In this document: positions 1 through 64,000 of the stretch, one piece after another | Numbering within the stretch: position 1 is the first letter of the stretch | How the letters are laid out: every line of letters begins with the position of its first letter | Origin: Janthinobacterium saanense | GTDB taxonomy: Bacteria > Pseudomonadota > Gammaproteobacteria > Burkholderiales > Burkholderiaceae_D | Length of the DNA: 64,000 nucleotides | Direction: 5' to 3' | Assembly: GCF_014200675.1 (NCBI RefSeq) | Contig: NZ_JACHCI010000015.1 | Coordinates: forward strand, 62,001 to 126,000 | Notes under the pieces: generated by a model | Databases searched by the model: none | What the model was told of the DNA's origin: nothing | What the model saw: the letters and a program-made list of their open reading frames with translations, nothing else | Position numbers and translations under genes: made by a program

Positions 1-100
1 TTATGATGGCGAGACCGTCTAGCCATGCGCTTGCGCAGCGCAGATGAAGGCGGTAGCGTATTCGGCCAGAAACAGCCGTTTCAACAAGCGAAAGAAAACC

Positions 101-301
101 ATGAAAACACCACCAGACGATTTGCCGGTCTACCGATTACTCACTGGACCTGACGATGCAAAATTTTGCCGCCGCGTCAGCGAAGCGCTTGCGCTAGGCT
201 ATGTGCTTTACGGCTCGCCCTCGGCGACGTTTAACGGGGAAAGCGTGATCGTGGCTCAAGCCGTTCTCTGGCCGGCGATGGACGATCAGTCTATCAGGTA
301 G
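101..301 (+). CDS. DUF1737 domain small protein
   Basis: A 66-residue cytoplasmic protein. The core YRLLTGPDDAKFC, then LGYVLYGSP, FNGE and VIVAQAVLWP, matches what I know of the DUF1737 family, small soluble proteins with no established function. I start it at the ATG at 101 rather than at the in-frame ATG at 44, because the family begins a few residues before YRLLTG and the extra 19 residues are basic and unlike the family. The upstream sequence is only weakly ribosome-binding-site like (GAAAG). It stands alone, followed by a gene-poor stretch. Confidence 0.8.
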   Translation: MKTPPDDLPVYRLLTGPDDAKFCRRVSEALALGYVLYGSPSATFNGESVIVAQAVLWPAMDDQSIR

Positions 302-675
302 CCGCCACGATGGACCTTGCTTGATTGCAATCGGTAGGGGGGAGATGGCTTATTTGTTCTTTCCTCTTTCATCCTTCTTCAATCATCACACATCCTCTCT
401 TATCCTCCTTTAATTTCCCTGTCGTGACTTTTCGATAGTGTGTGGCCCCTTGGGCGCTGCTAGTATTTTTACCTGCCGAGTCCGCTTGTTTTATTTGTTG
501 TGGAACCTCGGCGTTCTGCCGGCAGGGGCGTCTTTGCCCGTCAATTCTTGCCATGGCGCTCGCTGCTTTTTGATGATGCAGGCATGCGTTGCGCTCCCAT
601 GAGTATCGTGTAGCGGCATGTTTTAACCGGGCAATCCTGGAGGGACAGGCTTGTTATGAACGAGAGGAGCTGAGA
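302..675. other. Intergenic stretch, no gene supported
   Basis: About 370 bases, pyrimidine-rich and AT-richer than its flanks. A 61-codon reading frame on the minus strand (369-554) has no recognisable domain and no ribosome binding site, so I do not call it. The downstream end should hold the promoter and leader of the TenA-like gene. I see no convincing hairpin or operator. Confidence 0.5.
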
Positions 676-1410
676 ATGAGCAGTGAATTCAAGAGGCGTG
701 GTGCCTTGAAGGAAGCCGAAAGCTATCCAGTCTGGTTGCAGCAGGTATTGACCGAGACAGCGTCTGCACGGGCGCTGGTGGCTGGACATCAAGTCTTTAC
801 CGGCATGCGCGACGCCAAACTGGGCGCGCGCGAGTTCGCGGCATTCTTTGTCAACGGCTGGCCAGTGGTCGAGCAATTCCCGCAGTATATGGCGATGAAT
901 TTGCTCAAGGCACGTTTTGGCCGTTCGGAAGGGGAAGATATGGCGCGCCGCTATCTGACGCGCAATATCCGTGTCGAGCAGAATCATGCCGATTACTGGG
1001 TCGACTGGGCCGGCATGCACGATGTCTCGAAAAGCAAGTTGCTGCGCGCCGAAGGCCCGCCTGCCGCTTTTGCACTGAGCCACTGGTGCTGGAGCAGCAG
1101 CAGTTCCCACGCGCTGGCGTCCGCCATGGCCGCCACCAATTACGCCATCGAAGGCGTGACGGGCGACTGGGCGACCCTGGTGTGCAGCAAGCCGGACTAC
1201 GAGCAAAGCTTTCCTGAAGGATCACGGAAGAAAGCCATGCGCTGGCTGCAACTGCACGCCCATTACGACGATGCCCATCCCTGGGAAGCGCTGGACATCG
1301 TCGCCACTTTGCTGGGGCACGAGCCCAGCAAGGAGGAGATCGAGGGCGTGCGCAACAGCATCCTGACCAGCTTCTCTTATTTCAAGGCTAGTCTGGACTG
1401 CTGCCTCTAA
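676..1410 (+). CDS. TenA/PqqC-like haem-oxygenase-fold protein
   Basis: A 244-residue all-helical protein that looks like the TenA/THI-4/PqqC superfamily (haem-oxygenase fold, often annotated as an iron-containing redox enzyme). Supporting features are the long run of amphipathic helices, GWPVVEQFPQYMAMNLLKARFG, and the VEQNHADYWVDW segment where the family places His and acidic ligands. The start at 676 is set by a good GAGAGGAG ribosome binding site; an in-frame upstream start at 589 adds a non-homologous tail. No thiamine or PQQ genes adjoin it, so the substrate is unknown. It is monocistronic, with tehA 147 bases downstream. Confidence 0.65.
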   Translation: MSSEFKRRGALKEAESYPVWLQQVLTETASARALVAGHQVFTGMRDAKLGAREFAAFFVNGWPVVEQFPQYMAMNLLKARFGRSEGEDMARRYLTRNIRVEQNHADYWVDWAGMHDVSKSKLLRAEGPPAAFALSHWCWSSSSSHALASAMAATNYAIEGVTGDWATLVCSKPDYEQSFPEGSRKKAMRWLQLHAHYDDAHPWEALDIVATLLGHEPSKEEIEGVRNSILTSFSYFKASLDCCL

Positions 1411-1557
1411 TTGGCTAGCACGCCGGCCCGGCTGATTGCGGGCTGGCGTTTTGCCGGATTCAGCGCCAATTTGGCAGGATTCGATCCATTTGTGCGCTTC
1501 AAGCCAGACAGTGAAACGACTACACTGGATACATTGTTCTCACATTGAATCCCCAAC

Positions 1558-2541
1558 ATGAAGCGCTTACCGCAACTCTCACTGAAAATATTACCCGTAT
1601 CTTTCTTTGCACTCACCCTGGGCCTGGCCGAAACGGGCAATGCCTGGCGCTTTGCCCGCGAACTCTGGTCCCTGCCGCCGTTGATGGGCGAGCTGTTCGA
1701 GCTGCTGGCCATCGCTTCATTCCTTCTTTTTATCGTCATGTATGCACGCAAATGGCTGGTGCAGCGGGCAGCGGCAGTGGCTGAAGTGCGCGACCCGGTA
1801 CAGTCGGCCTTTTTGGCCCTGATCCCTGAATCCATCATCCTGATCGCGCTGGCGCTGCTGCCGTACGCGCCGGCCGCCGCGAAACTATGCTTCTGGCTTG
1901 GCTCCGCCGCCAATCTGCTGTACGGCGCCTGGCGGCTGGCCGCGCACTGGAGCGGCCAGCGCGATGCCGCGCAGATCGTCCCGCCTTTGTTTCTGCCGTA
2001 CACGGCCAGCGTGCTGGTCAATGCGCTGGCGGCTGGCGTGTTTGGCTACACGGATTACGGCTGGATGTTGTTTGGCGTGGGTGCGATTTCCTGGCTCATC
2101 ATGGATTCAAGCATCACGCACCAGTTGATGACGGGTGGCCTGGCAGAAAAAACGCGCAACTTCATGGGCATCTACAGCGCGCCACCGGTGGTCGCGCTGG
2201 TGGCGTACCAGGTACTGGCCGGTAGCGAAGCCAACCCTGCGATCACCTATGCACTGGCTGGCTACGCCTTGTTCATCTTCGCCGGTCTGCTGTTCGCCTC
2301 GCGCTGGCTGGCCCGGCAAGACTTTGCGCCCGGCTACTGGGCCTACACGTTCGGCCTCGCGACCCTGGGCCAGGGCTTGATGCTGATGGTGAAACGCCAT
2401 CCGAATGGCCTGCTGGAAGCCGTGGCTGCCATCGTCTTTGTCGCTACCTTGCTGCTGGTGCTATATGTTGCGCTTGGCTCGATACGCTTGCTGGCCAGGG
2501 GCGCATACTTTCCGCTGGCGCCAGTGCCAGCTCCCGCATGA
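1558..2541 (+). CDS. tehA: TehA-like tellurite-resistance/dicarboxylate transporter (SLAC1 family)
   Basis: A 327-residue inner-membrane protein with about ten hydrophobic helices. Length and sequence fit TehA (the E. coli protein is 330 residues), a SLAC1-fold anion channel of the tellurite-resistance/dicarboxylate transporter family. Segments such as LPPLMGELFELLA near the N-terminus and LFGVGAISWLIMDSSI mid-protein are family-like. No TehB methyltransferase is adjacent. The stop overlaps the start of the next gene in an ATGA, so the GlxA-type regulator is probably translated from the same message. Tellurite resistance is a family label; the physiological substrate may be another anion. Confidence 0.85.
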   Translation: MKRLPQLSLKILPVSFFALTLGLAETGNAWRFARELWSLPPLMGELFELLAIASFLLFIVMYARKWLVQRAAAVAEVRDPVQSAFLALIPESIILIALALLPYAPAAAKLCFWLGSAANLLYGAWRLAAHWSGQRDAAQIVPPLFLPYTASVLVNALAAGVFGYTDYGWMLFGVGAISWLIMDSSITHQLMTGGLAEKTRNFMGIYSAPPVVALVAYQVLAGSEANPAITYALAGYALFIFAGLLFASRWLARQDFAPGYWAYTFGLATLGQGLMLMVKRHPNGLLEAVAAIVFVATLLLVLYVALGSIRLLARGAYFPLAPVPAPA

Positions 2542-3527
2542 AAACCGTCGCGCTGCTCATCTTTCCCGGCGTACAGTCGCTCGATGTATCGGGGCCGATG
2601 GATGTGTTTGCCGAAGCCAATGATTACGTGGGCGAGGGCGAGGGCTATCGCCTGTTCACGGTCGGCACACAGCCATCGCCGGTCCGCGCCTCGAATGGCC
2701 AGCAGCTGGGTTTTGACTTCAGCCTGGACCAGGCGGGTAGTGATTACGATATCGTGCTGGTGGCGGGCGGCCCGCAACTGGTGCAGGAACAGGAAAACCC
2801 GGCCCTGTCCGCCTGGCTGCGGCAAGTGGCGAGCAGCGTGCCCCGTTACGGCTCCATCTGCACCGGCGCTTTTTTGCTGGGCCGGGCCGGGTTGCTCGAC
2901 GGCAAGCGCGCCACCACGCACTGGAGCGATGCGGCACGGCTGAGTGAACAATTTCCGCTGGCGCAGGTCGAACACGACCGCATCCATGTGCGCGATGGGG
3001 GATTGCTGACCTCGGCGGGCGTGACGGCCGGCATCGACCTGGCGCTGGCGCTGGTGGCGGAAGACCATGGTTCATCGGTTGCCCTGTCGGTGGCCAAGCG
3101 TTTGCTGGTGGTGGTCCAGCGGCAGGGCGGGCAATCGCAATTCAGTCCCTATCTTGATGCCCAGGCGCAACCCGATGCGCTGGCCACCGTGATCCAGCGC
3201 CATGTGATGGCGCATCTGGCCGAGCCGTTGTCGGTCGAGCGTCTGGCCGATATCGCCGGCATGAGCGCCCGCAATTTCGCCCGCGTGTTCGTCAAGGACA
3301 TGCAGCTCACGCCAGCCGAATTCGTGCTGCGCGCCCGCATCGACGCCGCGCGCAACTTGCTCGAAGGCAGCGAGTTGCCGCTGAAAACCATCGCCTACCG
3401 CTGCGGTTTCGGCAGCGCCGCCCGCATGCGCCTGGTGTTTTCCCAACGATTTGGCGTGACGCCGTATCAGTATCGCGATAGTTTCAGGGTGAGTGTGATG
3501 CCGGAATCTAAGCCTTCTGAACTCTAA
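2538..3527 (+). CDS. GlxA-family transcriptional regulator (DJ-1/PfpI + AraC HTH)
   Basis: A 329-residue regulator with two domains. Residues about 3-165 are a DJ-1/PfpI amidotransferase-like domain, with SICTGAFLLGRAGLLDG around the nucleophile-elbow cysteine. Residues about 215-315 are an AraC-type pair of helix-turn-helices (LSVERLADIAGMSARNFARVF, then TIAYRCGFGSAARMRLVF). This is the architecture of GlxA/ArgR/CdhR regulators, which often sense amino-acid-derived or betaine compounds. It overlaps tehA by 4 bases and so may control the pair. Its 3' end overlaps the convergent monooxygenase by 4 bases. Confidence 0.85.
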   Translation: MKTVALLIFPGVQSLDVSGPMDVFAEANDYVGEGEGYRLFTVGTQPSPVRASNGQQLGFDFSLDQAGSDYDIVLVAGGPQLVQEQENPALSAWLRQVASSVPRYGSICTGAFLLGRAGLLDGKRATTHWSDAARLSEQFPLAQVEHDRIHVRDGGLLTSAGVTAGIDLALALVAEDHGSSVALSVAKRLLVVVQRQGGQSQFSPYLDAQAQPDALATVIQRHVMAHLAEPLSVERLADIAGMSARNFARVFVKDMQLTPAEFVLRARIDAARNLLEGSELPLKTIAYRCGFGSAARMRLVFSQRFGVTPYQYRDSFRVSVMPESKPSEL

Positions 3528-4648
3528 AACCCGGCGTCCGTCTTTGCGTTGCGTACGCGGATCGCCTCTTCGGTGCGGGGAATCAGCATCTCCAGTCCCA
3601 CACGCACGGCATCGGTCTGCACTTCGTCGATGTAGGGGCGGAAATTTTCCTCATACCGGTGGAAGGCGAGTGCGTAATCGCCTGCCGCAGAACGCATGGC
3701 GTCCGCCAGGGCGGCGGCGCCATCGATGGCAAGCGAGCCTCCTTTGCCGGAAGCGGGCGAGGCGCAATAGGCCGCGTCGCCCACCAGCACCACCCGGCCG
3801 CTGGACCATGACGGCATGCGGATCTGGCACAGCTTGTCGAAGTAAAAGTTGCTCGCGCCATCCATTTCACGCAGCATTTCTGCCGTTCTCCAGCCGGCGC
3901 CTTCGAACTCGCCGGCAATAATGCCGCGCTGCTGCGCTTCATCGCGGTAATCGTAGGCAATCTCATGGTCGGACACGAAGCCGAAGATGATGTCGGTTTT
4001 GTTCTTGTAGGCATTGAGCATCACCATCTTGCCTGGCAGGTTAAACATTTGCGCCGTGTCACGCTCGATGAGCAGCTTGTCCACGATGGATATCGAAAAA
4101 TATTGCTGAAGGAACTGCATGTGCTGGGCCTCTGCACCAAAGCAGAGCTTGCGTACGCGCGAATGCATGCCATCGCAGCCGAGCACCAGGTCGTATGCCG
4201 CCCGGCGTCCCTGTTTGAAGCTGACATCGACCAGCTCCGACTCGTGCAGCGCCACAATCCTGTCGTCGAACAGGATCTCGCAATCATCGCGCACTGCGTC
4301 GAGCAAAATGTGCATCAGCACATCGCGTTCGATCTCGTAGTCATCTTCCGGCGCCGGCTCTCCGTCTACCCGCAGCACCATGCTGCGTTCGGTCTGGTCA
4401 TCCGCGTTCTTGAAATCGAACTGGCGCAACTGCAGGCGATTTGCCCGTATCTGCTCGAAGATGCCCATGCGCCTGACGATCTCTATCGTGTTCCCGCCGA
4501 TATTGACCGCCGTGCCACCGGTGCGCAGCCTGGGTGCGGTCTCCACAATGGTGACCTCGTAGCCAAGCTGGCGCATCCAGTACGCGCACGAGAGTCCGGC
4601 GAAGCTGGCGCCCGAGATCAGGACTTTTTTGCCATTGAAAGTGCCCAT
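3524..4648 (-). CDS. FAD-dependent monooxygenase (UbiH/PHBH class)
   Basis: A 374-residue flavoprotein of the class A aromatic hydroxylase family. The N-terminal dinucleotide fold is visible as VLISGASFAGLSCAYWM followed by the acidic strand end TIVE. The second FAD motif appears as VLVGDAAYCASP followed by GKGGSLAIDGA, and an RxxL-type substrate-sheet region lies between. It would hydroxylate a small aromatic or polyketide-like compound with NAD(P)H and O2. It is transcribed away from the tetR gene, and two matching palindromes lie in the intergenic space, so repression by that TetR protein is likely. The substrate cannot be read from sequence. Confidence 0.85.
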   Translation of the reverse strand: MGTFNGKKVLISGASFAGLSCAYWMRQLGYEVTIVETAPRLRTGGTAVNIGGNTIEIVRRMGIFEQIRANRLQLRQFDFKNADDQTERSMVLRVDGEPAPEDDYEIERDVLMHILLDAVRDDCEILFDDRIVALHESELVDVSFKQGRRAAYDLVLGCDGMHSRVRKLCFGAEAQHMQFLQQYFSISIVDKLLIERDTAQMFNLPGKMVMLNAYKNKTDIIFGFVSDHEIAYDYRDEAQQRGIIAGEFEGAGWRTAEMLREMDGASNFYFDKLCQIRMPSWSSGRVVLVGDAAYCASPASGKGGSLAIDGAAALADAMRSAAGDYALAFHRYEENFRPYIDEVQTDAVRVGLEMLIPRTEEAIRVRNAKTDAGF

Positions 4649-4699
4649 GCGCTACTCCTTTGATTGTCGGCGCCCGTGGTGTAGCGCATGCCTAGAATT

Positions 4700-4714
4700 T
4701 TGTACTCGATATAA
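4700..4714. promoter_or_regulatory. Putative TetR operator, copy 1
   Basis: TTGTACTCGATATAA, an imperfect 15-bp palindrome, matches the second site (TTATACCCGGTATAA) at 12 of 15 positions. The shared pattern is TTRTACYCGRTATAA. It lies 52 bases upstream of the monooxygenase start on that gene's side of the divergent region, where bound repressor would block its promoter. Confidence 0.55.
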
Positions 4715-4731
4715 AAATAATGCAAGAAATT

Positions 4732-4746
4732 TTATACCCGGTATAA
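4732..4746. promoter_or_regulatory. Putative TetR operator, copy 2
   Basis: TTATACCCGGTATAA is a perfect 7-1-7 inverted repeat. Its centre is 32 bp from the centre of the first copy, close to three helical turns, so two dimers would sit on the same face. It is about 46 bases upstream of the tetR start, consistent with autoregulation together with control of the divergent monooxygenase. Confidence 0.65.
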
Positions 4747-4792
4747 TTTTATGACATGATGTTTGTTGCAATCACACCAGGAAAAAGTAGCC

Positions 4793-5401
4793 ATGGCACA
4801 ACTGAGAGAGAACAAAAAGAAGGAAACCCGGCAGCGGATCTCCGATGTGGCGACCGCGCTTTTCTTTGAACGGGGATACGATGCCGTGACAGTCGACGAG
4901 ATCGCCGTCGCCGCGCAGGTATCGAAGATGACGATCTTCAATTACTTCGCGCGCAAGGAAGAACTGATACTTGACCGCGAGGACGACCTCAAGTTGCTAC
5001 CGTTTCGGCGGGCTTTACGCAGCAGGCCAGCCGGACAAGCGCCGCTGGCCGCGCTGCGTGCGCTGGTGCAGGAAATGCATCAGCAGAAGCATGCCATGTG
5101 CCACGTCAGCAGCCAGGCGGTCGACTGGTGGGTGCTTGTCGAGGCCAGCCCGGCTCTCAAAGCCCGACTGCGCGAACTCGCGGACGAGGCGGCCGAGGAA
5201 CTCGCCATCGAGCTGGGCGGCGCAAATCCTGACGCATCCACGCGCTTGATGGCCGGCATGATCGTGCTGACCGTACGCCTCGCACGTGAAGAAGCGATAC
5301 GGCTGGTCAAGCGCAAGGACTCGGCAAACAAAGCGAGCGCAGCCTTCCTTGCGCTGATGGAGGAGGGCTTTTCAGCGGCTGAACGGCTGCAGCAGCGCTG
5401 A
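4793..5401 (+). CDS. TetR/AcrR family repressor
   Basis: A 202-residue regulator. Residues about 10-56 form the TetR helix-turn-helix: TRQRISDVATALFFERGYDAVTVDEIAVAAQVSKMTIFNYF is typical across its length, ending in the family FxYF signature with KEELI. The C-terminal ligand and dimerisation part is helical and not assignable. I start at the ATG at 4793, preceded by AGGAAAAAG, rather than the TTG at 4763. It is divergent from the FAD monooxygenase and separated from it by two matching operators. The likely inducer is a substrate of that enzyme or a related aromatic toxin. Confidence 0.88.
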   Translation: MAQLRENKKKETRQRISDVATALFFERGYDAVTVDEIAVAAQVSKMTIFNYFARKEELILDREDDLKLLPFRRALRSRPAGQAPLAALRALVQEMHQQKHAMCHVSSQAVDWWVLVEASPALKARLRELADEAAEELAIELGGANPDASTRLMAGMIVLTVRLAREEAIRLVKRKDSANKASAAFLALMEEGFSAAERLQQR

Positions 5402-5475
5402 TGACTGCACCCTGAAAGGAAATAGTTTTCCAGCGTCCATGTTCAATGACTCGCTGATTGTGACGGACTAAAAAG

Positions 5476-5496
5476 TTACTTGCAAACTGAAAGTAA
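5476..5496. promoter_or_regulatory. TTACTT-N9-AAGTAA inverted repeat upstream of SDR gene
   Basis: A 6-9-6 perfect inverted repeat 105 bases before the SDR start. The spacing and the TTACTT/AAGTAA arms resemble operators I associate with HxlR-family regulators that control stress-induced reductases. No HxlR gene is present in the window. It could instead be a chance AT-rich palindrome. Confidence 0.35.
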
Positions 5497-5600
5497 TAGG
5501 ATTAAAGTGGATTTCATCGTGAAAACAGCTATGGGGCAGCGGCCAGCTGTTGTTTTTTTTGCATTCTATTTTTACTTTCCACACATTCAGAGGACTCAGC

Positions 5601-6308
5601 ATGGATATCAAGAATTCGGTCGCCTTCGTCAGCGGCGCCAATCGCGGCCTGGGCCTGGAACTGGTCAAGCAATTGCAGGCGCGCGGCGCAGCCAAGATCT
5701 ACGCCGGCGTGCGCGATGTGAATAGCCTCAATCTGCCCGGCGTCATTCCAGTCCAGTTCGACGTCACCAAGCCGGGCGACATCACGGCTGCTGCCGCCCA
5801 GTGCGCTGATACGACATTGCTGATCAACAACGCCGGCATCGCCAAGCTGGTCGGCTTTCTCGATGAGGACAGCATCGAAGTGACACGTGAAATATTCGAA
5901 GCGAACGTCTATGGCCCGCTGCGTGCAGCCAAAGCCTTCGCACCGGCGCTGGGCAAGAATGGTGGCGGCGCGATTGTCAACATATTATCGATTGCCAGCT
6001 GGACCAACTCCGGCCAGATGGGCCCGTATGCGATGTCGAAGGCTGCAGCCTGGAGCCTGACCAACGGCCTGCGCAACGATTTGATTCCGCAAGGCACACA
6101 GTTGGTCGGCGTACACGTGGGCTTTATGGATACCGACCTGACCAAAGGATTTGACGTTGTCAAGGTCAGCGCCGGCGATGTCGCTGGGCAAATTCTGGAC
6201 GGCGTGCAAGCTGGCGCCAAGGAAGTGCTGGCAGACGACATCACCCGGAAGGTCAAGCGGGGCCTGTCGGACCAGCCGGGGATTTATCTGGCGCCGTTGC
6301 AGCGCTGA
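5601..6308 (+). CDS. SDR-family oxidoreductase
   Basis: A 235-residue short-chain dehydrogenase/reductase. The cofactor motif is VSGANRGLG near the N-terminus, a TGxxxGxG variant, followed by LLINNAGIA. The catalytic Ser lies in NILSIASW and the Tyr-Lys pair in YAMSKAA. The start at 5601 follows an AGAGGAC ribosome binding site; the longer frame beginning at 5550 runs through the leader. It is a cytoplasmic NAD(P)-dependent reductase of unknown substrate. A TTACTT/AAGTAA palindrome upstream suggests induced expression. The gene stands alone, followed by degenerate remnants of two other genes. Confidence 0.85.
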   Translation: MDIKNSVAFVSGANRGLGLELVKQLQARGAAKIYAGVRDVNSLNLPGVIPVQFDVTKPGDITAAAAQCADTTLLINNAGIAKLVGFLDEDSIEVTREIFEANVYGPLRAAKAFAPALGKNGGGAIVNILSIASWTNSGQMGPYAMSKAAAWSLTNGLRNDLIPQGTQLVGVHVGFMDTDLTKGFDVVKVSAGDVAGQILDGVQAGAKEVLADDITRKVKRGLSDQPGIYLAPLQR

Positions 6309-6338
6309 GCAACGAAATAGAGATTGGTGAGCCACAGC

Positions 6339-6383
6339 ACAAGCTCTGGTCCAATTACGATACGGCACTTCGCACGTTTGCAA
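6339..6383 (-). pseudogene. Remnant of the 3' end of a Cys-rich secreted-protein gene
   Basis: Read on the minus strand this encodes LQTCEVPYRNWTRACA. That is nearly the same as LQACETPYRSCTRACG at the C-terminus of the intact secreted protein encoded at 7799-8149. There is no start, signal peptide or N-terminal half. It looks like a decayed second copy. Confidence 0.5.
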
Positions 6384-6392
6384 GTTTTTAGT

Positions 6393-6425
6393 GCGATTCC
6401 GTATCACTATCGCGATAGCTTTTGA
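6393..6425 (+). pseudogene. Remnant of the 3' end of a GlxA/AraC-type regulator gene
   Basis: The frame from 6393 reads AIPYHYRDSF and a stop, which is the typical C-terminal end of GlxA-type AraC regulators (compare TPYQYRDSF near the end of the regulator at 2538-3527). Nothing upstream in this frame is homologous, so only the last 30-odd bases survive. Confidence 0.5.
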
Positions 6426-6520
6426 GTGAGTCAGGACATCAGTTTACATTGCTTGTGAGAATGACATTTGTTAGACTTCAGCCGAAAATTTCATACTTGA
6501 CAATTACTTGGCTGACGACA

Positions 6521-7192
6521 ATGAAGATGATAACTAGCTCGGCAATCGCTGCCGTTTTACTTTCCCTGAGTGCTTGCTCTCCCTCTGCTTCCAATGCGGA
6601 ATTGGATGAGGCGAAAAAGAAAATTGCATCGCTAGAAGCTGAACTGGCGCTTGAAAAGGCGAAAAATCCATCTTCATCCGTAACTGCCTCTGCGTCCTCT
6701 GCCGCCGTGGCAAGTAGTACGGCCGTTGCCGAGGCAGCGCCGACAGGTAAGCAATGGCATTACGATGCCAGCGAAGACAAGATGGATGGCGCCACCACTT
6801 ATTACGCCCATGTCTACAGTACGAACTCGGTTAATTTTTCCTTTCCGTATAGCGGCGAGCAGAATGCCACCTTGACGCTGCGCTCAGGAAAGCGGCAAGG
6901 GAGAGATGTGATGTTTTCGATACGAAAAGGGCAAATACTCTGTCATTCTTATCAGGATTGCACGGTATTGGTGAGATTTGATGATGAAAAGGCTGTCAAT
7001 TATCCTGCAGTCGGAGCTGCCGATAATAGCTCGGAAACCATCTTCTTGCGCAATTACGATAAGTTTGTAGCGAAACTGAAAAAGGCGAAAAGGGTGCGTA
7101 TATCCATCGACATTTACCATCAGGGCGCCCCCGTGTTTGAGTTTGATGTGAGCGGATTTGATGGTGAAAAATACCAGCCAAAAAATAGTTGA
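6521..7192 (+). CDS. Predicted lipoprotein with coiled-coil stalk, unknown function
   Basis: A 223-residue protein. The N-terminus MKMITSSAIAAVLLSLSAC is a lipoprotein signal with lipobox LSAC, so the mature protein would begin at Cys19 or 21 depending on which of two adjacent ATGs is used. A short heptad-rich segment (AELDEAKKKIASLEAELALEKAK) and a Ser/Ala-rich linker precede a beta-rich C-terminal domain of about 130 residues with a cysteine pair (ILCHSYQDCTVLVRF). I do not recognise the domain. AT content is higher than in the flanking core genes. It is monocistronic. Confidence 0.65.
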   Translation: MKMITSSAIAAVLLSLSACSPSASNAELDEAKKKIASLEAELALEKAKNPSSSVTASASSAAVASSTAVAEAAPTGKQWHYDASEDKMDGATTYYAHVYSTNSVNFSFPYSGEQNATLTLRSGKRQGRDVMFSIRKGQILCHSYQDCTVLVRFDDEKAVNYPAVGAADNSSETIFLRNYDKFVAKLKKAKRVRISIDIYHQGAPVFEFDVSGFDGEKYQPKNS

Positions 7193-7340
7193 GGCTGGTA
7201 TTCGAGATGAATTTAACGCTACTTGCTTTTGCTTAGATGGTGATAGTCATCGTATCAGCAGTATTTTACAGACTAGATATCGAATTTAAATGATTCGAAG
7301 TGTCGAGGTGTGGGAGTATTCTCAAAATTAATCTGAAAAA

Positions 7341-7772
7341 TCAGATATATTCAATCAAAATAAGTGCCTGAACTCCGCGAACATCTAATATTGAAGAAAT
7401 ATTTCCCCAAGAGAATTCACTATATAAATCTGCATTTGAACGTTTCTTATATCGTCCCATGACCATTTCTTTTAAATAAGCATCGTGAAAGTTCTTTCGC
7501 TCCCGCTCATTTCCCATAGTCCAGATATTTTCAGATGCATCTTTTTCGTCAAGAAATTGTAGCCATATTTGCAATAACTTAACACCAGAAAATACTACGC
7601 CAACTCCCCAGGCCTGCTTGCCAGAAAAATGTATTCCCAAAGAAACAGTTGTATTACTTAAGCCAAAATCATGGGGTTTTATTTTTATCGTAGACGCTAA
7701 TGACAAGATTGATGTGAATGAGTGAAGTTTCAAATTGTTGAAACTCACTGTTCCTGTTTTGATATCTATCAT
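7341..7772 (-). CDS. Orphan hypothetical protein, AT-rich gene
   Basis: A 143-residue protein beginning MIDIKTGTVSFNNLKLHSF and ending VQALILIEYI. I recognise no family. No signal peptide or membrane helix is evident; it looks like a small alpha/beta soluble protein. Base composition is strikingly AT-rich next to the flanking GC-rich genes, which suggests recent acquisition. A longer frame reaches upstream to 7841 but overlaps the neighbouring gene and has no ribosome binding site, so I use the ATG at 7772. Isolated AT-rich genes of this size are often immunity or accessory proteins, but nothing here shows that. Confidence 0.5.
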   Translation of the reverse strand: MIDIKTGTVSFNNLKLHSFTSILSLASTIKIKPHDFGLSNTTVSLGIHFSGKQAWGVGVVFSGVKLLQIWLQFLDEKDASENIWTMGNERERKNFHDAYLKEMVMGRYKKRSNADLYSEFSWGNISSILDVRGVQALILIEYI

Positions 7773-7798
7773 GGCACTTTTTTGATTTTTTTTGACAA

Positions 7799-8149
7799 TC
7801 AACCACAAGCCCTTGTGCAACTGCGATACGGCGTTTCGCACGCTTGCAGGCGTTCGGCGCGGCGGGCGCGGAAGGCTTCGGCTTCGCTGAGGCGCTGTTG
7901 TTGCGCCGGCGGATTCATATCCTGTGCTGTTTTTGCGTAGGGATTGCGGTCTTGCTTCATTGATAGCAAGGGGCTGCTATCGTTTTCAGTGTCGCTCTGC
8001 GCTTCAGAGCGGCAATCCTTGCGGGCCGAAACGCAGACAGCTTTGCATATGGATGGTTCTGCCAGCGGCTTTGGGGTCGCTGGCGTGTCTGCGGCGTAGG
8101 AAGTTGAGGTCAGGCAGAGCAGTAGTGCAAGGGTGCCGGCAAGTCGCAT
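7799..8149 (-). CDS. Small Cys-rich secreted protein, unknown function
   Basis: A 116-residue protein with a clear signal peptide, MRLAGTLALLLCLTSTSYAA, cleaved before DTPA. The mature part is low-complexity and charged with two cysteine clusters, SICKAVCVSARKDC near its start and QACETPYRSCTRACG at its end. The two clusters have similar CxxxCxxxxxxC-like spacing, so they may form paired disulfides in the periplasm. I do not recognise the family. A decayed copy of its C-terminus lies at 6339-6383. Confidence 0.65.
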   Translation of the reverse strand: MRLAGTLALLLCLTSTSYAADTPATPKPLAEPSICKAVCVSARKDCRSEAQSDTENDSSPLLSMKQDRNPYAKTAQDMNPPAQQQRLSEAEAFRARRAERLQACETPYRSCTRACG

Positions 8150-8305
8150 AAATCATTTCTCCAGATTCCCGCAGGCGGCCACATGGCAGCGCGTCAGGCC
8201 CGTGCGACTATAAATCTTGGCAACTCTTTCTGGCAAGTTTATTTGGCGCTCATGATGGCGGGCCGCCCCATTGCAAGGCCGCCCGCCTGATTGATTCCAC
8301 GCTGA

Positions 8306-11300
8306 TTACTGCGCCGCCAGCCCCAGTTTCAAGCCTACCGGTTTGCCTGGCGTGGCGTCGGTTTTTTCCGGCGCACCGGCGCTGACCCTGGCCGCTGGCG
8401 TGCCATCTTGCTGCAGGGCGGCGAGGATGGCGGCGCTGCGCGCGTTGCCCAGCTTGGTCAGCGCGTCGGCGGGCAATGCCTGCTTTTGCTCCAGCTGCGC
8501 GCGCAAGCCATGGTAGAAGGCACCCGTGTCGGCCACTTGCGGTTCGCCTTCGATCAGTTTGCCCAGGCGTTGCCAGACGGGGATTTTTTCCGCTGCTGCC
8601 GAAGCTGAAGCTGAAGCAGATGCGCTGGCTGCTGCTGGCGCCGCCGTCGGTATTGCCACCTCGGCTGCTTTTTTCTGCTTGTCCAGTTCCGCCTTGCCGA
8701 AGCGTTCTGCATATAGATCGCGCAGGGCGCCCCGTATCTTGCGTTCGCCCAGGTTCAGCGGACCCGGCGCTTCGCCCGCTTCGAGCTTGATGCCAGCCTT
8801 GTTCGTCACGGCCAGGCGTACGGCTTGTTCGCGCAGGGCGGCCGCATCGCTGTCGCTGTACTGGGCCGGCACGGCCAGTTTCAGCTGTTCGCGTTTGGCC
8901 AGGATTTGCGCCACCTGCTTGAGTTTTTCGCGCTCGGGCGGCAGCAGCACGGCGCTGCCCGCGTCGAAGTCCACGGCTTCAAGCTTGTCGCTATTGATCC
9001 CGAGCAAGCTGCCCAGTGCGCGGAAGGGCGCCGTGACGATTTTCGTCAGCACATTGCCGATGGCTTTCCAGATCAGCGCGCCGTAGCTGAATTGCGGGTC
9101 GCTCATGTCGCCCGACACCGGCAAGCCCAGGTCGATGCGGCCGTCCGAATCTTTCAGGATGGCCAGCGCCAATGTCAGTGGCAGCTTCAGCGCGTCGGGG
9201 CTGTCGATGCGTTCGCCCAGGGTCAGCTTGTCGAGCACGATCTGGTTGGTGCCGTCGAGCTGGCGGTTGCGCACCTTGTATTGCAAGTCCAGCGACATCT
9301 TGCCTTCGGCCACCTTGTAGCCGGCAAACTTCATGGTGTAGGGCGAGGCCGAGACCATGTCCACGTTCTTGAAGATGACGCTCAAGTCCGTGTTGTCGGT
9401 GGGCGCAAACGGGTTGAGCTGGCCGCGCACCCGGGCCAGGCCGAATTCATCGATGCGGCCGTCGAGTTCGATCTGGCTGCGCGCATCGCGCTTGGTCGAC
9501 AAGCCCGTGACGATGCCGTTGAGCTCATAAATCTTGGCGCCGAACTGGGGACGCAAGCTCAGGTCGGCAAAGTCCAGCTTGGCGTTTTGCAGGCGCACCC
9601 GGCGCACGCGCACGGGGAAGCTGGCGTCTGCCGTTGGCGTGGCTGCCGTTGGCGCGGCTGCGGCTGACGGTGCAGGCTCGGGCTGCTTGACCAGCAGGCG
9701 CTGGGCGTTCAGGCTGCGGTCGTTTTCAATGATCAGCTGGGCGTTCGGTTCGACGATGCGCAATTCCGGGATATCGAGGAAATTGGGGCCCACGCTGGCC
9801 GTCAGCTTGTCGGTCCGCACGCTTTTCCAGGAAGCGAAACGCTTGCCATCGACTTCATTCAAGACCAGGCCGGCGATATCCACGCCACCGACATAACGCA
9901 CGGTGGGCGCCTTCTTTGCGCCGCCACCGGTCGTCAGCCGGCCGCTGCCCGATAGGGTGCCGCCAGCCAGCTTCAGTTTCAGATATTGGGCCAGCAAGGG
10001 TTGCACGGGCCGCAGCGTCAGCTGTTTCAGGTTCAGCTGCGCATCGAGCGCGGCCGTGCCGGGCACGAACTTGCCGTGCGCCGTCAATAAACCGCCTTCG
10101 CGCAAGCCCACCCCCAGTTCAAAGGGCAGGGCTTGTTTCAAGTCGTTGCTGGCGTCCGTCAGGCTCAGGTGCGCATCTTGCAATTGCCCCTTGAGGCCGG
10201 TGCCGGGATCGTTGTACAGGGCGCCGAACTTGCTCAGCTCTATCTTGCCGACCGTGGTGGCCCAAGCGGCCGATGGTGTAGCTTCCGCCGCTGCAGTCTT
10301 GCTTGACGCAAACACGGGCAGGTTTTGCGCGATGGCAAACTGCCCCTTGTGGTTGCGCGTCAGGTCGATTTGCGCGCCGCTAGCCGTCACAGAACCCAGG
10401 TGCACGGTGTGCGCGGCCAGGTCGATCTTGCCATCTTCAAAGCCCAGCTGGGCCAGCTTGAATGGCGTTTGCGTTCCGCGCTGCATGGCCAGGTCGGCCA
10501 GGCCGAAGCGGGCGCCGTCGATCACGATCTGCGTGCCTGCCGGCGCTTGCTGTAGTTGCAGTTGCAGCTGCAATTGCAGCTGTTTGGCGCTCAAGGCCAA
10601 TGCCGGCTTGACGGTGTCGTCGATGGCATTGACGTCCACATTGCTCAGCGCCAGCTGTTTCAGATCGACTTTCCACCTGCCGGAACTGGGTTGGGCGGGT
10701 TTTGTGGTCTCGGCAACCGGCTTGGCAGTGCCTGCCACCATCAGATTCGCCAGGTCGATCTCGCCTTTGGCGTCGCGGTGTATGGCCACCTTGCCACCGT
10801 CGAAGCCGATCTTGTCCACGCTCACGCTCTGGCGCGCCAGGTCGGCGTTGACACCGGTAACGGCCAGGGTTTGCAAGGTGGTAAATGGCTCGCCCTTGCC
10901 GTCGCGCACCAGGGCCAGGTCGCGCAAGGCCAGTCCGGCGCCCTTGATGCCCGCTTCCAGCTTGCCGTCCGCGTAGGAAAAGGCGTAGGGCAAGCGGGCC
11001 GACAGGGTGCCGCTTGTGACCTCGGCGCGCGTGTAGGCTTTCAGGTAGGCGGCCAGGCCGGGCAGCGAAGCGTCCGTCAGGACCAGTTCGCCTTCGCCAC
11101 GGATCGGCGTCACGGACGCCGTGCCGCGCCAGTGCAGCTTGCCGCCGCGCGCCGCATCGGCGCTGAAGGTGTAGCTGCCGTTGGCGTCGGGCAGGGTGGA
11201 GATATTGTCCAGCGCGAAGTTGATCGGCGTGAAGTTGTCGGCATAACCGGCCTTCTGGTCTTGCCAGGCGACCTTGCCCTGTTCCAGCGCGAAATGGGCG

Positions 11301-11782
11301 ATGACCAGGCGCGGCATGCTGCCGTCCGACGGTTCATGCGGGCGGCGGTTCCAGGTGTCGAGCAATTCGGCCAGGTTGAACTTGCCGTCCGGCGTGATGG
11401 TGAAATGCGCTTGCGGCGCCGTGATGCGGATTTCCGCCAGGCTCCAGGCGCGGCGCACGATGGATTTCCATTCCAGCTGCACGATCAGCGCCTGGATGTC
11501 GAGCAGCGGCGCGCCCTGGGCGCCGGCTGCTTCCTTCAAGGCGATGTCATGCGCTTCCAGGCGCAAGGTAAAGGGATTGAAGCGCACCTCGCCTATGCTG
11601 GCCTGGCGGGCCAGTGTTTGCGCTGCAAATTTGGGGTATTGGCTCTTGATAAGATGCGGCACCAGCCAGAAGCCTGCCGCGCTATAGGCGCCCAGCACGC
11701 AGGCAGTGCCCACGCTCCAGCGTTGCCAGCGTTTCCAGCGAAACTTTGTCGGCTGCACGCTTTTGTTTTCTGTTTTTTTCAC
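8306..11782 (-). CDS. DUF748 AsmA-like envelope protein
   Basis: A large protein of about 1158 residues with an N-terminal membrane anchor (RWSVGTACVLGAYSAAGFW) and a very long beta-repetitive periplasmic body, as in DUF748 proteins, which are AsmA-like and related to the bridge-type lipid-transport proteins. The opening RFNPFTLRLEAHDIAL and the later FKNVDMVSASPYTMKFAGYKV and LGLPVSGDMSDPQFSYG segments are typical of the family. An Ala/Ser-rich low-complexity patch lies near the C-terminus. I use the GTG at 11782 because a GAAGG ribosome binding site sits 6-7 bases before it; the TTG at 11788 abuts that site. It is divergent from the TonB receptor. Confidence 0.85.
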   Translation of the reverse strand: MKKTENKSVQPTKFRWKRWQRWSVGTACVLGAYSAAGFWLVPHLIKSQYPKFAAQTLARQASIGEVRFNPFTLRLEAHDIALKEAAGAQGAPLLDIQALIVQLEWKSIVRRAWSLAEIRITAPQAHFTITPDGKFNLAELLDTWNRRPHEPSDGSMPRLVIAHFALEQGKVAWQDQKAGYADNFTPINFALDNISTLPDANGSYTFSADAARGGKLHWRGTASVTPIRGEGELVLTDASLPGLAAYLKAYTRAEVTSGTLSARLPYAFSYADGKLEAGIKGAGLALRDLALVRDGKGEPFTTLQTLAVTGVNADLARQSVSVDKIGFDGGKVAIHRDAKGEIDLANLMVAGTAKPVAETTKPAQPSSGRWKVDLKQLALSNVDVNAIDDTVKPALALSAKQLQLQLQLQLQQAPAGTQIVIDGARFGLADLAMQRGTQTPFKLAQLGFEDGKIDLAAHTVHLGSVTASGAQIDLTRNHKGQFAIAQNLPVFASSKTAAAEATPSAAWATTVGKIELSKFGALYNDPGTGLKGQLQDAHLSLTDASNDLKQALPFELGVGLREGGLLTAHGKFVPGTAALDAQLNLKQLTLRPVQPLLAQYLKLKLAGGTLSGSGRLTTGGGAKKAPTVRYVGGVDIAGLVLNEVDGKRFASWKSVRTDKLTASVGPNFLDIPELRIVEPNAQLIIENDRSLNAQRLLVKQPEPAPSAAAAPTAATPTADASFPVRVRRVRLQNAKLDFADLSLRPQFGAKIYELNGIVTGLSTKRDARSQIELDGRIDEFGLARVRGQLNPFAPTDNTDLSVIFKNVDMVSASPYTMKFAGYKVAEGKMSLDLQYKVRNRQLDGTNQIVLDKLTLGERIDSPDALKLPLTLALAILKDSDGRIDLGLPVSGDMSDPQFSYGALIWKAIGNVLTKIVTAPFRALGSLLGINSDKLEAVDFDAGSAVLLPPEREKLKQVAQILAKREQLKLAVPAQYSDSDAAALREQAVRLAVTNKAGIKLEAGEAPGPLNLGERKIRGALRDLYAERFGKAELDKQKKAAEVAIPTAAPAAASASASASASAAAEKIPVWQRLGKLIEGEPQVADTGAFYHGLRAQLEQKQALPADALTKLGNARSAAILAALQQDGTPAARVSAGAPEKTDATPGKPVGLKLGLAAQ

Positions 11783-11962
11783 GATCAACCTTCAGTATCC
11801 AGCATTCAGTAATAGACGTCGTACGCGTCTTAACTGGCAGTATGCCTTTTTGTCGCTGAGCCTGCAAAATTGAAGCGTGCTCCCGTGCCAAGGTCCATGC
11901 TGAAAAAACATGGTGGAAGCGTGAATTTTCCTGATTCAAAACTCACCAAAATTCACTTTTTC

Positions 11963-11981
11963 TTGCGAATGATTCTCGTTA
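11963..11981. promoter_or_regulatory. Putative Fur box
   Basis: TTGCGAATGATTCTCGTTA resembles the beta-proteobacterial Fur box form AATGCGAATGATTCTCATT, with mismatches only at the edges and one central position. It lies about 62 bases before the TonB receptor start chosen here, where repressor binding would block transcription under iron sufficiency. The DUF748 gene diverges about 180 bases away. Confidence 0.65.
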
Positions 11982-12043
11982 CGGATATGATGCGGGCTAT
12001 CTTCAGCCTCGCTGCTATTCTTTTTGTAGAAAGTCTTGCCTCC

Positions 12044-14188
12044 ATGCGTGCCGTTTCCCCCGCCATCCAGTTGCTTCCCCTCGTCGCCGCCTTGTCGCTG
12101 GCCTTTGCCTCCACCTCTGCCTTTGCCGCCGATAGCGGGAATGGCCAGGACGACCTGACGGCCGGCGATGAAAAAGTCATGCAGGCGGTGCAGGTGACGG
12201 GCGCCCGCGCGCAAGGCCTGGTGCCGACCACCACCGAGGCGGGCAGCTTCCGTGGCTCCAGCATCATGGACGTGCCATCGACTGTCAACGTGATCACGCG
12301 CGAACTGCTGGAACTGCAGGGCGTGAGCGGCTTGTACGATGCGGTGCGCAATACGGCCGGCGTCACGCGCCAGCAGAACGGCGGCGAAACCTGGGATCAG
12401 CTGGTGATACGCGGCATCGCCGTGGAAAACCGCACGAACTATCGTTTGAACGGTTCCCTGCCCATCATGAACTTCTCGCAAGTACCCATGGAAGACAAGG
12501 AGCGCGTGGAAGTGCTGAAAGGCGCCTCGGCCCTGTATTACGGCTTCAGCTCGCCGGCGGGCGTGGTCAATTTTGTGACCAAGCGCGCCGGCAGCAAACC
12601 TGTCACCAGCGTGGGCCTGACGGTGGGCGACCGTGGCAGCGTAGTGGCCAATATCGACGTGGGCCGCCGTTTTGGTCAAGAGCAGCAATTCGGCGTGCGC
12701 ATCAATGCGGCGGGCGGCACCCTGGGCTCGTATATGGATAATGTGGGCAATGGCAACCGCAGCTTTTTGTCGGCCGCGCTGGACTGGCGCGTGACCAACC
12801 GCCTGCTGTTGAAGGCCGACCTGGAATACGACCGCCGCAAGGTGACCGAGCAGGCTGGCATCAACTTGCCGACCGCCGTCAATGGCGTGATCACCTTGCC
12901 GCATGCGGTTGACCCCAGCCGTTTGATCGGCCCGGACTGGTCCAACTTTGAAGCGCAAACCAAGAATGCGCAGCTGCGCGCCGATTACGCCCTGAGCGAC
13001 AACTGGGCCTTGACGGTCGAAGGCGGCCATTCGGAAACGGCGCGCGACCGCCGCCTGTCGATTTTCCGGCTGACCAATCCCGCCGCCGTGAACACGGGCG
13101 CCGGCAGCATCACGGGCAATATCCAGAATGCCGTGATGGCGTCCGATTTGCTGCGCGCCGAACTGGCCGGCAATTTCAGCACGGGTTTCATTCGCCATGA
13201 ACTGACCCTGGGCGCTTCGCGCACGGATAAATCGCAAACCCCGATCTACCAGCAAAACTATACGATCGCCTCGCAAAACCTGTACAACCCGGCACCGATC
13301 ACCAAGGTGGTATTCGGCGCCGTGCCGGCCAACCCGACCACGGCCGCGCTGGACACGCGCGACACGGGCCTGTATGCGCTCGACCGCCTGGTATTGTCGC
13401 CACAATGGGAAAGCGTGATCGGTGTGCGCCATTCCAGCTACCAGAGCGACCAGGGCACGAATCATTATGACGTCAGCAAGACCACGCCCATGGTCTCGCT
13501 GGTCTACAAGCTGACGCCGGCCATGTCCTTCTACGCATCGACGTCGCGCGGCCTGGAAGAGGGCTCAACGGCGCCGACCGGCACCGCCAACCAGAACGTC
13601 AAGCTGGCGCCGGGCGTCAGCAAGCAAAAAGAACTGGGTGCGCGCTGGATGGCGCCGACCGGCACCCTGGTGTCGGCTGCCTTGTTCGATATCAGCCGCC
13701 CCGGTTACTACACCAACACCAGCAATATCTACACCTCGGACGGCGAGCAGCATTACCGTGGCCTGGAATTGTCGACCCAGGGCAAGCTGACGCGCCAGCT
13801 GTCGTGGCAGACTTCGGCCCAGTTCCTGGACCCGAGCTTTGAACATATCAACGCCCTGTACAACGGCAAGGCGCCGGAAAACGCCTCGAAACGCACGGGC
13901 AGCGCCTTTTTGTCCTACGCCTTCGACGCCGTGCCCGGCTTGTCGGTCAATGGCGGCGCCTATTATTACAGCGCCCGTCCCGTCAACGATTTGAACCAGG
14001 CCTTTTTGGGCGGCGTGACCCTGTTCAGCGCCGGTGCGCGCTACGCCAGCCGCCTGGCCAATAAAGACGTGACCTGGCAGCTGAACGTGGAAAATCTGGC
14101 CGACAAGTTTTACTGGGCTGGCGCCGGCACCCGTCTGGCGTCGGGCGCGCCGCGTTCCATCAAGCTCAGCGTGAAGGTTGATCTGTAA
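12044..14188 (+). CDS. TonB-dependent siderophore-type outer-membrane receptor
   Basis: A 714-residue receptor of the FhuA/FpvA class. A signal peptide (MRAVSPAIQLLPLVAALSLAFASTSAFA) is followed by a TonB-box-like VMQAVQVTGAR, then the plug (IMDVPSTVNVITRELLELQGV; VEVLKGASALYYGFSSPAGVVNFVTKR) and a 22-strand barrel ending SIKLSVKVDL. I start at 12044 because the signal peptide begins there and a Fur-like box lies just upstream; the long in-frame extension to 11870 runs through that box. Its stop overlaps the next start (TAATG), and two PstS-like binding proteins follow in the same operon, which is unusual for a siderophore receptor. Confidence 0.88.
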   Translation: MRAVSPAIQLLPLVAALSLAFASTSAFAADSGNGQDDLTAGDEKVMQAVQVTGARAQGLVPTTTEAGSFRGSSIMDVPSTVNVITRELLELQGVSGLYDAVRNTAGVTRQQNGGETWDQLVIRGIAVENRTNYRLNGSLPIMNFSQVPMEDKERVEVLKGASALYYGFSSPAGVVNFVTKRAGSKPVTSVGLTVGDRGSVVANIDVGRRFGQEQQFGVRINAAGGTLGSYMDNVGNGNRSFLSAALDWRVTNRLLLKADLEYDRRKVTEQAGINLPTAVNGVITLPHAVDPSRLIGPDWSNFEAQTKNAQLRADYALSDNWALTVEGGHSETARDRRLSIFRLTNPAAVNTGAGSITGNIQNAVMASDLLRAELAGNFSTGFIRHELTLGASRTDKSQTPIYQQNYTIASQNLYNPAPITKVVFGAVPANPTTAALDTRDTGLYALDRLVLSPQWESVIGVRHSSYQSDQGTNHYDVSKTTPMVSLVYKLTPAMSFYASTSRGLEEGSTAPTGTANQNVKLAPGVSKQKELGARWMAPTGTLVSAALFDISRPGYYTNTSNIYTSDGEQHYRGLELSTQGKLTRQLSWQTSAQFLDPSFEHINALYNGKAPENASKRTGSAFLSYAFDAVPGLSVNGGAYYYSARPVNDLNQAFLGGVTLFSAGARYASRLANKDVTWQLNVENLADKFYWAGAGTRLASGAPRSIKLSVKVDL

Positions 14189-15210
14189 TGCGCGCGCTGC
14201 TGACCGTTGTCGTTGCGTCCCCGCTGATGCTGGCTGACATGGCGATGGCCGCGCCGGCGCTCGATGCAGCCTTGCCCGCCTACGTGCCGCAGCCGGTGAC
14301 GGCGCCGGCCACGGCGGGCTATGTCGATCGCAAGACGGGCGTGGCCATGCTGGGCGGCGCCGAACACGTGGCGTTCATCGTCAGCCGCTTCAATGCGCTG
14401 TTCATGGCCACGCATCCGGGTGTGAAACTGGGTTTTGATGGCAAGGGCACCAGCAGCGCCGTGCCTTTGCTGATGTATGACAAGATACTGTTTGGCGCCA
14501 TGGGCCGCGCCATCAATCCCATCGAGAGCGTGCCTTACCGTAAAATTGTCGGCGGCGATGCGCTGGCCATCCGCATTGCGCACACGGCAGCCACGCCCGA
14601 GCAGCACCTGGCCACTTCGCTGGCCGTGTATGTCAATGTGGCCAACCCATTGACGCAGCTGACGGCGGCGCAAGTGTCGCAGATACTCTCGACCGGTAAC
14701 GCCGGTGGCGATTTCAAGCGCTGGGGGCAGCTGGGCTTGAAAGAGGAGTGGCGCGACCGCGTGATCCACCCTTACGGCACGGCCGCCTACACGGGTTTTG
14801 GCGATTATCTGCAGCGCGAGCTGTTCCAGGGCCGCGCCCTGGCCGTCAATCATGAAGAATTGGGCAATACGGAAGCCATCACGGGCCGCATCGCGCAAGA
14901 CCCGGCCGGCGTTGGCGTGGCTGCGCTGGGCGTGCGCAATCCGCAATTGCGCCAGCTGGCCATCGTGAGCAAGGATGGATCGGTGACCACGGGCGCCGAT
15001 GAAGAAGTGGTGTCCGGCCGTTATCCCTTTGGCCGCTATGTGTATTTATATGTGCGCCGCGTGCCTGGCCAGCCGCTCGACCCGCTGGCCAAGGAATACC
15101 TGCGCCTGGTGCTGTCGCGCGAAGGGCAGGCGATTATCGCCGCGCAGCCGAATGGCTATCTGCCGCTGACGGCTGCGCAGGCGCAGGCTGAGATGGAGAA
15201 GTTGAAATGA
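14188..15210 (+). CDS. PstS-like periplasmic substrate-binding protein 1
   Basis: A 340-residue protein with a signal peptide (MRALLTVVVASPLMLADMAMAAP) and a type II periplasmic binding fold of the phosphate-binding PBP-like family. Visible elements are LGFDGKGTSSAVPLL, where family members bind oxyanions, IHPYGTAAYTGFGDY, and the C-terminal LDPLAKEYLRLVLSREGQAII, which is characteristic of PstS-like proteins. It is translationally coupled to the TonB receptor before it and to a paralogue after it. No PstCAB permease is nearby. It may relay a ligand from the receptor or bind phosphate released from it; neither is shown. Confidence 0.75.
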   Translation: MRALLTVVVASPLMLADMAMAAPALDAALPAYVPQPVTAPATAGYVDRKTGVAMLGGAEHVAFIVSRFNALFMATHPGVKLGFDGKGTSSAVPLLMYDKILFGAMGRAINPIESVPYRKIVGGDALAIRIAHTAATPEQHLATSLAVYVNVANPLTQLTAAQVSQILSTGNAGGDFKRWGQLGLKEEWRDRVIHPYGTAAYTGFGDYLQRELFQGRALAVNHEELGNTEAITGRIAQDPAGVGVAALGVRNPQLRQLAIVSKDGSVTTGADEEVVSGRYPFGRYVYLYVRRVPGQPLDPLAKEYLRLVLSREGQAIIAAQPNGYLPLTAAQAQAEMEKLK

Positions 15211-16214
15211 CGCTGATACGCTTGAGTACTCTCCTGGCGGGGCTGATGATTGCCGCCAGCACCTCCGCCGCACCCTTGCAGGCCGACCCCGCGCAACCGT
15301 ATGTGAACCGCGACGGCACGGTGGCCATCGTCGGCAATGATGGACTGGAAGAAGTGATACGGCAATTGAACGCCTTGTTTACGCGCCAGTATCCCGCCGT
15401 GCGTTTCAGCTTGCGCATGGAAGGCTCGTCGGCCGGCATGCCTGCGCTGACCGCTGGCGCCACCGCGTTTGCGCCGCTCACGCGCGATATGTGGCCCGGC
15501 GACCAGGCGGCCTTCCGCCAGGTGTATGGCTACGACGCCACGCCGATCCGTATCGGCTACAACGGCCACGGCCCGCGTCCTCCGGCGAAAACGCCGCCGG
15601 CCGTGTATGTGCACCGCGATAATCCGCTGGCCGGCTTGACGATGGCGCAGGTGGGCCAGGTGTTGACTTCCGGCGCCGCTGCCGGCGACATTCAGCTATG
15701 GTCGCAACTGGGCTTGAAGGATGGCTGGGGAGCGCGCCGCATCCACGTGTATGGCTTGCGCGACGATGGCGGTTTCGCCACCGGCCTGCGCCAGGCGCGT
15801 TTCAAGAAGCGCCCGTTTGCGGCCAGCTATGAAGCGCTGGCCACGCGCGAAGCCGTGATCCAGGCAGTGGCGGCCGACCGCTACGGCATCGCCGTGCTGG
15901 GCTGGGTGAACGCCAGCGCGACGTCCGAGCAGGTGCGCGTGCTGCCGCTGGCGGCCAAGGCCGGTGCGCCATACTATGGCCCCGACAAGGCCTATGTGCG
16001 CGCCGGACTGTATCCGCTGTCGATGCCGGTGCAGTTCTACGTCAACCGCGCGCCAGGCAAGCCGCTCGACCCTTTGGTCAAAGCCTATCTGCAACTGGCC
16101 CTGTCGCCGCAAGGCCAGGCCATCATCAATGCGCAGCAGGATAGCGAAGAAGGGTATCTGCCGCTTAGCGAGCATGATTTGCAGCTTGAGCAGCAAAAGC
16201 TGAATGGCTTGTAA
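15207..16214 (+). CDS. PstS-like periplasmic substrate-binding protein 2
   Basis: A 335-residue paralogue of the preceding protein. It has a signal peptide (MTLIRLSTLLAGLMIAASTSAAP), the oxyanion loop region FSLRMEGSSAGMPALTAGA, and the family C-terminus LDPLVKAYLQLALSPQGQAII. The start overlaps the upstream stop in an ATGA. The loop differs from paralogue 1 (EGSSAGMPAL against DGKGTSSAVPLL), so ligands or affinities may differ. The operon appears to end here, followed by a 13-bp inverted repeat. Two binding proteins with no cognate ABC permease suggest a relay, sensing or scavenging role rather than a dedicated importer. Confidence 0.75.
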   Translation: MTLIRLSTLLAGLMIAASTSAAPLQADPAQPYVNRDGTVAIVGNDGLEEVIRQLNALFTRQYPAVRFSLRMEGSSAGMPALTAGATAFAPLTRDMWPGDQAAFRQVYGYDATPIRIGYNGHGPRPPAKTPPAVYVHRDNPLAGLTMAQVGQVLTSGAAAGDIQLWSQLGLKDGWGARRIHVYGLRDDGGFATGLRQARFKKRPFAASYEALATREAVIQAVAADRYGIAVLGWVNASATSEQVRVLPLAAKAGAPYYGPDKAYVRAGLYPLSMPVQFYVNRAPGKPLDPLVKAYLQLALSPQGQAIINAQQDSEEGYLPLSEHDLQLEQQKLNGL

Positions 16215-16227
16215 TTCAATAACTGGA

Positions 16228-16286
16228 GTCAGACCCCGCGATAGACGCAGCCCGATAAGTCGGACACTAGGCGCGCGGGGTCTGAC
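16228..16286. repeat. GTCAGACCCC-type inverted repeat
   Basis: Perfect 13-bp arms, GTCAGACCCCGCG at 16228-16240 and CGCGGGGTCTGAC at 16274-16286, with a 33-base loop. It follows the end of the receptor/PstS-like operon. Elements built on GGGTCTGACCCC are common between genes in this bacterial group as far as I recall. It could fold as a hairpin in the 3' end of the message, though there is no U-tract. Confidence 0.6.
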
Positions 16287-16327
16287 CCCGGCTTATGTAT
16301 TTGGCTTGGCAACGTTATAATGCCGCC

Positions 16328-16726
16328 ATGTTCGTCCGTAAAAGCAAAGCCGTCATCGTCTTGTGGATCGCCTGTCTCGCTATCCTGATGGCGGCGCTCG
16401 CGCCAACCATCTCGCGTGCGCTGACGGTGGCCCGTGGCGATGCCGTGCCCAGCATGGAGATTTGCTCGGTGGCCGGCGGCTTGACGATGGTGCCGCTGAA
16501 GTTCAGTGCGCAAGCGCCTGATGGGCCGCAAAAGTCGCCGATGAGCATGGGCGACTGCCCATGCTGCAGCATGCATGTCGCCACTCTGGCCATCACGCCG
16601 ACCACCCTGGTGCTGGCCTCGGGCGAGCTGATCACGGGCTTGCTGCCCGTGCTGTTTTACCAATCGATTACACCGCTGTTTGCCTGGACGCCGGTCCAGC
16701 CGCGCGGCCCGCCTGCCGCTTTCTGA
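16328..16726 (+). CDS. DUF2946 protein (copper-associated)
   Basis: A 132-residue protein with an N-terminal hydrophobic segment (VIVLWIACLAILMAALAPTISRAL) and a MGDCPCCSMHVA motif. This pattern, a signal or anchor followed by a conserved GxCPxC-type cysteine motif, fits the DUF2946 family. Such genes often sit beside copper receptors, and here a TonB receptor with copper-type ligands follows 86 bases later. I start at the ATG at 16328 rather than 16295. The Cys/Met/His motif could bind Cu(I) in the periplasm; this is inferred from residues and context. Confidence 0.75.
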   Translation: MFVRKSKAVIVLWIACLAILMAALAPTISRALTVARGDAVPSMEICSVAGGLTMVPLKFSAQAPDGPQKSPMSMGDCPCCSMHVATLAITPTTLVLASGELITGLLPVLFYQSITPLFAWTPVQPRGPPAAF

Positions 16727-16812
16727 ATTCCCTTCGCTTGAACTGCTGCCCTGCGCACGCCTTGTGCGCTGGTAGCCGTTCGTCTCGCCTATACGAATCT
16801 GAAAGCAGCAAT

Positions 16813-18897
16813 ATGAAATCTCTCCCCATTTTGATGGCATGCGCCATCGCCATGCCCGCCGTGGCGCAAACGAATACCAACGCTTTCTCTGTCCCGCCCG
16901 AGATGAAGGTCATCGTCACGGCGATTAGCGACAGCTACCGTCCCGCCGCCGATACGGCGCAGATGTTGTCGCGCACGCCGGGCTACAGCGTGGCGGCCGG
17001 TGGCGGCGTGTCCGGCTTGCCGATGGTCAATGGCTTTGCCGATGACCGCCTCAAAATACGCATCGACGGCATGGAAATCACCTCGGCTTGCGCCAACCAT
17101 ATGAATGCGCCCTTGTCTTATATCGACCCGCAGCAGGTGCAGCGCATCAGCCTGCTCGCCGGCGTGACGCCCGTCAGCGCCGGCGGCGACAATATCGGCG
17201 GCACCATCGAAGTACAGTCCGCCGCGCCCGTGTTTGCGCAAGCAGGCGGGCCATTGCGCACCGAAGGCAGCCTTGCCGTGGCTGGCCGCAGCGTCAACAA
17301 CAGCGTATCGACCAGCGCTACCGCATCGGCCGCCACCGACAAGTTCAGCATAGGCTACAGCGGCGCCTACACGCGCGGCCAGAGTTACGACGATGGCCAT
17401 GGCAACAAGGTGCTGGGCAGCATGGTCGAAAGCATCAACCAGGCCATCGTGCTGGCGGCCCGTGGGGAAGGGCAGCAAGTGACCTTGCGCGCTGGCGTGC
17501 AGCATATTCCTTACCAGGGTTTTCCGAATCAATATATGGACATGACGGATAACCACGGCCAGTTCGCCAACCTCGCTTACAAGGGGCAGTTTGGCTGGGG
17601 TGTGCTTGACGCGCGCGCCTACTGGCAGCAGACCGACCATGAAATGGGCTTTTTCAGCAGCGAGCGGCCCGGCACCATGCCGATGCTCACGCATGGCCGC
17701 AATACCGGCTATGCGCTGCAAGCCAGTTTTCCCACCAGCACGGGCGAATTGCGCCTGGGCCAGGAATACCACGGTTTTCGCCTCGACGACTATTGGCCGG
17801 CCGTGCCCGGCTCGATGATGATGGGGCCGCAGACCTACATCAATATCAACAACGGCAAGCGCGACCGCACCGTGCTGTTCGGCGAACTGGAAACGCGCCA
17901 CGATGCGCGCTGGACCAGCATCGTCGGCTTGCGCGGCGAATCCGTGCGCATGGATACCGGCCAGGTGCAATCGTATGGCGACAATATGATGAATATGGCG
18001 GACACGGCAGCGGCCAAGGCCTTCAATGCGCGCGACCACAATCGCCGCGACACGAATATCGACGCCACGGCGCAGGCGCGCTTCGAGGCGGACGCGAACA
18101 GCAGCTATGAATTCGCGCTGGCCCGCAAGACGCGCTCGCCGAATTTGTACGAACGCTACTCCTGGGGCCGGGGCACGATGGCGATGACCATGACCAACTG
18201 GTTTGGCGATGGCAATGGCTATGTGGGTAATCTGGGCTTGAAGCCGGAAACGGCGTACACGGCGGCTTTCACGGCCGACTGGCATGGCGGCGGTGACGCT
18301 GGGTGGTTTGTGCGGGTCAACCCGTATTACAGCAAGGTCAACAATTACATCGATGTCGATGTGCTGGGGAGTTTTAATCCGTATATGCAAATGGGCGCCA
18401 AAGGCAATCTCTTGCAGTTCGCCAATCATGACGCCCATCTTTACGGCGCCAACCTGTCCTGGCAATTGCCCCTGGCCAACAGCACGCGCTGGGGCCGCTT
18501 CACGGCTACCGGCAACGCCGCCTACACGCGCGGCAAGCGCAGCGAGGGCGGCGATCTGTACCGCATGATGCCGCTCAACGCCTTGTTTGCCGTCGAGCAA
18601 GCGGTAGGCGCCTGGCGCAACCGCATCGTAGCCAAGGTGGTGAGCCGCAAGGATGACGTCGATGCGCGCCGGCTGGAACCTCTCACGGGCGGCTACGCAC
18701 TGGTCAACCTGCGCAGCAGCGTGGCCGTCAACAAGATGGCGAGCCTGAACTTTGGCGTCAGCAACCTGTTCAACCGCGCTTATGCCGATCCGCTGGGCGG
18801 CGTTTACCTGTCTGGCCTGCAAGCCAATGGCGGTGCGCTGCAAGCCTTGCCGGCCGAGGGGCGCTCGATTGAAGTGGGCTTGCAACTGAAGTTTTAG
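16813..18897 (+). CDS. OprC/NosA-like TonB-dependent copper receptor
   Basis: A 694-residue outer-membrane receptor with signal peptide MKSLPILMACAIAMPAVAQ. The plug carries Cys93-xxx-Met97 in SACANHMNAPLSYIDP, and an extracellular loop carries His276-x-Met278 in QTDHEMGFF. The CxxxM/HxM pair, with similar spacing, is the copper site known from Pseudomonas OprC (Cys143/Met147 and His323/Met325). The barrel ends IEVGLQLKF with the usual terminal Phe. The start is set by the signal peptide. It follows a DUF2946 gene and is probably co-transcribed, giving a copper-uptake pair. Confidence 0.85.
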   Translation: MKSLPILMACAIAMPAVAQTNTNAFSVPPEMKVIVTAISDSYRPAADTAQMLSRTPGYSVAAGGGVSGLPMVNGFADDRLKIRIDGMEITSACANHMNAPLSYIDPQQVQRISLLAGVTPVSAGGDNIGGTIEVQSAAPVFAQAGGPLRTEGSLAVAGRSVNNSVSTSATASAATDKFSIGYSGAYTRGQSYDDGHGNKVLGSMVESINQAIVLAARGEGQQVTLRAGVQHIPYQGFPNQYMDMTDNHGQFANLAYKGQFGWGVLDARAYWQQTDHEMGFFSSERPGTMPMLTHGRNTGYALQASFPTSTGELRLGQEYHGFRLDDYWPAVPGSMMMGPQTYININNGKRDRTVLFGELETRHDARWTSIVGLRGESVRMDTGQVQSYGDNMMNMADTAAAKAFNARDHNRRDTNIDATAQARFEADANSSYEFALARKTRSPNLYERYSWGRGTMAMTMTNWFGDGNGYVGNLGLKPETAYTAAFTADWHGGGDAGWFVRVNPYYSKVNNYIDVDVLGSFNPYMQMGAKGNLLQFANHDAHLYGANLSWQLPLANSTRWGRFTATGNAAYTRGKRSEGGDLYRMMPLNALFAVEQAVGAWRNRIVAKVVSRKDDVDARRLEPLTGGYALVNLRSSVAVNKMASLNFGVSNLFNRAYADPLGGVYLSGLQANGGALQALPAEGRSIEVGLQLKF

Positions 18898-19003
18898 CGG
18901 GTAGTTGAACCCTCTTCATCTGTCGCCTGAGCAAGCATCCTTTGCCAGGCGGCGCCTGATGTTGTCTAATCATGGCTGCTTTTGACGAGATAACGAGGTA
19001 TCC

Positions 19004-20338
19004 ATGCTATCCCCCCACTTTATAAGCGTCTTGCGCGCCGACTTCCCCCTGATCAACGCCTTGACAGCCTTGCAGCCCTTGGGCTGGTTCAATCCCGCCA
19101 TCGCACCGTCTGCCGAAGCGCTAGGCGATGTGGGATTGACGCAGGATGACGTGGACGACGCCAGCGCCCGCCTGGCCCGCTTTGCGCCTTATCTGGCCAA
19201 AGTGTTTCCTGAAACACAGGCCAGCGCTGGCATCATCGAGTCGCCCATCGTGCCGCTGCCCGCCATGCAGGCAGCGCTGAAAGTGGCGTCTGGCAAAATC
19301 TGGCTCAAGCAGGATAGCCATCTGCCGATTTCCGGCTCGATCAAGGCGCGTGGCGGCATCTATGAAGTGCTGAAGCATGCGGAAACCTTGGCTTTGGATG
19401 CGGGCTTGCTTAAAAAAGGCGATGACTACAGCCTGCTGGCCAGCGATGCCTTGAAGGCTTTCTTTGGCCAGCATGCCATCGCCGTGGGCTCGACCGGCAA
19501 CCTGGGCTTGTCTATTGGCATCATGAGCGCCCAACTGGGTTTTCGGGCCAGCGTGCATATGTCGTCCGATGCGCGGCAGTGGAAGAAAGACAAGTTGCGC
19601 GCCCATGGCGTGACGGTGGTGGAATACGCGCTGGACTATAGCGTGGCGGTGGAAGCAGGGCGCAAGCAGGCGCAGGGCGACCCCAGCTGCCACTTTGTCG
19701 ATGATGAAAACTCGCACGATCTGTTCCTCGGTTACGCGGTGGCGGGCGAGCGTTTGAAACGCCAGTTCGACGCAGCCGGCGTGATCGTCGACGCCGATCA
19801 TCCACTATTCGTCTACCTGCCCTGCGGCGTGGGCGGCGGCCCTGGCGGCGTAGCCTTCGGCTTGAAGCTGGCCTTTGGCGATGCCGTGCACTGCGTATTT
19901 GTCGAACCGACCCACTCGCCCTGCATGTTGCTGGGCGTACATACTGGCTTGCATGAAGGCATCAGCGTGCAGGATATCGGCATCGACAATGTAACGGCCG
20001 CCGATGGCCTGGCCGTGGGCCGGCCTTCCGGTTTCGTGGGCCGCGCCATGCAGCGTTTGATCGATGGCTATGTCACGGTCAGCGATGAAACACTGTACCG
20101 CTTGCTGGCTATGCTGGAACAAACCGAAGGCTGGCGTCTGGAACCATCCGCCGTGGCCGGTTTTGCAGGCATTGCTCACGTGCTGGAGGCGCACGATTAT
20201 CAGCAGCGCGTCGGTTTGACGCCGCAGCGTTTGCAGCAAGCCACGCACCTGGTCTGGGGCACGGGCGGCAGCATGGTGCCCGCCGCCGAGATGGATGCTT
20301 ATGTAGCGCGTGGCAAGGCGCTGCTGGAGCAGGGCTGA
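19004..20338 (+). CDS. dsdA: D-serine dehydratase (D-serine ammonia-lyase)
   Basis: A 444-residue PLP enzyme converting D-serine to pyruvate and ammonia; E. coli DsdA is of almost identical length. The PLP lysine is in [14 protein letters not shown], the glycine-rich phosphate loop in [13 protein letters not shown], and the C-terminal WGTGGSMVP is typical. A usable ribosome binding site (AACGAGG) precedes the ATG. The stop overlaps the start of a LysR gene that resembles DsdC, and a YddG-like exporter lies convergently beyond, so this is an amino-acid detoxification and use cluster. Confidence 0.93.
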
Positions 20339-21255
20339 TGGTCGCCGGCGCCCCGCTGACGGCCAGCCAGTTCGCCAACCTGCATACCTTTTTGGTTGCG
20401 GCGCGCCACGCCAGCTTCGCCCTGGCTGCGCAGGAATTGTCCCTGACGCCCAGCGCCGTCAGCCACCGCATCGCCCGCCTGGAAGACAGCCTGGGTTTGC
20501 TACTCTTCGAGCGCCTGACGCGCCAGGTCAGGCTGACCGCCGATGGTCAGCGCATCTACGCCGCCCTTCAACAAGGCTGGGACAGCCTGCATGCGGCGAT
20601 CCACGGTGGCGATGCTCTGGCCGGCAATATCACCATTCATGCGCGCCCCTCGATTGCGCAGTGCTGGCTGGTGCCGCGCCTGGCCAGCTTTACCGCCCTG
20701 TACCCGGACATCAGCCTCGACCTGAGGGTGGGCAATGAACAAGTCGATTTCCGCGCTGGCCAGGTCGACCTGGCGATCCATTATGGCGACGGAACCTTTC
20801 CTGGACTTGCCGCACAGCACCTGATGGATGAATGGCTCGCGCCCGTCTGTAGTCCAGCCTATGCGCGCGAGCATGGCTTGCAGGGCACGCCGGCAAACCT
20901 GAAAAACGCGACCATACTGCACGACACCCTCGCTTGGCCCGCCTGCGCGCCGGATGCTGAATGGCAATCATGGGCAGCCGCGCTAAGCCCGGCAGTAACA
21001 TTACCCACCCGCAGCCTGCGCTTCGACCGCGCCGACCTGTGCGCGTTAGCGGCTATCCACCACGCGGGCATCGCCATGGGCCGCCGCCAGCTGGTGCAGC
21101 CGTGGCTGGACAGTGGGCAACTGGTGCTGCCCTTCGGCGGTTTCAGTTTGGCCAGTTCGCAAGCGTATTACCTGGTGCATGCGGCGAGGACTCCCTTGCC
21201 GGCGCGGGTGCAGGCGCTGGTGAAATGGTTGATGGGGCAAACGCAGGAAAGCTAG
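20338..21255 (+). CDS. dsdC: LysR-family regulator, DsdC-like
   Basis: A 305-residue LysR regulator. Residues about 10-70 hold the winged helix (HASFALAAQELSLTPSAVSHRIARLEDSLG, then LLFERLTRQVRLT), followed by the two-lobed effector domain. Length and the adjacent dsdA support DsdC, the D-serine-responsive activator. Here it is downstream of and overlapping dsdA rather than divergent as in E. coli, so it would be expressed with its target. The 3' end overlaps the convergent yddG-like gene within a GCTAGC that supplies both stops. Confidence 0.75.
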   Translation: MVAGAPLTASQFANLHTFLVAARHASFALAAQELSLTPSAVSHRIARLEDSLGLLLFERLTRQVRLTADGQRIYAALQQGWDSLHAAIHGGDALAGNITIHARPSIAQCWLVPRLASFTALYPDISLDLRVGNEQVDFRAGQVDLAIHYGDGTFPGLAAQHLMDEWLAPVCSPAYAREHGLQGTPANLKNATILHDTLAWPACAPDAEWQSWAAALSPAVTLPTRSLRFDRADLCALAAIHHAGIAMGRRQLVQPWLDSGQLVLPFGGFSLASSQAYYLVHAARTPLPARVQALVKWLMGQTQES

Positions 21256-22154
21256 CTCTTCTGGCGTGTCGCCCACAGACACAGCAAGGAACCCGCCGTC
21301 ACCATGGCGACCCCATACAGCAGGGAGCGCCCCGGTGTAATGCCCAGCCATAAACTGGTCAGCGTGGCCGACAGCACCGGCGTGAAATAGGACGTGGTAG
21401 CCAGCACCGTCAGGCTGCCGTGCTGGATGCCGAAATTCCAGCATGAATACGCGGTTGCCGTCAGCGCGCCCAGCAGCAGCACCTGCGCCAGCCCGGCATA
21501 GCTCATGTGCAGGGCCGGTGCATCGCTGACAGCATATTTGATCCACAACACCACGGCAGTCGCCAGCAGGAAAAGCGGCACGCCATTTGCGCCCTGGCCG
21601 TAACGGCGCGTCATCACCGAATAGCTAGCCCAGAGAAACGCCGCGCCGAAGGCCAGGCCATAAGCGACCGGGTTGCCGAGCACATTGCTCCACATAAGCG
21701 GGGCCGACAACACGCCATCCCCCTTCATCACCCAGACGATGCCGCTAAAACACAGGGCGATGGCGGGCAGCAGCAGCCATGACCCGCGCTGGCTGCGCGT
21801 CAAGATGGCCAGCAAAACCGTCAGGCTGGGCCACAGATAATTGATCATGCCCAGTTCCAGCGCCTGATGGCGGTCATGGGCCAGGCCCACCGACAAGGCC
21901 AGCGCAATCTCGTAAGCAACAAACAGCGCGCCGCAACCTAGCAGATACATGGGCCGCATCCTGCGCACATTCGGCAAGCCCAGCACCGCCGACGCTATCA
22001 GTCCGCTCGCGCTAAAAATCAAGGCCGCACCGCCCACCGGGCCAAAGATTTCAGAAATGCTGCGAAACAGACCGAGGGAAGCGCTCCACATCAGGATGGC
22101 GGTCATGCCGATCAGGGTGGATTTGCGTTCGGGGTGGAGGGAGTTCAAGAACAT
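21252..22154 (-). CDS. yddG: YddG-like aromatic amino acid exporter (DMT/EamA)
   Basis: A 300-residue inner-membrane protein with ten hydrophobic helices in two EamA repeats. It aligns by eye along its length with E. coli YddG: STLIGMTAILMWSASLGLFR, FGPVGGAALIFSASGL, QALELGMINYLWPSLTVLLAI and SYFTPVLSATLTSL are all closely similar. YddG exports aromatic and other neutral amino acids. The start matches the YddG N-terminus. It is convergent with the dsdC-like gene and may export excess amino acids or analogues. Confidence 0.85.
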   Translation of the reverse strand: MFLNSLHPERKSTLIGMTAILMWSASLGLFRSISEIFGPVGGAALIFSASGLIASAVLGLPNVRRMRPMYLLGCGALFVAYEIALALSVGLAHDRHQALELGMINYLWPSLTVLLAILTRSQRGSWLLLPAIALCFSGIVWVMKGDGVLSAPLMWSNVLGNPVAYGLAFGAAFLWASYSVMTRRYGQGANGVPLFLLATAVVLWIKYAVSDAPALHMSYAGLAQVLLLGALTATAYSCWNFGIQHGSLTVLATTSYFTPVLSATLTSLWLGITPGRSLLYGVAMVTAGSLLCLWATRQKS

Positions 22155-22238
22155 CCTGCTTTTATATTGAGGGATAGGTGTCGCGTCATTATATCGCCCG
22201 CGATGCCGCTACTTGTGCAGTGAGGGAAGTATTCGCGT

Positions 22239-22499
22239 ATGAATAACGATCTGAATTTGGCGATCAACACCTTGCATTCAGGAGCGTACAAGGCTGTCGT
22301 GGTACCCCATCACGGAGATCAGGCAAGCGCTATAGATATTTTCCCGGCGGCGACTGGTGCGGTGGCATTTTTTTCTGCTGGTACTCACCAGCGCTATAAA
22401 CACCCGAGAAAGGTATCCAAAACGGCTCATCATAGCATGGGTTATCGGCGTGTAGTTAGGAACAGGTTGCGGCATATACTGGAGGTCGAGCTACTGTAG
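22239..22499 (+). pseudogene. Metallo-beta-lactamase-fold hydrolase, C-terminal remnant
   Basis: An 86-codon frame reading VVVPHHGDQAS, then AVAFFSAGTHQRYKHP. These match the late part of ComEC/Rec2-like metallo-beta-lactamase hydrolases (the HHG metal ligand and the family's SxGxxxxYxHP). The N-terminal HxHxDH metal site is absent, and no start or ribosome binding site fits an 86-residue protein. The final 25 residues look unrelated to the family. It is probably a truncated remnant at the edge of an AT-rich accessory patch. Confidence 0.55.
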
Positions 22500-22825
22500 G
22501 TGTACGCTAAGAAATAGTTTATTTTTGAATTGCAGAGCTGACCCTGTTTTCTCTTTATCCGCTTTAGAACGTCTATCAAAACTTACTGCGTGTCGTGATT
22601 TTCGGCCCGCGATGCTCACTGTACATTTATATAGCTCTACTTCTCGACTACAATTCACTTTCAGTCATGGATTTTTAAATTTCCATATATGTGAAATTGT
22701 TTTTTGACACGCCGAAAAGTATGAATTTTGAAAATAAAGAGAAGATAATTAAAACTATTTTTTCGGGTAAACTAGCTTAATTGAATTTCGTTGAGATTGT
22801 TTCTCTTAAGTTGGGATTGGTTTAT
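22500..22825. other. AT-rich intergenic stretch, no gene supported
   Basis: About 325 AT-rich bases between the hydrolase remnant and the RES-domain gene. Short frames exist but none shows a domain or a ribosome binding site. Base composition matches the RES gene rather than the chromosome around it, so this is part of the same acquired patch. Confidence 0.5.
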
Positions 22826-24055
22826 TTAATATCCGTATGATATTGTATTAATGCTGATAATTCCCACATCGGATTTTACTATTTCAACATCAAATTTTGC
22901 CTTCCAGTCAATGTGATTTCTCTCTTCTTGAGTGCTGCAGTCAAATAACATGTAGTTTACTCCGTCTGAATTTTGTACTGATTTAAAAGCGATACCGTCA
23001 AACTTCTCATTGCAGTCAAAACGTATATATTCCGCAAGGGCTTGCGTCATCAAATAGTCAGTGTCGTGTAATTTTGCTGGTCGACCTATTTCAATATGTA
23101 AATGCGATAATAATAGACGTAGAATATAACGTTTTTCGTATGATGAATCGAAAAAACTTAATGGACTGTGCTTTAATCTTCCGGAAAGAGCAGTTAGGTC
23201 AAATATTTTTAATTCCTTCGTAGACCTAAATTTTCCAATCACGACTTCATCACCAATTGAGGGCCGAACCTCAGCAATGCATGTTTTAGCGTCGGCTGAA
23301 AGATATAAGTGTGGTATTCCGGCTGCGCTCATTCTATTGTTGGCAGCAATCTCTCTAGGTGGTGCACCCAAATTACTCTCTTGATTTTCACAAAATGACA
23401 TTCGCTCTTTATAGTTTTTTGCGATTCGTGAACGGAAAAAATCGAAACCAGATGGCACCGTTTTTATCACAGGTCGCAGTTTCGGGACATCTAAATCTTC
23501 AGCCGCTAGAGCTTCGTAGATAATATTATCAAAAAGATTGAAAGCTTTTTTATTGAAGAATCTACGGTCATGGTTAAGCTGATTAGCGACATTATTCCAC
23601 TCTCTCAAAACATAGCATTGCTCGTGTTCTTCATCTTCAAAAAGAGAACTTTTTCGTTGATATTCCTGGCCAATGGAGTAAAAGTGATTTTGATCTTCCT
23701 GATCCTCATTGTCAGATGTGATTTCTAACAATTTAATAATCGATGTTAAGGCAGTATGATTTTTACAAAAGAGAGCCTTGTATAAGACGTCTTTCAAAGT
23801 AAGTTCGTATCCTTGATAAATTCCTACATCGATCTCGAAATACTTTTCGAGATTTGCTCTGCAATACTTCGCAATATTAGAGGTGGAAAATGCTTGATCC
23901 ACACTTTTTTTACATCCAATACACAAGCGAGAGGAATATAATGATTCTATTTTATTTGCATTCAAAAATGGCTCGGCTATACATTCGCCACAGATAAACT
24001 CTTCTTTTTCTTCCAATTCTAAAAGTGTGTTTTGTAAAAGATTGCTTTTTAACAT
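22826..24055 (-). CDS. RES-domain protein with N-terminal zinc ribbon
   Basis: A 409-residue protein from an AT-rich gene. Residues 22-48 form a probable zinc ribbon (Cys22-x2-Cys25 and Cys45-x2-Cys48). A helical middle region to about residue 195 may be the HEPN-like segment described in HEPN/RES proteins. The C-terminal half is a RES domain: FFRSR with Arg208, the LGAPP and AGIPHLYLSAD segments, then CIAEVR with Glu262. RES toxins of Xre-RES pairs degrade NAD+. Here no Xre/MbcA-type antitoxin is adjacent, so this is more likely a stand-alone, self-controlled effector, perhaps in defence. The activity is inferred from the family. Confidence 0.75.
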   Translation of the reverse strand: MLKSNLLQNTLLELEEKEEFICGECIAEPFLNANKIESLYSSRLCIGCKKSVDQAFSTSNIAKYCRANLEKYFEIDVGIYQGYELTLKDVLYKALFCKNHTALTSIIKLLEITSDNEDQEDQNHFYSIGQEYQRKSSLFEDEEHEQCYVLREWNNVANQLNHDRRFFNKKAFNLFDNIIYEALAAEDLDVPKLRPVIKTVPSGFDFFRSRIAKNYKERMSFCENQESNLGAPPREIAANNRMSAAGIPHLYLSADAKTCIAEVRPSIGDEVVIGKFRSTKELKIFDLTALSGRLKHSPLSFFDSSYEKRYILRLLLSHLHIEIGRPAKLHDTDYLMTQALAEYIRFDCNEKFDGIAFKSVQNSDGVNYMLFDCSTQEERNHIDWKAKFDVEIVKSDVGIISINTISYGY

Positions 24056-24415
24056 TGTTTTTTCTGAAGTAGTTTTTTGAAGGGTAACGCATAAATTTGT
24101 AATGAGTCAAGGGCATTTTCTGTGTGAAATTTTCAATGGATAGTATTTTTTAAGAAATTAAAGAATAGTGAAAAATAAGACGAATGCTGTTGAGTATTCT
24201 GCTTGTTGCGTTATTGTTAATAGCAAGGGAAAATACTGCCAGTCTGTGCTAAATTACTCAGATAGATAATGCTGATTGTCTTTAAAAGCGGATATGAAGA
24301 GGGGATTGTTTGGGAGGCGCTTAAAAGAGTTTGAGAATGTGTATCCTGCTGACTGATGTGGCCCCGAATTTGCTACACTGCGCCCCTCACTAAAAATCGC
24401 GCCCCAAGGACTCCC
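24056..24415. other. AT-rich intergenic stretch between RES gene and DUF455 gene
   Basis: About 360 bases. The first 250 are AT-rich like the RES gene and should hold its promoter on the minus strand. Composition returns to core-like near 24350, just before the DUF455 gene. I see no gene, tRNA fragment or target-site duplication that would define an insertion boundary. Confidence 0.5.
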
Positions 24416-25234
24416 ATGCACCACCCGCCATCCCTATCGACCTCTGTCACCCCGCAGGAATTGCGCGCCTATGCGCTGGCTTGTCTGGTGGAGGCGGATC
24501 CGGCGACCAAGATAGCGATGGTGTCGGCGATGGCGCAGGCCAAACTTAGCCTTGATCCAACGGCGCCGCTAGCGCCGCAAGGACCGGTGCCTGGCCGTCC
24601 TGAGCGGCCGGAGCTGGTGCCGCCACGGCTGGTGGGGCGGCGGTCCATGGTGACGCAGGAGGGGCGGGCGATGCTGGTGCATGCGCTGGCGCATATCGAG
24701 TTCAATGCCATGAACCTGGCGCTCGATGCGCTGTGGCGGTTTCCCGGTTTGCCGGCTGAGTACTATACGGACTGGCTGCGGGTGGCGAAGGAAGAGGCGA
24801 CGCATTTTGCGATGCTGGTGGCCCACTTGCAGGTGCTGGGCCATGGCTATGGCGATTATCCGGCGCATGACAGCCTGTGGGAAATGGTCGACAAGACGCG
24901 CGGCGATGTGCTGGCGCGCATGGCGCTGGTGCCGCGCACCCTGGAAGCGCGGGGGCTGGATGCGATTCCGCCGCTGCGCGCCAAGCTGGCGCAGGCGGGC
25001 GACATGGCGGCCGCTGCCATCCTCGACATCATCCTGCGCGATGAAGTGGGCCATGTGGAAATCGGCAACCGCTGGTATGGTTATCTGTGCGAGCAGCGTG
25101 GCCTGGAGTTGCGCGCCACCTATGCGGAGCTGGCGGTCCGCTATGAAGCGCCTACCCTGCGCGGCCCGTTCAACCTGGAGGCGCGGCGCAGGGCGGGGTT
25201 CAGCGAGCTGGAACTGGGCGACTTGCCTTCCTGA
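24416..25234 (+). CDS. DUF455 ferritin-like protein
   Basis: A 272-residue helical protein. The DUF455 signature is visible: RAMLVHALAHIEFNAMNLALDAL, then WLRVAKEEATHFAMLVAHL, and later ILRDEVGHVEIGNRWY. The repeated E, ExxH pattern is that of a ferritin-like di-metal site. Members are probably oxidoreductases of unknown substrate. I start at the ATG at 24416, directly before MHHPPSLSTSVTP, since the upstream extension is not family-like. The last 35 bases overlap the convergent PepSY gene. Confidence 0.8.
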   Translation: MHHPPSLSTSVTPQELRAYALACLVEADPATKIAMVSAMAQAKLSLDPTAPLAPQGPVPGRPERPELVPPRLVGRRSMVTQEGRAMLVHALAHIEFNAMNLALDALWRFPGLPAEYYTDWLRVAKEEATHFAMLVAHLQVLGHGYGDYPAHDSLWEMVDKTRGDVLARMALVPRTLEARGLDAIPPLRAKLAQAGDMAAAAILDIILRDEVGHVEIGNRWYGYLCEQRGLELRATYAELAVRYEAPTLRGPFNLEARRRAGFSELELGDLPS

Positions 25235-26807
25235 CGGGCACGGCTTGCACGGTGTTGGCTACCTGCCTGGCCATGCAGGCAAAGGCGAGACTAAACGCCA
25301 TCGCGGTTAATTCCACGGCAGCGCTCTGGCCATCGCCGTTGACCAGGTACCGGCCCAGATGCTGGCCGGTGGTGGCCCAGTTCAGCAGCGGCAAGGCCAG
25401 GCAGAGCAGGGCGGTAGTCCATAATTGATCGAGCCAGGCCAGTCGCGGACTGTTCGTGAAGGTGCGGATCACGGCATGCAGCAGGCTGGCCAGCCAGGTC
25501 AGCAAAAAGGCGCGCACTTCCCACAGTGCGCGTCCATCCCACGCTTCGGGCAATAATCGGTTGGCGTAGAAATACACGATGCAAGCCAGTGCCGTGCCGG
25601 CCAGGGCGGCCACGTTGCACGCTTCGACCACGCGGTAGACGTTGGCCGTGGCGGCGCCGAATTCCATCTCGCTTTTCTTGCGGCGCTTGACGCAAAACAA
25701 GATAGTGCCCGTGGCCATCATGGCGGTACCCATCAAGCCACCCACGAAGTACAGCCATTTCACTGCCCAGCCGCCGAAATGGGCCAAGTGCAACTGCTCC
25801 ATTGCTTCGTGGCTGAACTTGCCGGCGTAAGCTGCATCATGCTGCGTGCCCTCCAGCTGCAGCACCGCGCCGGTGGCGCCATCGAAAACCACCTTGCGCG
25901 GATGGTTCAGCAAGTCGCTTGATGCATCGCCCTGCGTGCTGCGCGCGTCGAAGCGCACGCGCTGGTGCGCATCGCCGGGCAAGTCCAAAGTCATGCTTTG
26001 CGCCGGGCGCTCCATCAGGCTGGTGGCGCGCACCTGCAGGGCGGCCAGGTCGGGCAGGGCGGCCGCTAGTCCGCTGGGAAGTGCTGGCGCCAGCGGCGGC
26101 GGTCTCAGCGCCAGTTCCGTTTGATATTGTTCGTAGGCATCCTTGCCGCCATAGGTTGCTTCCATCGGCCAGGGCATGTAGCTGACATAGAACACCGACA
26201 AACCCGTGTAGACGATCATGAACAAAAACGGCAGCGACAGCACGGCGGTGGCGTTGTGCGCATCGAGCCAGGAGCGCTGGCCCTTGCCGGGGCGGAAGGT
26301 GAAAAAGTCCTTGAAGATGCGTTTATGCACCACCACGCCCGAGACCAGCGCCACCAGCATGCCCATGGACAAGAACCCGACCAGCCAATAGCCGGGCAAG
26401 CCGCCATGCAGCATGTAGTGAAAAGCCATGAAATGCCGGCCGCCCTGGGTTGCTCGTCCCCAGGGCTGGTCCAGCACGTTACCGGTGCCGGGATCCATGA
26501 TCACATTGTGCCTGGAGCCATCGTCTGCCTTCCAGGCCAGCTGCATCGCATCACCTGGGCGGCCTGGCAAGTCAACTTGCCAGGATGAGGCATGCGGCGC
26601 TGTTGTGGCCAGGTAGGCGCTGGCTTGTTCCATGGCATTGCTGTTCACAACCACAGGCAACAGCGGTTTGGCCTGCATCCAGCGCGTGACCGGTTCACGG
26701 AAGACGCTGAGCGTGCCGGTCAGGAAGATGGCGCACAGCACCCAGCCGCAGAACAGGCCGCACCAGGTGTGTAGCCAGGACATGCTTTTACGGAAACTGT
26801 CCTTCAC
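25200..26807 (-). CDS. PepSY-associated membrane protein (iron-regulated reductase-like)
   Basis: About 535 residues with at least four membrane helices and large periplasmic loops, as in the PepSY_TM family (PiuB-like iron-regulated membrane proteins). The family opening KSMSWLHTWCGLFCGWVLCAIFLTGTLSVFREPVTRWM is clear, as are WLVGFLSMGMLVALVSGVVVHKRIF and the paired histidines around WLDAHNATAV. I prefer the GTG at 26807, which has a GGAG and leaves the family N-terminus; a GTG at 26903 is possible but its purine tract abuts the start. Such proteins probably reduce ferric siderophores in the periplasm. No Fur-like box is evident here. Confidence 0.78.
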   Translation of the reverse strand: MKDSFRKSMSWLHTWCGLFCGWVLCAIFLTGTLSVFREPVTRWMQAKPLLPVVVNSNAMEQASAYLATTAPHASSWQVDLPGRPGDAMQLAWKADDGSRHNVIMDPGTGNVLDQPWGRATQGGRHFMAFHYMLHGGLPGYWLVGFLSMGMLVALVSGVVVHKRIFKDFFTFRPGKGQRSWLDAHNATAVLSLPFLFMIVYTGLSVFYVSYMPWPMEATYGGKDAYEQYQTELALRPPPLAPALPSGLAAALPDLAALQVRATSLMERPAQSMTLDLPGDAHQRVRFDARSTQGDASSDLLNHPRKVVFDGATGAVLQLEGTQHDAAYAGKFSHEAMEQLHLAHFGGWAVKWLYFVGGLMGTAMMATGTILFCVKRRKKSEMEFGAATANVYRVVEACNVAALAGTALACIVYFYANRLLPEAWDGRALWEVRAFLLTWLASLLHAVIRTFTNSPRLAWLDQLWTTALLCLALPLLNWATTGQHLGRYLVNGDGQSAAVELTAMAFSLAFACMARQVANTVQAVPVRKASRPVPAR

Positions 26808-26953
26808 GCGCACGCTCCGTGCGGTGTCGGTGAGGGGGAAGAGGAAAGACGGGCGCTTGAAACGAGGGACATGCGGGAATCTCCAAAAGAGTGAATAGAA
26901 CACACTCCCATGGAGACGCAGGGCGGGGCGCGAACCCCACCCCGCCAGTCAGA

Positions 26954-28270
26954 TTATTGCGGACTTTTCTTGATAAACAAGGCAGTGAGCATGCCCAGCA
27001 CGGCGATGGCGATCACATACCAGGCGGGCGCCAGCGGACTTTGCTTGAGCAGCAAGGTGACGGTGAGTGGCGTCAGGCCGCCGAACACGGCATACGACAG
27101 ATTGTAGGAAAACGACAGGCCGGAAAAGCGTACTTGCGCGGGGAAGGCTTGCACCAGTGCACAGGGCACGGCGCCCACCACGCCCACGGCCAGGCCCATC
27201 AGCGCATACAGGGGCAGCAGCAAGTCAGGACGCGTGGACAGCGTGGTGTAAAAGAAATAGGTGCAGATGGCCAGCAGCAAACTGCCGATGAACATCAAAC
27301 GCCGCGTGCCATAACGGTCAGCCAGGGTGCCGGCCACAATGCAACCCAAGGCCAGCGCGATGGTGGCTGCCACGTTGGCTTCCAGCGCCGTGCGCGCATC
27401 GAAATGATAGAGTTTTTGCAGCAGCGCCGGCGTCATCAGGATCACCACCACGATGGCGGCCGACAGCAGCCAGGTCAGCAGTATGGAAACGATGACGGCG
27501 TGTTTATGTTCACGCAGCACGGTCTTGAGCGGCATTTCAGCGGCCAGGGCCTTGCGTTGCTGCAGTTCGACAAAGATCGGTGTTTCATGCAGCCAGCGGC
27601 GCAGATACATGGCGCCCAGGCCAAAGATGCCGCCCAGCAGGAAAGGCAAGCGCCAGGCCCAGTCGGCCACCTCGGTTGGGGTGTAGGCCGTGTTGATGCC
27701 GGTGGCGACCAGCGAACCGAGCATGATGCCTACCGTCAAGCCCGCCGTCAGGGTGCCGCAGGCGTAACCAATGCGCCGTGCCGGCACGTGCTCGGCAACA
27801 AACACCCAGGCGCCCGGTACTTCGCCGCCCACCGCCGCGCCTTGCAGCACGCGCAGCAACAGCAGCAGGATGGGCGCGGCGATGCCGATGGTGGCGTAGG
27901 TCGGCAGCATGCCCATCAGCAAAGTGGGTACCGCCATCAGCAGGATGGAAATGGTGAACATGCGCTTGCGGCCCAGCAAGTCGCCAAAGTGGGCCATGAC
28001 GATGCCGCCCAGCGGACGCACGATGTAGCCGGCGGCAAAAATGCCGAAGGTTTGCAGCAGGCGCAGCCAGTCCGGCGTGGAGGGCGGAAAGAAGAGCTGG
28101 CCGATGACGTTGGTAAAGAAGACAAAGATGATGAAATCGTAAAATTCCAGTGCGCCGCCCAAGGCGGCCAGCGACAGTGTCTTGTAGTCCTGGCGCGTGA
28201 GTGGCCGCGCGGTGGTGGTGGCCGGCGTGGCCGTTTTAGGGAAGCCTGTTGCTTTGTCCTGGCTATGCAT
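26954..28270 (-). CDS. MFS transporter, metabolite:H+ symporter type
   Basis: A 438-residue, 12-helix transporter. The motif HFGDLLGRKRMFTISILLMAVPT between helices 2 and 3 and the matching GTLADRYGTRRLMFIGSLL after helix 8 are MFS signatures. The opening ALGGALEFYDFIIFVFF and GAAVGGEVPGAWVFVAEHVP resemble the metabolite:H+ symporter group (ShiA, ProP, KgtP). It would import an organic acid, betaine or similar solute with protons. The substrate is not readable. It shares orientation with the PepSY gene but is separated by about 50-150 bases. Confidence 0.85.
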   Translation of the reverse strand: MHSQDKATGFPKTATPATTTARPLTRQDYKTLSLAALGGALEFYDFIIFVFFTNVIGQLFFPPSTPDWLRLLQTFGIFAAGYIVRPLGGIVMAHFGDLLGRKRMFTISILLMAVPTLLMGMLPTYATIGIAAPILLLLLRVLQGAAVGGEVPGAWVFVAEHVPARRIGYACGTLTAGLTVGIMLGSLVATGINTAYTPTEVADWAWRLPFLLGGIFGLGAMYLRRWLHETPIFVELQQRKALAAEMPLKTVLREHKHAVIVSILLTWLLSAAIVVVILMTPALLQKLYHFDARTALEANVAATIALALGCIVAGTLADRYGTRRLMFIGSLLLAICTYFFYTTLSTRPDLLLPLYALMGLAVGVVGAVPCALVQAFPAQVRFSGLSFSYNLSYAVFGGLTPLTVTLLLKQSPLAPAWYVIAIAVLGMLTALFIKKSPQ

Positions 28271-28347
28271 ATGTCCTTGTCTCGCTTTTTTCTGGGTATA
28301 GGGAAGAATCTGCCTTGTTTATAGTCGGTAGCACGGACATGACTATT

Positions 28348-28374
28348 GCTCCCGGCCATGGTTGGACCGGGAGC
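28348..28374. terminator. Hairpin of unknown role
   Basis: GCTCCCGG at 28348-28355 pairs perfectly with CCGGGAGC at 28367-28374 over an 11-base loop. It sits in the 270-base gap between the promoter side of the MFS gene and the 3' end of the sedolisin gene, and lacks a following U-tract. It may be a weak terminator or a structured leader element. Confidence 0.25.
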
Positions 28375-28542
28375 GCTGTACAAGCTCATCAGATAGCCAT
28401 CAGCATACGCATTATTTACGCAGCGCAATACTAGTGTGAACAGTTTTTTTAATTGCCGTATGTCCCGTTTGTTACAAGAAGTAAGGATTTCAATGAAACA
28501 TAGTATGCTAAGAAGCAGGCTGAAAATACAGCAGATAGCGTC

Positions 28543-30189
28543 TTACGGAGACAGTGTGCGAAGCAGCTCGCTCACGTCGGGCACGCCCAGACCCGTCACC
28601 ATATCGTAGCCCTTGACGGCGTCGAAGGCGCCGTTATTGCCGATCGTGATATCGCGGAAGCATGCTGTTTTTTGCAGTGGGTACATCAAAGGCGGCAAGA
28701 AGGTCAGCGCCTGTTTGCCAGCCGCCAGCCGGGCGCCATTGATGCCGGCGCAGAAGGCCGCCCAGACGGGGGCGCTCCAGCTGGTACCGCCAAATTGCAT
28801 GTCGCGCCCCCCCAGGATCACCAGCGCGCCCGTATTCGGGTCGGCCGCCAGAGCCACGTCAGGCACCAGGCGGTGATGCCGGGCTTTGCCGCCCAGGTCG
28901 CTTTGCCACGAGGGCGCGCCGAAATACGCGCTCTTGCCGCCACCACTGTCGGGCCAGCCCGTTTCATCGTTGACCGTGCCGCTGTCGGCCAGCTTGAGCG
29001 TGGTGCCGCCCACGCCGATGACATAGGTGTCGGAAGCGGGATATTCGGATTGCAGCGGGCCGTTCGAGGCGTGGCCTGTATTGTCCGGATTCGATCCTGC
29101 ATCGCCGCTGGAGACAAAAACGTTGACGCCGGCGGCGGCCAGGCGCAGGTATTTCAGGTTTTGCGTGCGCAATTCGGCTGGCTGCATATAGCTTTCGCCC
29201 AGCCCCAGGCTGATCGACAACTGGCGCAGGCCCGGTTGGTCGGCCAGGTCGTTCAGGATGCGGTCCAGGCCCCGGTCCAGCGCCGTGAATTGCAGCGAAC
29301 CGGTGGCATAGACGCGGATCGCCGCTTCCTGGGCGATACCGCCAGCCCATTCCACATCCAGGGTTTCCTCGCCTTCGGGCGGCGGCAGATCGGTATTGTT
29401 GACGTTGATGATGGACACCCGCGAGCTGGGCGCGGTGATGTTGTTGCGCTGCCAGAAGGCGTTCAGGTCGGCGTCATCCGGTTCGGCATCGATCAGGATG
29501 GCGATGGTCTGTCCCTTGCCCGTCAGTGCAGCATCGTCTGCGTTGTAGGCTTGCCGGATTTCATGTGGCAGGTAGGGCGGCGCGAAGTCGATATTGCTGG
29601 TCTGCGCAGGCACGCCATTGACATTGACCTTGTAGCCTGCATCGGTGCGGTTCATGGCGGGCATGCGCCGGGAGTGCTTGCGGGCATGACGAAAGGGCTG
29701 CAAGCCGCCGATCGCCTGTACCTGTCCACCGATATCCGCAGGCAGGCTGGGGGCATTGCGTGCGGCAAGATAAGTCACGCCGTTCTTGGTGACATGCACC
29801 ATGGTGACGCCCAGGCTTTGCTCGATCACGGACGCGCTGGCCTTGGCAAACACGGTGCTGTTGTCGCTGGCCACGTGATCGATGGTATAGCCTTGCTGCT
29901 CCAGCCATTGCGTCAGTTTCTGGCATTGGGCGCGGTCGGTGGCAAAATCCTTCAGCTGGTCGGCATACGGGATACGCTGTCCTTCGGCCACAGCCTTGAC
30001 CAGCGCCGCCTGTTTGTCGTCCGACAAGGCAAACGAAAAGCTGAGCAGCATGGGGGCGTCATCCTTGCCTGGGCCTGCGTGGTTGAGTTTCAAGCCGTTG
30101 GGCGCCAGTCCCGGCAGTTCGGGGAGCGGGAGGATGCTATCGTGAAAGACGATGCGTTGACTGTTGTTTTGATGCGATTGTTGGTTCAT
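28543..30189 (-). CDS. S53-family serine-carboxyl peptidase (sedolisin/kumamolisin)
   Basis: A 548-residue protease precursor. Residues about 35-175 are a pro-kumamolisin activation domain (FSFALSDDKQAALVKAVAEGQ; LTQWLEQQGYTIDHVASDNSTVFAKASA). The catalytic domain shows the Glu-xxx-Asp of GEETLDVEWAGGIA, an Asp in VSSGDAGSNPDN, and the nucleophile Ser470 in GGTSWSAPVWAAF. The C-terminal CFRDITIGNN with YDMVTGLGVPD is the calcium site. The start at 30189 has AAGGAG before it. There is no classical signal peptide, as in several bacterial kumamolisins, so the export route is unclear. It should act at acid pH. Confidence 0.88.
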   Translation of the reverse strand: MNQQSHQNNSQRIVFHDSILPLPELPGLAPNGLKLNHAGPGKDDAPMLLSFSFALSDDKQAALVKAVAEGQRIPYADQLKDFATDRAQCQKLTQWLEQQGYTIDHVASDNSTVFAKASASVIEQSLGVTMVHVTKNGVTYLAARNAPSLPADIGGQVQAIGGLQPFRHARKHSRRMPAMNRTDAGYKVNVNGVPAQTSNIDFAPPYLPHEIRQAYNADDAALTGKGQTIAILIDAEPDDADLNAFWQRNNITAPSSRVSIINVNNTDLPPPEGEETLDVEWAGGIAQEAAIRVYATGSLQFTALDRGLDRILNDLADQPGLRQLSISLGLGESYMQPAELRTQNLKYLRLAAAGVNVFVSSGDAGSNPDNTGHASNGPLQSEYPASDTYVIGVGGTTLKLADSGTVNDETGWPDSGGGKSAYFGAPSWQSDLGGKARHHRLVPDVALAADPNTGALVILGGRDMQFGGTSWSAPVWAAFCAGINGARLAAGKQALTFLPPLMYPLQKTACFRDITIGNNGAFDAVKGYDMVTGLGVPDVSELLRTLSP

Positions 30190-30473
30190 TGCAGACTCCT
30201 TGGTGAAGGTGACAGTAAAGTTGAAAACAAGATGCAAGCGCGGCTGGGCGTGACACTCATGGTGCATAGCGGTGCATATGACGGGATACATGCATCAGGC
30301 CGGCTACCGCGCGGCGCCGGCCATTCCTCTTTTTTGAACCAACCAGCATAGGAGCGCGCTGCGGGCGCACGATTGAGCCAGCGCAAACAAGTGCTGGGTA
30401 CGGAAAGCGAGTGGCAGGCGTGGTAAATTCCATCGTGGCCCGCTTGCTTGTGGGCATAGATCAGGGAGCAACA

Positions 30474-31166
30474 ATGGCAACAGAATGGGAATTGGTAGGA
30501 CGGCTGGTGTTTTCCGCCTTGCTGGGCAGCGTGATCGGCTATGAGCGCGAACGGCTGGCCTGGGTGGCGGGCCTGCGCACGCATATGCTGGTGTGCGTGG
30601 GATCGACCCTGATCATGATCGTTTCAGCCTATGGTTTCAGCGGCGTGCTGGGTAATGGCGTGACGCTGGACCCGTCGCGGATGGCGGCGCAGGTGGTGTC
30701 GGGCATTGGTTTTCTGGGCGCCGGGGCGATCCTGGCGCGCGGCGAGATCGTGCGCGGCCTGACGACGGCCGCCAGCGTCTGGTCGGTGGCCGGCATCGGC
30801 CTGGCCGTGGGCGGTGGCCTGTACACGCCGGCGGTGGCGGCCACCATCATCATCCTGATCATTTTGGCGGGCATCAAGCCACTGGAGCAGCATTTCATGG
30901 GCAGCCGGCAAAAGCGCGACCTGCTGATCACCGCCGAGCGCGACGCGCTGTCACTCGATAAGCTGCATGAAGCGCTGGGCGCCGGCACCACGCGGGTGCA
31001 GCAATTCGTGATCCGTCAAAAAGACAGCGCCCCGCAGCTCGACGATATCGTGATCACCTTTTCGCGGGTGACGCCGGTGCAATTGCTGGCCTTGCAGAAA
31101 CGACTGGAGGGCGTGGAAGGTGTGCTGCAGGTGAAAGACCCGGATGCTGCCGAGCACAGCCATTAG
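30474..31166 (+). CDS. MgtC/SapB family membrane protein
   Basis: A 230-residue inner-membrane protein. The MgtC core is plain: LLGSVIGYERERLAWVAGLRTHMLVCVGSTLIMIVS, then QVVSGIGFLGAGAILARGEIVRGLTTAASVW. Four or five helices are followed by a soluble C-terminal domain of about 80 residues. MgtC proteins are linked to Mg2+ limitation and inhibition of the F-ATPase in other bacteria; the role here is not shown. The start at 30474 follows CAGGGAG. It overlaps the convergent topoisomerase gene by 4 bases. Confidence 0.87.
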   Translation: MATEWELVGRLVFSALLGSVIGYERERLAWVAGLRTHMLVCVGSTLIMIVSAYGFSGVLGNGVTLDPSRMAAQVVSGIGFLGAGAILARGEIVRGLTTAASVWSVAGIGLAVGGGLYTPAVAATIIILIILAGIKPLEQHFMGSRQKRDLLITAERDALSLDKLHEALGAGTTRVQQFVIRQKDSAPQLDDIVITFSRVTPVQLLALQKRLEGVEGVLQVKDPDAAEHSH

Positions 31167-32287
31167 CCAGTGTTTTGTAGCCGCCGTTGCAATAAGGCCA
31201 GCACGGCCGCTTCTTCCGGCGACAGCGCATGCAAGTCTTCTTCCAGCTGCTGTTTCGCCCGCGCGCGCAAGCCTTTCAGCAAGGTACCGTCGAGATAAGC
31301 GTCCAGCACGGCCGGGTGCACATAGCATTTGCGGCAGATCGAGGGCGTATTGCCCAGTTTCTTGGCCACCGATACGATCGCTTGCACGATGTTTTTCTTG
31401 GCTTGCGCTTCGGAATCGACTTTCTCGAATTCATCAAGGGCCAGCGCGGCCAGCACGGTGCCCGACCAGGTACGGAAGTCCTTGGCCGTGTAGTCTTCGC
31501 CCGTGATGTCACGCAGATAGTCGTTGACGTCGCCTGAATCGATGGCGTGGCGCTGGCCGTCTTCATCAAGATACTGGAACAGTTCCTGTCCCGGCAGTTC
31601 GTTGCTGCGGGCGATGATGCGCGCCACGCGCCGGTCGCTCAGTTCGATATCGTGATGCACGCCGCTCTTGCCGCGAAAGTGAAATTGCACAGTATTGCCT
31701 TCCACCTTGACGTGGCGCGTGCGCAAGGTGGTCAGGCCAAAGGACTTGTTGCTGCGCGCATATTCTTCATTACCGATGCGCATCATCGTCAATTCCAGCA
31801 AGTGCACGATGGTGGCCAGCAGTTTTTCGCGGGGCAGGCCCGGCAATTTCATGCCGGCATCGACGGCGCGGCGGATGGCGGGCAGGGCATGGCCAAAGCT
31901 GAGCATATGTTCATACTTTGCGGCATCGCGCAGCTTGCGCCAGCGCGTGTGATACAGGTATTGCTTGCGTCCCCGCGCATCGTGGCCGGTCGCCTGCAAA
32001 TGCCCGTTGGCGCGCGCGCATATCCATACATCGGTCCAGGCCGGCGGTATCGCCAGTGACTCGACGCGCGCCAGCATATTGTCATCGCGCACGCGCTCGC
32101 CATCGGTGCCGAGATAATGAAACTTGCCCGGCGTACCCTTGCGCTGGATGCCGGGCTGATGGTCGTCCACATAGCGCAAGCCGGCGCTGCGGGCGCTGGC
32201 CGGCGCCGAGGGCGATGCTGAAGTTGGTGATGCTGGTGATGCTGGTGCTTCCTTTGGCGCTCTTGCAGGCGCATTTGCTACTACCAT
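31163..32287 (-). CDS. DNA topoisomerase IB (poxvirus/eukaryote-like)
   Basis: A 374-residue type IB topoisomerase of the bacterial, poxvirus-like kind. After a low-complexity Ala/Pro/Ser N-terminus, the protein shows GTPGKFHYLGTDGERVRD and RIGNEEYARSNKSFGLTTLRTRHVKVEG. The catalytic core includes HFRGKSGVHH (Lys), YLRDITGEDYTAKDFRTWSGT (Arg and His region) and the nucleophile Tyr322 in CRKCYVHPAVLDAY. It nicks and reseals one strand through a 3'-phosphotyrosine to relax supercoils. I start at the ATG at 32287, one codon after a GTG, with GGGAG before it. This is an accessory enzyme in proteobacteria. Confidence 0.92.
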   Translation of the reverse strand: MVVANAPARAPKEAPASPASPTSASPSAPASARSAGLRYVDDHQPGIQRKGTPGKFHYLGTDGERVRDDNMLARVESLAIPPAWTDVWICARANGHLQATGHDARGRKQYLYHTRWRKLRDAAKYEHMLSFGHALPAIRRAVDAGMKLPGLPREKLLATIVHLLELTMMRIGNEEYARSNKSFGLTTLRTRHVKVEGNTVQFHFRGKSGVHHDIELSDRRVARIIARSNELPGQELFQYLDEDGQRHAIDSGDVNDYLRDITGEDYTAKDFRTWSGTVLAALALDEFEKVDSEAQAKKNIVQAIVSVAKKLGNTPSICRKCYVHPAVLDAYLDGTLLKGLRARAKQQLEEDLHALSPEEAAVLALLQRRLQNTG

Positions 32288-32333
32288 CACTGTCTCCCTG
32301 TTGCATGCTGATCCAGATAGCGGCCAGTCCGGT

Positions 32334-33533
32334 TCACGTCCTGGCTGGAATGTTTCCGTAAGTCAGTAGCCGTTTCACCACCTCTTTCTGGTAGCTGCGA
32401 AACTCGCGGTCAGCGCTGATGTTGGCGAAGGCCAGTACGGCAGTCTTGCTGGCCTGGTCGAGGCAAACGATAGAGGCGGCGCCAGGGGCGTTGCCGCTGT
32501 AGCTAGCCAGGGCCGTGCCATCAAGGTCGCGCAACTGCCACACCAGCGCCTGGCGCAGCGATGGGTCGGTGGCCAGCATGGCGGCGGACATGGGCATCGC
32601 TTGTGGCGCCAAAAAGGTGTGCACGGTGCTTTCCTGCAGATAGCGCTCGCCATCGACCTTGCCGCCATTGCTGAAAATGGTCAGGAAGCGCGCAAAGTCA
32701 TGCGCCGAGGTGCGCAACAGCCCGGCGGGCCAGTCCGGATAACCGACGGGCTGCAGCAATTGCAGGCCCGGGTCCTTGTCGGCATAAGGCTGAGCAAGCG
32801 TGGCGCTGCGCGGCAGGCTGGCCAGGTTCCAGGCCGTATTGTCCATCTCCAGCGGTTCGAACAGTTTGGAGTGGGTATAAGCGTCCAGGCCATCGGGCTT
32901 GATACGGCCCACCAGATAACCGAGCAAGGCGATGCCGACATTGCTGTAGCGCCACTGCGTGCCGGGCCGGGCGGCGAACGACAGCTCTGCGTCATACCAG
33001 GCGCCGCCGCGCGACAGATAGCCGGTCAGGAAGTCGCGCAGCGGCAGGCGGGGATCGCCGTGCACGGCAAACGCCCCGGTTTTTTCATACACGGTATCGG
33101 AAATGCCCGAAGTATGCGTCAGCAGATGGCGGAAGGTAATCGGTATGTCAGGAAACTTCGGATGCATCAGGGGAAAATCCAGATAGGCCGCGACCTTGTC
33201 GTCGAGCTGGAATCCGCCTTGTTCCAGCAGCATCATGATGGCCGTGGCAGTGACGAGCTTGCTGGCCGACGCGATATGAAAGACCGTGTCCGCATCGACC
33301 TTCTTGTCCGCCTGTACATCGGCCCAGCCATAACCGCGCGCAAAGACGGTCTTGTCGCCGCGCACCACGGCCACGCTCATGCCCGGCGTTTCCGTCTTCG
33401 CCAGGCCGTCAAGCATGAAGGCGTCGAATTCTTTTTCCCAAGCGAGATTGGCGCTGCTTTGGATATTGCTGGCGCAGCCGGCCTGCAGCAGGGCCAGCGA
33501 GACGCCCAGTCCCAGCACGCTTCTACGTTTCAT
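32334..33533 (-). CDS. Serine hydrolase, class C beta-lactamase fold, lipoprotein
   Basis: A 399-residue protein. The N-terminus MKRRSVLGLGVSLALLQAGC is a lipoprotein signal with Cys20 as lipid acceptor. The penicillin-binding fold motifs are Ser89-Ala-Ser-Lys92 in FHIASASKLVT and YSN in QWRYSNVGIALLGYLVGR; the third, KTG-like motif is not obvious. It is most likely an esterase or D-aminopeptidase-type hydrolase acting in the periplasm, rather than a dedicated beta-lactamase. No ampR-type regulator is adjacent, and it appears monocistronic. Confidence 0.8.
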   Translation of the reverse strand: MKRRSVLGLGVSLALLQAGCASNIQSSANLAWEKEFDAFMLDGLAKTETPGMSVAVVRGDKTVFARGYGWADVQADKKVDADTVFHIASASKLVTATAIMMLLEQGGFQLDDKVAAYLDFPLMHPKFPDIPITFRHLLTHTSGISDTVYEKTGAFAVHGDPRLPLRDFLTGYLSRGGAWYDAELSFAARPGTQWRYSNVGIALLGYLVGRIKPDGLDAYTHSKLFEPLEMDNTAWNLASLPRSATLAQPYADKDPGLQLLQPVGYPDWPAGLLRTSAHDFARFLTIFSNGGKVDGERYLQESTVHTFLAPQAMPMSAAMLATDPSLRQALVWQLRDLDGTALASYSGNAPGAASIVCLDQASKTAVLAFANISADREFRSYQKEVVKRLLTYGNIPART

Positions 33534-33663
33534 ATACTTCCTGTTTTCCCGGATAGCGTTAGCCGCCCTGCACGAGGGCGATAATTGACTATATTAGCAA
33601 CATTTTACCCAAGTACGGCGCGAATTTGAGCGAACGTTGCAGATGCGTAATGTCAGGCCGTAT

Positions 33664-34959
33664 TTACTTGCTCCAGTAGCGGTCCAGCAGTGGCTTGACG
33701 CTGAGTCCATGCATGATGATCGACAGCATCACCACGACGATGGTGATGTTGCTCAGTTCACCCGCCAGCGCGGGCGGCAGGCCATGGTGGATGGCGTAGC
33801 ACAGGTAGTACACGGAGCCGATGCCGCGCACGCCGAACCAGGCGGCCAGGCCGCGCAGGCGCAGGCTGGTGCCGGACGCCAGCAAACCGAGCATGACGCT
33901 GCAGGGGCGCGCCACCAGCAGCAGGAACAAGCCCGTGGCCCAGGAACGCCAGTTCCAGGCGGCCGCGCTGATGGCGCCGCCCAGCAGCAGCACCAGGGTC
34001 AGTTCGGACAGCCGCTCAAGATGTTCCTTGAAGACCAGCGCTTCGCCGCTGACCGTCAAAGGCGCTTCCGGCTCTGCGGGCTTGGTGGCGGAACTGGCAT
34101 GCACTTCCTCTGCCTGCAGCAAGCCTTGCCGGTCCTTGGGGGCACCGGCCAGTACCAGTTCCGTCTGGCGCAAGGCCACGCCGGCAAAGAACACCGCCAG
34201 AAAGCCCCAGGCCTGCATCCAGTCCGCCAGGCCATATACCAGCGCGATCAGGCCCAGGCCCGCCAAGTCGTCCAGCACCTCATGTTTTGGGTCCTTGCCG
34301 CGCAATTGCCAGCCCAGCCAGGCCAGCAGCGCGCCGCCGGCAATGCCCAGGCCGATGGCGGCCGCGCTGGCCCACAGCAAGTCGTGCCAGACCCAGCGGA
34401 TGCCATTGTTCCCCAGGTCGTGCAAGCCCAGCAGGCCCAGTCCCAGCATCACGAAAGGAAAACCCGTGCCATCGTTCATGCCCGCTTCGCAGGTGAGGGT
34501 AAAGCGCAGATGGTCGCTGTCGCCGGCGCGCCGCACCTGCACATCGGTGGCCAGCACCGGGTCGGTAGGCGCCAGAATCGCCCCCAGCAGCACGCCCGCG
34601 CCCAGCGGCATGCCCAGTACCAAGGTGCAAAAAGCCGCTACCAGCGCCACGGACAGGGCCATCGACAGCCAGGCCAGGCGCAGCGAAGGCAGCCAGCGTG
34701 CCAGGCTGAACGGCACCGGCATTTTCACGCCGGCCGAGAACAGGGAAATGAGGACGGCCACTTCCGTCAAGGTTTCCAGCAGCGGCGCCTGTTGGATCAG
34801 ATCGATGGAAAACAGGCCCAGGAACATGGGCCCCAGCAGCAGGCCCACGCACAGATAGGCCATCGCCGAAGTAAATGGCAGGCGGGCAATGCTGGTGGCG
34901 GCCAGGCCACGCGCCAGCATCAGGCAGCCGATCAGGATGAACCAGGCAGTGATGCTCAT
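33664..34959 (-). CDS. Cation:proton antiporter (CPA1/NhaP type)
   Basis: A 431-residue membrane protein with about 12-13 helices of the Na+/H+ exchanger fold. The ion-site region ILAPTDPVLATDVQV and EAGMNDGTGFPFVML (the ND/DG pair in the unwound helices) is typical of CPA1 antiporters. A cytoplasmic loop near residue 270-300 is hydrophilic. It would exchange Na+ or K+ for protons in pH and salt balance. It lies in the same orientation as the MscS-like gene upstream, 77 bases away, so the two may form an osmotic-stress pair. Confidence 0.87.
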   Translation of the reverse strand: MSITAWFILIGCLMLARGLAATSIARLPFTSAMAYLCVGLLLGPMFLGLFSIDLIQQAPLLETLTEVAVLISLFSAGVKMPVPFSLARWLPSLRLAWLSMALSVALVAAFCTLVLGMPLGAGVLLGAILAPTDPVLATDVQVRRAGDSDHLRFTLTCEAGMNDGTGFPFVMLGLGLLGLHDLGNNGIRWVWHDLLWASAAAIGLGIAGGALLAWLGWQLRGKDPKHEVLDDLAGLGLIALVYGLADWMQAWGFLAVFFAGVALRQTELVLAGAPKDRQGLLQAEEVHASSATKPAEPEAPLTVSGEALVFKEHLERLSELTLVLLLGGAISAAAWNWRSWATGLFLLLVARPCSVMLGLLASGTSLRLRGLAAWFGVRGIGSVYYLCYAIHHGLPPALAGELSNITIVVVMLSIIMHGLSVKPLLDRYWSK

Positions 34960-35036
34960 GGACGCCGGCCTTTCTCGGGGAAGTACAGGCGGTTCATTCT
35001 AGCGGTGCGCCGCGATCGGCAGCGCGCCACAGGTTT

Positions 35037-36158
35037 TCAAGCCTTGTGCAGCATGGACGGCGCGCTATCGTTCTCTGCCTGCATAGCTTGTACGCTGATC
35101 GGATCATGCGTGGCGCGCACGCGCGGCAAGCCGTGCGGATAATTGGCCGTAATAAACGCCAGCATCTGTTCGCGCACCAGGTAGCGCAGGGCAAACACCT
35201 CGTCCGAATTCTCTGCGCTGACCAGGAAGCGCACGCGCATCGCCCGTTCATTAGCGTCGAACGCGACCACCGTGCAGGCGCGCCCATCCCACTGGGGCGC
35301 CGCTTCGCAGATGCGCTTGAGTTCGGCGCGCAGCGGCTCGAGCGGGATGCTGAAGTCCAGCCACAGAAACACGGTGCCGTGCAGCATCGAGGAACTGTGG
35401 GTCCAGTTCTCGAACGGATTTTCTATAAACCATTGCAGCGGCACGATCAGGCGGCGCTCGTCCCACACGCGCACCACCACATAAGTGCCCTTGATTTCCT
35501 CGACCTTGCCCCACTCGCCATTGACGATCAGCACGTCATCGATCCGGATCGGTTGAGAAAACGCAATTTGCAGTCCGGCAATGAAGTTGCCCAGCACCGG
35601 ACGCGCCGCAATACCGGCCACCAGGCCCGCCACACCGGCCGAAGCCAGCAGGCTGGCGCCGATCTGGCGCGCACCGGGCAAAGTCAGCAGCACAAAGGAA
35701 ATCCCCAGCATGACCACCACGGCATGCGCGCTGCGCGTGAGCACGCGGGCCTGCGTGATCAGCCGGCGCGCCCGGATATTATCGACCGCGTCGACCGGAT
35801 TGATTTCAGAAATGGTGATGCTCAGTGACTGTATGCACTGCATGGCCAGCCAGGTCAGGCCGACGATCAGCGCCACATTGGCCAGGTGCGACATGGCAAC
35901 CAGGCCTGGCGTATCGTCCGGCGCGCCGGCCAACACCATGCGCAGACCGAAAATGATCACGCACAGCTGGCTGGAACGAAACGCCACGCGCGTGACAGTG
36001 GTAGTGAATGGGCGGCCATTGGCCAGTCTTGTCAGCAAACTGAGGCCGACCCGGTGCACGCCGATGGCGACCACAGTGACTAATAAGGCGGAAACCAGCA
36101 CGGTCAGCGCAGAGCGCAGCGGGCCGCCCATCAGTGAGTGAAAGGTAGTGAGATCCAT
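35037..36158 (-). CDS. MscS-family mechanosensitive channel
   Basis: A 373-residue inner-membrane protein. Four to five helices lead to the pore-lining TM3, GASLLASAGVAGLVAGIAARPVLGNFIAGLQIAFSQP, with its small-residue packing, and then the MscS beta domain (IRIDDVLIVNGEWGKVEEIKGTYVVVRVWDERRLIVPLQWFIE). The extra N-terminal helices place it with the YnaI/YbdG-like members rather than minimal MscS. It would release solutes on hypo-osmotic shock. The antiporter gene follows in the same direction. Confidence 0.9.
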   Translation of the reverse strand: MDLTTFHSLMGGPLRSALTVLVSALLVTVVAIGVHRVGLSLLTRLANGRPFTTTVTRVAFRSSQLCVIIFGLRMVLAGAPDDTPGLVAMSHLANVALIVGLTWLAMQCIQSLSITISEINPVDAVDNIRARRLITQARVLTRSAHAVVVMLGISFVLLTLPGARQIGASLLASAGVAGLVAGIAARPVLGNFIAGLQIAFSQPIRIDDVLIVNGEWGKVEEIKGTYVVVRVWDERRLIVPLQWFIENPFENWTHSSSMLHGTVFLWLDFSIPLEPLRAELKRICEAAPQWDGRACTVVAFDANERAMRVRFLVSAENSDEVFALRYLVREQMLAFITANYPHGLPRVRATHDPISVQAMQAENDSAPSMLHKA

Positions 36159-36432
36159 AGGCGAAAACTCCTTCTTAATGGTGGGATGGATGTCGGTGGG
36201 TGATGCTTAACTGGCTATTTTACGGGGAGAGGGCGGGGGAGTAAGGTACGTTACTAAACGGATAATGAAGATTGGAGCGTGTTTTTAATTGAAATGCGGG
36301 CCTGAGTCGCGGGCCCGGGCAGCCTTTGCTGGGGGCTTGGGCTGGGGCGCGCTTTTGCTCTGCTTGGACTTTTGATGGATGAGCTTGTGTTGGAATGGCA
36401 GAACTTTGCCTGGACCTTTATTTGTGCTGTAA

Positions 36433-36687
36433 TTATTTAAAAATATTGCCTTCTGGCGTAGTAATCGATATATTTTCTTTCGGAACTCCAACTTGTTGCG
36501 AGGCATAAATTATATTGCCTATTGCCCTGAAGTATGTATTGCTATCTGCTTCAATATGCAGAGCTGCGCCAGGATAAGTGTTGAGTAAATTACTTAATTT
36601 ATTTACTATCTCGTGGCGATTGGTGAAATTTTTTCCATCTATCTGAACATTTACATCATCTTTTATAATTGCTTTAATTGTGAACAT
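36433..36687 (-). CDS. ExbD/TolR periplasmic domain without membrane anchor
   Basis: An 84-residue protein whose second half, ALHIEADSNTYFRAIGNIIYASQQVGV followed by ISITTPEG, is what I recognise as the periplasmic dimer domain of ExbD/TolR. The usual N-terminal cytoplasmic stub and single transmembrane helix are missing, and there is no signal peptide. A free domain would therefore stay in the cytoplasm unless exported another way. Base composition is AT-rich. It lies downstream of an exported protein of unknown function, separated by a terminator-like hairpin. No ExbB gene is near. Confidence 0.6.
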   Translation of the reverse strand: MFTIKAIIKDDVNVQIDGKNFTNRHEIVNKLSNLLNTYPGAALHIEADSNTYFRAIGNIIYASQQVGVPKENISITTPEGNIFK

Positions 36688-36714
36688 GAAACCACCTTTA
36701 AATTTAAAAATAAG

Positions 36715-36744
36715 AAACCCTGCCGAAAAAATGAGGCAGGGTTT
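36715..36744 (-). terminator. Rho-independent terminator
   Basis: AAACCCTGCC and GGCAGGGTTT pair perfectly (10 bp, 10-base loop). On the minus strand the stem is followed by a T-rich run, so it should end the message of the exported-protein gene that stops 8 bases before it. Some read-through to the ExbD-like gene is possible. Confidence 0.7.
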
Positions 36745-36751
36745 GCTTAAA

Positions 36752-37606
36752 CTATGGGATCTCTCTGCAAAGATCCAGCGAAATAGTGTATTCGCGCATA
36801 TTGTAGTCGTTGCACTGCGAACGTGTGACTGGATTTTTGATGCTTTTGCAAACGGCGTCTTCGAGCCACCAAGCTACATAAGCAGAGGATGTACAGGCGG
36901 CGCGAGCCTTACTCTCGCTTGGACCGGCGCCAGGTGGTGAAACCGTTGGACCCGGGCCTGCCGGTGTTTCGGGGCCGATATCGCCTTCCATATTCCCGGA
37001 AACTTCAACGGATGGGATATCGTCACACCCTTCATCGCATCCACCACTACCGCTGGCCTCACCTGGGCCTTGGTCCTCGTCTTCGTCACCAGAGCCGTTG
37101 CCGAAAGACATAGTCTTCATCTGAGATTTAGCGAGTCCAATGCCAAGCTGACGTGAAACATGTCGTGCAGCACTAGCCAATGCAGGCTTTGCATCCTCCA
37201 ACACCTGGACAATGCGTTGGTTACGCGCAGTCGGGGCGTCTATAGCTGCCTTGCGTAGACCAACTATTGCTGAACACCAAAGATTATTATTGGCGAAATT
37301 TAAGCCGCAAAATAGTAAATCTTTTTCTGCAATAGCAATCCAGGACACGTTTGAATTCTTTACGTCGGTAGTTTTAAATATTGCTGAAATTTTACCGAAT
37401 TGAACTGGCAATGCGAGTGTCGCACAGACGTCAGGCGACGGGCCATTCGCAGTTATGCAGGCATTCACTTTTTGGCCGCTAAGTTTAGGTCCGACCATGA
37501 TCGGTTTCGCAGCGTTACCCAGTGGTGACTCTCCAAAAGCTTGGCCGCAAACAAGTGTAATGCAAAGCGGCTTACAAAAAATTTCATACTTAGCATTAAT
37601 GCTCAA
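36752..37606 (-). CDS. Exported protein of unknown function with acidic linker
   Basis: A frame of 284 residues. The first 25 look like a secretion signal (CKPLCITLVCGQAFG). Residues about 25-150 form a cysteine-containing domain (NACITANGPSPDVCATL; LLFCGLNFANNNLWCSAIVGL). A disordered Gly/Asp/Glu/Pro/Ser stretch (about 165-235) leads to a C-terminal cysteine-rich domain (AACTSSAYVAWWLEDAVC). I do not recognise either domain. The start is doubtful: only a TTG fits this frame, while ATGAAATTTTTTGTAAGC, a better-looking signal start, lies in another frame just inside, so a small frameshift near the 5' end is possible. AT-rich, accessory character. Confidence 0.5.
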   Translation of the reverse strand: MSINAKYEIFCKPLCITLVCGQAFGESPLGNAAKPIMVGPKLSGQKVNACITANGPSPDVCATLALPVQFGKISAIFKTTDVKNSNVSWIAIAEKDLLFCGLNFANNNLWCSAIVGLRKAAIDAPTARNQRIVQVLEDAKPALASAARHVSRQLGIGLAKSQMKTMSFGNGSGDEDEDQGPGEASGSGGCDEGCDDIPSVEVSGNMEGDIGPETPAGPGPTVSPPGAGPSESKARAACTSSAYVAWWLEDAVCKSIKNPVTRSQCNDYNMREYTISLDLCREIP

Positions 37607-37782
37607 AAAAATTAGAATAAAAAGTTAACTACTATAGTCAACATTGCTAATATAATTAATATTGTAGGACGAATATTCACACTTTGTCATTATTGCGAAT
37701 CTGTAATGATCACCATAGGGAGGTAGGATGGTAGGGGCAGTTCTGCAAATTTCAGACACGAACTCGACAACTAGCAGAATCT

Positions 37783-37999
37783 AAGTTGCTCTTCCGATGC
37801 AAGCTGCCAGGTAAAATCCGACTAGGCCCAAACCTTCAGCAAAGGCTCCCCGGGCCGCGAGCCTGAAAATTGGTCAGCGAGTTGTCAAACCCAGGCGCGC
37901 CGGGCGAAGACAGTACGCACCACGGCGAGCCCAAGCAACGCAGCCCTGGCCGATTCTTTTGCTCACCACTCAGGCCCGCGATTAAAGGCCTGCATTTTT
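37783..37999. repeat. ~200-bp direct repeat, copy 1
   Basis: From AGTTGCTCTTCC to about GCATTTTTCAG this matches 38545-38741 along its length with small indels. Its core (37894-37951, GGCGCGCCGGGCGAAGACAG onward) is almost identical in both copies. The core has interrupted palindromic symmetry. The two copies are in direct orientation and flank one small gene. Confidence 0.7.
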
Positions 38000-38027
38000 C
38001 AGTTTCTAAGCCTGCAGATGGATGTAG

Positions 38028-38050
38028 CAAAGCCCGCGCGGCGGGCTTTG
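38028..38050. terminator. Hairpin directly after the coiled-coil gene
   Basis: CAAAGCCCGC and GCGGGCTTTG form a perfect 10-bp stem with a 3-base loop, one base beyond the stop of the minus-strand gene. It lacks a clear U-run but the position strongly suggests a terminator. Confidence 0.6.
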
Positions 38051-38051
38051 A

Positions 38052-38432
38052 TCAGGGCTGGGTGACAGGAGGCGCAGGCGCCTGAGCCGGCTGGGCGTAG
38101 ATAACTACGGGAGCTGGCGGGGGAGGAGGGGTTTTAGGGGGAACATTGTTGAGGAGGAATGTCATCAATGAAATTCCAATCACGCCTAGCCCCATGACAA
38201 TACCAGCCACCCACTTGACGGTATCGGCTGTTGATTTTTGCAGTGTCGCGTCGAACTCGGCAAATTTACGGGCGAGTAGCAACTCCATGGAGCTTAGCCC
38301 TGCCGTCAACTTCGTATCGATGGCTTCTACTCGCATATCCACGCTCGTTTCAATAAGTTCGAACCTGCGCTCCACTCGTGCAGACGAGGTCGCTAATTTT
38401 GCATCCAGCTCTGCGTGTGTGACATCTGCCAT
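38052..38432 (-). CDS. Small coiled-coil membrane protein with Pro-rich tail
   Basis: A 126-residue protein in three parts. An N-terminal helical, heptad-like region (residues about 5-65, VTHAELDAKLATSSARVERRFELIETSV) is followed by one transmembrane helix (WVAGIVMGLGVIGISLMTFLL) and a proline-rich tail (PPKTPPPPPAPVV). This resembles DUF1640/CCDC90-like or phage-linked coiled-coil proteins of unknown function. There is no good ribosome binding site. It is bracketed by two 200-bp direct repeats, so the gene may have been inserted or duplicated as a unit. Confidence 0.6.
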   Translation of the reverse strand: MADVTHAELDAKLATSSARVERRFELIETSVDMRVEAIDTKLTAGLSSMELLLARKFAEFDATLQKSTADTVKWVAGIVMGLGVIGISLMTFLLNNVPPKTPPPPPAPVVIYAQPAQAPAPPVTQP

Positions 38433-38544
38433 TTTGGGTATGCCTGCATTTCTCTCGACTTGCTTAGCATCAGCAATTGAAGAAGTGCCAAATATGGGGT
38501 TAGTTTACGCTGAAAATTGACTTCGGATATTTGTGGTACCAATA

Positions 38545-38741
38545 GAGTTGCCCTTCCTAGGCAGGCTACCAAATAAAGTTTGAGTAAGTCCAAGACCCCA
38601 GCAAAGGCTGCCCGGGCCCAGCGAGCCTGAAAAATGGTCAGGGCAAGGCGCGCAGGGCGAAGACAGTACGCATGTACGGCGAGCCCAAGCAACGCAGCCC
38701 TGGCCGTTTTCTCAGGCCCGCGACTAAGGCCCGCACTTTTT
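38545..38741. repeat. ~200-bp direct repeat, copy 2
   Basis: The partner of the repeat at 37783-37999. The core at 38636-38705 has outer arms GGTCAGGGC (38636-38644) and GCCCTGGCC (38697-38705), plus an inner GTACGCATGTAC. It ends at the 3' end of the PepSY gene that stops at 38740. Confidence 0.7.
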
Positions 38742-39990
38742 ATAAAGATTTGAGTTTATGCGCCTGCAACCTGCGCGACCGCCTTTTCCTCTCCCAGATT
38801 ACGATACCGGTTATTGACAGCATCGCCACCATCAGTCCCATGAAGGACATCATTATCCTCCCCGGCAACCCCAGTATGCGGCCCGAGTGAAGGGGAAACT
38901 GTAGCTGCACAAAAACATCGGCCGCCGTACCTTCCCAGGGCTTATGCTGGCCGATGATCTTGCCATCCATGCCATCAATATACAAGTTGGATAGCCCCAT
39001 GCCGGCCGAACCAAACTCGTCGGCGGGATCAAAAAACGAGACATTGTAAAACGAGTAGTTGCCGCCGTAATAGATGCCGCCCAGGGGCGAGGTGATGCCG
39101 CGCTGCATGGCTTCACGCCTGGCGATATTGGCCGCCTGTTCAAAGCCGATGACGGGCTTGATATACGTGCCATACGGAGCAGGTTTTTGCGTTTCATACG
39201 GGCCTGGCGTGGTTGTCGAGACCAGCGACATGACGGGGTAAAACACTTCGCGGTAGAGGTTAAGTGAAAACGAGGTGAAGGCCACCACGATGATGATGGC
39301 CCACACCCACAGGCCGCCGGCACGGTGCAGGTCGAAATTGAGTTTGTAGCCGCCTGCCGCCCAGCGCACTACCCATGACGGTTTCCAGCGTTGCCACCAG
39401 TTGGCGGCGTCGCGGTGGCGCGGTGCGTCTGGCCGTTCGCGCAGGCGGCGCGGGGTGGTCAGGTAAAACGCCACCAGGCTGTCAAGCAGCCAGACCAGGG
39501 CGACCGTGCCCATCAGCCAGTAACCCCAGCGGTCGGTGCCCCAGAAAGCGGGTACGTGCAGGCTGTAATGCAAATGGCGCAAGAAGGGCATCAGGCTGCG
39601 GCGCGACAAGGAAATCGCGGTCGAGTCGCGCGTGCCCGTGATCTGGCCCGTGACGGGGTCCACATACACCGTGTTGTAGTCGAGCAGATAGGGCTTGCCG
39701 GTGGCCGCATCCGTCAATGGGCGCACCAGAAATTGCGCCGCATGGCCTGGTTCCAGGCCCAAAGTCATGTAATTGACTTCCACCCTCGGGTCGGCCGCTT
39801 GCGCTTTTTTTGCCAGCACGAAGGGCGACAGCAGCGGCCCGCGGCCCGGCGTGTCCATGATGTCGGCGTTCAGCCATTCATCGAGTTCATGGTCCCAGGA
39901 CGTGACGGCGCCCGTCAGGCCGGCCACGATCAGGAAGAGGGCGACGGTCAAGCCGGCCCAGCGGTGGATGACAGTCCAGAAAGCGCGCAT
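38740..39990 (-). CDS. PepSY-associated membrane protein (iron-regulated)
   Basis: A 416-residue inner-membrane protein of the PepSY_TM family. The opening FWTVIHRWAGLTVALFLIVAGLTGAVTSWDHELDEWL, the middle FLRHLHYSLHVPAFWGTDRWGYWLMG with conserved histidines, and HRAGGLWVWAIIIVVAF are typical. It has four helices and a large periplasmic domain. The ATG at 39990 is used; a TTG three codons upstream is less likely. A Fur-like box lies 54 bases upstream, and a TonB receptor operon diverges, which fits a ferric-chelate reductase role. The stop is at the edge of a direct repeat. Confidence 0.85.
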   Translation of the reverse strand: MRAFWTVIHRWAGLTVALFLIVAGLTGAVTSWDHELDEWLNADIMDTPGRGPLLSPFVLAKKAQAADPRVEVNYMTLGLEPGHAAQFLVRPLTDAATGKPYLLDYNTVYVDPVTGQITGTRDSTAISLSRRSLMPFLRHLHYSLHVPAFWGTDRWGYWLMGTVALVWLLDSLVAFYLTTPRRLRERPDAPRHRDAANWWQRWKPSWVVRWAAGGYKLNFDLHRAGGLWVWAIIIVVAFTSFSLNLYREVFYPVMSLVSTTTPGPYETQKPAPYGTYIKPVIGFEQAANIARREAMQRGITSPLGGIYYGGNYSFYNVSFFDPADEFGSAGMGLSNLYIDGMDGKIIGQHKPWEGTAADVFVQLQFPLHSGRILGLPGRIMMSFMGLMVAMLSITGIVIWERKRRSRRLQAHKLKSL

Positions 39991-40043
39991 GCGGTACAAA
40001 CCTTTATCAAAAACAGCTTGTTGCCGCTGCCTTAGCTTGGAGT

Positions 40044-40062
40044 AATGGGAATCGTTCGCATT
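40044..40062. promoter_or_regulatory. Putative Fur box
   Basis: AATGGGAATCGTTCGCATT; its reverse complement AATGCGAACGATTCCCATT differs at two positions from the common form AATGCGAATGATTCTCATT. It is placed to control the PepSY gene starting at 39990. The divergent TonB receptor starts about 350 bases away, so iron control of that operon is less certain. Confidence 0.7.
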
Positions 40063-40412
40063 TTCCGCCCCAACAGTCTTTTTGGCAAGCGGCTTGGATT
40101 TTCAAGGTACTTCAACATGCTTTTAAATTCACAAATTTCATATAAACAAGCTTATTTTTCTTCGTATTCAGGCATTTTCAACTTGTATATACTTTTCCCC
40201 GTGGTGTTGTCCTTTACCGAAGTGCAGTTCCCCACATGTCAGGTGCTGGCGATGATCTCGCCCTGGATGCCCGGCTTCAATGGCGCCGCTGGCGGCGCGT
40301 CATCTTCTTATGCTGGCACCCGATCTGATTGCAGTACACAACGCTGGCGCATGCACAAATAGCAAGTAAGAACATCTTAAAAATAATAGTAAAAACCAAA
40401 CAAGGGGTACTG
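40063..40412. other. Divergent promoter region, no gene supported
   Basis: 350 bases between the Fur-like box and the receptor ATG. It is AT-rich in its first third (ACAAATTTCATATAAACAAG) and again just before the receptor, where an A-rich tract leads to the CAAGGGG ribosome binding site. A long untranslated leader for the receptor operon is possible. I see no clear riboswitch-like fold. Confidence 0.4.
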
Positions 40413-42692
40413 ATGGGTAAGCATTTGATTGGATACGGCACGCTGGCCGTGTTGTCGGCTGGCGTGATTGCCTCTGCGCAGGCTCAGCAGCAAAGCACGC
40501 CCGATACGGGGTCCGACACCATAGAACAAGTCAACGTCACGGCCACGCGCTCGGCGGGCGCCGTCGATGTGCAGAAAGTGCCGGCCGCCATTACGGTCTT
40601 GCAGCCGGAAAGCCTGGCCAAGTTTGGCCTGGGCAACTTGGTCGATATCGCCAGCGCCGTGCCGGCCATGAGCGTGCAATCGCAAGGCCCTGGCGTCAAC
40701 AACATCACCATGCGTGGCCTGGTGGTGCGCGGCATCGTGCCGTCGGAAATCCAGGATGCGTCGCTGGTGGCCGTGTATGTCGATGATATGCCGGTGACCT
40801 TGAAATCGGGCAACCCTGACTTGAAAGTACTGGACCTGGAACGCATCGAAGTGCTGCAAGGCCCGCAAGGCACTTTGTTTGGCGCCGGTGCGATGGCTGG
40901 TGCGGTGCGCCAGATTACGCAAAAGCCCGACACCAACGACCTGTTCGGGTCGATCGAAGCGGTGGGCTCGCGCACCTCTGGATTCGGCGGCAACAATCAC
41001 AATCTGCGCGGCATGGTGAACATCCCCTTGAAGGATGATGTGCTGGGCTTGCGCCTGACCGGCTACACGGGCAACGATTCCGGTTATATCAAGAATGCCT
41101 TGACGGGTAGCACCACCAACGCGGTTTCCACCAACCAGGGCCGCGCCGCCTTGCGCCTGAAAGCCTCGCGCGATTTGACGGTGGACGCCAGCATCACGGC
41201 CTCGAACGTGAAGGCAGGCTTGAACGATGCCTATGCCGATCTGGCCCCATTTACCACCATCGCCTTGCTGCCGCAAAGCAGCAATGACAATCTGCAACTG
41301 TACAACCTGGCCGTGAATTATGACTTCGGCCGTGTGCAACTGGTGTCATCGACGTCATATTTACACCGCGATACCTTCTATCAGCAGTCGGCCCAGTATC
41401 CGGCCACCGCCTTTGTTTTTGGCGGCCAGCTGCCGCTGATGGCGGCAGCCTATCAAATTGGTAACAAGGTCACTGATTTTGCGCAGGAATTCCGTTTCAA
41501 CTCGAAAGATGCCGGTCCCTTCAAATGGACGGCGGGCGCCTTTTTGGAAAGCGGCAAGCGCAATGTGGTGCAAAACGAACCGACCATCGGCTTCGATGCG
41601 CGTTTTGCGGCCACGCGCAATTTCCCTGGCTATAACTCGCAAACCAATGAACTGGCCTTGACCCCGGACAATTTCTTCTCCGGCTTGCAAAACACCAAGT
41701 CGCGTCAGGTGGCCCTGTTTGCCGAAGGCACGTACACCGTGTGGGACAAGCTGGACCTGACGGCTGGCTTGCGTCTGTTCCGCGGCACCCAGGATTTCGA
41801 CCTGCGTTTCTCTGGCCTGTTCGGCAACCTGGTCGGCGCCACGCCTACCACGGTGGGCATCCCTGAAACCAGCGCCAGTAGCGCCACGTCGCAAGGCGCC
41901 AACCCGCGCTTTGCCGCCGCCTACCGTGTCGACCCCGACCATATGGTGTATGCCAGCGCCGGCAAGGGTTTCCGCTACGGCGGCAATAACCAGCCCGTGC
42001 CCTTCAATTTTTGCGGCGTCCACGCACCGTCCACGTTTGCACCGGACAGCCTGTGGAACTATGAGCTCGGCTCGAAAAACACTTTGCTGGATCGCCGCAT
42101 GACCTTCAATGTCAGCGTCTACCGCATCGACTGGAGCGATGTGCAAGTGTTTAACAAGTTGCCGTGCACCTATTATTACACCTTGAACGCAGGCAAGATC
42201 CGCAGTCAGGGCGTGGAAGTGGAAACGGCCTTCAAACTGAGCCGTCACGCCACGTTTGGCCTGAGCGCTTCGTATAACGATGCTTACGCCAAGGAAACCG
42301 TGGTGACCGGTATCGCCGCGCAAAACATCCCGGCCGGCAGCCGCACGCCGTATGCGCCGCGCTTTGCCGCCAACGCCACCCTCAGCTACAGCATTCCCGT
42401 GAATGGCAAGGATGAGGTCGGTGTCTCGGCCAGCTACGCCTACCGTGGCAATGCCTACACCAACTTTGCCAAGGCGCAAGGCAGCTACGAAGAGATCCCG
42501 TCGTCGAACATGGTCAACGCCACCCTGACCTACAAGACGGGCGCCTACGAGTTTGGCCTGTTTGGCAGCAACTTGACGAACGGCACCAAGATCAATGACG
42601 TGACCAGCAATGTGATCGCCATCCAGCCGGGCAACACCTTGTTCCTGGCGCAACCACGCACCGTGGGCCTGCGCGTGAAAGCGCGTTTTTAA
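40413..42692 (+). CDS. TonB-dependent outer-membrane receptor
   Basis: A 759-residue receptor. The signal peptide is MGKHLIGYGTLAVLSAGVIASAQAQ, the TonB box TIEQVNVTATRS, the plug runs from VPAAITVLQPESLAKFGLG to VEVLQGPQGTLFGAGAMAGAVRQIT (written IEVLQGPQGTLFG in this protein), and the barrel ends VGLRVKARF with a terminal Phe. The start at 40413 follows CAAGGGG. Only 35 bases separate it from the betaine-type binding protein gene, so it is probably the outer-membrane entry for the same solute. No siderophore synthesis genes are near. The substrate is unknown; the operon points to an organic betaine. Confidence 0.88.
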   Translation: MGKHLIGYGTLAVLSAGVIASAQAQQQSTPDTGSDTIEQVNVTATRSAGAVDVQKVPAAITVLQPESLAKFGLGNLVDIASAVPAMSVQSQGPGVNNITMRGLVVRGIVPSEIQDASLVAVYVDDMPVTLKSGNPDLKVLDLERIEVLQGPQGTLFGAGAMAGAVRQITQKPDTNDLFGSIEAVGSRTSGFGGNNHNLRGMVNIPLKDDVLGLRLTGYTGNDSGYIKNALTGSTTNAVSTNQGRAALRLKASRDLTVDASITASNVKAGLNDAYADLAPFTTIALLPQSSNDNLQLYNLAVNYDFGRVQLVSSTSYLHRDTFYQQSAQYPATAFVFGGQLPLMAAAYQIGNKVTDFAQEFRFNSKDAGPFKWTAGAFLESGKRNVVQNEPTIGFDARFAATRNFPGYNSQTNELALTPDNFFSGLQNTKSRQVALFAEGTYTVWDKLDLTAGLRLFRGTQDFDLRFSGLFGNLVGATPTTVGIPETSASSATSQGANPRFAAAYRVDPDHMVYASAGKGFRYGGNNQPVPFNFCGVHAPSTFAPDSLWNYELGSKNTLLDRRMTFNVSVYRIDWSDVQVFNKLPCTYYYTLNAGKIRSQGVEVETAFKLSRHATFGLSASYNDAYAKETVVTGIAAQNIPAGSRTPYAPRFAANATLSYSIPVNGKDEVGVSASYAYRGNAYTNFAKAQGSYEEIPSSNMVNATLTYKTGAYEFGLFGSNLTNGTKINDVTSNVIAIQPGNTLFLAQPRTVGLRVKARF

Positions 42693-42727
42693 TTGACCAG
42701 GCGTACCGCACTTTTTTGGAGACTGAT

Positions 42728-43669
42728 ATGGCAAGTATTGCAAGTAGGGCCAAGCCGATGCTGGCGTTGATCACCATGGCCCTGTCATGCGCAACGGCCC
42801 TGGCCGTTCCTGCGGATGCCGGCATCACCATCGGTTCCAAGATCGATACCGAAGCTTCCCTGTTATGCCCGATGGTCAGGCTGGCGCTGGAGGCGAACGG
42901 CATCAAGGTGAAGGAAAAGTGCGGCACGGGCGCCACGCAAGTGGTGCGCAAGGCCTTGCTGGAAGGGGAGATCGATGTCTATCCCGAATACAGCGGCAAT
43001 GCGCCGTACCTGATCAAGAACGTCAAGTTTGAGCCAGGCATTTTCAAGGATGGCGCCAGGGGTTACGCGGCTGGCGCCAAGGCGGACCTGGAACAAAACC
43101 AGATCGTCTGGCTGAAACCGGCGCCAGCCAGCGTCAGCTATGGCCTGGCCATCCCGCAAAAGCTGGCCAAGGCGGAAAACCTGGCCACCCTGGCTGACCT
43201 GGCGCGCTACATCAATGCCGGCAAGATTTTCAAGGTGGTGGTCAGCCAGGAATTCGTCGACCGCGACGATGGCTTGAAGGCGTTTGAAAAAGTCTATGGC
43301 TTCAAATTGAAGCCGGCGCAATTGATCATCCTGCCGGGCGGCAATACGGCCCAGACGGAAACGGCGGCGGCGCAAGGCACCAGCGGCGCCAATGCGGCCA
43401 TGGCTTACACCACCGATGGGCAGTTGCCCGCGCTGGGATTGGTGGCACTGGCCGATAACGCGGGCGCCGTCGATGTGTCGCAACCCTTGTTGACGATACG
43501 CAGTGCGGCCCTGAAGAAATATCCGCGCATCCCCGCCATCATCGATCCCATCTTTGCCACGCTCGACGTAGCAACCTTGTCGCGCCTGAACGCGAAGATC
43601 GTGGTCGGCGGCCAGTCCGGCGCCAAGGTGGCGGAACAGTATCTGAAGCAGAAGGGTTTCCTGAAATGA
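42728..43669 (+). CDS. Betaine-type ABC importer, substrate-binding protein (YehZ/OsmF-like)
   Basis: A 313-residue periplasmic protein with signal peptide (PMLALITMALSCATALAVP). The mature part opens ITIGSKIDTEASLLCPMVRLALEANG and continues with GTGATQVVRKALLEGEIDVYPEYSGNA, the signature of OpuAC/OsmF-type glycine-betaine/choline binding proteins. A ribosome binding site GGAG precedes the ATG at 42728. The gene order that follows (long permease, ATPase, short permease) is that of E. coli yehZYXW. The aromatic-cage residues that would grip a trimethylammonium group cannot be assigned by eye, so the ligand may be another quaternary amine. Confidence 0.85.
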   Translation: MASIASRAKPMLALITMALSCATALAVPADAGITIGSKIDTEASLLCPMVRLALEANGIKVKEKCGTGATQVVRKALLEGEIDVYPEYSGNAPYLIKNVKFEPGIFKDGARGYAAGAKADLEQNQIVWLKPAPASVSYGLAIPQKLAKAENLATLADLARYINAGKIFKVVVSQEFVDRDDGLKAFEKVYGFKLKPAQLIILPGGNTAQTETAAAQGTSGANAAMAYTTDGQLPALGLVALADNAGAVDVSQPLLTIRSAALKKYPRIPAIIDPIFATLDVATLSRLNAKIVVGGQSGAKVAEQYLKQKGFLK

Positions 43670-45084
43670 CGACGGCCATCCGCTTGCCTCGCTTGCCTTT
43701 GATTGGCAAGTCCGGCCTCAGCTGGCCGGGCTTGTCGAAGCGGCCCAGCAGCATTGCCTTGCTGGCAGCGCTGCTGGGCTTGTTGTCCCTGCAATGGTCA
43801 TTCGTGGTGCTGCGCCAGAACCGCGTAATGCCGCTGGGCGATGATTATTCCTTGCTGGCGCTCAACGCAACCTTGGGTGGGGTGGTGGCAGGGGGCTGGC
43901 TGCTGTTTGCGCTCAGCGCCTTGCTGGTCCCGGGCAAGCTGCGCAAGGCGGCGCTGGCTTTCAGCCTGAGCCTGGCAGCCGGCGCCAGCCTTGCCGCCCT
44001 GACCTGGGGCGCACAACACTTAACTTTGGACAATGAATTTGCCCGCGTCAGCATCGCTGCTGGCGCCTGGAGCAGCCTGGCCGCGATCTATATCGCCCTG
44101 TTTGCGCTGCAGTCAGAATCACCCTGGTGGCTGGCTGCGCCCTTGCTGGTGCTGGCTGCGCTGGCAGTCACCGCGCCTTATCAGCACCTGGGCATTGTGC
44201 TGGAATACCAGGCCGTGTCCGATGTGTTTCAGCAAGAATTCATACGCCATCTGTTGCTGGTGGCCGCGACCTTGCCGCTGGCCATTTTGGCGGGCGCAGC
44301 GATAGGCTTGCTGGCCGTGCGCAAGCCGGCGGCGGAAGGCGTGTTGCTGAGTGTTACGAGTTTCTTGCAAACCGTGCCCTCGATTGCCTTGTTCGGCTTG
44401 ATGCTGCCCTTGCTGTCTGCCTATGGACGGCATGTGACGCTGGCCGGCGCGCTGTTGTTTGCCCTGGCGTTGCTGGTATTTGCGGGCGCGGGCTGGCTGC
44501 TGCTGAAACGCTGGAATCATCCCTTATTGCTGACGGTCTATGGTCTCACCATTGCGCTGGGCCTGCTCATCCTGTTGCCCGTATTCGCCATCTCCGTGTA
44601 TCAACTGCTGGCCAATGGCGGCGAATTCATTGCCAGCCTGCACTTGTCGGCCACTCTGGCTGACCTGGGTTTGCGTGGCCTGGGTGCGGCGCCTGCCATC
44701 GTGGCGCTGGTGCTGTACGGCATCTGGCCCATCGTGATTCAAACGCATACGGGTTTGACCAGCGTGCCGGCCGCCATCCTGGAAGCGGCGCGCGGCATGG
44801 GCATGAGTGCGCGGCAAATTTTCTGGCGGGTGGAATTGCCGCTTGCCGCACCGTTCCTGGTGCAGGGGCTGCGCGGCGCCTTGCTGATGCTGATTGGCCT
44901 CTCTACCGTCGCGGTGCTGGTCAATGCGGGCGGCCTGGGCTTTTTCCTGTTGCGTGGCACGGAACAATCGGTGTCCGATCTGGTCTTGCTGGGTTCCTTG
45001 CCCGTCGTCACGCTGGCGTTTGCCGCCGACGCCATCACACGCTCGCTGGCCTGGGCCTTGACGCCACGGGGAGGGCGAGCATGA
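43666..45084 (+). CDS. Betaine-type ABC importer, long permease (YehY-like)
   Basis: A 472-residue inner-membrane permease. The N-terminal half holds about six extra helices. The C-terminal half carries the ABC inner-membrane domain, including LEAARGMGMSARQIFWRVELPLAAPFLVQGLRGAL, the EAA coupling loop that contacts the ATPase. The two-part layout fits YehY rather than a simple ProW/OpuCB permease, and the protein is longer than E. coli YehY. Start and upstream stop overlap in an ATGA, as do its stop and the next start, so translation is coupled through the transporter genes. Confidence 0.87.
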   Translation: MTTAIRLPRLPLIGKSGLSWPGLSKRPSSIALLAALLGLLSLQWSFVVLRQNRVMPLGDDYSLLALNATLGGVVAGGWLLFALSALLVPGKLRKAALAFSLSLAAGASLAALTWGAQHLTLDNEFARVSIAAGAWSSLAAIYIALFALQSESPWWLAAPLLVLAALAVTAPYQHLGIVLEYQAVSDVFQQEFIRHLLLVAATLPLAILAGAAIGLLAVRKPAAEGVLLSVTSFLQTVPSIALFGLMLPLLSAYGRHVTLAGALLFALALLVFAGAGWLLLKRWNHPLLLTVYGLTIALGLLILLPVFAISVYQLLANGGEFIASLHLSATLADLGLRGLGAAPAIVALVLYGIWPIVIQTHTGLTSVPAAILEAARGMGMSARQIFWRVELPLAAPFLVQGLRGALLMLIGLSTVAVLVNAGGLGFFLLRGTEQSVSDLVLLGSLPVVTLAFAADAITRSLAWALTPRGGRA

Positions 45085-46016
45085 TACGTTTGAATCAGAT
45101 CGACAAACATTACGAGCAGGTGGTGGCGCTCAACCGCGTCAACCTGGAAATCGAACACGGCAAGCTGGTGGTGCTGATCGGCCCGTCAGGTTGCGGCAAG
45201 TCGACCTTGTTGCGCGTGGTCAACCGCATGATAGAACCGAGCGGCGGCCAGATCTTGATCGATGGCAAGGACGCGCTGGACATCGATCCCGTGCTGCTGC
45301 GCCGCTCTATCGGTTATGTGATCCAGAGCGCGGGCCTGTTCCCGCACCTGACGATACGTGAAAACGTGGCCGTCGTGCCCCATCTGCTCGGTTGGGATAA
45401 GGCCAAGCGCTTGCGCCGCGCCGACGAGATGCTGGCGCTGGTGCAACTCGATCCGCATAAATTCGGCAAGCGCTACCCGAAAGAATTGTCGGGCGGCCAG
45501 CAGCAAAGGGTGGGCATCGCCCGCGCCCTGGCGGCCGACCCGGCAGTATTGCTGATGGATGAACCGTTCAGTGCGGTCGATCCGATCACCCGCGAGCAAT
45601 TGCAGGAAGAGTTGCTGCGCATCCAGCGCGACGTGCGCAAGACCATCGTGTTTGTCACGCACGATATCGATGAAGCGATACGCCTGGGCGACAAGATTTG
45701 TCTGATGCGCGATGGAGCGGTAGTGCAATACGCCGATCCCGACACCATGCTGCGCCATCCGGCCGACGCCTTCACAGCGCAATTCATCGGCCAGGAAGCT
45801 GAACTGAAACGGCTGGGCCGCCACAGCGTGGGCGACTTCATGCGCCCAGGCACGCCAGAGCACAGCCTGGCTGGCGCCGAGCGGGTAGGGCAGGCGAGCA
45901 GCGCCCGCAGTGCGCTCAGCAAGTTGCTGGGCGGCCAGGCGGCGCTGGTGGTGGTCGACGCCAGCGGCGCGGCGGTCGGCCATGTGTCCTTATCTGACTT
46001 TGCGGCGCTGGCATGA
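45081..46016 (+). CDS. Betaine-type ABC importer, ATP-binding protein (YehX/ProV-like)
   Basis: A 311-residue ABC ATPase. Walker A is GPSGCGKST, the Q-loop lies in YVIQSAGLFPHLTIRENV, the signature is LSGGQQQR, Walker B is VLLMDEPFSAVD, and the H-loop is FVTHD. The C-terminal part after about residue 230 (HSVGDFMRPGTPEHSL and VVVDASGAAVGHVSLSDF) is CBS-like, as in osmoregulated betaine ATPases, where it senses ionic strength. It overlaps both neighbours by 4 bases. Confidence 0.92.
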   Translation: MIRLNQIDKHYEQVVALNRVNLEIEHGKLVVLIGPSGCGKSTLLRVVNRMIEPSGGQILIDGKDALDIDPVLLRRSIGYVIQSAGLFPHLTIRENVAVVPHLLGWDKAKRLRRADEMLALVQLDPHKFGKRYPKELSGGQQQRVGIARALAADPAVLLMDEPFSAVDPITREQLQEELLRIQRDVRKTIVFVTHDIDEAIRLGDKICLMRDGAVVQYADPDTMLRHPADAFTAQFIGQEAELKRLGRHSVGDFMRPGTPEHSLAGAERVGQASSARSALSKLLGGQAALVVVDASGAAVGHVSLSDFAALA

Positions 46017-46768
46017 GTCAATCTTTCTTCAACCGTCAAGCACTGGGTTTGCTGTGCTGGCCTTTGCTGTGGCTGGTGTACAGCCATGAAAGCTGGTGGC
46101 AGGCTTTGCTGGCGCCTTTGGGCGAGCCTGGCCAGCCGGTGCTGTATGAACGCATCAGCTTGCTGGAAGCGGCGCAAAGCCATGTGCTGATCGTGGCGGT
46201 CGCCATGGCCGGCGTGCTGCTGCTGGGTTTGCCGCTGGCGATCTGGGCCACGCGCAGCGCCGGCAAGACTTTCCTTCCGCTCATCGCCAATGGCGCCACC
46301 ATCGGCCAGACCTTGCCGCCCGTGGCCGTGCTGTTCCTGGCTACGCCCATCTTCGGCTTCGGCCCGCAAGCCATCATGTTTGCCCTGTTTGCCTATGGCT
46401 TGATGCCGACGGTGCAGGGCGCCCTGACGGGCTTGCAGCAAGTCGATGGCGATATCAAGCGAGCAGCGCAAGGCATAGGCATGGGCGCCTGGCGCCAGCT
46501 GTGGACCGTGGAATTGCCGCTGGCCTTGCCGGCGATACTGGCCGGTGTGCGCACCAGCCTGGTGTTGTCGGTGGCCACCGCGTCGCTGGCGCCGATGGCG
46601 GGCGGCGTCAGCCTGGGCACGCCGATTGTCTCTGGCCTGGCCGTCAACAATGCCACGCAAGTGATGGAAGGCGCGCTGGCCGTGGCCTTGCTGGCGATCG
46701 CCTGCGATTACTCGATGCGCGTGCTGGAACGCTGTCTGACGCCCTGGCGTCAAGGATCAACACAATGA
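46013..46768 (+). CDS. Betaine-type ABC importer, short permease (YehW-like)
   Basis: A 251-residue permease with five or six helices. The EAA loop appears as IKRAAQGIGMGAWRQLWTVELPLALPAILAGVR, and the second half GGVSLGTPIVSGLAVNNATQVMEGALAVALLAI is typical of OpuCB/ProW-type subunits. It pairs with the long permease to form the channel. It overlaps the ATPase gene (ATGA) and the start of the lyase-like gene (ATGA), so the enzyme is translationally tied to the importer, a strong hint that it acts on the imported solute. Confidence 0.9.
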   Translation: MSQSFFNRQALGLLCWPLLWLVYSHESWWQALLAPLGEPGQPVLYERISLLEAAQSHVLIVAVAMAGVLLLGLPLAIWATRSAGKTFLPLIANGATIGQTLPPVAVLFLATPIFGFGPQAIMFALFAYGLMPTVQGALTGLQQVDGDIKRAAQGIGMGAWRQLWTVELPLALPAILAGVRTSLVLSVATASLAPMAGGVSLGTPIVSGLAVNNATQVMEGALAVALLAIACDYSMRVLERCLTPWRQGSTQ

Positions 46769-48297
46769 AAATGGAAAACCCGATGGTCTTGTTGGACGAA
46801 ACCGCGCTGGACTGGCGCGCCGTGGCGCGTGTGGCGCTCGGCGCGCCGCTGGCCTTGAGCCCGGTGGTGCATGAGCGTTTGCATAATGCGCGGCGCATCG
46901 TCGAGCGCATCGTGGCCGATGGCGTGCGCGCCTACGGCATCAATACGGGCCTGGGCGCCTTGTGCGAACAGGTGCTGGAACCGGCCTCGCTGGCGACTTT
47001 ATCCTTGAATACCCTGAAAAGCCATGCCTGCGGCGTGGGCGAACCCATGCCGGACGAGCTGGTGCGCGCCATCATGTGCGCCCAGATCAGCAACTACAGC
47101 CATGGCAAGTCCGGCATCAGCCCGGAACTGGTCGATGGCTTGCTGGCCTTGCTCAATTTGCACTTGACGCCGCTGGTGCCGGCGCGCGGTTCTGTCGGCT
47201 ACCTGACGCATATGGCGCATATCGGCTTGCCGCTGGCGGGCTTGTCGCAAGTGCGCGTGGCTGGCAAGGTGGTCGATGCGAAACAGGCGCTGGCTGACGC
47301 TGGCTTGCAAGTTTTGACGCCGGGAGCCAAGGATGGCTTGAGCCTGGTCAATGGCACGCCGTGCGTGACGGGCTTGCTGAGCATGGCCTTGTTTCATGCC
47401 GAGCGCCTGCAGAAGTGGGCCGATATTGTCGCCGCCATGAGTTTTGAAGCGCTGCGCGGCCAGATGGCCGCGTTTGATGCAGAAGTGCTGGCGTTAAAGC
47501 CGCATCCGGGGTCGCAGCGCGTGGGCCGCAACCTGCGTGCCTTGCTGGCCGGCAGCGAAGTGCTGGCTAAAGCACAAGGAGTGCGCACGCAGGATGCGCT
47601 CAGCTTGCGCGCCGTGCCGCACATCCATGGCGCCACGCGCGACCAGGTCGAACATGTCTCTAGCCAGGTTAATATCGAACTGGCCTCGACCACCGACAAT
47701 CCACTGGTGCTGGGCACGCCCGATGATTACCGGGTCGTGTCGCAAGCCCATCCGCATGGCCAGTCGATGGCGTTTGCCGCCGATTTATTGCGGATCGCCT
47801 TGGCCGAACTGGGCGGCGTGGCCGAACGCCGCATCGACCGCCTGGTCAATCCCCTGGTCAGCGGCTTGCCGGCATTCCTGGTGGAAAACAGCGGCGTCAA
47901 TTCCGGCCTGATGATCGTGCAATACGTGGCCGCTTCGCTGGTGGCCGAAAACAAGGTGCTGTCGCAGCCCATGGTGGTGGACAACTATGTGACTTCGGCC
48001 TTGCAGGAAGACCATCTGAGTCTGGCCACCCCATCGGCGCTGAAAACCTTGCAGGTGATCGCGAATGTGGAACGGGTGCTGGCGCTGGAATTGCTGGCGG
48101 CTGGACAAGCCTTGCAGTTTTATCCCTTGGCATCCCTGGCGCCGGGCACGCGGGCTGCGCTGGCCTTGCTGCGCGAACACGTCGCTCCCTATACGCAAGA
48201 CCGCATGCTGGCGCCCGATATCGAGGCGGCGACCAAACTCATACAGGGCGACGACGGCATCCACCGCATCGAAGCGCTACTCGATATCAGGCTGTAA
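46765..48297 (+). CDS. HAL/PAL-family lyase lacking the MIO tripeptide (ergothionase-like candidate)
   Basis: A 510-residue member of the histidine/phenylalanine ammonia-lyase superfamily by length and by conserved blocks: YGINTGLGAL (Tyr57), LVNGTPCVTG, SLRAVPHIHG, ELASTTDNPLV, PAFLVENSGVNSGLMI and LQEDHLSLATPSA. The catalytic Ala-Ser-Gly that cyclises to the MIO group is absent. Where family members read GSVGASGDLAPLAHM, this protein reads GSVGYLTHM (residues 142-150), an in-frame gap of about six residues. The Tyr of the family's DPYSLR block is Leu here (QDALSLR). Without MIO it is unlikely to deaminate ordinary amino acids. A substrate whose amine is already a good leaving group, such as the trimethylammonium of ergothioneine or hercynine, would not need it. 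Coupling to a betaine importer supports this; the reaction is inferred. Confidence 0.75.
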   Translation: MKMENPMVLLDETALDWRAVARVALGAPLALSPVVHERLHNARRIVERIVADGVRAYGINTGLGALCEQVLEPASLATLSLNTLKSHACGVGEPMPDELVRAIMCAQISNYSHGKSGISPELVDGLLALLNLHLTPLVPARGSVGYLTHMAHIGLPLAGLSQVRVAGKVVDAKQALADAGLQVLTPGAKDGLSLVNGTPCVTGLLSMALFHAERLQKWADIVAAMSFEALRGQMAAFDAEVLALKPHPGSQRVGRNLRALLAGSEVLAKAQGVRTQDALSLRAVPHIHGATRDQVEHVSSQVNIELASTTDNPLVLGTPDDYRVVSQAHPHGQSMAFAADLLRIALAELGGVAERRIDRLVNPLVSGLPAFLVENSGVNSGLMIVQYVAASLVAENKVLSQPMVVDNYVTSALQEDHLSLATPSALKTLQVIANVERVLALELLAAGQALQFYPLASLAPGTRAALALLREHVAPYTQDRMLAPDIEAATKLIQGDDGIHRIEALLDIRL

Positions 48298-48315
48298 GGC
48301 ATCACGGGAAAAACC

Positions 48316-49299
48316 ATGGCATTGCAAACCTATCAACACGCGGCCGGCTCTGAATATATAGACGAAGAGCAGCATCTGCATATTTCCAGCGAACGGGGCC
48401 GCCGGTTGTGGCTGGCCGAATGGCCGACCTGGCTATTGATTGTGACCATCCATGCGGGCTGGCTGGGCACGCTGTTTTTCTGGCGCCAGCTCGGCACGCT
48501 GCCGGCCACCTTGCTGATGATCTGGTGGTGCGCCTGGTATATGTCGCTGCAGCATGAGCTGATCCACGGCCATCCCACGCCCTGGCCCTGGTTCAACCGC
48601 CTGTTCGCTTATGCGCCGCTGGCCGTCTGGTATCCGTACAAGCTGTACCGCGACAGCCATTTGCGCCATCACGTGGATTTTCATCTGACCATGCCGGCGC
48701 TGGACACGGAAAGCTATTATGTGTCGCCCGCCGTGTGGGCAGGCATGAGTAAACCCATGCAAAAGCTGCACTGGCTCAACAAGACTTTCTGGGGCCGCAT
48801 GCTGGTCGGGCCGTTGCTGTCGATCAGCGGCGCCTGGAGCCAGGTCGTGCGCCAACCCTTGAAGGGCAACTGGCATTATGTGCCGATGTGGCTGATCCAC
48901 TTTGCCATGCTGGCCGCCATGCTGTGGGCTATCGACAGCTATTTTGGCGTATCGCCACTGTATTATCTGCTGGCCATTTCCTATCCGGCCCAGTCGATCG
49001 CCAAGATACGCTCGTATTATGAACACCGGCCGGCTGAAGAGCACAAGCAGCGCATCGTCATCAATGAAGCGGGGCCCGTGTTCCGCTTGCTGTTTTTGAA
49101 TAATAATCTGCACCTGGTGCACCATGATTTCCCCTCGCTGCCCTGGTATCTGATTCCACGCGTGTATCAGGCCCGGCGCGCGGCCTATATTGCACGCAGC
49201 GGCGGTTTTCATGTGAACGGTTATGGCGAGCTGATGCGCCGTTTTGGCTTTAGCCCCATCGACGCGCCTGTCCACCCGCATATGCCTGAGCCGGAGTAG
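48316..49299 (+). CDS. Membrane fatty-acid-desaturase-like di-iron protein
   Basis: A 327-residue membrane protein with the three histidine clusters of the desaturase/hydroxylase superfamily: HELIHGHP, HLRHHVDFH and HLVHHDFP. Hydrophobic pairs of helices lie before and between them (WLLIVTIHAGWLGTLFFW; MWLIHFAMLAAMLWAI). Such proteins use two irons and O2 to desaturate or hydroxylate lipids or small molecules. It lies 18 bases after the lyase-like gene and 4 before a PhnD-like gene, so it is part of the same operon and may modify the lyase product or substrate. A fatty-acid role is not required by the sequence. Confidence 0.78.
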   Translation: MALQTYQHAAGSEYIDEEQHLHISSERGRRLWLAEWPTWLLIVTIHAGWLGTLFFWRQLGTLPATLLMIWWCAWYMSLQHELIHGHPTPWPWFNRLFAYAPLAVWYPYKLYRDSHLRHHVDFHLTMPALDTESYYVSPAVWAGMSKPMQKLHWLNKTFWGRMLVGPLLSISGAWSQVVRQPLKGNWHYVPMWLIHFAMLAAMLWAIDSYFGVSPLYYLLAISYPAQSIAKIRSYYEHRPAEEHKQRIVINEAGPVFRLLFLNNNLHLVHHDFPSLPWYLIPRVYQARRAAYIARSGGFHVNGYGELMRRFGFSPIDAPVHPHMPEPE

Positions 49300-49303
49300 C
49301 CTG

Positions 49304-50107
49304 ATGAACTGGAAAGTAGCCTTGCCCATGTATAACGTCTCGCCGTCTGTGCGGGAGGCGTATGAAGCCTTGCTCGACGCCGTGATCGATGCGTTGCGCA
49401 GCGGCGGCTGGCGTGGGCAGGTCGAGCTGGTGCGTGATCCTGCCTTGCCTGATCTTTGGAAGCAGCCTGATCTGCTGTTCGGCCAGACGTGCGGCTATCC
49501 GTATATGACGCAGTTGCAAGGCCAGGTGCAATTGATCGCCACACCCAGCTACGCCATGCCTGGCTGCCACGGCAGCGATTACTCGAGCGCCATCGTGGTG
49601 CGCAGCAATGGGGCCATCCGCGGCCTGGAGGACGCACGCGGCTTGACCGCCGCCGCCAACGACCGCCATTCCAACAGCGGCATGAATGTCTTGCGCCACG
49701 CCGTCGCCCCGCTGGCCGTCGATGGGCGCTACTTTGACGAGGTGATCTGGTCAGGCAGCCACTATGCCAGCCTGGGCCTGGTGCGCGAGGGCGCGGCCGA
49801 TATCGCCGCCGTCGATTGCGTCACCTTCGCCTACTTGCAGCAAGAAAACCCGGCCTGGCTGGAAGGGTTGTCCGTTTTGCAGTATTCGGCGTCGTCGCCG
49901 GGTTTGCCGATGATCGCCGGCCAGCAGGTTCCGGCGGAACTGCTGGCGCAATTGCGGACGATTTTGCTGCAGCCGGACCTGGTCCTGGCCCAGCTGATGC
50001 GCGCCTTGCACATTCGTGCTTTCGAGCACCGGCCGCACCTGGATTACTGCCGCATCCTGGAACTGGAATGCGAGGCGCAGGCAGTCGCTTATCCCACATT
50101 GCGATGA
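49304..50107 (+). CDS. PhnD-like substrate-binding-fold protein without signal peptide
   Basis: A 267-residue protein with the type II binding fold of the PhnD/phosphonate-binding family: DLLFGQTCGYPYM, a long YSSAIVVRSNGAIRGLEDARGLTAA strand-loop, SNSGMNVLRHAV, and VREGAADIAAVDCVTFAYL are typical. It starts MNWKVALPMYNVSPSVREAY with no signal peptide, so as written it is cytoplasmic. The start at 49304 is 4 bases after the desaturase stop. Family members exist that work as enzymes or sensors rather than transport proteins. Its place at the end of the betaine operon suggests a catabolic or sensing role. Confidence 0.72.
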   Translation: MNWKVALPMYNVSPSVREAYEALLDAVIDALRSGGWRGQVELVRDPALPDLWKQPDLLFGQTCGYPYMTQLQGQVQLIATPSYAMPGCHGSDYSSAIVVRSNGAIRGLEDARGLTAAANDRHSNSGMNVLRHAVAPLAVDGRYFDEVIWSGSHYASLGLVREGAADIAAVDCVTFAYLQQENPAWLEGLSVLQYSASSPGLPMIAGQQVPAELLAQLRTILLQPDLVLAQLMRALHIRAFEHRPHLDYCRILELECEAQAVAYPTLR

Positions 50108-50183
50108 GGCTGGCATAGTGCAAATAGCGCATGTTAAGATGCCAATGTAGATTCCACATGGAAACAATCAAGGCGGAACAAGC

Positions 50184-51017
50184 ATGCGTATTGAAGACCG
50201 CAACAACGTCCGGGTGGCCGCGCCACCCGCCACCCCGCAGCAGCAGGGCGCTGTAGCCACGATCGTATTTGTGCATGGCTTCGGCTGCGACCAGACCATG
50301 TGGTCTTATCTGGAGCCTTTGTTCCGTGTGCGCTACCGCACGGTGCTGTTTGACCTGGTCGGCAGCGGGGCATCGGACCTCAGTGCCTATGACTTCGATA
50401 GCTACGCCAGCCTCGACGCGTATGCGCGCGACCTGCGCCAGATCGTCAAAGCCGTGGCCGACGGCCCAGTGATTTGCGTCAGCCATTCCGTCAGCGCCAT
50501 GAGCACCTTGCTGGCAACCCTGGCCGAGCCGAAACTGTTCAGCGCGCAAGTCATGCTGGCGCCGTCGCCCTGCTATATCGACGACCCTTCCACCGGCTAC
50601 AAGGGCGGTTTCAGCCGCGAAGACATCGATGACTTGCTCAACACCATGGACAGCAATTACCTGGGCTGGGCAGCCACCATGGGGCCGGCCATCATGGGCG
50701 TGGCCGAGCGGCCCGGGCTGGGGCAAGACCTGGCGAACAGCTTTTGCCGCACCGATCCCGATATCGCGCGCCATTTCGCGCAAACCACCTTTTTGGCCGA
50801 CCACCGCGCTGACTTGCCACACAACGTCACGCCGGCGCTGATCGTGCAATGCGATGACGACTTTATCGCGCCGCTGACCGTGGGCAGCTATCTGCGCGAG
50901 ATGTTGCCGCACAGCCATTTGCAAGTGATCGAGAATGCCGGGCATTGCCCGCACATGAGCGCACCCGAGACCAGCTACCGTGCCATCCGCACCTTCCTGG
51001 ACGGCCTGGGCCTATGA
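50184..51017 (+). CDS. RsbQ-like alpha/beta hydrolase
   Basis: A 277-residue hydrolase closely resembling Bacillus subtilis RsbQ: FVHGFGCDQTMW, FDLVGSGASDLSAYD, PSPCYIDDP, NYLGWA and CDDDFIAPLTVG all match its distinctive stretches. The catalytic triad is Ser102 (CVSHSVSAM), Asp225 or 226 and His254 (AGHCPHMS). RsbQ hydrolyses an unknown small molecule and activates the PAS-PP2C phosphatase RsbP; plant KAI2/D14 receptors share the fold. Here the next gene, overlapping in an ATGA, encodes a PAS histidine kinase, so the hydrolase probably feeds a ligand to that PAS domain. Confidence 0.85.
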   Translation: MRIEDRNNVRVAAPPATPQQQGAVATIVFVHGFGCDQTMWSYLEPLFRVRYRTVLFDLVGSGASDLSAYDFDSYASLDAYARDLRQIVKAVADGPVICVSHSVSAMSTLLATLAEPKLFSAQVMLAPSPCYIDDPSTGYKGGFSREDIDDLLNTMDSNYLGWAATMGPAIMGVAERPGLGQDLANSFCRTDPDIARHFAQTTFLADHRADLPHNVTPALIVQCDDDFIAPLTVGSYLREMLPHSHLQVIENAGHCPHMSAPETSYRAIRTFLDGLGL

Positions 51018-52570
51018 TGCGTGACGCCATGCCATCCTTGCCCAATGCTGACAGCCTGTTCCAGCACGCTGCGTGCGGCTTGCTGCTGTGCGCCACGGAT
51101 GGCACCATCCTGAAGGTCAACGCCACGTTTTGCGGCTGGCTGGGCTACACCGCCATCGACTTGCTGGGTAAAAAGAAGTTGCAGGAATTGCTGACCATCG
51201 GCGGGCGCATCTTCCACCAGACCCACTGGACGCCGCTGATGCAGGTGCAGGGCATGGCTTCGGAAGTCTTGCTCGATATGCGGCAGCGCCAGGGGCAATC
51301 GGTGCCTATGCTGTTCAATGCCGTGCGGCGTGAGCACGGTGGCGTGTTCTACGACGAGATTGCCGTGTTTGTCGCCACCGACCGGCGCAAATATGAGCAG
51401 CAGTTGCAGCTGGCGCGCAGCAAGGCCCATGCGCTCAATGAAGAACTGGCGGTGGCGGACCGGCGCAAGGATGAATTTCTGGCCACCCTGGCGCACGAGC
51501 TGCGCAATCCTTTGGCGCCCATGCGCAACGTGCTGGAAGTGCTGAAACTGGCGCAGCTGGAAGACCCGAAGCTGAGCTGGGCGCGCGACGTGCTGGGGCG
51601 CCAGCTATGCCATATGACGCATCTGGTCGATGACTTGATGGAAGTGTCGCGCATCACGCGGGGACGGCTGGAATTGCGCCGCCACAGCGTGGAACTGGCG
51701 CCCGTGGTCGAAGCGGCGCTGCATAGCGTGGCCACCCTGGTGGCCGAATCGGGCCACCGCCTGCATGTGGAACAATGGCCGAGCGCCATCTGGCTAGACG
51801 CCGACGCCACGCGCCTGGGCCAGATGATCGCCAACCTGCTGACCAACGCCGCCAAATACACGCCGTCCCAGGGCGCCATCTGGTTGACAGTGGGCCGCTC
51901 CGGCAACGATGTGCTCATTACCGTGCGCGACTCGGGCATCGGCATCGCGCCCGAACACCTGGCCCGCGTATTCGACATGTTTTCGCAGCTGGAGCCAGCC
52001 CTGTCGCGCTCCCAGGGCGGCCTGGGCATCGGCTTGTCGCTGGTGCGCGGTCTGGCCGAATTGCACGGCGGCAGCGTCAGCGCGCACAGCGACGGCGTGG
52101 GGCAGGGCAGCACGTTTACCTTGCGCCTGCCCTTGCCAGCTACGCCGCTGCCGGCCCCCGCGCCAGCCGCTACGAGCCGCCAGCTGCAGGCCGGTTCGCG
52201 CGACGGCAAGGTACTGGTGATCGACGACAGCGCCGACGCCGCCGAAAGCCTGGCCCTGGCGCTCGATATCCTCGGCTACGACATGCGCACCGCCTACGAT
52301 GGCGCGGCCGGCATCGCGCTGGCAGAAAGCTTCCAGCCGCAAGTGATCCTGCTCGACATCGGCCTGCCGCGCATGAACGGCTACGAAGTGGCCCGTCATT
52401 TGCGCAGCCAGCCCTACGGCCGCAACGTGATCCTGGTGGCGGTGACCGGCTGGGGCCAGGACAAGGACCGCAAGATGGCCTCCGACGCCGGTTTTGACTT
52501 GCACCTGACCAAGCCGGTGGATTTTTATGAGCTCGATACGGTGCTGCAGAAGATGTTGAAGGCGGTGTGA
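51014..52570 (+). CDS. PAS hybrid histidine kinase with C-terminal receiver
   Basis: A 518-residue cytoplasmic kinase. Residues about 15-130 are a PAS domain (AACGLLLCATDGTILKVNATF; IFHQTHWTPLMQVQG). A short coiled coil leads to HisKA with the phospho-His in LATLAHELRNPLAPM. The ATPase part shows NLLTNAAKYT, DSGIGIAPEHL and GGLGIGLSLVRGL. After a Pro/Ala-rich linker, a receiver (about 400-518) has IDDSADAAES, the phospho-Asp in ILLDIGLPRMNG and the Lys in LTKPVD. There is no membrane helix. It starts inside the rsbQ-like stop (ATGA) and is followed by a PP2C-like gene, which suggests an RsbQ/PAS signalling unit with kinase output. Confidence 0.88.
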   Translation: MMRDAMPSLPNADSLFQHAACGLLLCATDGTILKVNATFCGWLGYTAIDLLGKKKLQELLTIGGRIFHQTHWTPLMQVQGMASEVLLDMRQRQGQSVPMLFNAVRREHGGVFYDEIAVFVATDRRKYEQQLQLARSKAHALNEELAVADRRKDEFLATLAHELRNPLAPMRNVLEVLKLAQLEDPKLSWARDVLGRQLCHMTHLVDDLMEVSRITRGRLELRRHSVELAPVVEAALHSVATLVAESGHRLHVEQWPSAIWLDADATRLGQMIANLLTNAAKYTPSQGAIWLTVGRSGNDVLITVRDSGIGIAPEHLARVFDMFSQLEPALSRSQGGLGIGLSLVRGLAELHGGSVSAHSDGVGQGSTFTLRLPLPATPLPAPAPAATSRQLQAGSRDGKVLVIDDSADAAESLALALDILGYDMRTAYDGAAGIALAESFQPQVILLDIGLPRMNGYEVARHLRSQPYGRNVILVAVTGWGQDKDRKMASDAGFDLHLTKPVDFYELDTVLQKMLKAV

Positions 52571-52613
52571 ACATGCCCACTGTCTTGCCTGGATAAAAAC
52601 GTAAACAACCCTG

Positions 52614-53495
52614 ATGAACATTAGCCAAGTATCCGACGCTGCTGGCGTCAAAAGCAATGAAGACCTGGTCGCCACGTATCTGCACCATCCCGGCATCGTC
52701 GATATTGTGATCTTTGACGGCGCCACCTCGGTCTCCGAGAAAAACTATTTTGATACGGTCTCGGGCGATGCTGCCTGGTTCGTATCGGCCTTTGCCTCGC
52801 TGCTACGGGATGTCGTGGCGCCGGACTTGAGCCAGCGCGACAGCATCATGCTGGCTCTGGCCGGACTTCAGTGCCGCCTGCCTGCCCACGTGGAGCTGGA
52901 CGCGATTCCGCCGTATGCCTGGCCGATTGCCGCCATGACGTGGTTGCGCATCGTCGAGGGTGGGTCGCGTCCGCTGGTCTACCTGTATGCGCTCGGTGAT
53001 TGCAAGCTGTTGTTGCGGAACCAGGCTGGCCAGGTGCTGGACATGGATCCCTATGAAAATCCCCAGGAAGATGTGCTGAAAGCAGCCATTGCGCAGTTGA
53101 AGGCACAAGGGGTCGAGGACAAGGCGGCGGTATTTGCCACCTTGCTGCCGATGCTGAGGGAAAGGCGCGCCTACCAGAACCGGCATGCGGAACCGGCGAT
53201 ACTGTGTTTGCAGCCGCAGGGGCAATTCAAGGCGCGGGTAGCCGTGTTTGAGCTGGGCCGGCAGTCGCAGTTGCTGGCGATGACAGATGGCTTTTATCGT
53301 CTGGTCGATACCTATGGCCTGTATTCTGCAGAGGGATTGATGCGTCGCTGCGCCGAGACAGATTTGCAGACCTTGCTGGATGAATTGCGGAAATTTGAAT
53401 TCGGTCATGCAGTCTCTGGCATGCAATCGCTTAAAAAGAGCGATGACGCCTCCGCCGTTTATTATTCTTATGGCAATAACGAAGGGCAGAGCTGA
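52614..53495 (+). CDS. PP2C-like protein phosphatase
   Basis: A 293-residue protein that I assign to the PPM/PP2C phosphatase fold. Metal-ligand motifs appear in order: GVKSNED (Glu16-Asp17), IVIFDGATS (Asp35-Gly36), LLAMTDGFYRLV and KKSDDASAVYY. The usual DGMGG is relaxed to DGATS, as in some diverged bacterial members. It would remove phosphate from Ser/Thr residues. It follows the PAS kinase after 43 bases, with a poor ribosome binding site. With the RsbQ-like hydrolase it recalls RsbQ/RsbP, where the PAS and PP2C parts are on one chain. It may equally be an unrelated neighbour. Confidence 0.68.
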   Translation: MNISQVSDAAGVKSNEDLVATYLHHPGIVDIVIFDGATSVSEKNYFDTVSGDAAWFVSAFASLLRDVVAPDLSQRDSIMLALAGLQCRLPAHVELDAIPPYAWPIAAMTWLRIVEGGSRPLVYLYALGDCKLLLRNQAGQVLDMDPYENPQEDVLKAAIAQLKAQGVEDKAAVFATLLPMLRERRAYQNRHAEPAILCLQPQGQFKARVAVFELGRQSQLLAMTDGFYRLVDTYGLYSAEGLMRRCAETDLQTLLDELRKFEFGHAVSGMQSLKKSDDASAVYYSYGNNEGQS

Positions 53496-53496
53496 C

Positions 53497-53703
53497 ATGC
53501 ATTTCGACTGGCACGGCGGACAAATCGGGCGCGGCACTCTGATCGATGCCGGCTACCGCAACACGCAGAACGTGCGGCGCTTTTTACTGGCCCAGTGTGG
53601 GCCGGCCTTCAAGTTCGACCGTGATTTCATGGCCTGGATACGTAGTGGTGTGGCGCGGACGATGGGTGATGTTGCCGACGAGTGGTTGCGGCGGCATCGA
53701 TAA
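53497..53703 (+). CDS. DUF6434 small protein
   Basis: A 68-residue protein starting one base after the PP2C-like stop. The run FDWHGGQIGRGTLIDAGYRNTQNVRRFLLAQCG then FKFDRDFMAWIRSG with RTMGDVADEW matches the DUF6434 family (a winged or SAP-like small domain) from what I recall. It is basic and could bind nucleic acid, but no function is established. Position and spacing put it in the same transcript as the phosphatase gene. Confidence 0.75.
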   Translation: MHFDWHGGQIGRGTLIDAGYRNTQNVRRFLLAQCGPAFKFDRDFMAWIRSGVARTMGDVADEWLRRHR

Positions 53704-53754
53704 AGCTAAGGCGCATCGCCGTATCAGCGATGCGCATAGGTGATCAATATGCTA

Positions 53755-54972
53755 TCAAGCCGGCTGCACGCCATCCAGGTTGCGGCTGCGGTTTTCCACC
53801 AGCACGGAAATGCCGAGCACGACGATGCCGCCGCAGGCCAGCATGGCGCCGACCCAGCCGGTCGAACGCAAGCCCATGCCCATGGCAATCGCGATGCCGC
53901 CGGCCCAGGCGCCCAGGGCGTTGGCGATGTTGAAGGCCGAATGGTTGAGGGCGGCGGCCACGGTTTGCGCGTCGCCGGCCACGTCCATCAAGCGCGTTTG
54001 CACGGCAGGCGCGACGGCGATGCCGGCGCCGATGGCGAACAGGTTGATGGCCGTCAGCCACACATTGCTGCTGGTGTAGGTGAACGCGGCCAGGGCGGCG
54101 ACGTTCCACAGCAGCACGCCAAAGATGGTCCACAGACGCGAGCGGTCGGCCAGCCAGCCGCCGATCAGGTTACCCACCGTCATGCCGACACCGATAATGG
54201 CCAGCAAGATGGAAATGACCAGCGGCGATACTTTGGTAATTTCCAGCAAGGTAGGCGTAATAAAGGTGTAGACGGCAAACATGCCGCCGAAACCGATCGC
54301 CACCATCAGCAAGGTCAGCCACACTTGCAGGCGGCGGAACACGCCCAGTTCGCGGCTGGGGCTGGAATCGCCGGCAGCGACCATGGGCACGAAGATGCGC
54401 ACCATCAGCATGGTCAGCAAACCCAGCGCGGCGACCAGCAAAAAGGCCGAGCGCCAGCCCAAAGTCTGGCCGATATAGGTCGCCAGCGGCACGCCAAAGA
54501 TATTGGCCACCGTCAGGCCCATCAGCACGCGCGCCACGGCCTGGCCGCGCCGGTCGGGGTCGGCCAGGGCGGCCGCTACCAATGCGGCCACGCCGAAATA
54601 AGCGCCGTGCGGGATGCCGGCCACGAAGCGGGCTACCACCAGCAAGCCGTAGTTGGGCGCGATGGCGCTCAGCAAATTGCCGCCAGCGAACATCAGCATC
54701 AGACAGATCAGCATCAAGCGGCGCGGCATGCGCGCCAGGAAAATCGTGATCAGCGGCGCACCGACCACCACGCCCAGCGCATAGGCGCTGATCATATGAC
54801 TCATTTGCGGCAAGCTGGTATTGAGGTCGTCGGCCACCACGGGCAGGATGCTCATGGAGGCGAATTCGCCCGTACCGATGGCCAGGCCGCCAATGGCCAG
54901 GGCCAGGTCGGCATAGCCAGCGCCAAAAGGCGCAGTGACGCGCGGAATCAATGGATCTACAGATGCATGCAT
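53755..54972 (-). CDS. MFS exporter, AraJ/DHA1 type
   Basis: A 405-residue, 12-helix transporter. FASMSILPVVADDLNTSLPQMSHMISAYALGVVVGAPLI is the typical first-helix and loop region of the DHA1 (AraJ/YdhP-like) exporters, followed by the motif ARMPRRLMLICLMLMFAGGNLLSAIA. The second half has GGWLADRSRLWTIFGVLLW. These proteins export sugars, drugs or dyes with protons; the substrate is unknown. The gene is separate from its neighbours, with about 245 bases of untranslated sequence upstream in which I see no operator. Confidence 0.87.
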   Translation of the reverse strand: MHASVDPLIPRVTAPFGAGYADLALAIGGLAIGTGEFASMSILPVVADDLNTSLPQMSHMISAYALGVVVGAPLITIFLARMPRRLMLICLMLMFAGGNLLSAIAPNYGLLVVARFVAGIPHGAYFGVAALVAAALADPDRRGQAVARVLMGLTVANIFGVPLATYIGQTLGWRSAFLLVAALGLLTMLMVRIFVPMVAAGDSSPSRELGVFRRLQVWLTLLMVAIGFGGMFAVYTFITPTLLEITKVSPLVISILLAIIGVGMTVGNLIGGWLADRSRLWTIFGVLLWNVAALAAFTYTSSNVWLTAINLFAIGAGIAVAPAVQTRLMDVAGDAQTVAAALNHSAFNIANALGAWAGGIAIAMGMGLRSTGWVGAMLACGGIVVLGISVLVENRSRNLDGVQPA

Positions 54973-55217
54973 GTTGTTAACTGAGTAAGGATGACAGGGT
55001 GAAAAGTGCGCTGGTGAAGAAGGCAGGGAGAGCTGCCTACAGGCAATATTGTAAAAGATTCAGGCAATCTCTGCCGGGGAGCGGTCAAATTTGCTGCGCC
55101 GCACACAACAAGGATTGCTCTTGTTGTTAACGATAACACAGATGTATCGCAGTTCCGCTGCCTATCTGCAGATAAGCGCGGAACCGGGTTTGTCACTGTC
55201 TTATTTGTGCAAGACTA

Positions 55218-55634
55218 TTATTTACGCAAGGACTGTTGCAGCGCTTCCAAGCCAGCCACGTAAATGCCGTGGAACAGGGCGGTGACTTCTTCCTCGGTCA
55301 CGCCGGCGGGCGTGAATTGGCCGGACCAGGTGACGCGCGCATGTTCGCTGCCGGCGATCGCATCGACTTGCAGGGTCGAGCGGTAATTGCTGGCGGGAAA
55401 CGGCGCCTGCAGAATCGAATAGCTGTAGCTGCGCGCCGCATTGTCATATGCTTCCAGGCGTTCGATGATGGCTTCGCCGGCAGGATTGGCCAGGTGGCGG
55501 ACCTGGCCGCCTTCGCTCAGGGTGCTGCTGGGAATGTAGGGCAGCCAGTCGGGCAGGGAATTGAAGCCGCCGATCAATTGCCATACCTGCTCTGGCGTGG
55601 CGGCGATATCGATAGATGTTGTAGTGCTGGCCAT
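55218..55634 (-). CDS. SRPBCC-family protein
   Basis: A 138-residue helix-grip protein. TTTSIDIAATPEQVWQLIGGFNSLPDWLPYI is the typical start of the polyketide cyclase/SRPBCC family, and the C-terminal VTWSGQFTPAGVTEEEVTALFHGIYVAGLEALQQSL is its closing helix. The fold holds a hydrophobic ligand in a deep cavity. It lies 12 bases after the aldo/keto reductase in the same direction, so the two are probably one transcript controlled by the divergent LysR protein. Confidence 0.85.
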   Translation of the reverse strand: MASTTTSIDIAATPEQVWQLIGGFNSLPDWLPYIPSSTLSEGGQVRHLANPAGEAIIERLEAYDNAARSYSYSILQAPFPASNYRSTLQVDAIAGSEHARVTWSGQFTPAGVTEEEVTALFHGIYVAGLEALQQSLRK

Positions 55635-55646
55635 GGTGGCTCCTTG

Positions 55647-56663
55647 TTAAATGGTGTCGCCAGGCAGCGGTGCGGCGCGGCTGACCAGGTTTTCGGTCCG
55701 CATCTCTTGCCAGAAGGCGGCAGGGATGACGCTATTGAGTGCAGCCAGGTCTTCGGCCAGGCGTTCCGGACGGCTGGCGCCAGGGATCACGGCCGCCACG
55801 GCCGGGTTGGCCAGCGAGAATTGCAGGGCGGCCGCCTTGACGCTCACGCCATGGCGGGCGGCAATCGCCTTGATGCGCTCGACCTTGGCGATGATCTCGG
55901 GCGAGGCTTTCTGGTATTCAAAGTGGGCGCCGCCAGCCAGGATGCCCGAACTGTAAGGGCCGCCGACGACGATATCGACGTGTTGACGGGCCGCTTCAGG
56001 CATCAGGCGCTGCAGGGCGCGCTCATGGTCGAGCAGGGTGTAGCGGCCGGCCAGCAAGAAGCCGTCCGGCTGCGCTTCGGCCAGGTCCAGGGTCAGTTCC
56101 AGCGGTTCGACTTTATTGACGCCGATGCCCCAGGCCTTGATCACGCCTTCTTCTTTTAAACGGGTCAGTACGCGGAAGGCGCCGGTGCGGGCAATTTCAA
56201 ATTGCGCCAGCCAGTTGTCGCCATGGAAGTCCTGGGCAATATCGTGTACCCAGACGATGTCGAGACGGTCCGTGTCCAGGCGTTTCAGGCTATCTTCGAT
56301 CGAGCGCAAGGTGGCGTCGGCCGTATAGTCGTCGACGATCTTGTTCTTGCGGCCAAATTCGAACAGGCCGCCTTTTTCGCCCAGTTCACGCGTGGCCGGG
56401 TCTTCCAGTTCGTCCAGCAGGATGCGGCCGACCTTGGTGCTGAGGATGTAGTCGTCGCGGCGGTGTTTCTTGAGCGCAGCGCCGAGGCGGATCTCGGCCA
56501 GGCCGGCGCCGTAGAACGGGGCCGTGTCGAAATAGCGGATGCCGCTGTCCCAGGCCGCGTCGACGGTAGCCAGCGCTTCGTCTTCAGGAATGTTGCGGAA
56601 CATATTGCCCAGTGGCGCAGTGCCGAAACCCAGTTTGCCGGTCAGTAAGTGTTTGATGCTCAT
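55647..56663 (-). CDS. Aldo/keto reductase (pyridoxal/fucose dehydrogenase-like)
   Basis: A 338-residue NAD(P)-dependent oxidoreductase with a TIM barrel. The tetrad is visible as Asp and Tyr in YFDTAPFYGAGLAE, Lys in LSTKVGR and His in IVWVHDI. The start LTGKLGFGTAPLGNMF and the overall sequence place it with the D-threo-aldose 1-dehydrogenase, L-fucose dehydrogenase and pyridoxal 4-dehydrogenase group. The substrate cannot be fixed. It is divergent from a LysR gene with a perfect 10-bp inverted repeat between, and is followed by an SRPBCC gene. Confidence 0.87.
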   Translation of the reverse strand: MSIKHLLTGKLGFGTAPLGNMFRNIPEDEALATVDAAWDSGIRYFDTAPFYGAGLAEIRLGAALKKHRRDDYILSTKVGRILLDELEDPATRELGEKGGLFEFGRKNKIVDDYTADATLRSIEDSLKRLDTDRLDIVWVHDIAQDFHGDNWLAQFEIARTGAFRVLTRLKEEGVIKAWGIGVNKVEPLELTLDLAEAQPDGFLLAGRYTLLDHERALQRLMPEAARQHVDIVVGGPYSSGILAGGAHFEYQKASPEIIAKVERIKAIAARHGVSVKAAALQFSLANPAVAAVIPGASRPERLAEDLAALNSVIPAAFWQEMRTENLVSRAAPLPGDTI

Positions 56664-56710
56664 GGTGTTTTTCCTTGTAGCTGTGAGTGAGTGAAGACAG
56701 AATAGCTGGA

Positions 56711-56748
56711 CAAGTTAAGCCTGTCCAAGACATAATTTGCTTAACTTG
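56711..56748. promoter_or_regulatory. Putative LysR operator (10-18-10 inverted repeat)
   Basis: CAAGTTAAGC (56711-56720) and GCTTAACTTG (56739-56748) are perfect inverted arms separated by 18 bases, 25 bases before the LysR start and about 48 before the reductase start. The size and position suit a LysR tetramer site controlling both genes. Confidence 0.6.
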
Positions 56749-56773
56749 AGTCATAAAAGGTCTAATCAAAGCC

Positions 56774-57709
56774 ATGCTGGATATCCGACAACTGCAATAC
56801 TTCGTCGCCGTCGCCGAGGAAGAACACGTGGGCCGTGCTGCCGAGCGCCTGCATATTTCACAATCGCCGCTGAGCCGGCAGATCGCGCAGCTGGAAGACA
56901 AGCTGGGTTTGATCTTGTTTGAGCGCAATGCCCAGCGCATACGCTTGACGCGCGACGGCCATACCTTCCTGGCCGAAACGCGGGCCTTTTTGACGCATGG
57001 CAACCGGCTGGAAGCCCTGGCCAAGCGCCTGGGCCGTGGCGACGAAGGCGGCCTGTGCATAGGCTATATCGATAATGCCATGCATACGGGGGTATTGCCC
57101 GATGGCTTGCGGGCCTTGCGGGTGGGCCGGCCGCAGGTGCATATTGCCCTGTACAACCTGCATTCCGCGGAACAGGTGGAAGGCTTGCGCCAGCGCAGCC
57201 TCGATATCGCACTGCTGTGCGTGCCACCGCTGCCGGATGATCCCGACCTCGATAGCCTGCAAATCCTCAGCGATCCCATGCTGCTGGCGCTGCCTGAGGC
57301 GCACCCGCTGGCGGCCAAGGCCGAGCTGACACCAGCCGACCTGGCCGACCAGGAATGGATCGCCGTGCTGCATAAGGTCGCCGTGCTGAACAAGGACAGC
57401 GCCTTGAAACACGACAATTTTGTCGCTGCCTGCGTTCGCGCCGGCTTTACGCCCGATATTCGCCTGGAAGCAACAGAGCCGTTGACGGCGCTGGGATTGG
57501 TAGCGGCCGGGCTGGGCATGGTGATGATACAGCGCAGCTTGCGCCAGCACGTGCCGGCCGGCGTGGTGGTGCGTGAACTGGCGTGGTTCAGTTACCGCAC
57601 GCCGCTGTGGCTCGCCTGGCACAAGGTGAATCTGCGCCCGCTGGTGGGCATCTTCCGCGCAACCTTGCTGGCCCAAGCGCAGGTATCAGAGTTTCCGAAC
57701 GCGGCTTAG
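56774..57709 (+). CDS. LysR-family transcriptional regulator
   Basis: A 311-residue regulator. Residues 1-60 are the LysR winged helix (MLDIRQLQYFVAVAEEEHVG, AERLHISQSPLSRQIAQLEDKLG, LFERNAQRIRLT), of the BenM/CatM/HcaR subgroup. The effector domain follows, with VGRPQVHIALYNLH at the first lobe. It is divergent from the aldo/keto reductase and SRPBCC pair, which it probably controls through the inverted repeat. Its 3' end overlaps the convergent DUF6328 gene by 24 bases. Confidence 0.88.
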   Translation: MLDIRQLQYFVAVAEEEHVGRAAERLHISQSPLSRQIAQLEDKLGLILFERNAQRIRLTRDGHTFLAETRAFLTHGNRLEALAKRLGRGDEGGLCIGYIDNAMHTGVLPDGLRALRVGRPQVHIALYNLHSAEQVEGLRQRSLDIALLCVPPLPDDPDLDSLQILSDPMLLALPEAHPLAAKAELTPADLADQEWIAVLHKVAVLNKDSALKHDNFVAACVRAGFTPDIRLEATEPLTALGLVAAGLGMVMIQRSLRQHVPAGVVVRELAWFSYRTPLWLAWHKVNLRPLVGIFRATLLAQAQVSEFPNAA

Positions 57710-58153
57710 ATAGCAGGGCAGCGCCCACCATACGCCAGCAATCAGTGCGGTCATCAGCGCGCAGGCGATCAGGCCGGCCAGGTGGCCGAAGACTTCCGAC
57801 ATGACCAGGTTGGTGCCCAGGATAAACGCCAGCGCCAGGCACAGGGCGCCGGCCATCATGAGGCGGTCGGCCACCCGCTTGAAGCGTTCGCGGTTCGTCA
57901 AGGGGCGCATGATGCGGTGGCCGATGGCCGGCGCGCTGAGCAGCACCAGGCTGCTCATGGAAAAGATGAAGGTGGCCAGGAAGACGATTTTCTCGGCCTG
58001 GTCGATTTTGGCAAAACCGCCATTGAAGGGCAGGATAATCAAAAACGCCGTCAGCATCTGCGCACCGGGCAGCAAGATGCGCAGCTCGCTGAGCAGGTCG
58101 GACAGGTCGCCATGCTCTGCTTCGGGTGTCGCTTGCTGATCGTCGTGCGGCAT
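57686..58153 (-). CDS. DUF6328 membrane protein
   Basis: A 155-residue protein with four hydrophobic helices. LSDLLSELRILLPGAQMLTAFLIILPFNGGFA is the hallmark opening of what I recall as the DUF6328 family, and the first 20 residues are polar and cytoplasmic. The start at 58153 is chosen because the upstream extension to 58264 is not family-like and overlaps the neighbour's end. Function is unknown. It overlaps the convergent LysR gene and follows the zinc-ribbon protein gene by 13 bases. Confidence 0.75.
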   Translation of the reverse strand: MPHDDQQATPEAEHGDLSDLLSELRILLPGAQMLTAFLIILPFNGGFAKIDQAEKIVFLATFIFSMSSLVLLSAPAIGHRIMRPLTNRERFKRVADRLMMAGALCLALAFILGTNLVMSEVFGHLAGLIACALMTALIAGVWWALPCYLSRVRKL

Positions 58154-58166
58154 GATGGCTCCTGCT

Positions 58167-58895
58167 TTAAAACCAGTGCTTGATATGGCCCGGCTTGCGC
58201 AAGGCATGGTCGCGCAGGCGCTGCAAGGGCGTCGAGACGCAGGCAGCAACGCCATGTACGGCATCGTAGCCGCAATGGCCGCACAGATGCCGCCGGTGTG
58301 GGCTCAGCGCAAAGTCGCCCAGATCCAGGTGCGGATGGGCGCAGCGTGGGCAATCGATGCAGCCCAGTGCCACACCGCTGCGTAGCGCCGCAACATAGGC
58401 CAGCGCGGCTGGCGGCGTGATATTGATTTGCACGATGGATGGGTGAAACAGGCCGGGCAGGCTGCGGCTATCGATGGCCAGCGCGCTCACGTCGCGGACC
58501 AGCAGGGTGCCGCCATTGTTGGCTTTTGCCTGCAAGCGCAGCGTGCCATCGTCCAGATAATCGAGCGTGATGGCGTGATAGTCGCTGACGTCTAACACGT
58601 CCGGATACAGCATATAGCCCATGGGGCTGGCGTGTTGCTTGCAGCGCATTTGTTGTGAGGCGGCAAAGTCTGCCAGGTCAGCCTTGGTGCCCCAGTAACA
58701 TTGATGCGTGCGGCACCAGTGGCGAACTGCGCCATTGCGAAACTTTCCTGCAGGCAATAGGTCGCACAGCACCAGGCCATCACATCCCGCACCGGCGCGG
58801 AAGTGGCCGCTCATCGTCGAGGTCGTCACGGCAATGTTGCCCACGGTGGCGTGCAGGGGCCAGCACATGCCGGGCAGGGTCAAAGCTGAGTTCAC
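58167..58895 (-). CDS. Unknown protein with C-terminal zinc ribbon
   Basis: A 242-residue protein I do not recognise. The N-terminal half holds scattered cysteines and histidines (RHWCRTHQCYWGTKADL), the middle is beta-rich, and the C-terminus carries a probable treble-clef or ribbon (GCIDCPRCAHPHLDLG, then HRRHLCGHCG). All plausible starts lack a ribosome binding site; I use the GTG at 58895, with ATGs at 58868 and 58814 as alternatives. It lies just upstream of the DUF6328 membrane protein in the same direction and is probably co-transcribed. Confidence 0.6.
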   Translation of the reverse strand: MNSALTLPGMCWPLHATVGNIAVTTSTMSGHFRAGAGCDGLVLCDLLPAGKFRNGAVRHWCRTHQCYWGTKADLADFAASQQMRCKQHASPMGYMLYPDVLDVSDYHAITLDYLDDGTLRLQAKANNGGTLLVRDVSALAIDSRSLPGLFHPSIVQINITPPAALAYVAALRSGVALGCIDCPRCAHPHLDLGDFALSPHRRHLCGHCGYDAVHGVAACVSTPLQRLRDHALRKPGHIKHWF

Positions 58896-58964
58896 GATGT
58901 GCTGATCGATAGAGAGCCAGAGCCAGGACCAGCCGTCCAGCGGCCGGTCCTGGCAAGGCGAGGG

Positions 58965-59177
58965 TTACTCTTCGGTATCGGCCAGGGTGACGATGGCGCG
59001 CGCCCATTTTGAATACTTGAGGTTAGCCAGGTCGCGCACGGTTTTCACATTGAAGGCCTGCTTGAGCAGCTCCGCATCCTTGGCGCTGACGCCCTGCAGC
59101 GCATCGACGGGGGCGTCGGCGATTTCCTTGAACGTCTTTTTTTCGTAGGCCTTGTCTACCGCTTTGTTGATATTCAT
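58965..59177 (-). CDS. Small helix-hairpin-helix-like protein
   Basis: A 70-residue protein (KAVDKAYEKKTFKEIADAPVDALQGVSAKDAELLKQAF and then VKTVRDLANLKYSKWARAI). The spacing of Gly-Val-Ser with helices either side recalls helix-hairpin-helix or DUF4332-like modules, which pack against DNA or protein. A strong AAGGAGTG ribosome binding site supports expression. Three tandem 11-bp repeats lie 18-50 bases upstream in its leader or promoter. Function is unknown. Confidence 0.65.
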   Translation of the reverse strand: MNINKAVDKAYEKKTFKEIADAPVDALQGVSAKDAELLKQAFNVKTVRDLANLKYSKWARAIVTLADTEE

Positions 59178-59194
59178 ATCCTGACACTCCTTAG

Positions 59195-59227
59195 TAAGTA
59201 GTCAATAAGTAGTCAATAAGTAGTCAA
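59195..59227 (-). repeat. Three tandem 11-bp repeats upstream of the small gene
   Basis: TTGACTACTTA repeated three times without interruption on the minus strand, starting 18 bases before the start codon of the 70-residue gene. Each unit begins with the sigma-70-like TTGAC, so the array could supply alternative -35 boxes or a regulator site, and slippage could vary its length. Confidence 0.7.
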
Positions 59228-59435
59228 TAAATAAGAGATTTAATCTTACATGTTTTTGATTTTTCTCCATTTACGCTTGGGGACGTATCAAAGTCCATCG
59301 CATAAACTTATGCGCAAATCGTGACTCAGCCATTTCCGCATTCGTAGTACGATGGCCGGGCGGCGGGACTTTTCCTGGCCGCATGCCATGCCGTGCAATC
59401 GCCGGCATTTATTTGACCGTGTTCAGGAGGCGAGT

Positions 59436-59867
59436 ATGGGTTTGCTAGATCAACTTGCAGGGCAGGCACTGGGTGCCTTGGGCAACAAGGGCACGGATGC
59501 CGCTGGCGGCGTGGAAGGCCAGTCGGGCTTGCTGGCCAGCGTGACGGAACTGATCAACCAGCATGGCGGAGTGCAAGGCTTGCTGCAAAAGTTCCAGGAG
59601 AGCGGACTCGGCGACCAGGTGGCCAGCTGGATAGGCCACGGTGAAAATGCCCCCGTATCCGGCCAGCAAATCAAGGATGCGCTGGGCAGCGATACTGTCA
59701 CGCAGATCGCCGAAAAAGCCGGCGTGACGCCGGATGCGGCCTCAGGCGGCCTGGCGGCCCTGTTGCCGCAACTGATCGACAAGCTGACCCCAAATGGCCA
59801 GGTGCCCGAAGGCGGCGACTTGCTGAGCCAGGGCTTGAATGCGCTGAAGGGCAAGTTTTTCGGCTGA
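59436..59867 (+). CDS. yidB: YidB-family (DUF937) protein
   Basis: A 143-residue soluble protein. MGLLDQLAGQALGALG, the central LASVTELINQHGGVQGLLQKFQESGLGDQVASWIGHGEN and the C-terminal PQLIDKLTPNGQVPEGG match YidB of E. coli and the DUF937 family closely. Function is unknown, though such genes respond to stress in some bacteria. The start at 59436 has a strong AGGAGG. A good terminator follows 20 bases after the stop, so it is monocistronic. Confidence 0.87.
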   Translation: MGLLDQLAGQALGALGNKGTDAAGGVEGQSGLLASVTELINQHGGVQGLLQKFQESGLGDQVASWIGHGENAPVSGQQIKDALGSDTVTQIAEKAGVTPDAASGGLAALLPQLIDKLTPNGQVPEGGDLLSQGLNALKGKFFG

Positions 59868-59886
59868 TATCGTCGGCTTGAAGCTA

Positions 59887-59917
59887 AAAAACCTTGCAGC
59901 GATGCAAGGTTTTTTTA
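59887..59917 (+). terminator. Rho-independent terminator of yidB
   Basis: ACCTTGCA and TGCAAGGT pair perfectly around a GCGA tetraloop, with A residues before and seven T residues after, so it should work in both directions. Confidence 0.85.
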
Positions 59918-59943
59918 TGGAAGGTAGAAAACCTGCGGCGCAG

Positions 59944-60026
59944 AAAAAGCGACTGTGGCCAGGCGCGACGCCGCAGACAGCACTGTAGTGCGGCAAGGCC
60001 AAGCAACAACGCCACAGGCGCTTTTT
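59944..60026. repeat. Cruciform-type repeat related to the 38-kb repeats
   Basis: Outer arms AAAAAGCGACTGTGGC (59944-59959) and GCCACAGGCGCTTTTT (60011-60026) pair at 15 of 16 positions. The interior, GCAGACAGCACTGTAGTGCG then AAGGCCAAGCAAC, is a relative of the repeat cores at 37894 and 38647. It lies between yidB and the stop of the LacI gene, and could also terminate the latter. Confidence 0.6.
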
Positions 60027-61135
60027 CAAGCCGCAGCCATCATGCCGAAGCGTTGGGCGATATAAACTGGTTCGGTGGTCAGCCGCGCCGTGCTGCCTTC
60101 CACCAGATACGAGCAATAGCGGCGCCGTTCGGCTGAGCCACCGCGGCGCTCGATGCGTTCGCCGAGCATGGCGACCGCTTCGGCCGCCATTTTCTGCACG
60201 GGCTGGCGCAAGGTGGTGATGTCGTAGCTGAGCCAGCCTGATGCTTCCAGCGCGTCGAAGCCCGCCACCGACATTTGCAGGGGCACCTGGATGCCCAGTT
60301 CGTGGCGCGCCGTGTCCAGGCAGCCGATGGCCATGATGTCGTTGCCGCAGATCACGGCGTCCGGCACCCGGCCCAGGCGGTCGATCACCTTGCGCAAGCC
60401 ATGGCCGCCGCTGGCGTAATTGTAGTTGCCGCTGACCACGATGGGCGCCGGCAAGCCCAATTCCAGCAAGCGGTCCAGCACGCCCGACTTGCGTTCCTGC
60501 GCCACCGCCGAATCGCCGGGGCCGTCGATGATGGCGAACTGGCGGTGGCCGGCTTCTGCCAGGCGCGACACCAGCAGCCGCGCCGCTTCGGCCTGGTCGC
60601 ACAGCACGGCGGGCACGGCATTGTCGCGTGGGTTGCGGTTGAACAAGACCAGCGGCACGTCGCGCCGCGCAAACTCGGCCATCTGTTCGTCGGACAGCCA
60701 GGCGGCCACGATGGCGCCATCGACCTGGTATTGCCACACATCGCACAGCGCCTTGCCGATCTCGGCTTCCCGTTCCAGGGTGAATAGCAGCAGGCGCTTG
60801 CCCTGGCGCGCGATCTGCTGGCTCAGCTCGGACAAGATTTGCGGGTAGTACAGATTGGCCAGATTGGAAATGATCACGGCCACCAGGTTGGAGCGGCGCG
60901 TGATCAGGCTGCGCGCGGCCGCGTTCGGTATGTAATCGAGGGCGATGGCCGCCTGCATGACCTTGGCGTGGGTGGCGGGCGACACGCTGGCGCCAGGCTT
61001 GAAGCAGCGCGAGACGGCCGATTGCGACACGCCGGCCAGCAGGGCCACGTCGTAGGAGGTGACGCGGCGCCCGGCGCCGGATGGACCTTGTGTTGTTGTG
61101 CTGGAAATACGGGCTACAGTAGTCTTTTTTCGCAT
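60026..61135 (-). CDS. LacI-family transcriptional repressor
   Basis: A 369-residue regulator. After a basic, unstructured tail of about 24 residues the LacI helix-turn-helix reads TSYDVALLAGVSQSAVSRCF, with the hinge-helix region YIPNAAARSLITRRSNLVAVI. The periplasmic-binding-type ligand domain follows (DGAIVAAWLSDEQMAEF; AVICGNDIMAIGCLD). I choose the ATG at 61135 over a GTG six codons earlier. No sugar genes are adjacent, so the effector and targets are unknown. The stop abuts a large inverted repeat. Confidence 0.87.
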   Translation of the reverse strand: MRKKTTVARISSTTTQGPSGAGRRVTSYDVALLAGVSQSAVSRCFKPGASVSPATHAKVMQAAIALDYIPNAAARSLITRRSNLVAVIISNLANLYYPQILSELSQQIARQGKRLLLFTLEREAEIGKALCDVWQYQVDGAIVAAWLSDEQMAEFARRDVPLVLFNRNPRDNAVPAVLCDQAEAARLLVSRLAEAGHRQFAIIDGPGDSAVAQERKSGVLDRLLELGLPAPIVVSGNYNYASGGHGLRKVIDRLGRVPDAVICGNDIMAIGCLDTARHELGIQVPLQMSVAGFDALEASGWLSYDITTLRQPVQKMAAEAVAMLGERIERRGGSAERRRYCSYLVEGSTARLTTEPVYIAQRFGMMAAA

Positions 61136-61364
61136 ATTGGTCGGGCTAGCCACCTGTCTCTAGGTATTCCTGCAGGCCCGGAGGACGGATAAAAACTGTG
61201 TCTTGCCGGGCGGGCAGAATGAGCATAGCGCAAAAGATTGCCTGATGGCAAGACTGATTCCTTGTTTTTATTTCATTGCCCATGTTGCAAATGCTATGAC
61301 GTATTGGCATGGCAGCGGACCGGGTCGTGCCATACCATTGTTGCTGCGACTATCCCTGTATGGC

Positions 61365-63434
61365 TTAATTTGGCGTGTTGCAGGGCCCCGTGCCATAGGG
61401 ACTGGTCTGGCCCGGCGGCGGCGTGCGGCGCTCGCTGAAATCCTTCGCCAGGGTCGGGAGCGGCAATTCCATGGTGGTGCTGGACTCCGTGCCAGCCACC
61501 GTGCCGCGCACGGTCAGGGCCAGCTGCACCCAGGAGCCGTAGTTGCGCGGATAGCTGACGGTGATGCTGGACAGGCCCAGCGCATCGCTGACGCCGCCGG
61601 CAGTGACGGCCACTGGAATGCCGGGGTCGAGCACGCCGTTGCCGTTGAGGTCATAAGCGGCATCATATATGCCGTTACGCAACACGTCTTCATTGGCGCA
61701 ACTGTAGCGTGGCAGGGTCAGCCGCCACACGCCCGTGTCTGGGAAGTCCGCCTTGTCTGCTTCCCAGACGTAATAACCCTTGCCATAGCGGACGGGCCAG
61801 GCGGCGGCCGTGATGGTCACGCCGGGCACCGCGTTGCCGGCGCTGTCGGAAACGAGCACGGCGAATTCCTTTTGCAGCAGGCTGGTCGAGTATTCCCGCA
61901 CGCCATTACCGGTGCCGACCTTGATCGACAGGGCCTTGCGGGCCACCGTCAGGCGCACTTGCGCGCTGGCGGCCGCCTGCGTGGCGCCTTCGATGCGCGC
62001 CTGTATCAGCACGCCGTCGCGGCCGCTATCGGCCGGGCCCGCCACATAGACGGCCTGCGCCATGCCGTCCGAACCCGTCAGCACACGCCCCGTCTGGCGC
62101 AGGTAGCCGCCGCTGGGGTCGCTCAAGATGCTGAACACCACGGGCGCATGCTTGACCAGGTTATTCGCCGGGCCATCGCGCACCACGGCGCTGATGGTGC
62201 TCGCCTGCGCGGTGTCGGCGCCATTGTTCGAGCCCAGCACGGCAGGCTCGGCTTGAACGCCGAGCTTGCTGGCCGGACCAGGCAGGGCTACAAATTCCAG
62301 TCGCGTCTGTGCCGTGGGCCCGCCTGCCACTGCCGCCGTGATGGTGGCCAGGCCCGCGTTGGCCGACTGCAGATAGCTGCGTGGCAGATTGCCATTGCTA
62401 AACACCAGGCTGGACGCGACGGCCGCCGTGCAGGCGCTGTCGCCAAACAGGACGCCGCGCGAGGTGTACAGGCTGGCGCTGCCGGACTGCGGCACGCCCG
62501 TGTCCGCCCGCGCATAGCGCACATCGATGGCCTGGCAGGCCAGGGTCGGCACTTCCTGCAAGACGTCCGCGCCGCTGGCATCCTGGCCCACGGCCGGCGT
62601 GAGCTGCAAATCGCTGCCGGCCACGGCATAGGCTTGCGAGATGCTGGCGCCGAGCGCGCTGGCTGACACGGCGTCCCTGCCGAGCGCGCCAGCCGTCAGG
62701 CGCAGCACCAGCTGGCCCTGGGCATTGCTGACGGCGGCGCCGCCGTCCCTCACGCGCACGCTGTTGCCGCTGCCCGTGCTGTAGCTGATGGCCGCGCCGG
62801 CCACGGGTTTGCGCGCTGAATCGCGTAGCGACAGTATCAGGTCGGCGTTCTGGCCCAGCAGCAAGGTAGACGGGCCTGTGATGTCGAGGCTGCTGCCGGT
62901 CACGGCCACCGTGCCGCTACCGCTTTGTGCACCTGCCGTGGCCGTAACCTTGATGCTGCGATTGCTGTTGACGCCACCGGTGCCCAGCAGGGCGCGCGCC
63001 ATGCCATTCTTGTCGGTGACGGCTTCGACACCGCTGAGGATGCCGGAATCGGCGCTGAAGGCGATCTTCGCGCCGGGCAAGGCCAGGTTGGCGCCATCCT
63101 TGACCAGCGCCGTCACGGCCACTTCGCTGCCAGGCAAGCCTGCCGATGGCAGTTCCGTGCCGGAAAAGACCAGTTGCACGGCGCCCGCCAGGCTGGCCGG
63201 GTCGGGCGGCGTCACGGGTGGCGTGACGGGTGGCGTGGTCGGCGTGGTCGGCGGAGTGGTCGGTTTGATGGGATCGGGCAGGGTGCCGCCGCAGCCTGCC
63301 GTGCCTTGCAGCGAGCAGCCGACGGCCGGCTGGGTATCGGCCGCACCGCCGCCACAGCCGGCCAGGCCTGCGCCAGACAGGGTGACAACAAGGGCTAGCA
63401 GCGGCAGGCGAGCGGGGGAGTAGCGATATTTCAC
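61365..63434 (-). CDS. Lipoprotein with bacterial Ig-like (Big_1) repeats
   Basis: A 689-residue surface or periplasmic lipoprotein. The signal ends LSGAGLAGC, with the Cys as lipid acceptor, then a Thr/Pro-rich spacer (TTPPTTPTTPPVTPPVTPP). Next come several Ig-like repeats recognisable by AVTALVKDGANLALPGAKIAFSADSG, VTDKNGMARALL and similar invasin/intimin (Big_1) elements. The C-terminal region holds GVSDALGLSSITVSYPRNYG. I start at the GTG at 63434, with GGAG before it, because the signal begins there; the ATG at 63650 adds a basic, non-signal tail. Likely an adhesin-like or structural outer-membrane protein. Confidence 0.82.
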   Translation of the reverse strand: MKYRYSPARLPLLALVVTLSGAGLAGCGGGAADTQPAVGCSLQGTAGCGGTLPDPIKPTTPPTTPTTPPVTPPVTPPDPASLAGAVQLVFSGTELPSAGLPGSEVAVTALVKDGANLALPGAKIAFSADSGILSGVEAVTDKNGMARALLGTGGVNSNRSIKVTATAGAQSGSGTVAVTGSSLDITGPSTLLLGQNADLILSLRDSARKPVAGAAISYSTGSGNSVRVRDGGAAVSNAQGQLVLRLTAGALGRDAVSASALGASISQAYAVAGSDLQLTPAVGQDASGADVLQEVPTLACQAIDVRYARADTGVPQSGSASLYTSRGVLFGDSACTAAVASSLVFSNGNLPRSYLQSANAGLATITAAVAGGPTAQTRLEFVALPGPASKLGVQAEPAVLGSNNGADTAQASTISAVVRDGPANNLVKHAPVVFSILSDPSGGYLRQTGRVLTGSDGMAQAVYVAGPADSGRDGVLIQARIEGATQAAASAQVRLTVARKALSIKVGTGNGVREYSTSLLQKEFAVLVSDSAGNAVPGVTITAAAWPVRYGKGYYVWEADKADFPDTGVWRLTLPRYSCANEDVLRNGIYDAAYDLNGNGVLDPGIPVAVTAGGVSDALGLSSITVSYPRNYGSWVQLALTVRGTVAGTESSTTMELPLPTLAKDFSERRTPPPGQTSPYGTGPCNTPN

Positions 63435-63613
63435 AGGGAGTCTCCGGAGGGCGGCGAAATTGCTGGGCGTCAATTTCTTAAGAGTAGCTTTTGCCCAGAG
63501 CGGCTGATTGATGCAGAGCAAACTATGCGTGCGTGGGGCCAGCAGCGGTTTTGCTGGTGCAAAGAGGTATGTTCTGGTAGCATGACGCCCCTTTAATTCA
63601 CGGAAGGGTCGAC

Positions 63614-64000
63614 ATGGCCAATGCTTGCGGCGTCGATTTCGGCACATCAAACTCCACGGTAGGCTGGGCAGGTTCAGGACGGAGCACCATGCTCAGTCTG
63701 GAAGACGGCAAGACGACCCTGCCATCGGTCGTTTTCTTCAATGCGGAAGACGAAGAAGTCAGCTACGGCCGCGCCGCGCTGGCCGGTTACCTGGCCGGCT
63801 ACGAAGGCCGCTTGATGCGCTCGCTGAAAAGCTTGCTGGGCACCAGCCTGATCGATGGCCAGACGGAAGTGGGCGGGCGCGCCTTGCCATTCCGCTTGCT
63901 GATGTCGCAATTCATCGGTGAAGTCAAGCGCCGCGCCGAGCAGTCGGCTGGCCGCGAATTCACTTCGGCCGTGTTTGGCCGTCCCGTCTTCTTTATCGAC
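63614..64000 (+). CDS. Hsp70-family chaperone-like protein (YegD type), 5' part only
   Basis: The first 129 codons run to the window end without a stop. MANACGVDFGTSNSTVGWA is the ATPase phosphate-1 motif of the actin/Hsp70 fold, followed by SLEDGKTTLPSVVFF and YGRAALAGYLAGYEGRLMRSLKSLLG. The small insertions and lack of the exact DnaK GIDLGTTNS place it with YegD-like Hsp70 relatives rather than DnaK. The remainder lies outside the window. It is divergent from the Ig-repeat gene. Confidence 0.82.
   Translation, partial: MANACGVDFGTSNSTVGWAGSGRSTMLSLEDGKTTLPSVVFFNAEDEEVSYGRAALAGYLAGYEGRLMRSLKSLLGTSLIDGQTEVGGRALPFRLLMSQFIGEVKRRAEQSAGREFTSAVFGRPVFFID

Follow-up and report, generated by a model that had tools for sequence, protein, structure and literature searches.

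The window, by which we mean the whole 64,000-nucleotide stretch analysed here (C15:62001-126000), comes from a source genome of 6.1 Mb in 48 contigs (G000), and carries on its forward strand an inferred operon in which a lyase gene of the PF00221 family follows the genes of a TonB-dependent receptor and of an ABC importer (Table 1). A betaine importer upstream of the lyase had been proposed from the sequence alone, and profile searches bear this out, recognising a binding protein that resembles OsmF, a pair of permeases and a betaine/choline-type ATPase; the overlap between the start of the lyase and the preceding permease holds as well. Among solved structures the closest relative of the binding protein is OsmF (4wep, 255 bits), whereas the ergothioneine-binding protein EgtU, of the same PF04069 superfamily, scores 99.7 bits. 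The receptor has orthologs at the same place in four other loci (L047, L048, L049 and L173) and adjoins a lyase of the same clade (GYLxH, see below) in L174. Downstream of the lyase, the desaturase-family gene is conserved in L047 and L173 and was not seen in the L048 and L049 loci.

Table 1. Features of the lyase operon, in window positions
Feature	Position	Strand	Basis or remark
Candidate HutC-like operator TTGTATATACTT, one mismatch to TGTA-N2-TACA	40183..40194	+	tentative; also reads as -10-like TATACT
TonB-dependent outer-membrane receptor, first gene of inferred operon	40413..42692	+	Pfam
OsmF-like substrate-binding protein (PF04069)	42728..43669	+	NF049931 317.4 bits, below cut-off 400
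ABC permease (YehY-like)	43666..45084	+	profile matches
ABC ATPase, ProV/choline kind (YehX-like)	45081..46016	+	TIGR01186 321.4 bits, cut-off 326.6
ABC permease (YehW-like)	46013..46768	+	stop overlaps lyase start 46765 as ATGA
MIO-less PF00221 lyase (GYLxH clade, HutH1-like), 510 aa	46765..48297	+	Pfam, alignment, trees
Signature G142-SVGYLTHMA-H152, replacing MIO segment	47188..47220	+	Tyr146 and His149 in 111/111 GYLxH rows
Tyr146 codon	47200-47202	+	
His149 codon	47209-47211	+	
Leu279, in place of histidase Tyr280 (PpHAL numbering)	47599..47601	+	alignment
Membrane fatty-acid-desaturase-family protein	48316..49299	+	PF00487 95.1 bits; 19 bases past lyase
PhnD-like periplasmic binding protein	49316..50107	+	PF12974 80.2 bits; conserved in L047, L173

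The lyase reading frame has no internal stops and its product matches Pfam PF00221 over the full length of the profile (520.9 bits; residues 16-471 against profile positions 2-466 of 466), in agreement with the full-length, in-frame HAL/PAL homologue described in the sequence-only reading. The score lies below both NCBIfam histidase cut-offs (TIGR01225, 501.3 vs 539.15; NF006871, 503.3 vs 524). With Pseudomonas putida histidase as reference, histidase GSVG-ASGD-LAPLAHM aligns to GSVG-Y-LTHMAHI in the window lyase, the net change being the replacement of ASGD by Y, at a cost of three residues, and of Pro148 by His. The missing Ala-Ser-Gly tripeptide had been noticed before and stands, but the segment that pairs with histidase AHM is AHI and not THM as first proposed; the Leu reported in place of a family Tyr is found at histidase Tyr280. 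Because the Ala-Ser-Gly residues that make the MIO cofactor are absent, MIO is unable to form in this enzyme. We rejected a sequencing gap or a pseudogene as the origin of the lesion, since all 111 rows of the clade show the same change and the window lyase, compared with two orthologs, gives dN/dS values of 0.13 and 0.17.

The source genome holds three PF00221 genes, namely a canonical histidase gene that adjoins HutU and HutG-F-D-I, a second lyase (row L038) that we take to be of the aryl-polyene type, and the window lyase. Canonical urocanate hydratase is present on C5 (933.6 bits).

Active site and phylogeny of the GYLxH clade

We searched whole genomes, plasmids and named genomes and aligned 111 rows with the GYLxH lesion (two of which, WINDOW and L004, are one gene), 108 rows with ASG, six of the ergothionase type and one odd row. 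The signature of the clade is GSxGYLxHxAH, which reads GSVGYLTHMAH in 96 rows and varies slightly from this in the remaining 15, and the window lyase both carries this signature and sits in the supported clade. All 111 GYLxH rows, the window lyase included, keep histidase Tyr53, His83, Asn195, Gln277, Arg283 and Glu414, of which we take His83 and Glu414 to serve the imidazole ring. The residues near the cofactor (Tyr280, Phe329, Asp145 and Pro148) are replaced: in every GYLxH row ASGD has become Y, Tyr280 Leu and Pro148 His, and Phe329 has given way to Pro (98 rows), Ala (12) or Cys (1). Tyr280 and Phe329 are both kept in 108 of 108 ASG rows. The six ergothionase-type rows all have Leu at 280 and Ser at 195, and their lesion leaves them one residue shorter than histidase; Ser195 and the one-residue lesion were read from the alignment as ergothionase hallmarks.

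Mutational data on the histidase of G. kaustophilus, as given in the accessible text of PMC11432326, help to place these residues. Changing Tyr52, His82, Asn194 or Glu411, which correspond to Tyr53, His83, Asn195 and Glu414, abolishes histidase activity; the counterparts of Tyr280 and Phe329 are said to help the Glu and to stabilise a cationic intermediate, and Tyr and Glu are predicted to lie near the substrate carboxylate and amino groups (PMC11432326). The residue pattern of the GYLxH rows fits continued use of a histidine-like substrate by an enzyme that has given up MIO chemistry.

A structural model of the window lyase was obtained with a mean pLDDT of 84.7 and a pTM of 0.88, the pLDDT dropping below 50 at residues 405-416, a stretch with part of the active site. 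In Foldseek the ten best matches were histidase chains and ergothionase followed at rank 15; TM-scores for these chains lay between 0.85 and 0.90 (for example 0.87 against histidase 1b8f and 0.88 against ergothionase 6s7j), so that the predicted fold alone does not discriminate between the two. Sequence places histidase nearer: with HutH of P. putida (1b8f) the window lyase has in common, besides the fold, 40% identity and the six active-site residues, differing from it in the loss of ASG/MIO and in the changes Tyr280 to Leu, Phe329 to Pro and Pro148 to His, while identity to ergothionase 6s7j is 28%. Its nearest ortholog, at 88%, is found in genome G1210.

When the MIO columns are left out of the tree, the GYLxH rows (n=32) fall on one side of a branch with support 95/86 and the ergothionase-like rows are joined at 100/100; on adding tyrosine aminomutase these values become 96/95 and 100/99, respectively. 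The clade thus stands apart from true HAL/PAL enzymes, rather than grouping with them as members with a gap at the ASG site, an outcome the sequence-only reading had allowed for. The 32 GYLxH rows come from sources as far apart as Pseudomonadota and a Priestia plasmid. The AU test does not reject a single clade of all MIO-less rows (p 0.563, in a tree that contains long branches), and the MIO rows need two changes in the tree that includes tyrosine aminomutase; MIO may have been lost once or twice, and either fits. As to spread, GYLxH lyases were found in 23 of the 398 phylum-sample genomes (a limit of E <= 1e-100 gave 24 matches, of which the one in G679 has ASG), in 2 of 369 genomes of the class sample, where the other two matches carry ASG, and in 3 of 225 genomes of the family sample.

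Ergothionase (ErtA) of Treponema denticola shares with the window lyase the fold, the absence of MIO and Leu280, but has a lesion of one residue and Ser195 where the window lyase has a lesion of three residues and Asn195. The enzyme had been read as an ergothionase or a related betaine lyase. Alignment and trees separate the two into distinct supported clades with different lesions, the window lyase not grouping with 6s7j, and membership of the ergothionase family was rejected on the tree, the lesion and residue 195. The other half of that reading survives, in that the enzyme is MIO-free, overlapped by an importer gene and likely a histidine-betaine lyase.

Genomic context across the clade

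We collected 99 GYLxH loci, 80 of which have at least two of HutU/I/F/G, one has a single such gene, three have HutC or histidase alone, and 15 have none. Since 76 of the 99 are from Pseudomonas, they represent few independent cases. Hut-linked cases span six families of the sample as well as Thalassospira and the Priestia plasmid. For example, the gene order in G119 is importer-lyase-HutU-HutD-HutI-HutF-HutG, with a HutU that scores 945 bits to TIGR01228 and lies below both thiourocanate cut-offs, and G661 has the order HutU-lyase-HutI-HutG. Further independent arrangements occur in G980, G822, R. etli p42e and Thalassospira (HutC alongside the importer), and the Priestia plasmid locus carries HutU, HutI and a gene of the agmatinase family. 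Thiourocanate hydratase, thiohydantoin desulfurase, ErtD and ErtE were seen at none of the 99 loci; hut genes are the neighbours of GYLxH lyases whereas ergothionase is accompanied by thiourocanate hydratase and desulfurase. Canonical HutU was present in all 25 other GYLxH genomes tested, less than 12 kb from the lyase in 18 and distant or on another contig in the remaining seven.

Importers at the same 99 loci are of the OpuAC (betaine) type at 78 and of the basic-amino-acid type at 12, with a partial match at four and none at five. Three importer types accompany the lyases, OsmF-like, ProX/HutX-like and LAO/HisJ-type: the HutX-type proteins of L095, L174 and L157 are ProX-like PF04069 members that score below the ProX cut-off, and the binding proteins of L039 and L042 are LAO/HisJ-like (PF00497). 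The betaine form of some basic amino acid would suit all three types.

Among the closest described systems is Pseudomonas HutH1 (P. fluorescens SBW25 type), which has the clade, the signature and the invariant active site in common with the window lyase, and likewise an importer gene directly upstream. The two differ in setting, as the Pseudomonas HutXWV importer lies within the hut operon, while the TonB-OsmF-YehYXW operon of the window is apart from hut. The comparison was made through the P. simiae gene of L095, which is 61% identical to the window lyase and was equated with SBW25 hutH1 by the gene order of L095. HutXWV has been described as participating in histidine uptake (PMC8871633), which counts against hercynine as the substrate. 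The occurrence of several HutH paralogues within HutC regulons was noted in 2016, in the accessible text of PMC5343134.

A candidate hercynine lyase and its rivals

Taken together, these features lead us to propose that the window enzyme is probably a MIO-free hercynine (N-alpha-trimethyl-L-histidine) trimethylamine-lyase that feeds the hut pathway. Hercynine is the best-fitting betaine because relatives of the enzyme are found in hut operons that include canonical urocanate hydratase, and it is favoured further because the rhizobial genomes of the phylum sample with both the lyase and thiourocanate hydratase, three out of three, own a separate ergothionase-type gene in the ert cluster. On balance, we also incline to see the whole GYLxH clade as an unrecognised type of hercynine trimethylamine-lyase, through which many Pseudomonadota would use histidine betaine via hut. 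An EgtD-type methyltransferase gene, present in 7 of 26 genomes (G000 included), neither explains nor rules out this reading.

In the mechanism we envisage, hercynine would be imported via the TonB receptor and the OsmF-like importer, and its imidazole and carboxylate would be held as in histidase. Tyr57 (histidase Tyr53) would abstract the beta proton, and trimethylamine, a far better leaving group than unactivated ammonia, could depart without MIO; the invariant Tyr146, together with the Leu and Pro substitutions, may provide space for, or a cage round, the trimethylammonium group. The overall reaction would be hercynine to urocanate plus trimethylamine, with urocanate passing on to HutU-HutI-HutF-HutG, encoded elsewhere in the source genome. 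MIO-free elimination is already known from ergothionase, relative to which the lesion, the clade, the genomic context and the presumed substrate would be new. Our search found no open-access paper naming a lyase for hercynine, subscription literature lying mostly outside it. Hercynine is listed as a compound of fungi and mycobacteria in the accessible text of PMC9103826.

The contig nevertheless holds genes for ErtE, ErtD, thiohydantoin desulfurase and thiourocanate hydratase, each scoring above its NCBIfam cut-off, at a point ~60 kb upstream and beyond the limits of the window; the earlier remark that the operon lacks obvious thiourocanate-degrading genes is right for the operon itself. The cluster follows the order of that in Burkholderia arboris (L182) but is without the ergothionase-type gene found there between an MFS transporter and a porin. 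The source organism may therefore process thiourocanate, and the window lyase could be the missing ergothionase. With the ErtA-less cluster on the same contig we retain ergothionase as a rival activity, although we consider it unlikely that the window lyase is the working ergothionase of this organism, its product degraded by the ert cluster. The idea draws on the PF00221 genes of G000 being only the three named above, on a GYLxH lyase and an ErtA-less ert cluster carried by one plasmid of Thalassospira marina, as in G000, and on the co-occurrence of lyase and thiourocanate hydratase in four genomes (23 and 6 of 398), which is above chance (P 1.2e-4, by a statistic that ignores the relatedness of genomes). 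Apart from the retained Asn195, the distinct lesion and the separate clade, it is opposed by three genomes (G698, G755 and G888) in which a GYLxH lyase coexists with an ergothionase-type gene inside the ert cluster, and by G1210, where the lyase occurs with a single HutU and no thiourocanate hydratase. In G920, which has an ert cluster, the sole PF00221 gene is an ASG histidase, and ert clusters without any ergothionase-type gene therefore exist; MFS or TRAP importers beside ErtA-less clusters suggest uptake of thiourocanate itself, those with TRAP importers being on Thalassospira and Paracoccus plasmids (the search there covered the plasmids). Thiourocanate hydratase is found in six genomes of the phylum sample, and in four of the five besides G000 the cluster includes an ergothionase-type gene; three of these four also carry a GYLxH lyase.

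Retention of all polar histidase residues, the hut-operon context and the LAO/HisJ-type importers at several loci would also fit a MIO-free histidase releasing ammonia from plain histidine by some other activation, as would G937, whose hut operon contains a GYLxH lyase and whose three PF00221 genes do not include an ASG histidase. Such an enzyme seems improbable to us, given that MIO, Tyr280 and Phe329 are lost together, that the importers at most loci are of the betaine type, that an ASG histidase is visible in 14 of 17 genomes among the loci checked (exceptions G937, G1235), and that G1210, G1175 and others have both kinds of gene. The leaving-group logic applies equally to other aromatic betaines, such as those of tryptophan and tyrosine, or to partly methylated histidine. 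No hut gene accompanies the lyase in the window operon, which counts against hercynine, and the desaturase-like and PhnD-like neighbours there are unexplained; the invariant His83 and Glu414, the presence of HutU in every genome tested and the hut linkage nonetheless leave little room for a substrate of this other kind. Loss of the cofactor would suit a dead or regulatory histidase paralogue too, a notion we find hardly credible in view of the dN/dS values, the active-site residues invariant in 111 rows and the conserved operons with importers.

Databases label GYLxH genes as histidine ammonia-lyase despite a cofactor that is unable to form, and the histidase label should not be passed on by homology. 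If the hercynine reading is correct, ~6% of the sampled Pseudomonadota genomes (23/398) would carry a route from hercynine to glutamate that releases trimethylamine, and Pseudomonas hutH1 and HutXWV, a module reportedly dispensable, would gain a function. The replacement of Ala-Ser-Gly-Asp by Tyr would then be a second MIO-free lesion, unlike that of ergothionase.

A HutC-like site before the operon

The binding site of HutC is TGTA-N2-TACA, from which urocanate releases it, according to the accessible text of PMC12977541. HutC is encoded in the source genome (295.9 bits, cut-off 220), and under the hercynine reading expression of the operon would probably be released by urocanate through this regulator. 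Among 17 GYLxH operons examined ahead of their first gene, the site is exact in two, has one mismatch in seven (the window included) and two or more in eight. The 12-base pattern has one occurrence against 0.46 expected, and an equally good match to the HutC pattern turns up in 3.7% of 1256 other 400-base stretches taken from the window. G1210, Rugamonas and one Duganella have exactly the same sequence, TTGTATATACTT, and the other Duganella departs from it at one base; the site sits inside a longer conserved block and may be a -10 element. Because of this block, the possible -10 element and the background matches, the site lends weak support to a tie between the window operon and urocanate. 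Exact HutC operators precede the unlinked GYLxH genes of L039 and L155.

Gene neighbours of the MIO-less lyases

The desaturase-family and PhnD-like genes that follow the window lyase are kept in Rugamonas and in G1210, the genome with its nearest ortholog (88%), and none were seen at the two Duganella loci. The clade with the signature GSxGYLxHxAH (GYLxH clade) has a plasmid-borne Bacillota member in Priestia megaterium, which adjoins HutU, HutI and an agmatinase-family gene. One lyase of the G937 hut locus is of the GYLxH type and the other ergothionase-like with GSLGAAD; an OsmF-like importer is also present there, and none of the three PF00221 genes of this genome encodes an MIO-forming (ASG) histidase. 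The Sinorhizobium meliloti protein, possibly a periplasmic onium lyase, has a signal-peptide-like start; its gene neighbours are a member of the PF16867 DMSP-lyase family and an ABC importer of the SBP_bac_5 type.

Features at the compared loci and in J. saanense (G000)
Feature	Location	Remarks
PF00487 membrane desaturase-family gene, then PhnD-like binding protein	window 48316-50107	downstream of lyase
GYLxH-clade lyase	L045 5986-7524	GSLGYLNHQAH; P. megaterium plasmid
Two different MIO-less lyases	L158 (G937) 6512-8050 and 10480-12120	one hut locus
Ergothionase-clade protein	L043 7893-9533	GSVGQAD; S. meliloti pSymA
ErtE, ErtD, thiohydantoin desulfurase, thiourocanate hydratase, MFS transporter, porin	L152, C15:36001-56000	
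Fused OsmF-like binding protein and permease	L037 14787-16277 (C5)	directly 3' of canonical hut operon
EgtD-like PF10017 methyltransferase	C4:241457-242350	345.9 bits

Ergothioneine genes and possible hercynine synthesis in J. saanense

An ergothioneine-degradation cluster (L152) lies on the same contig, outside the window. It contains no ergothionase-type gene, whereas the matching cluster of Burkholderia arboris (L182) does. Elsewhere in the genome, the canonical hut operon adjoins a fused importer gene, and since an EgtD-like methyltransferase is encoded, the organism may make its own hercynine.
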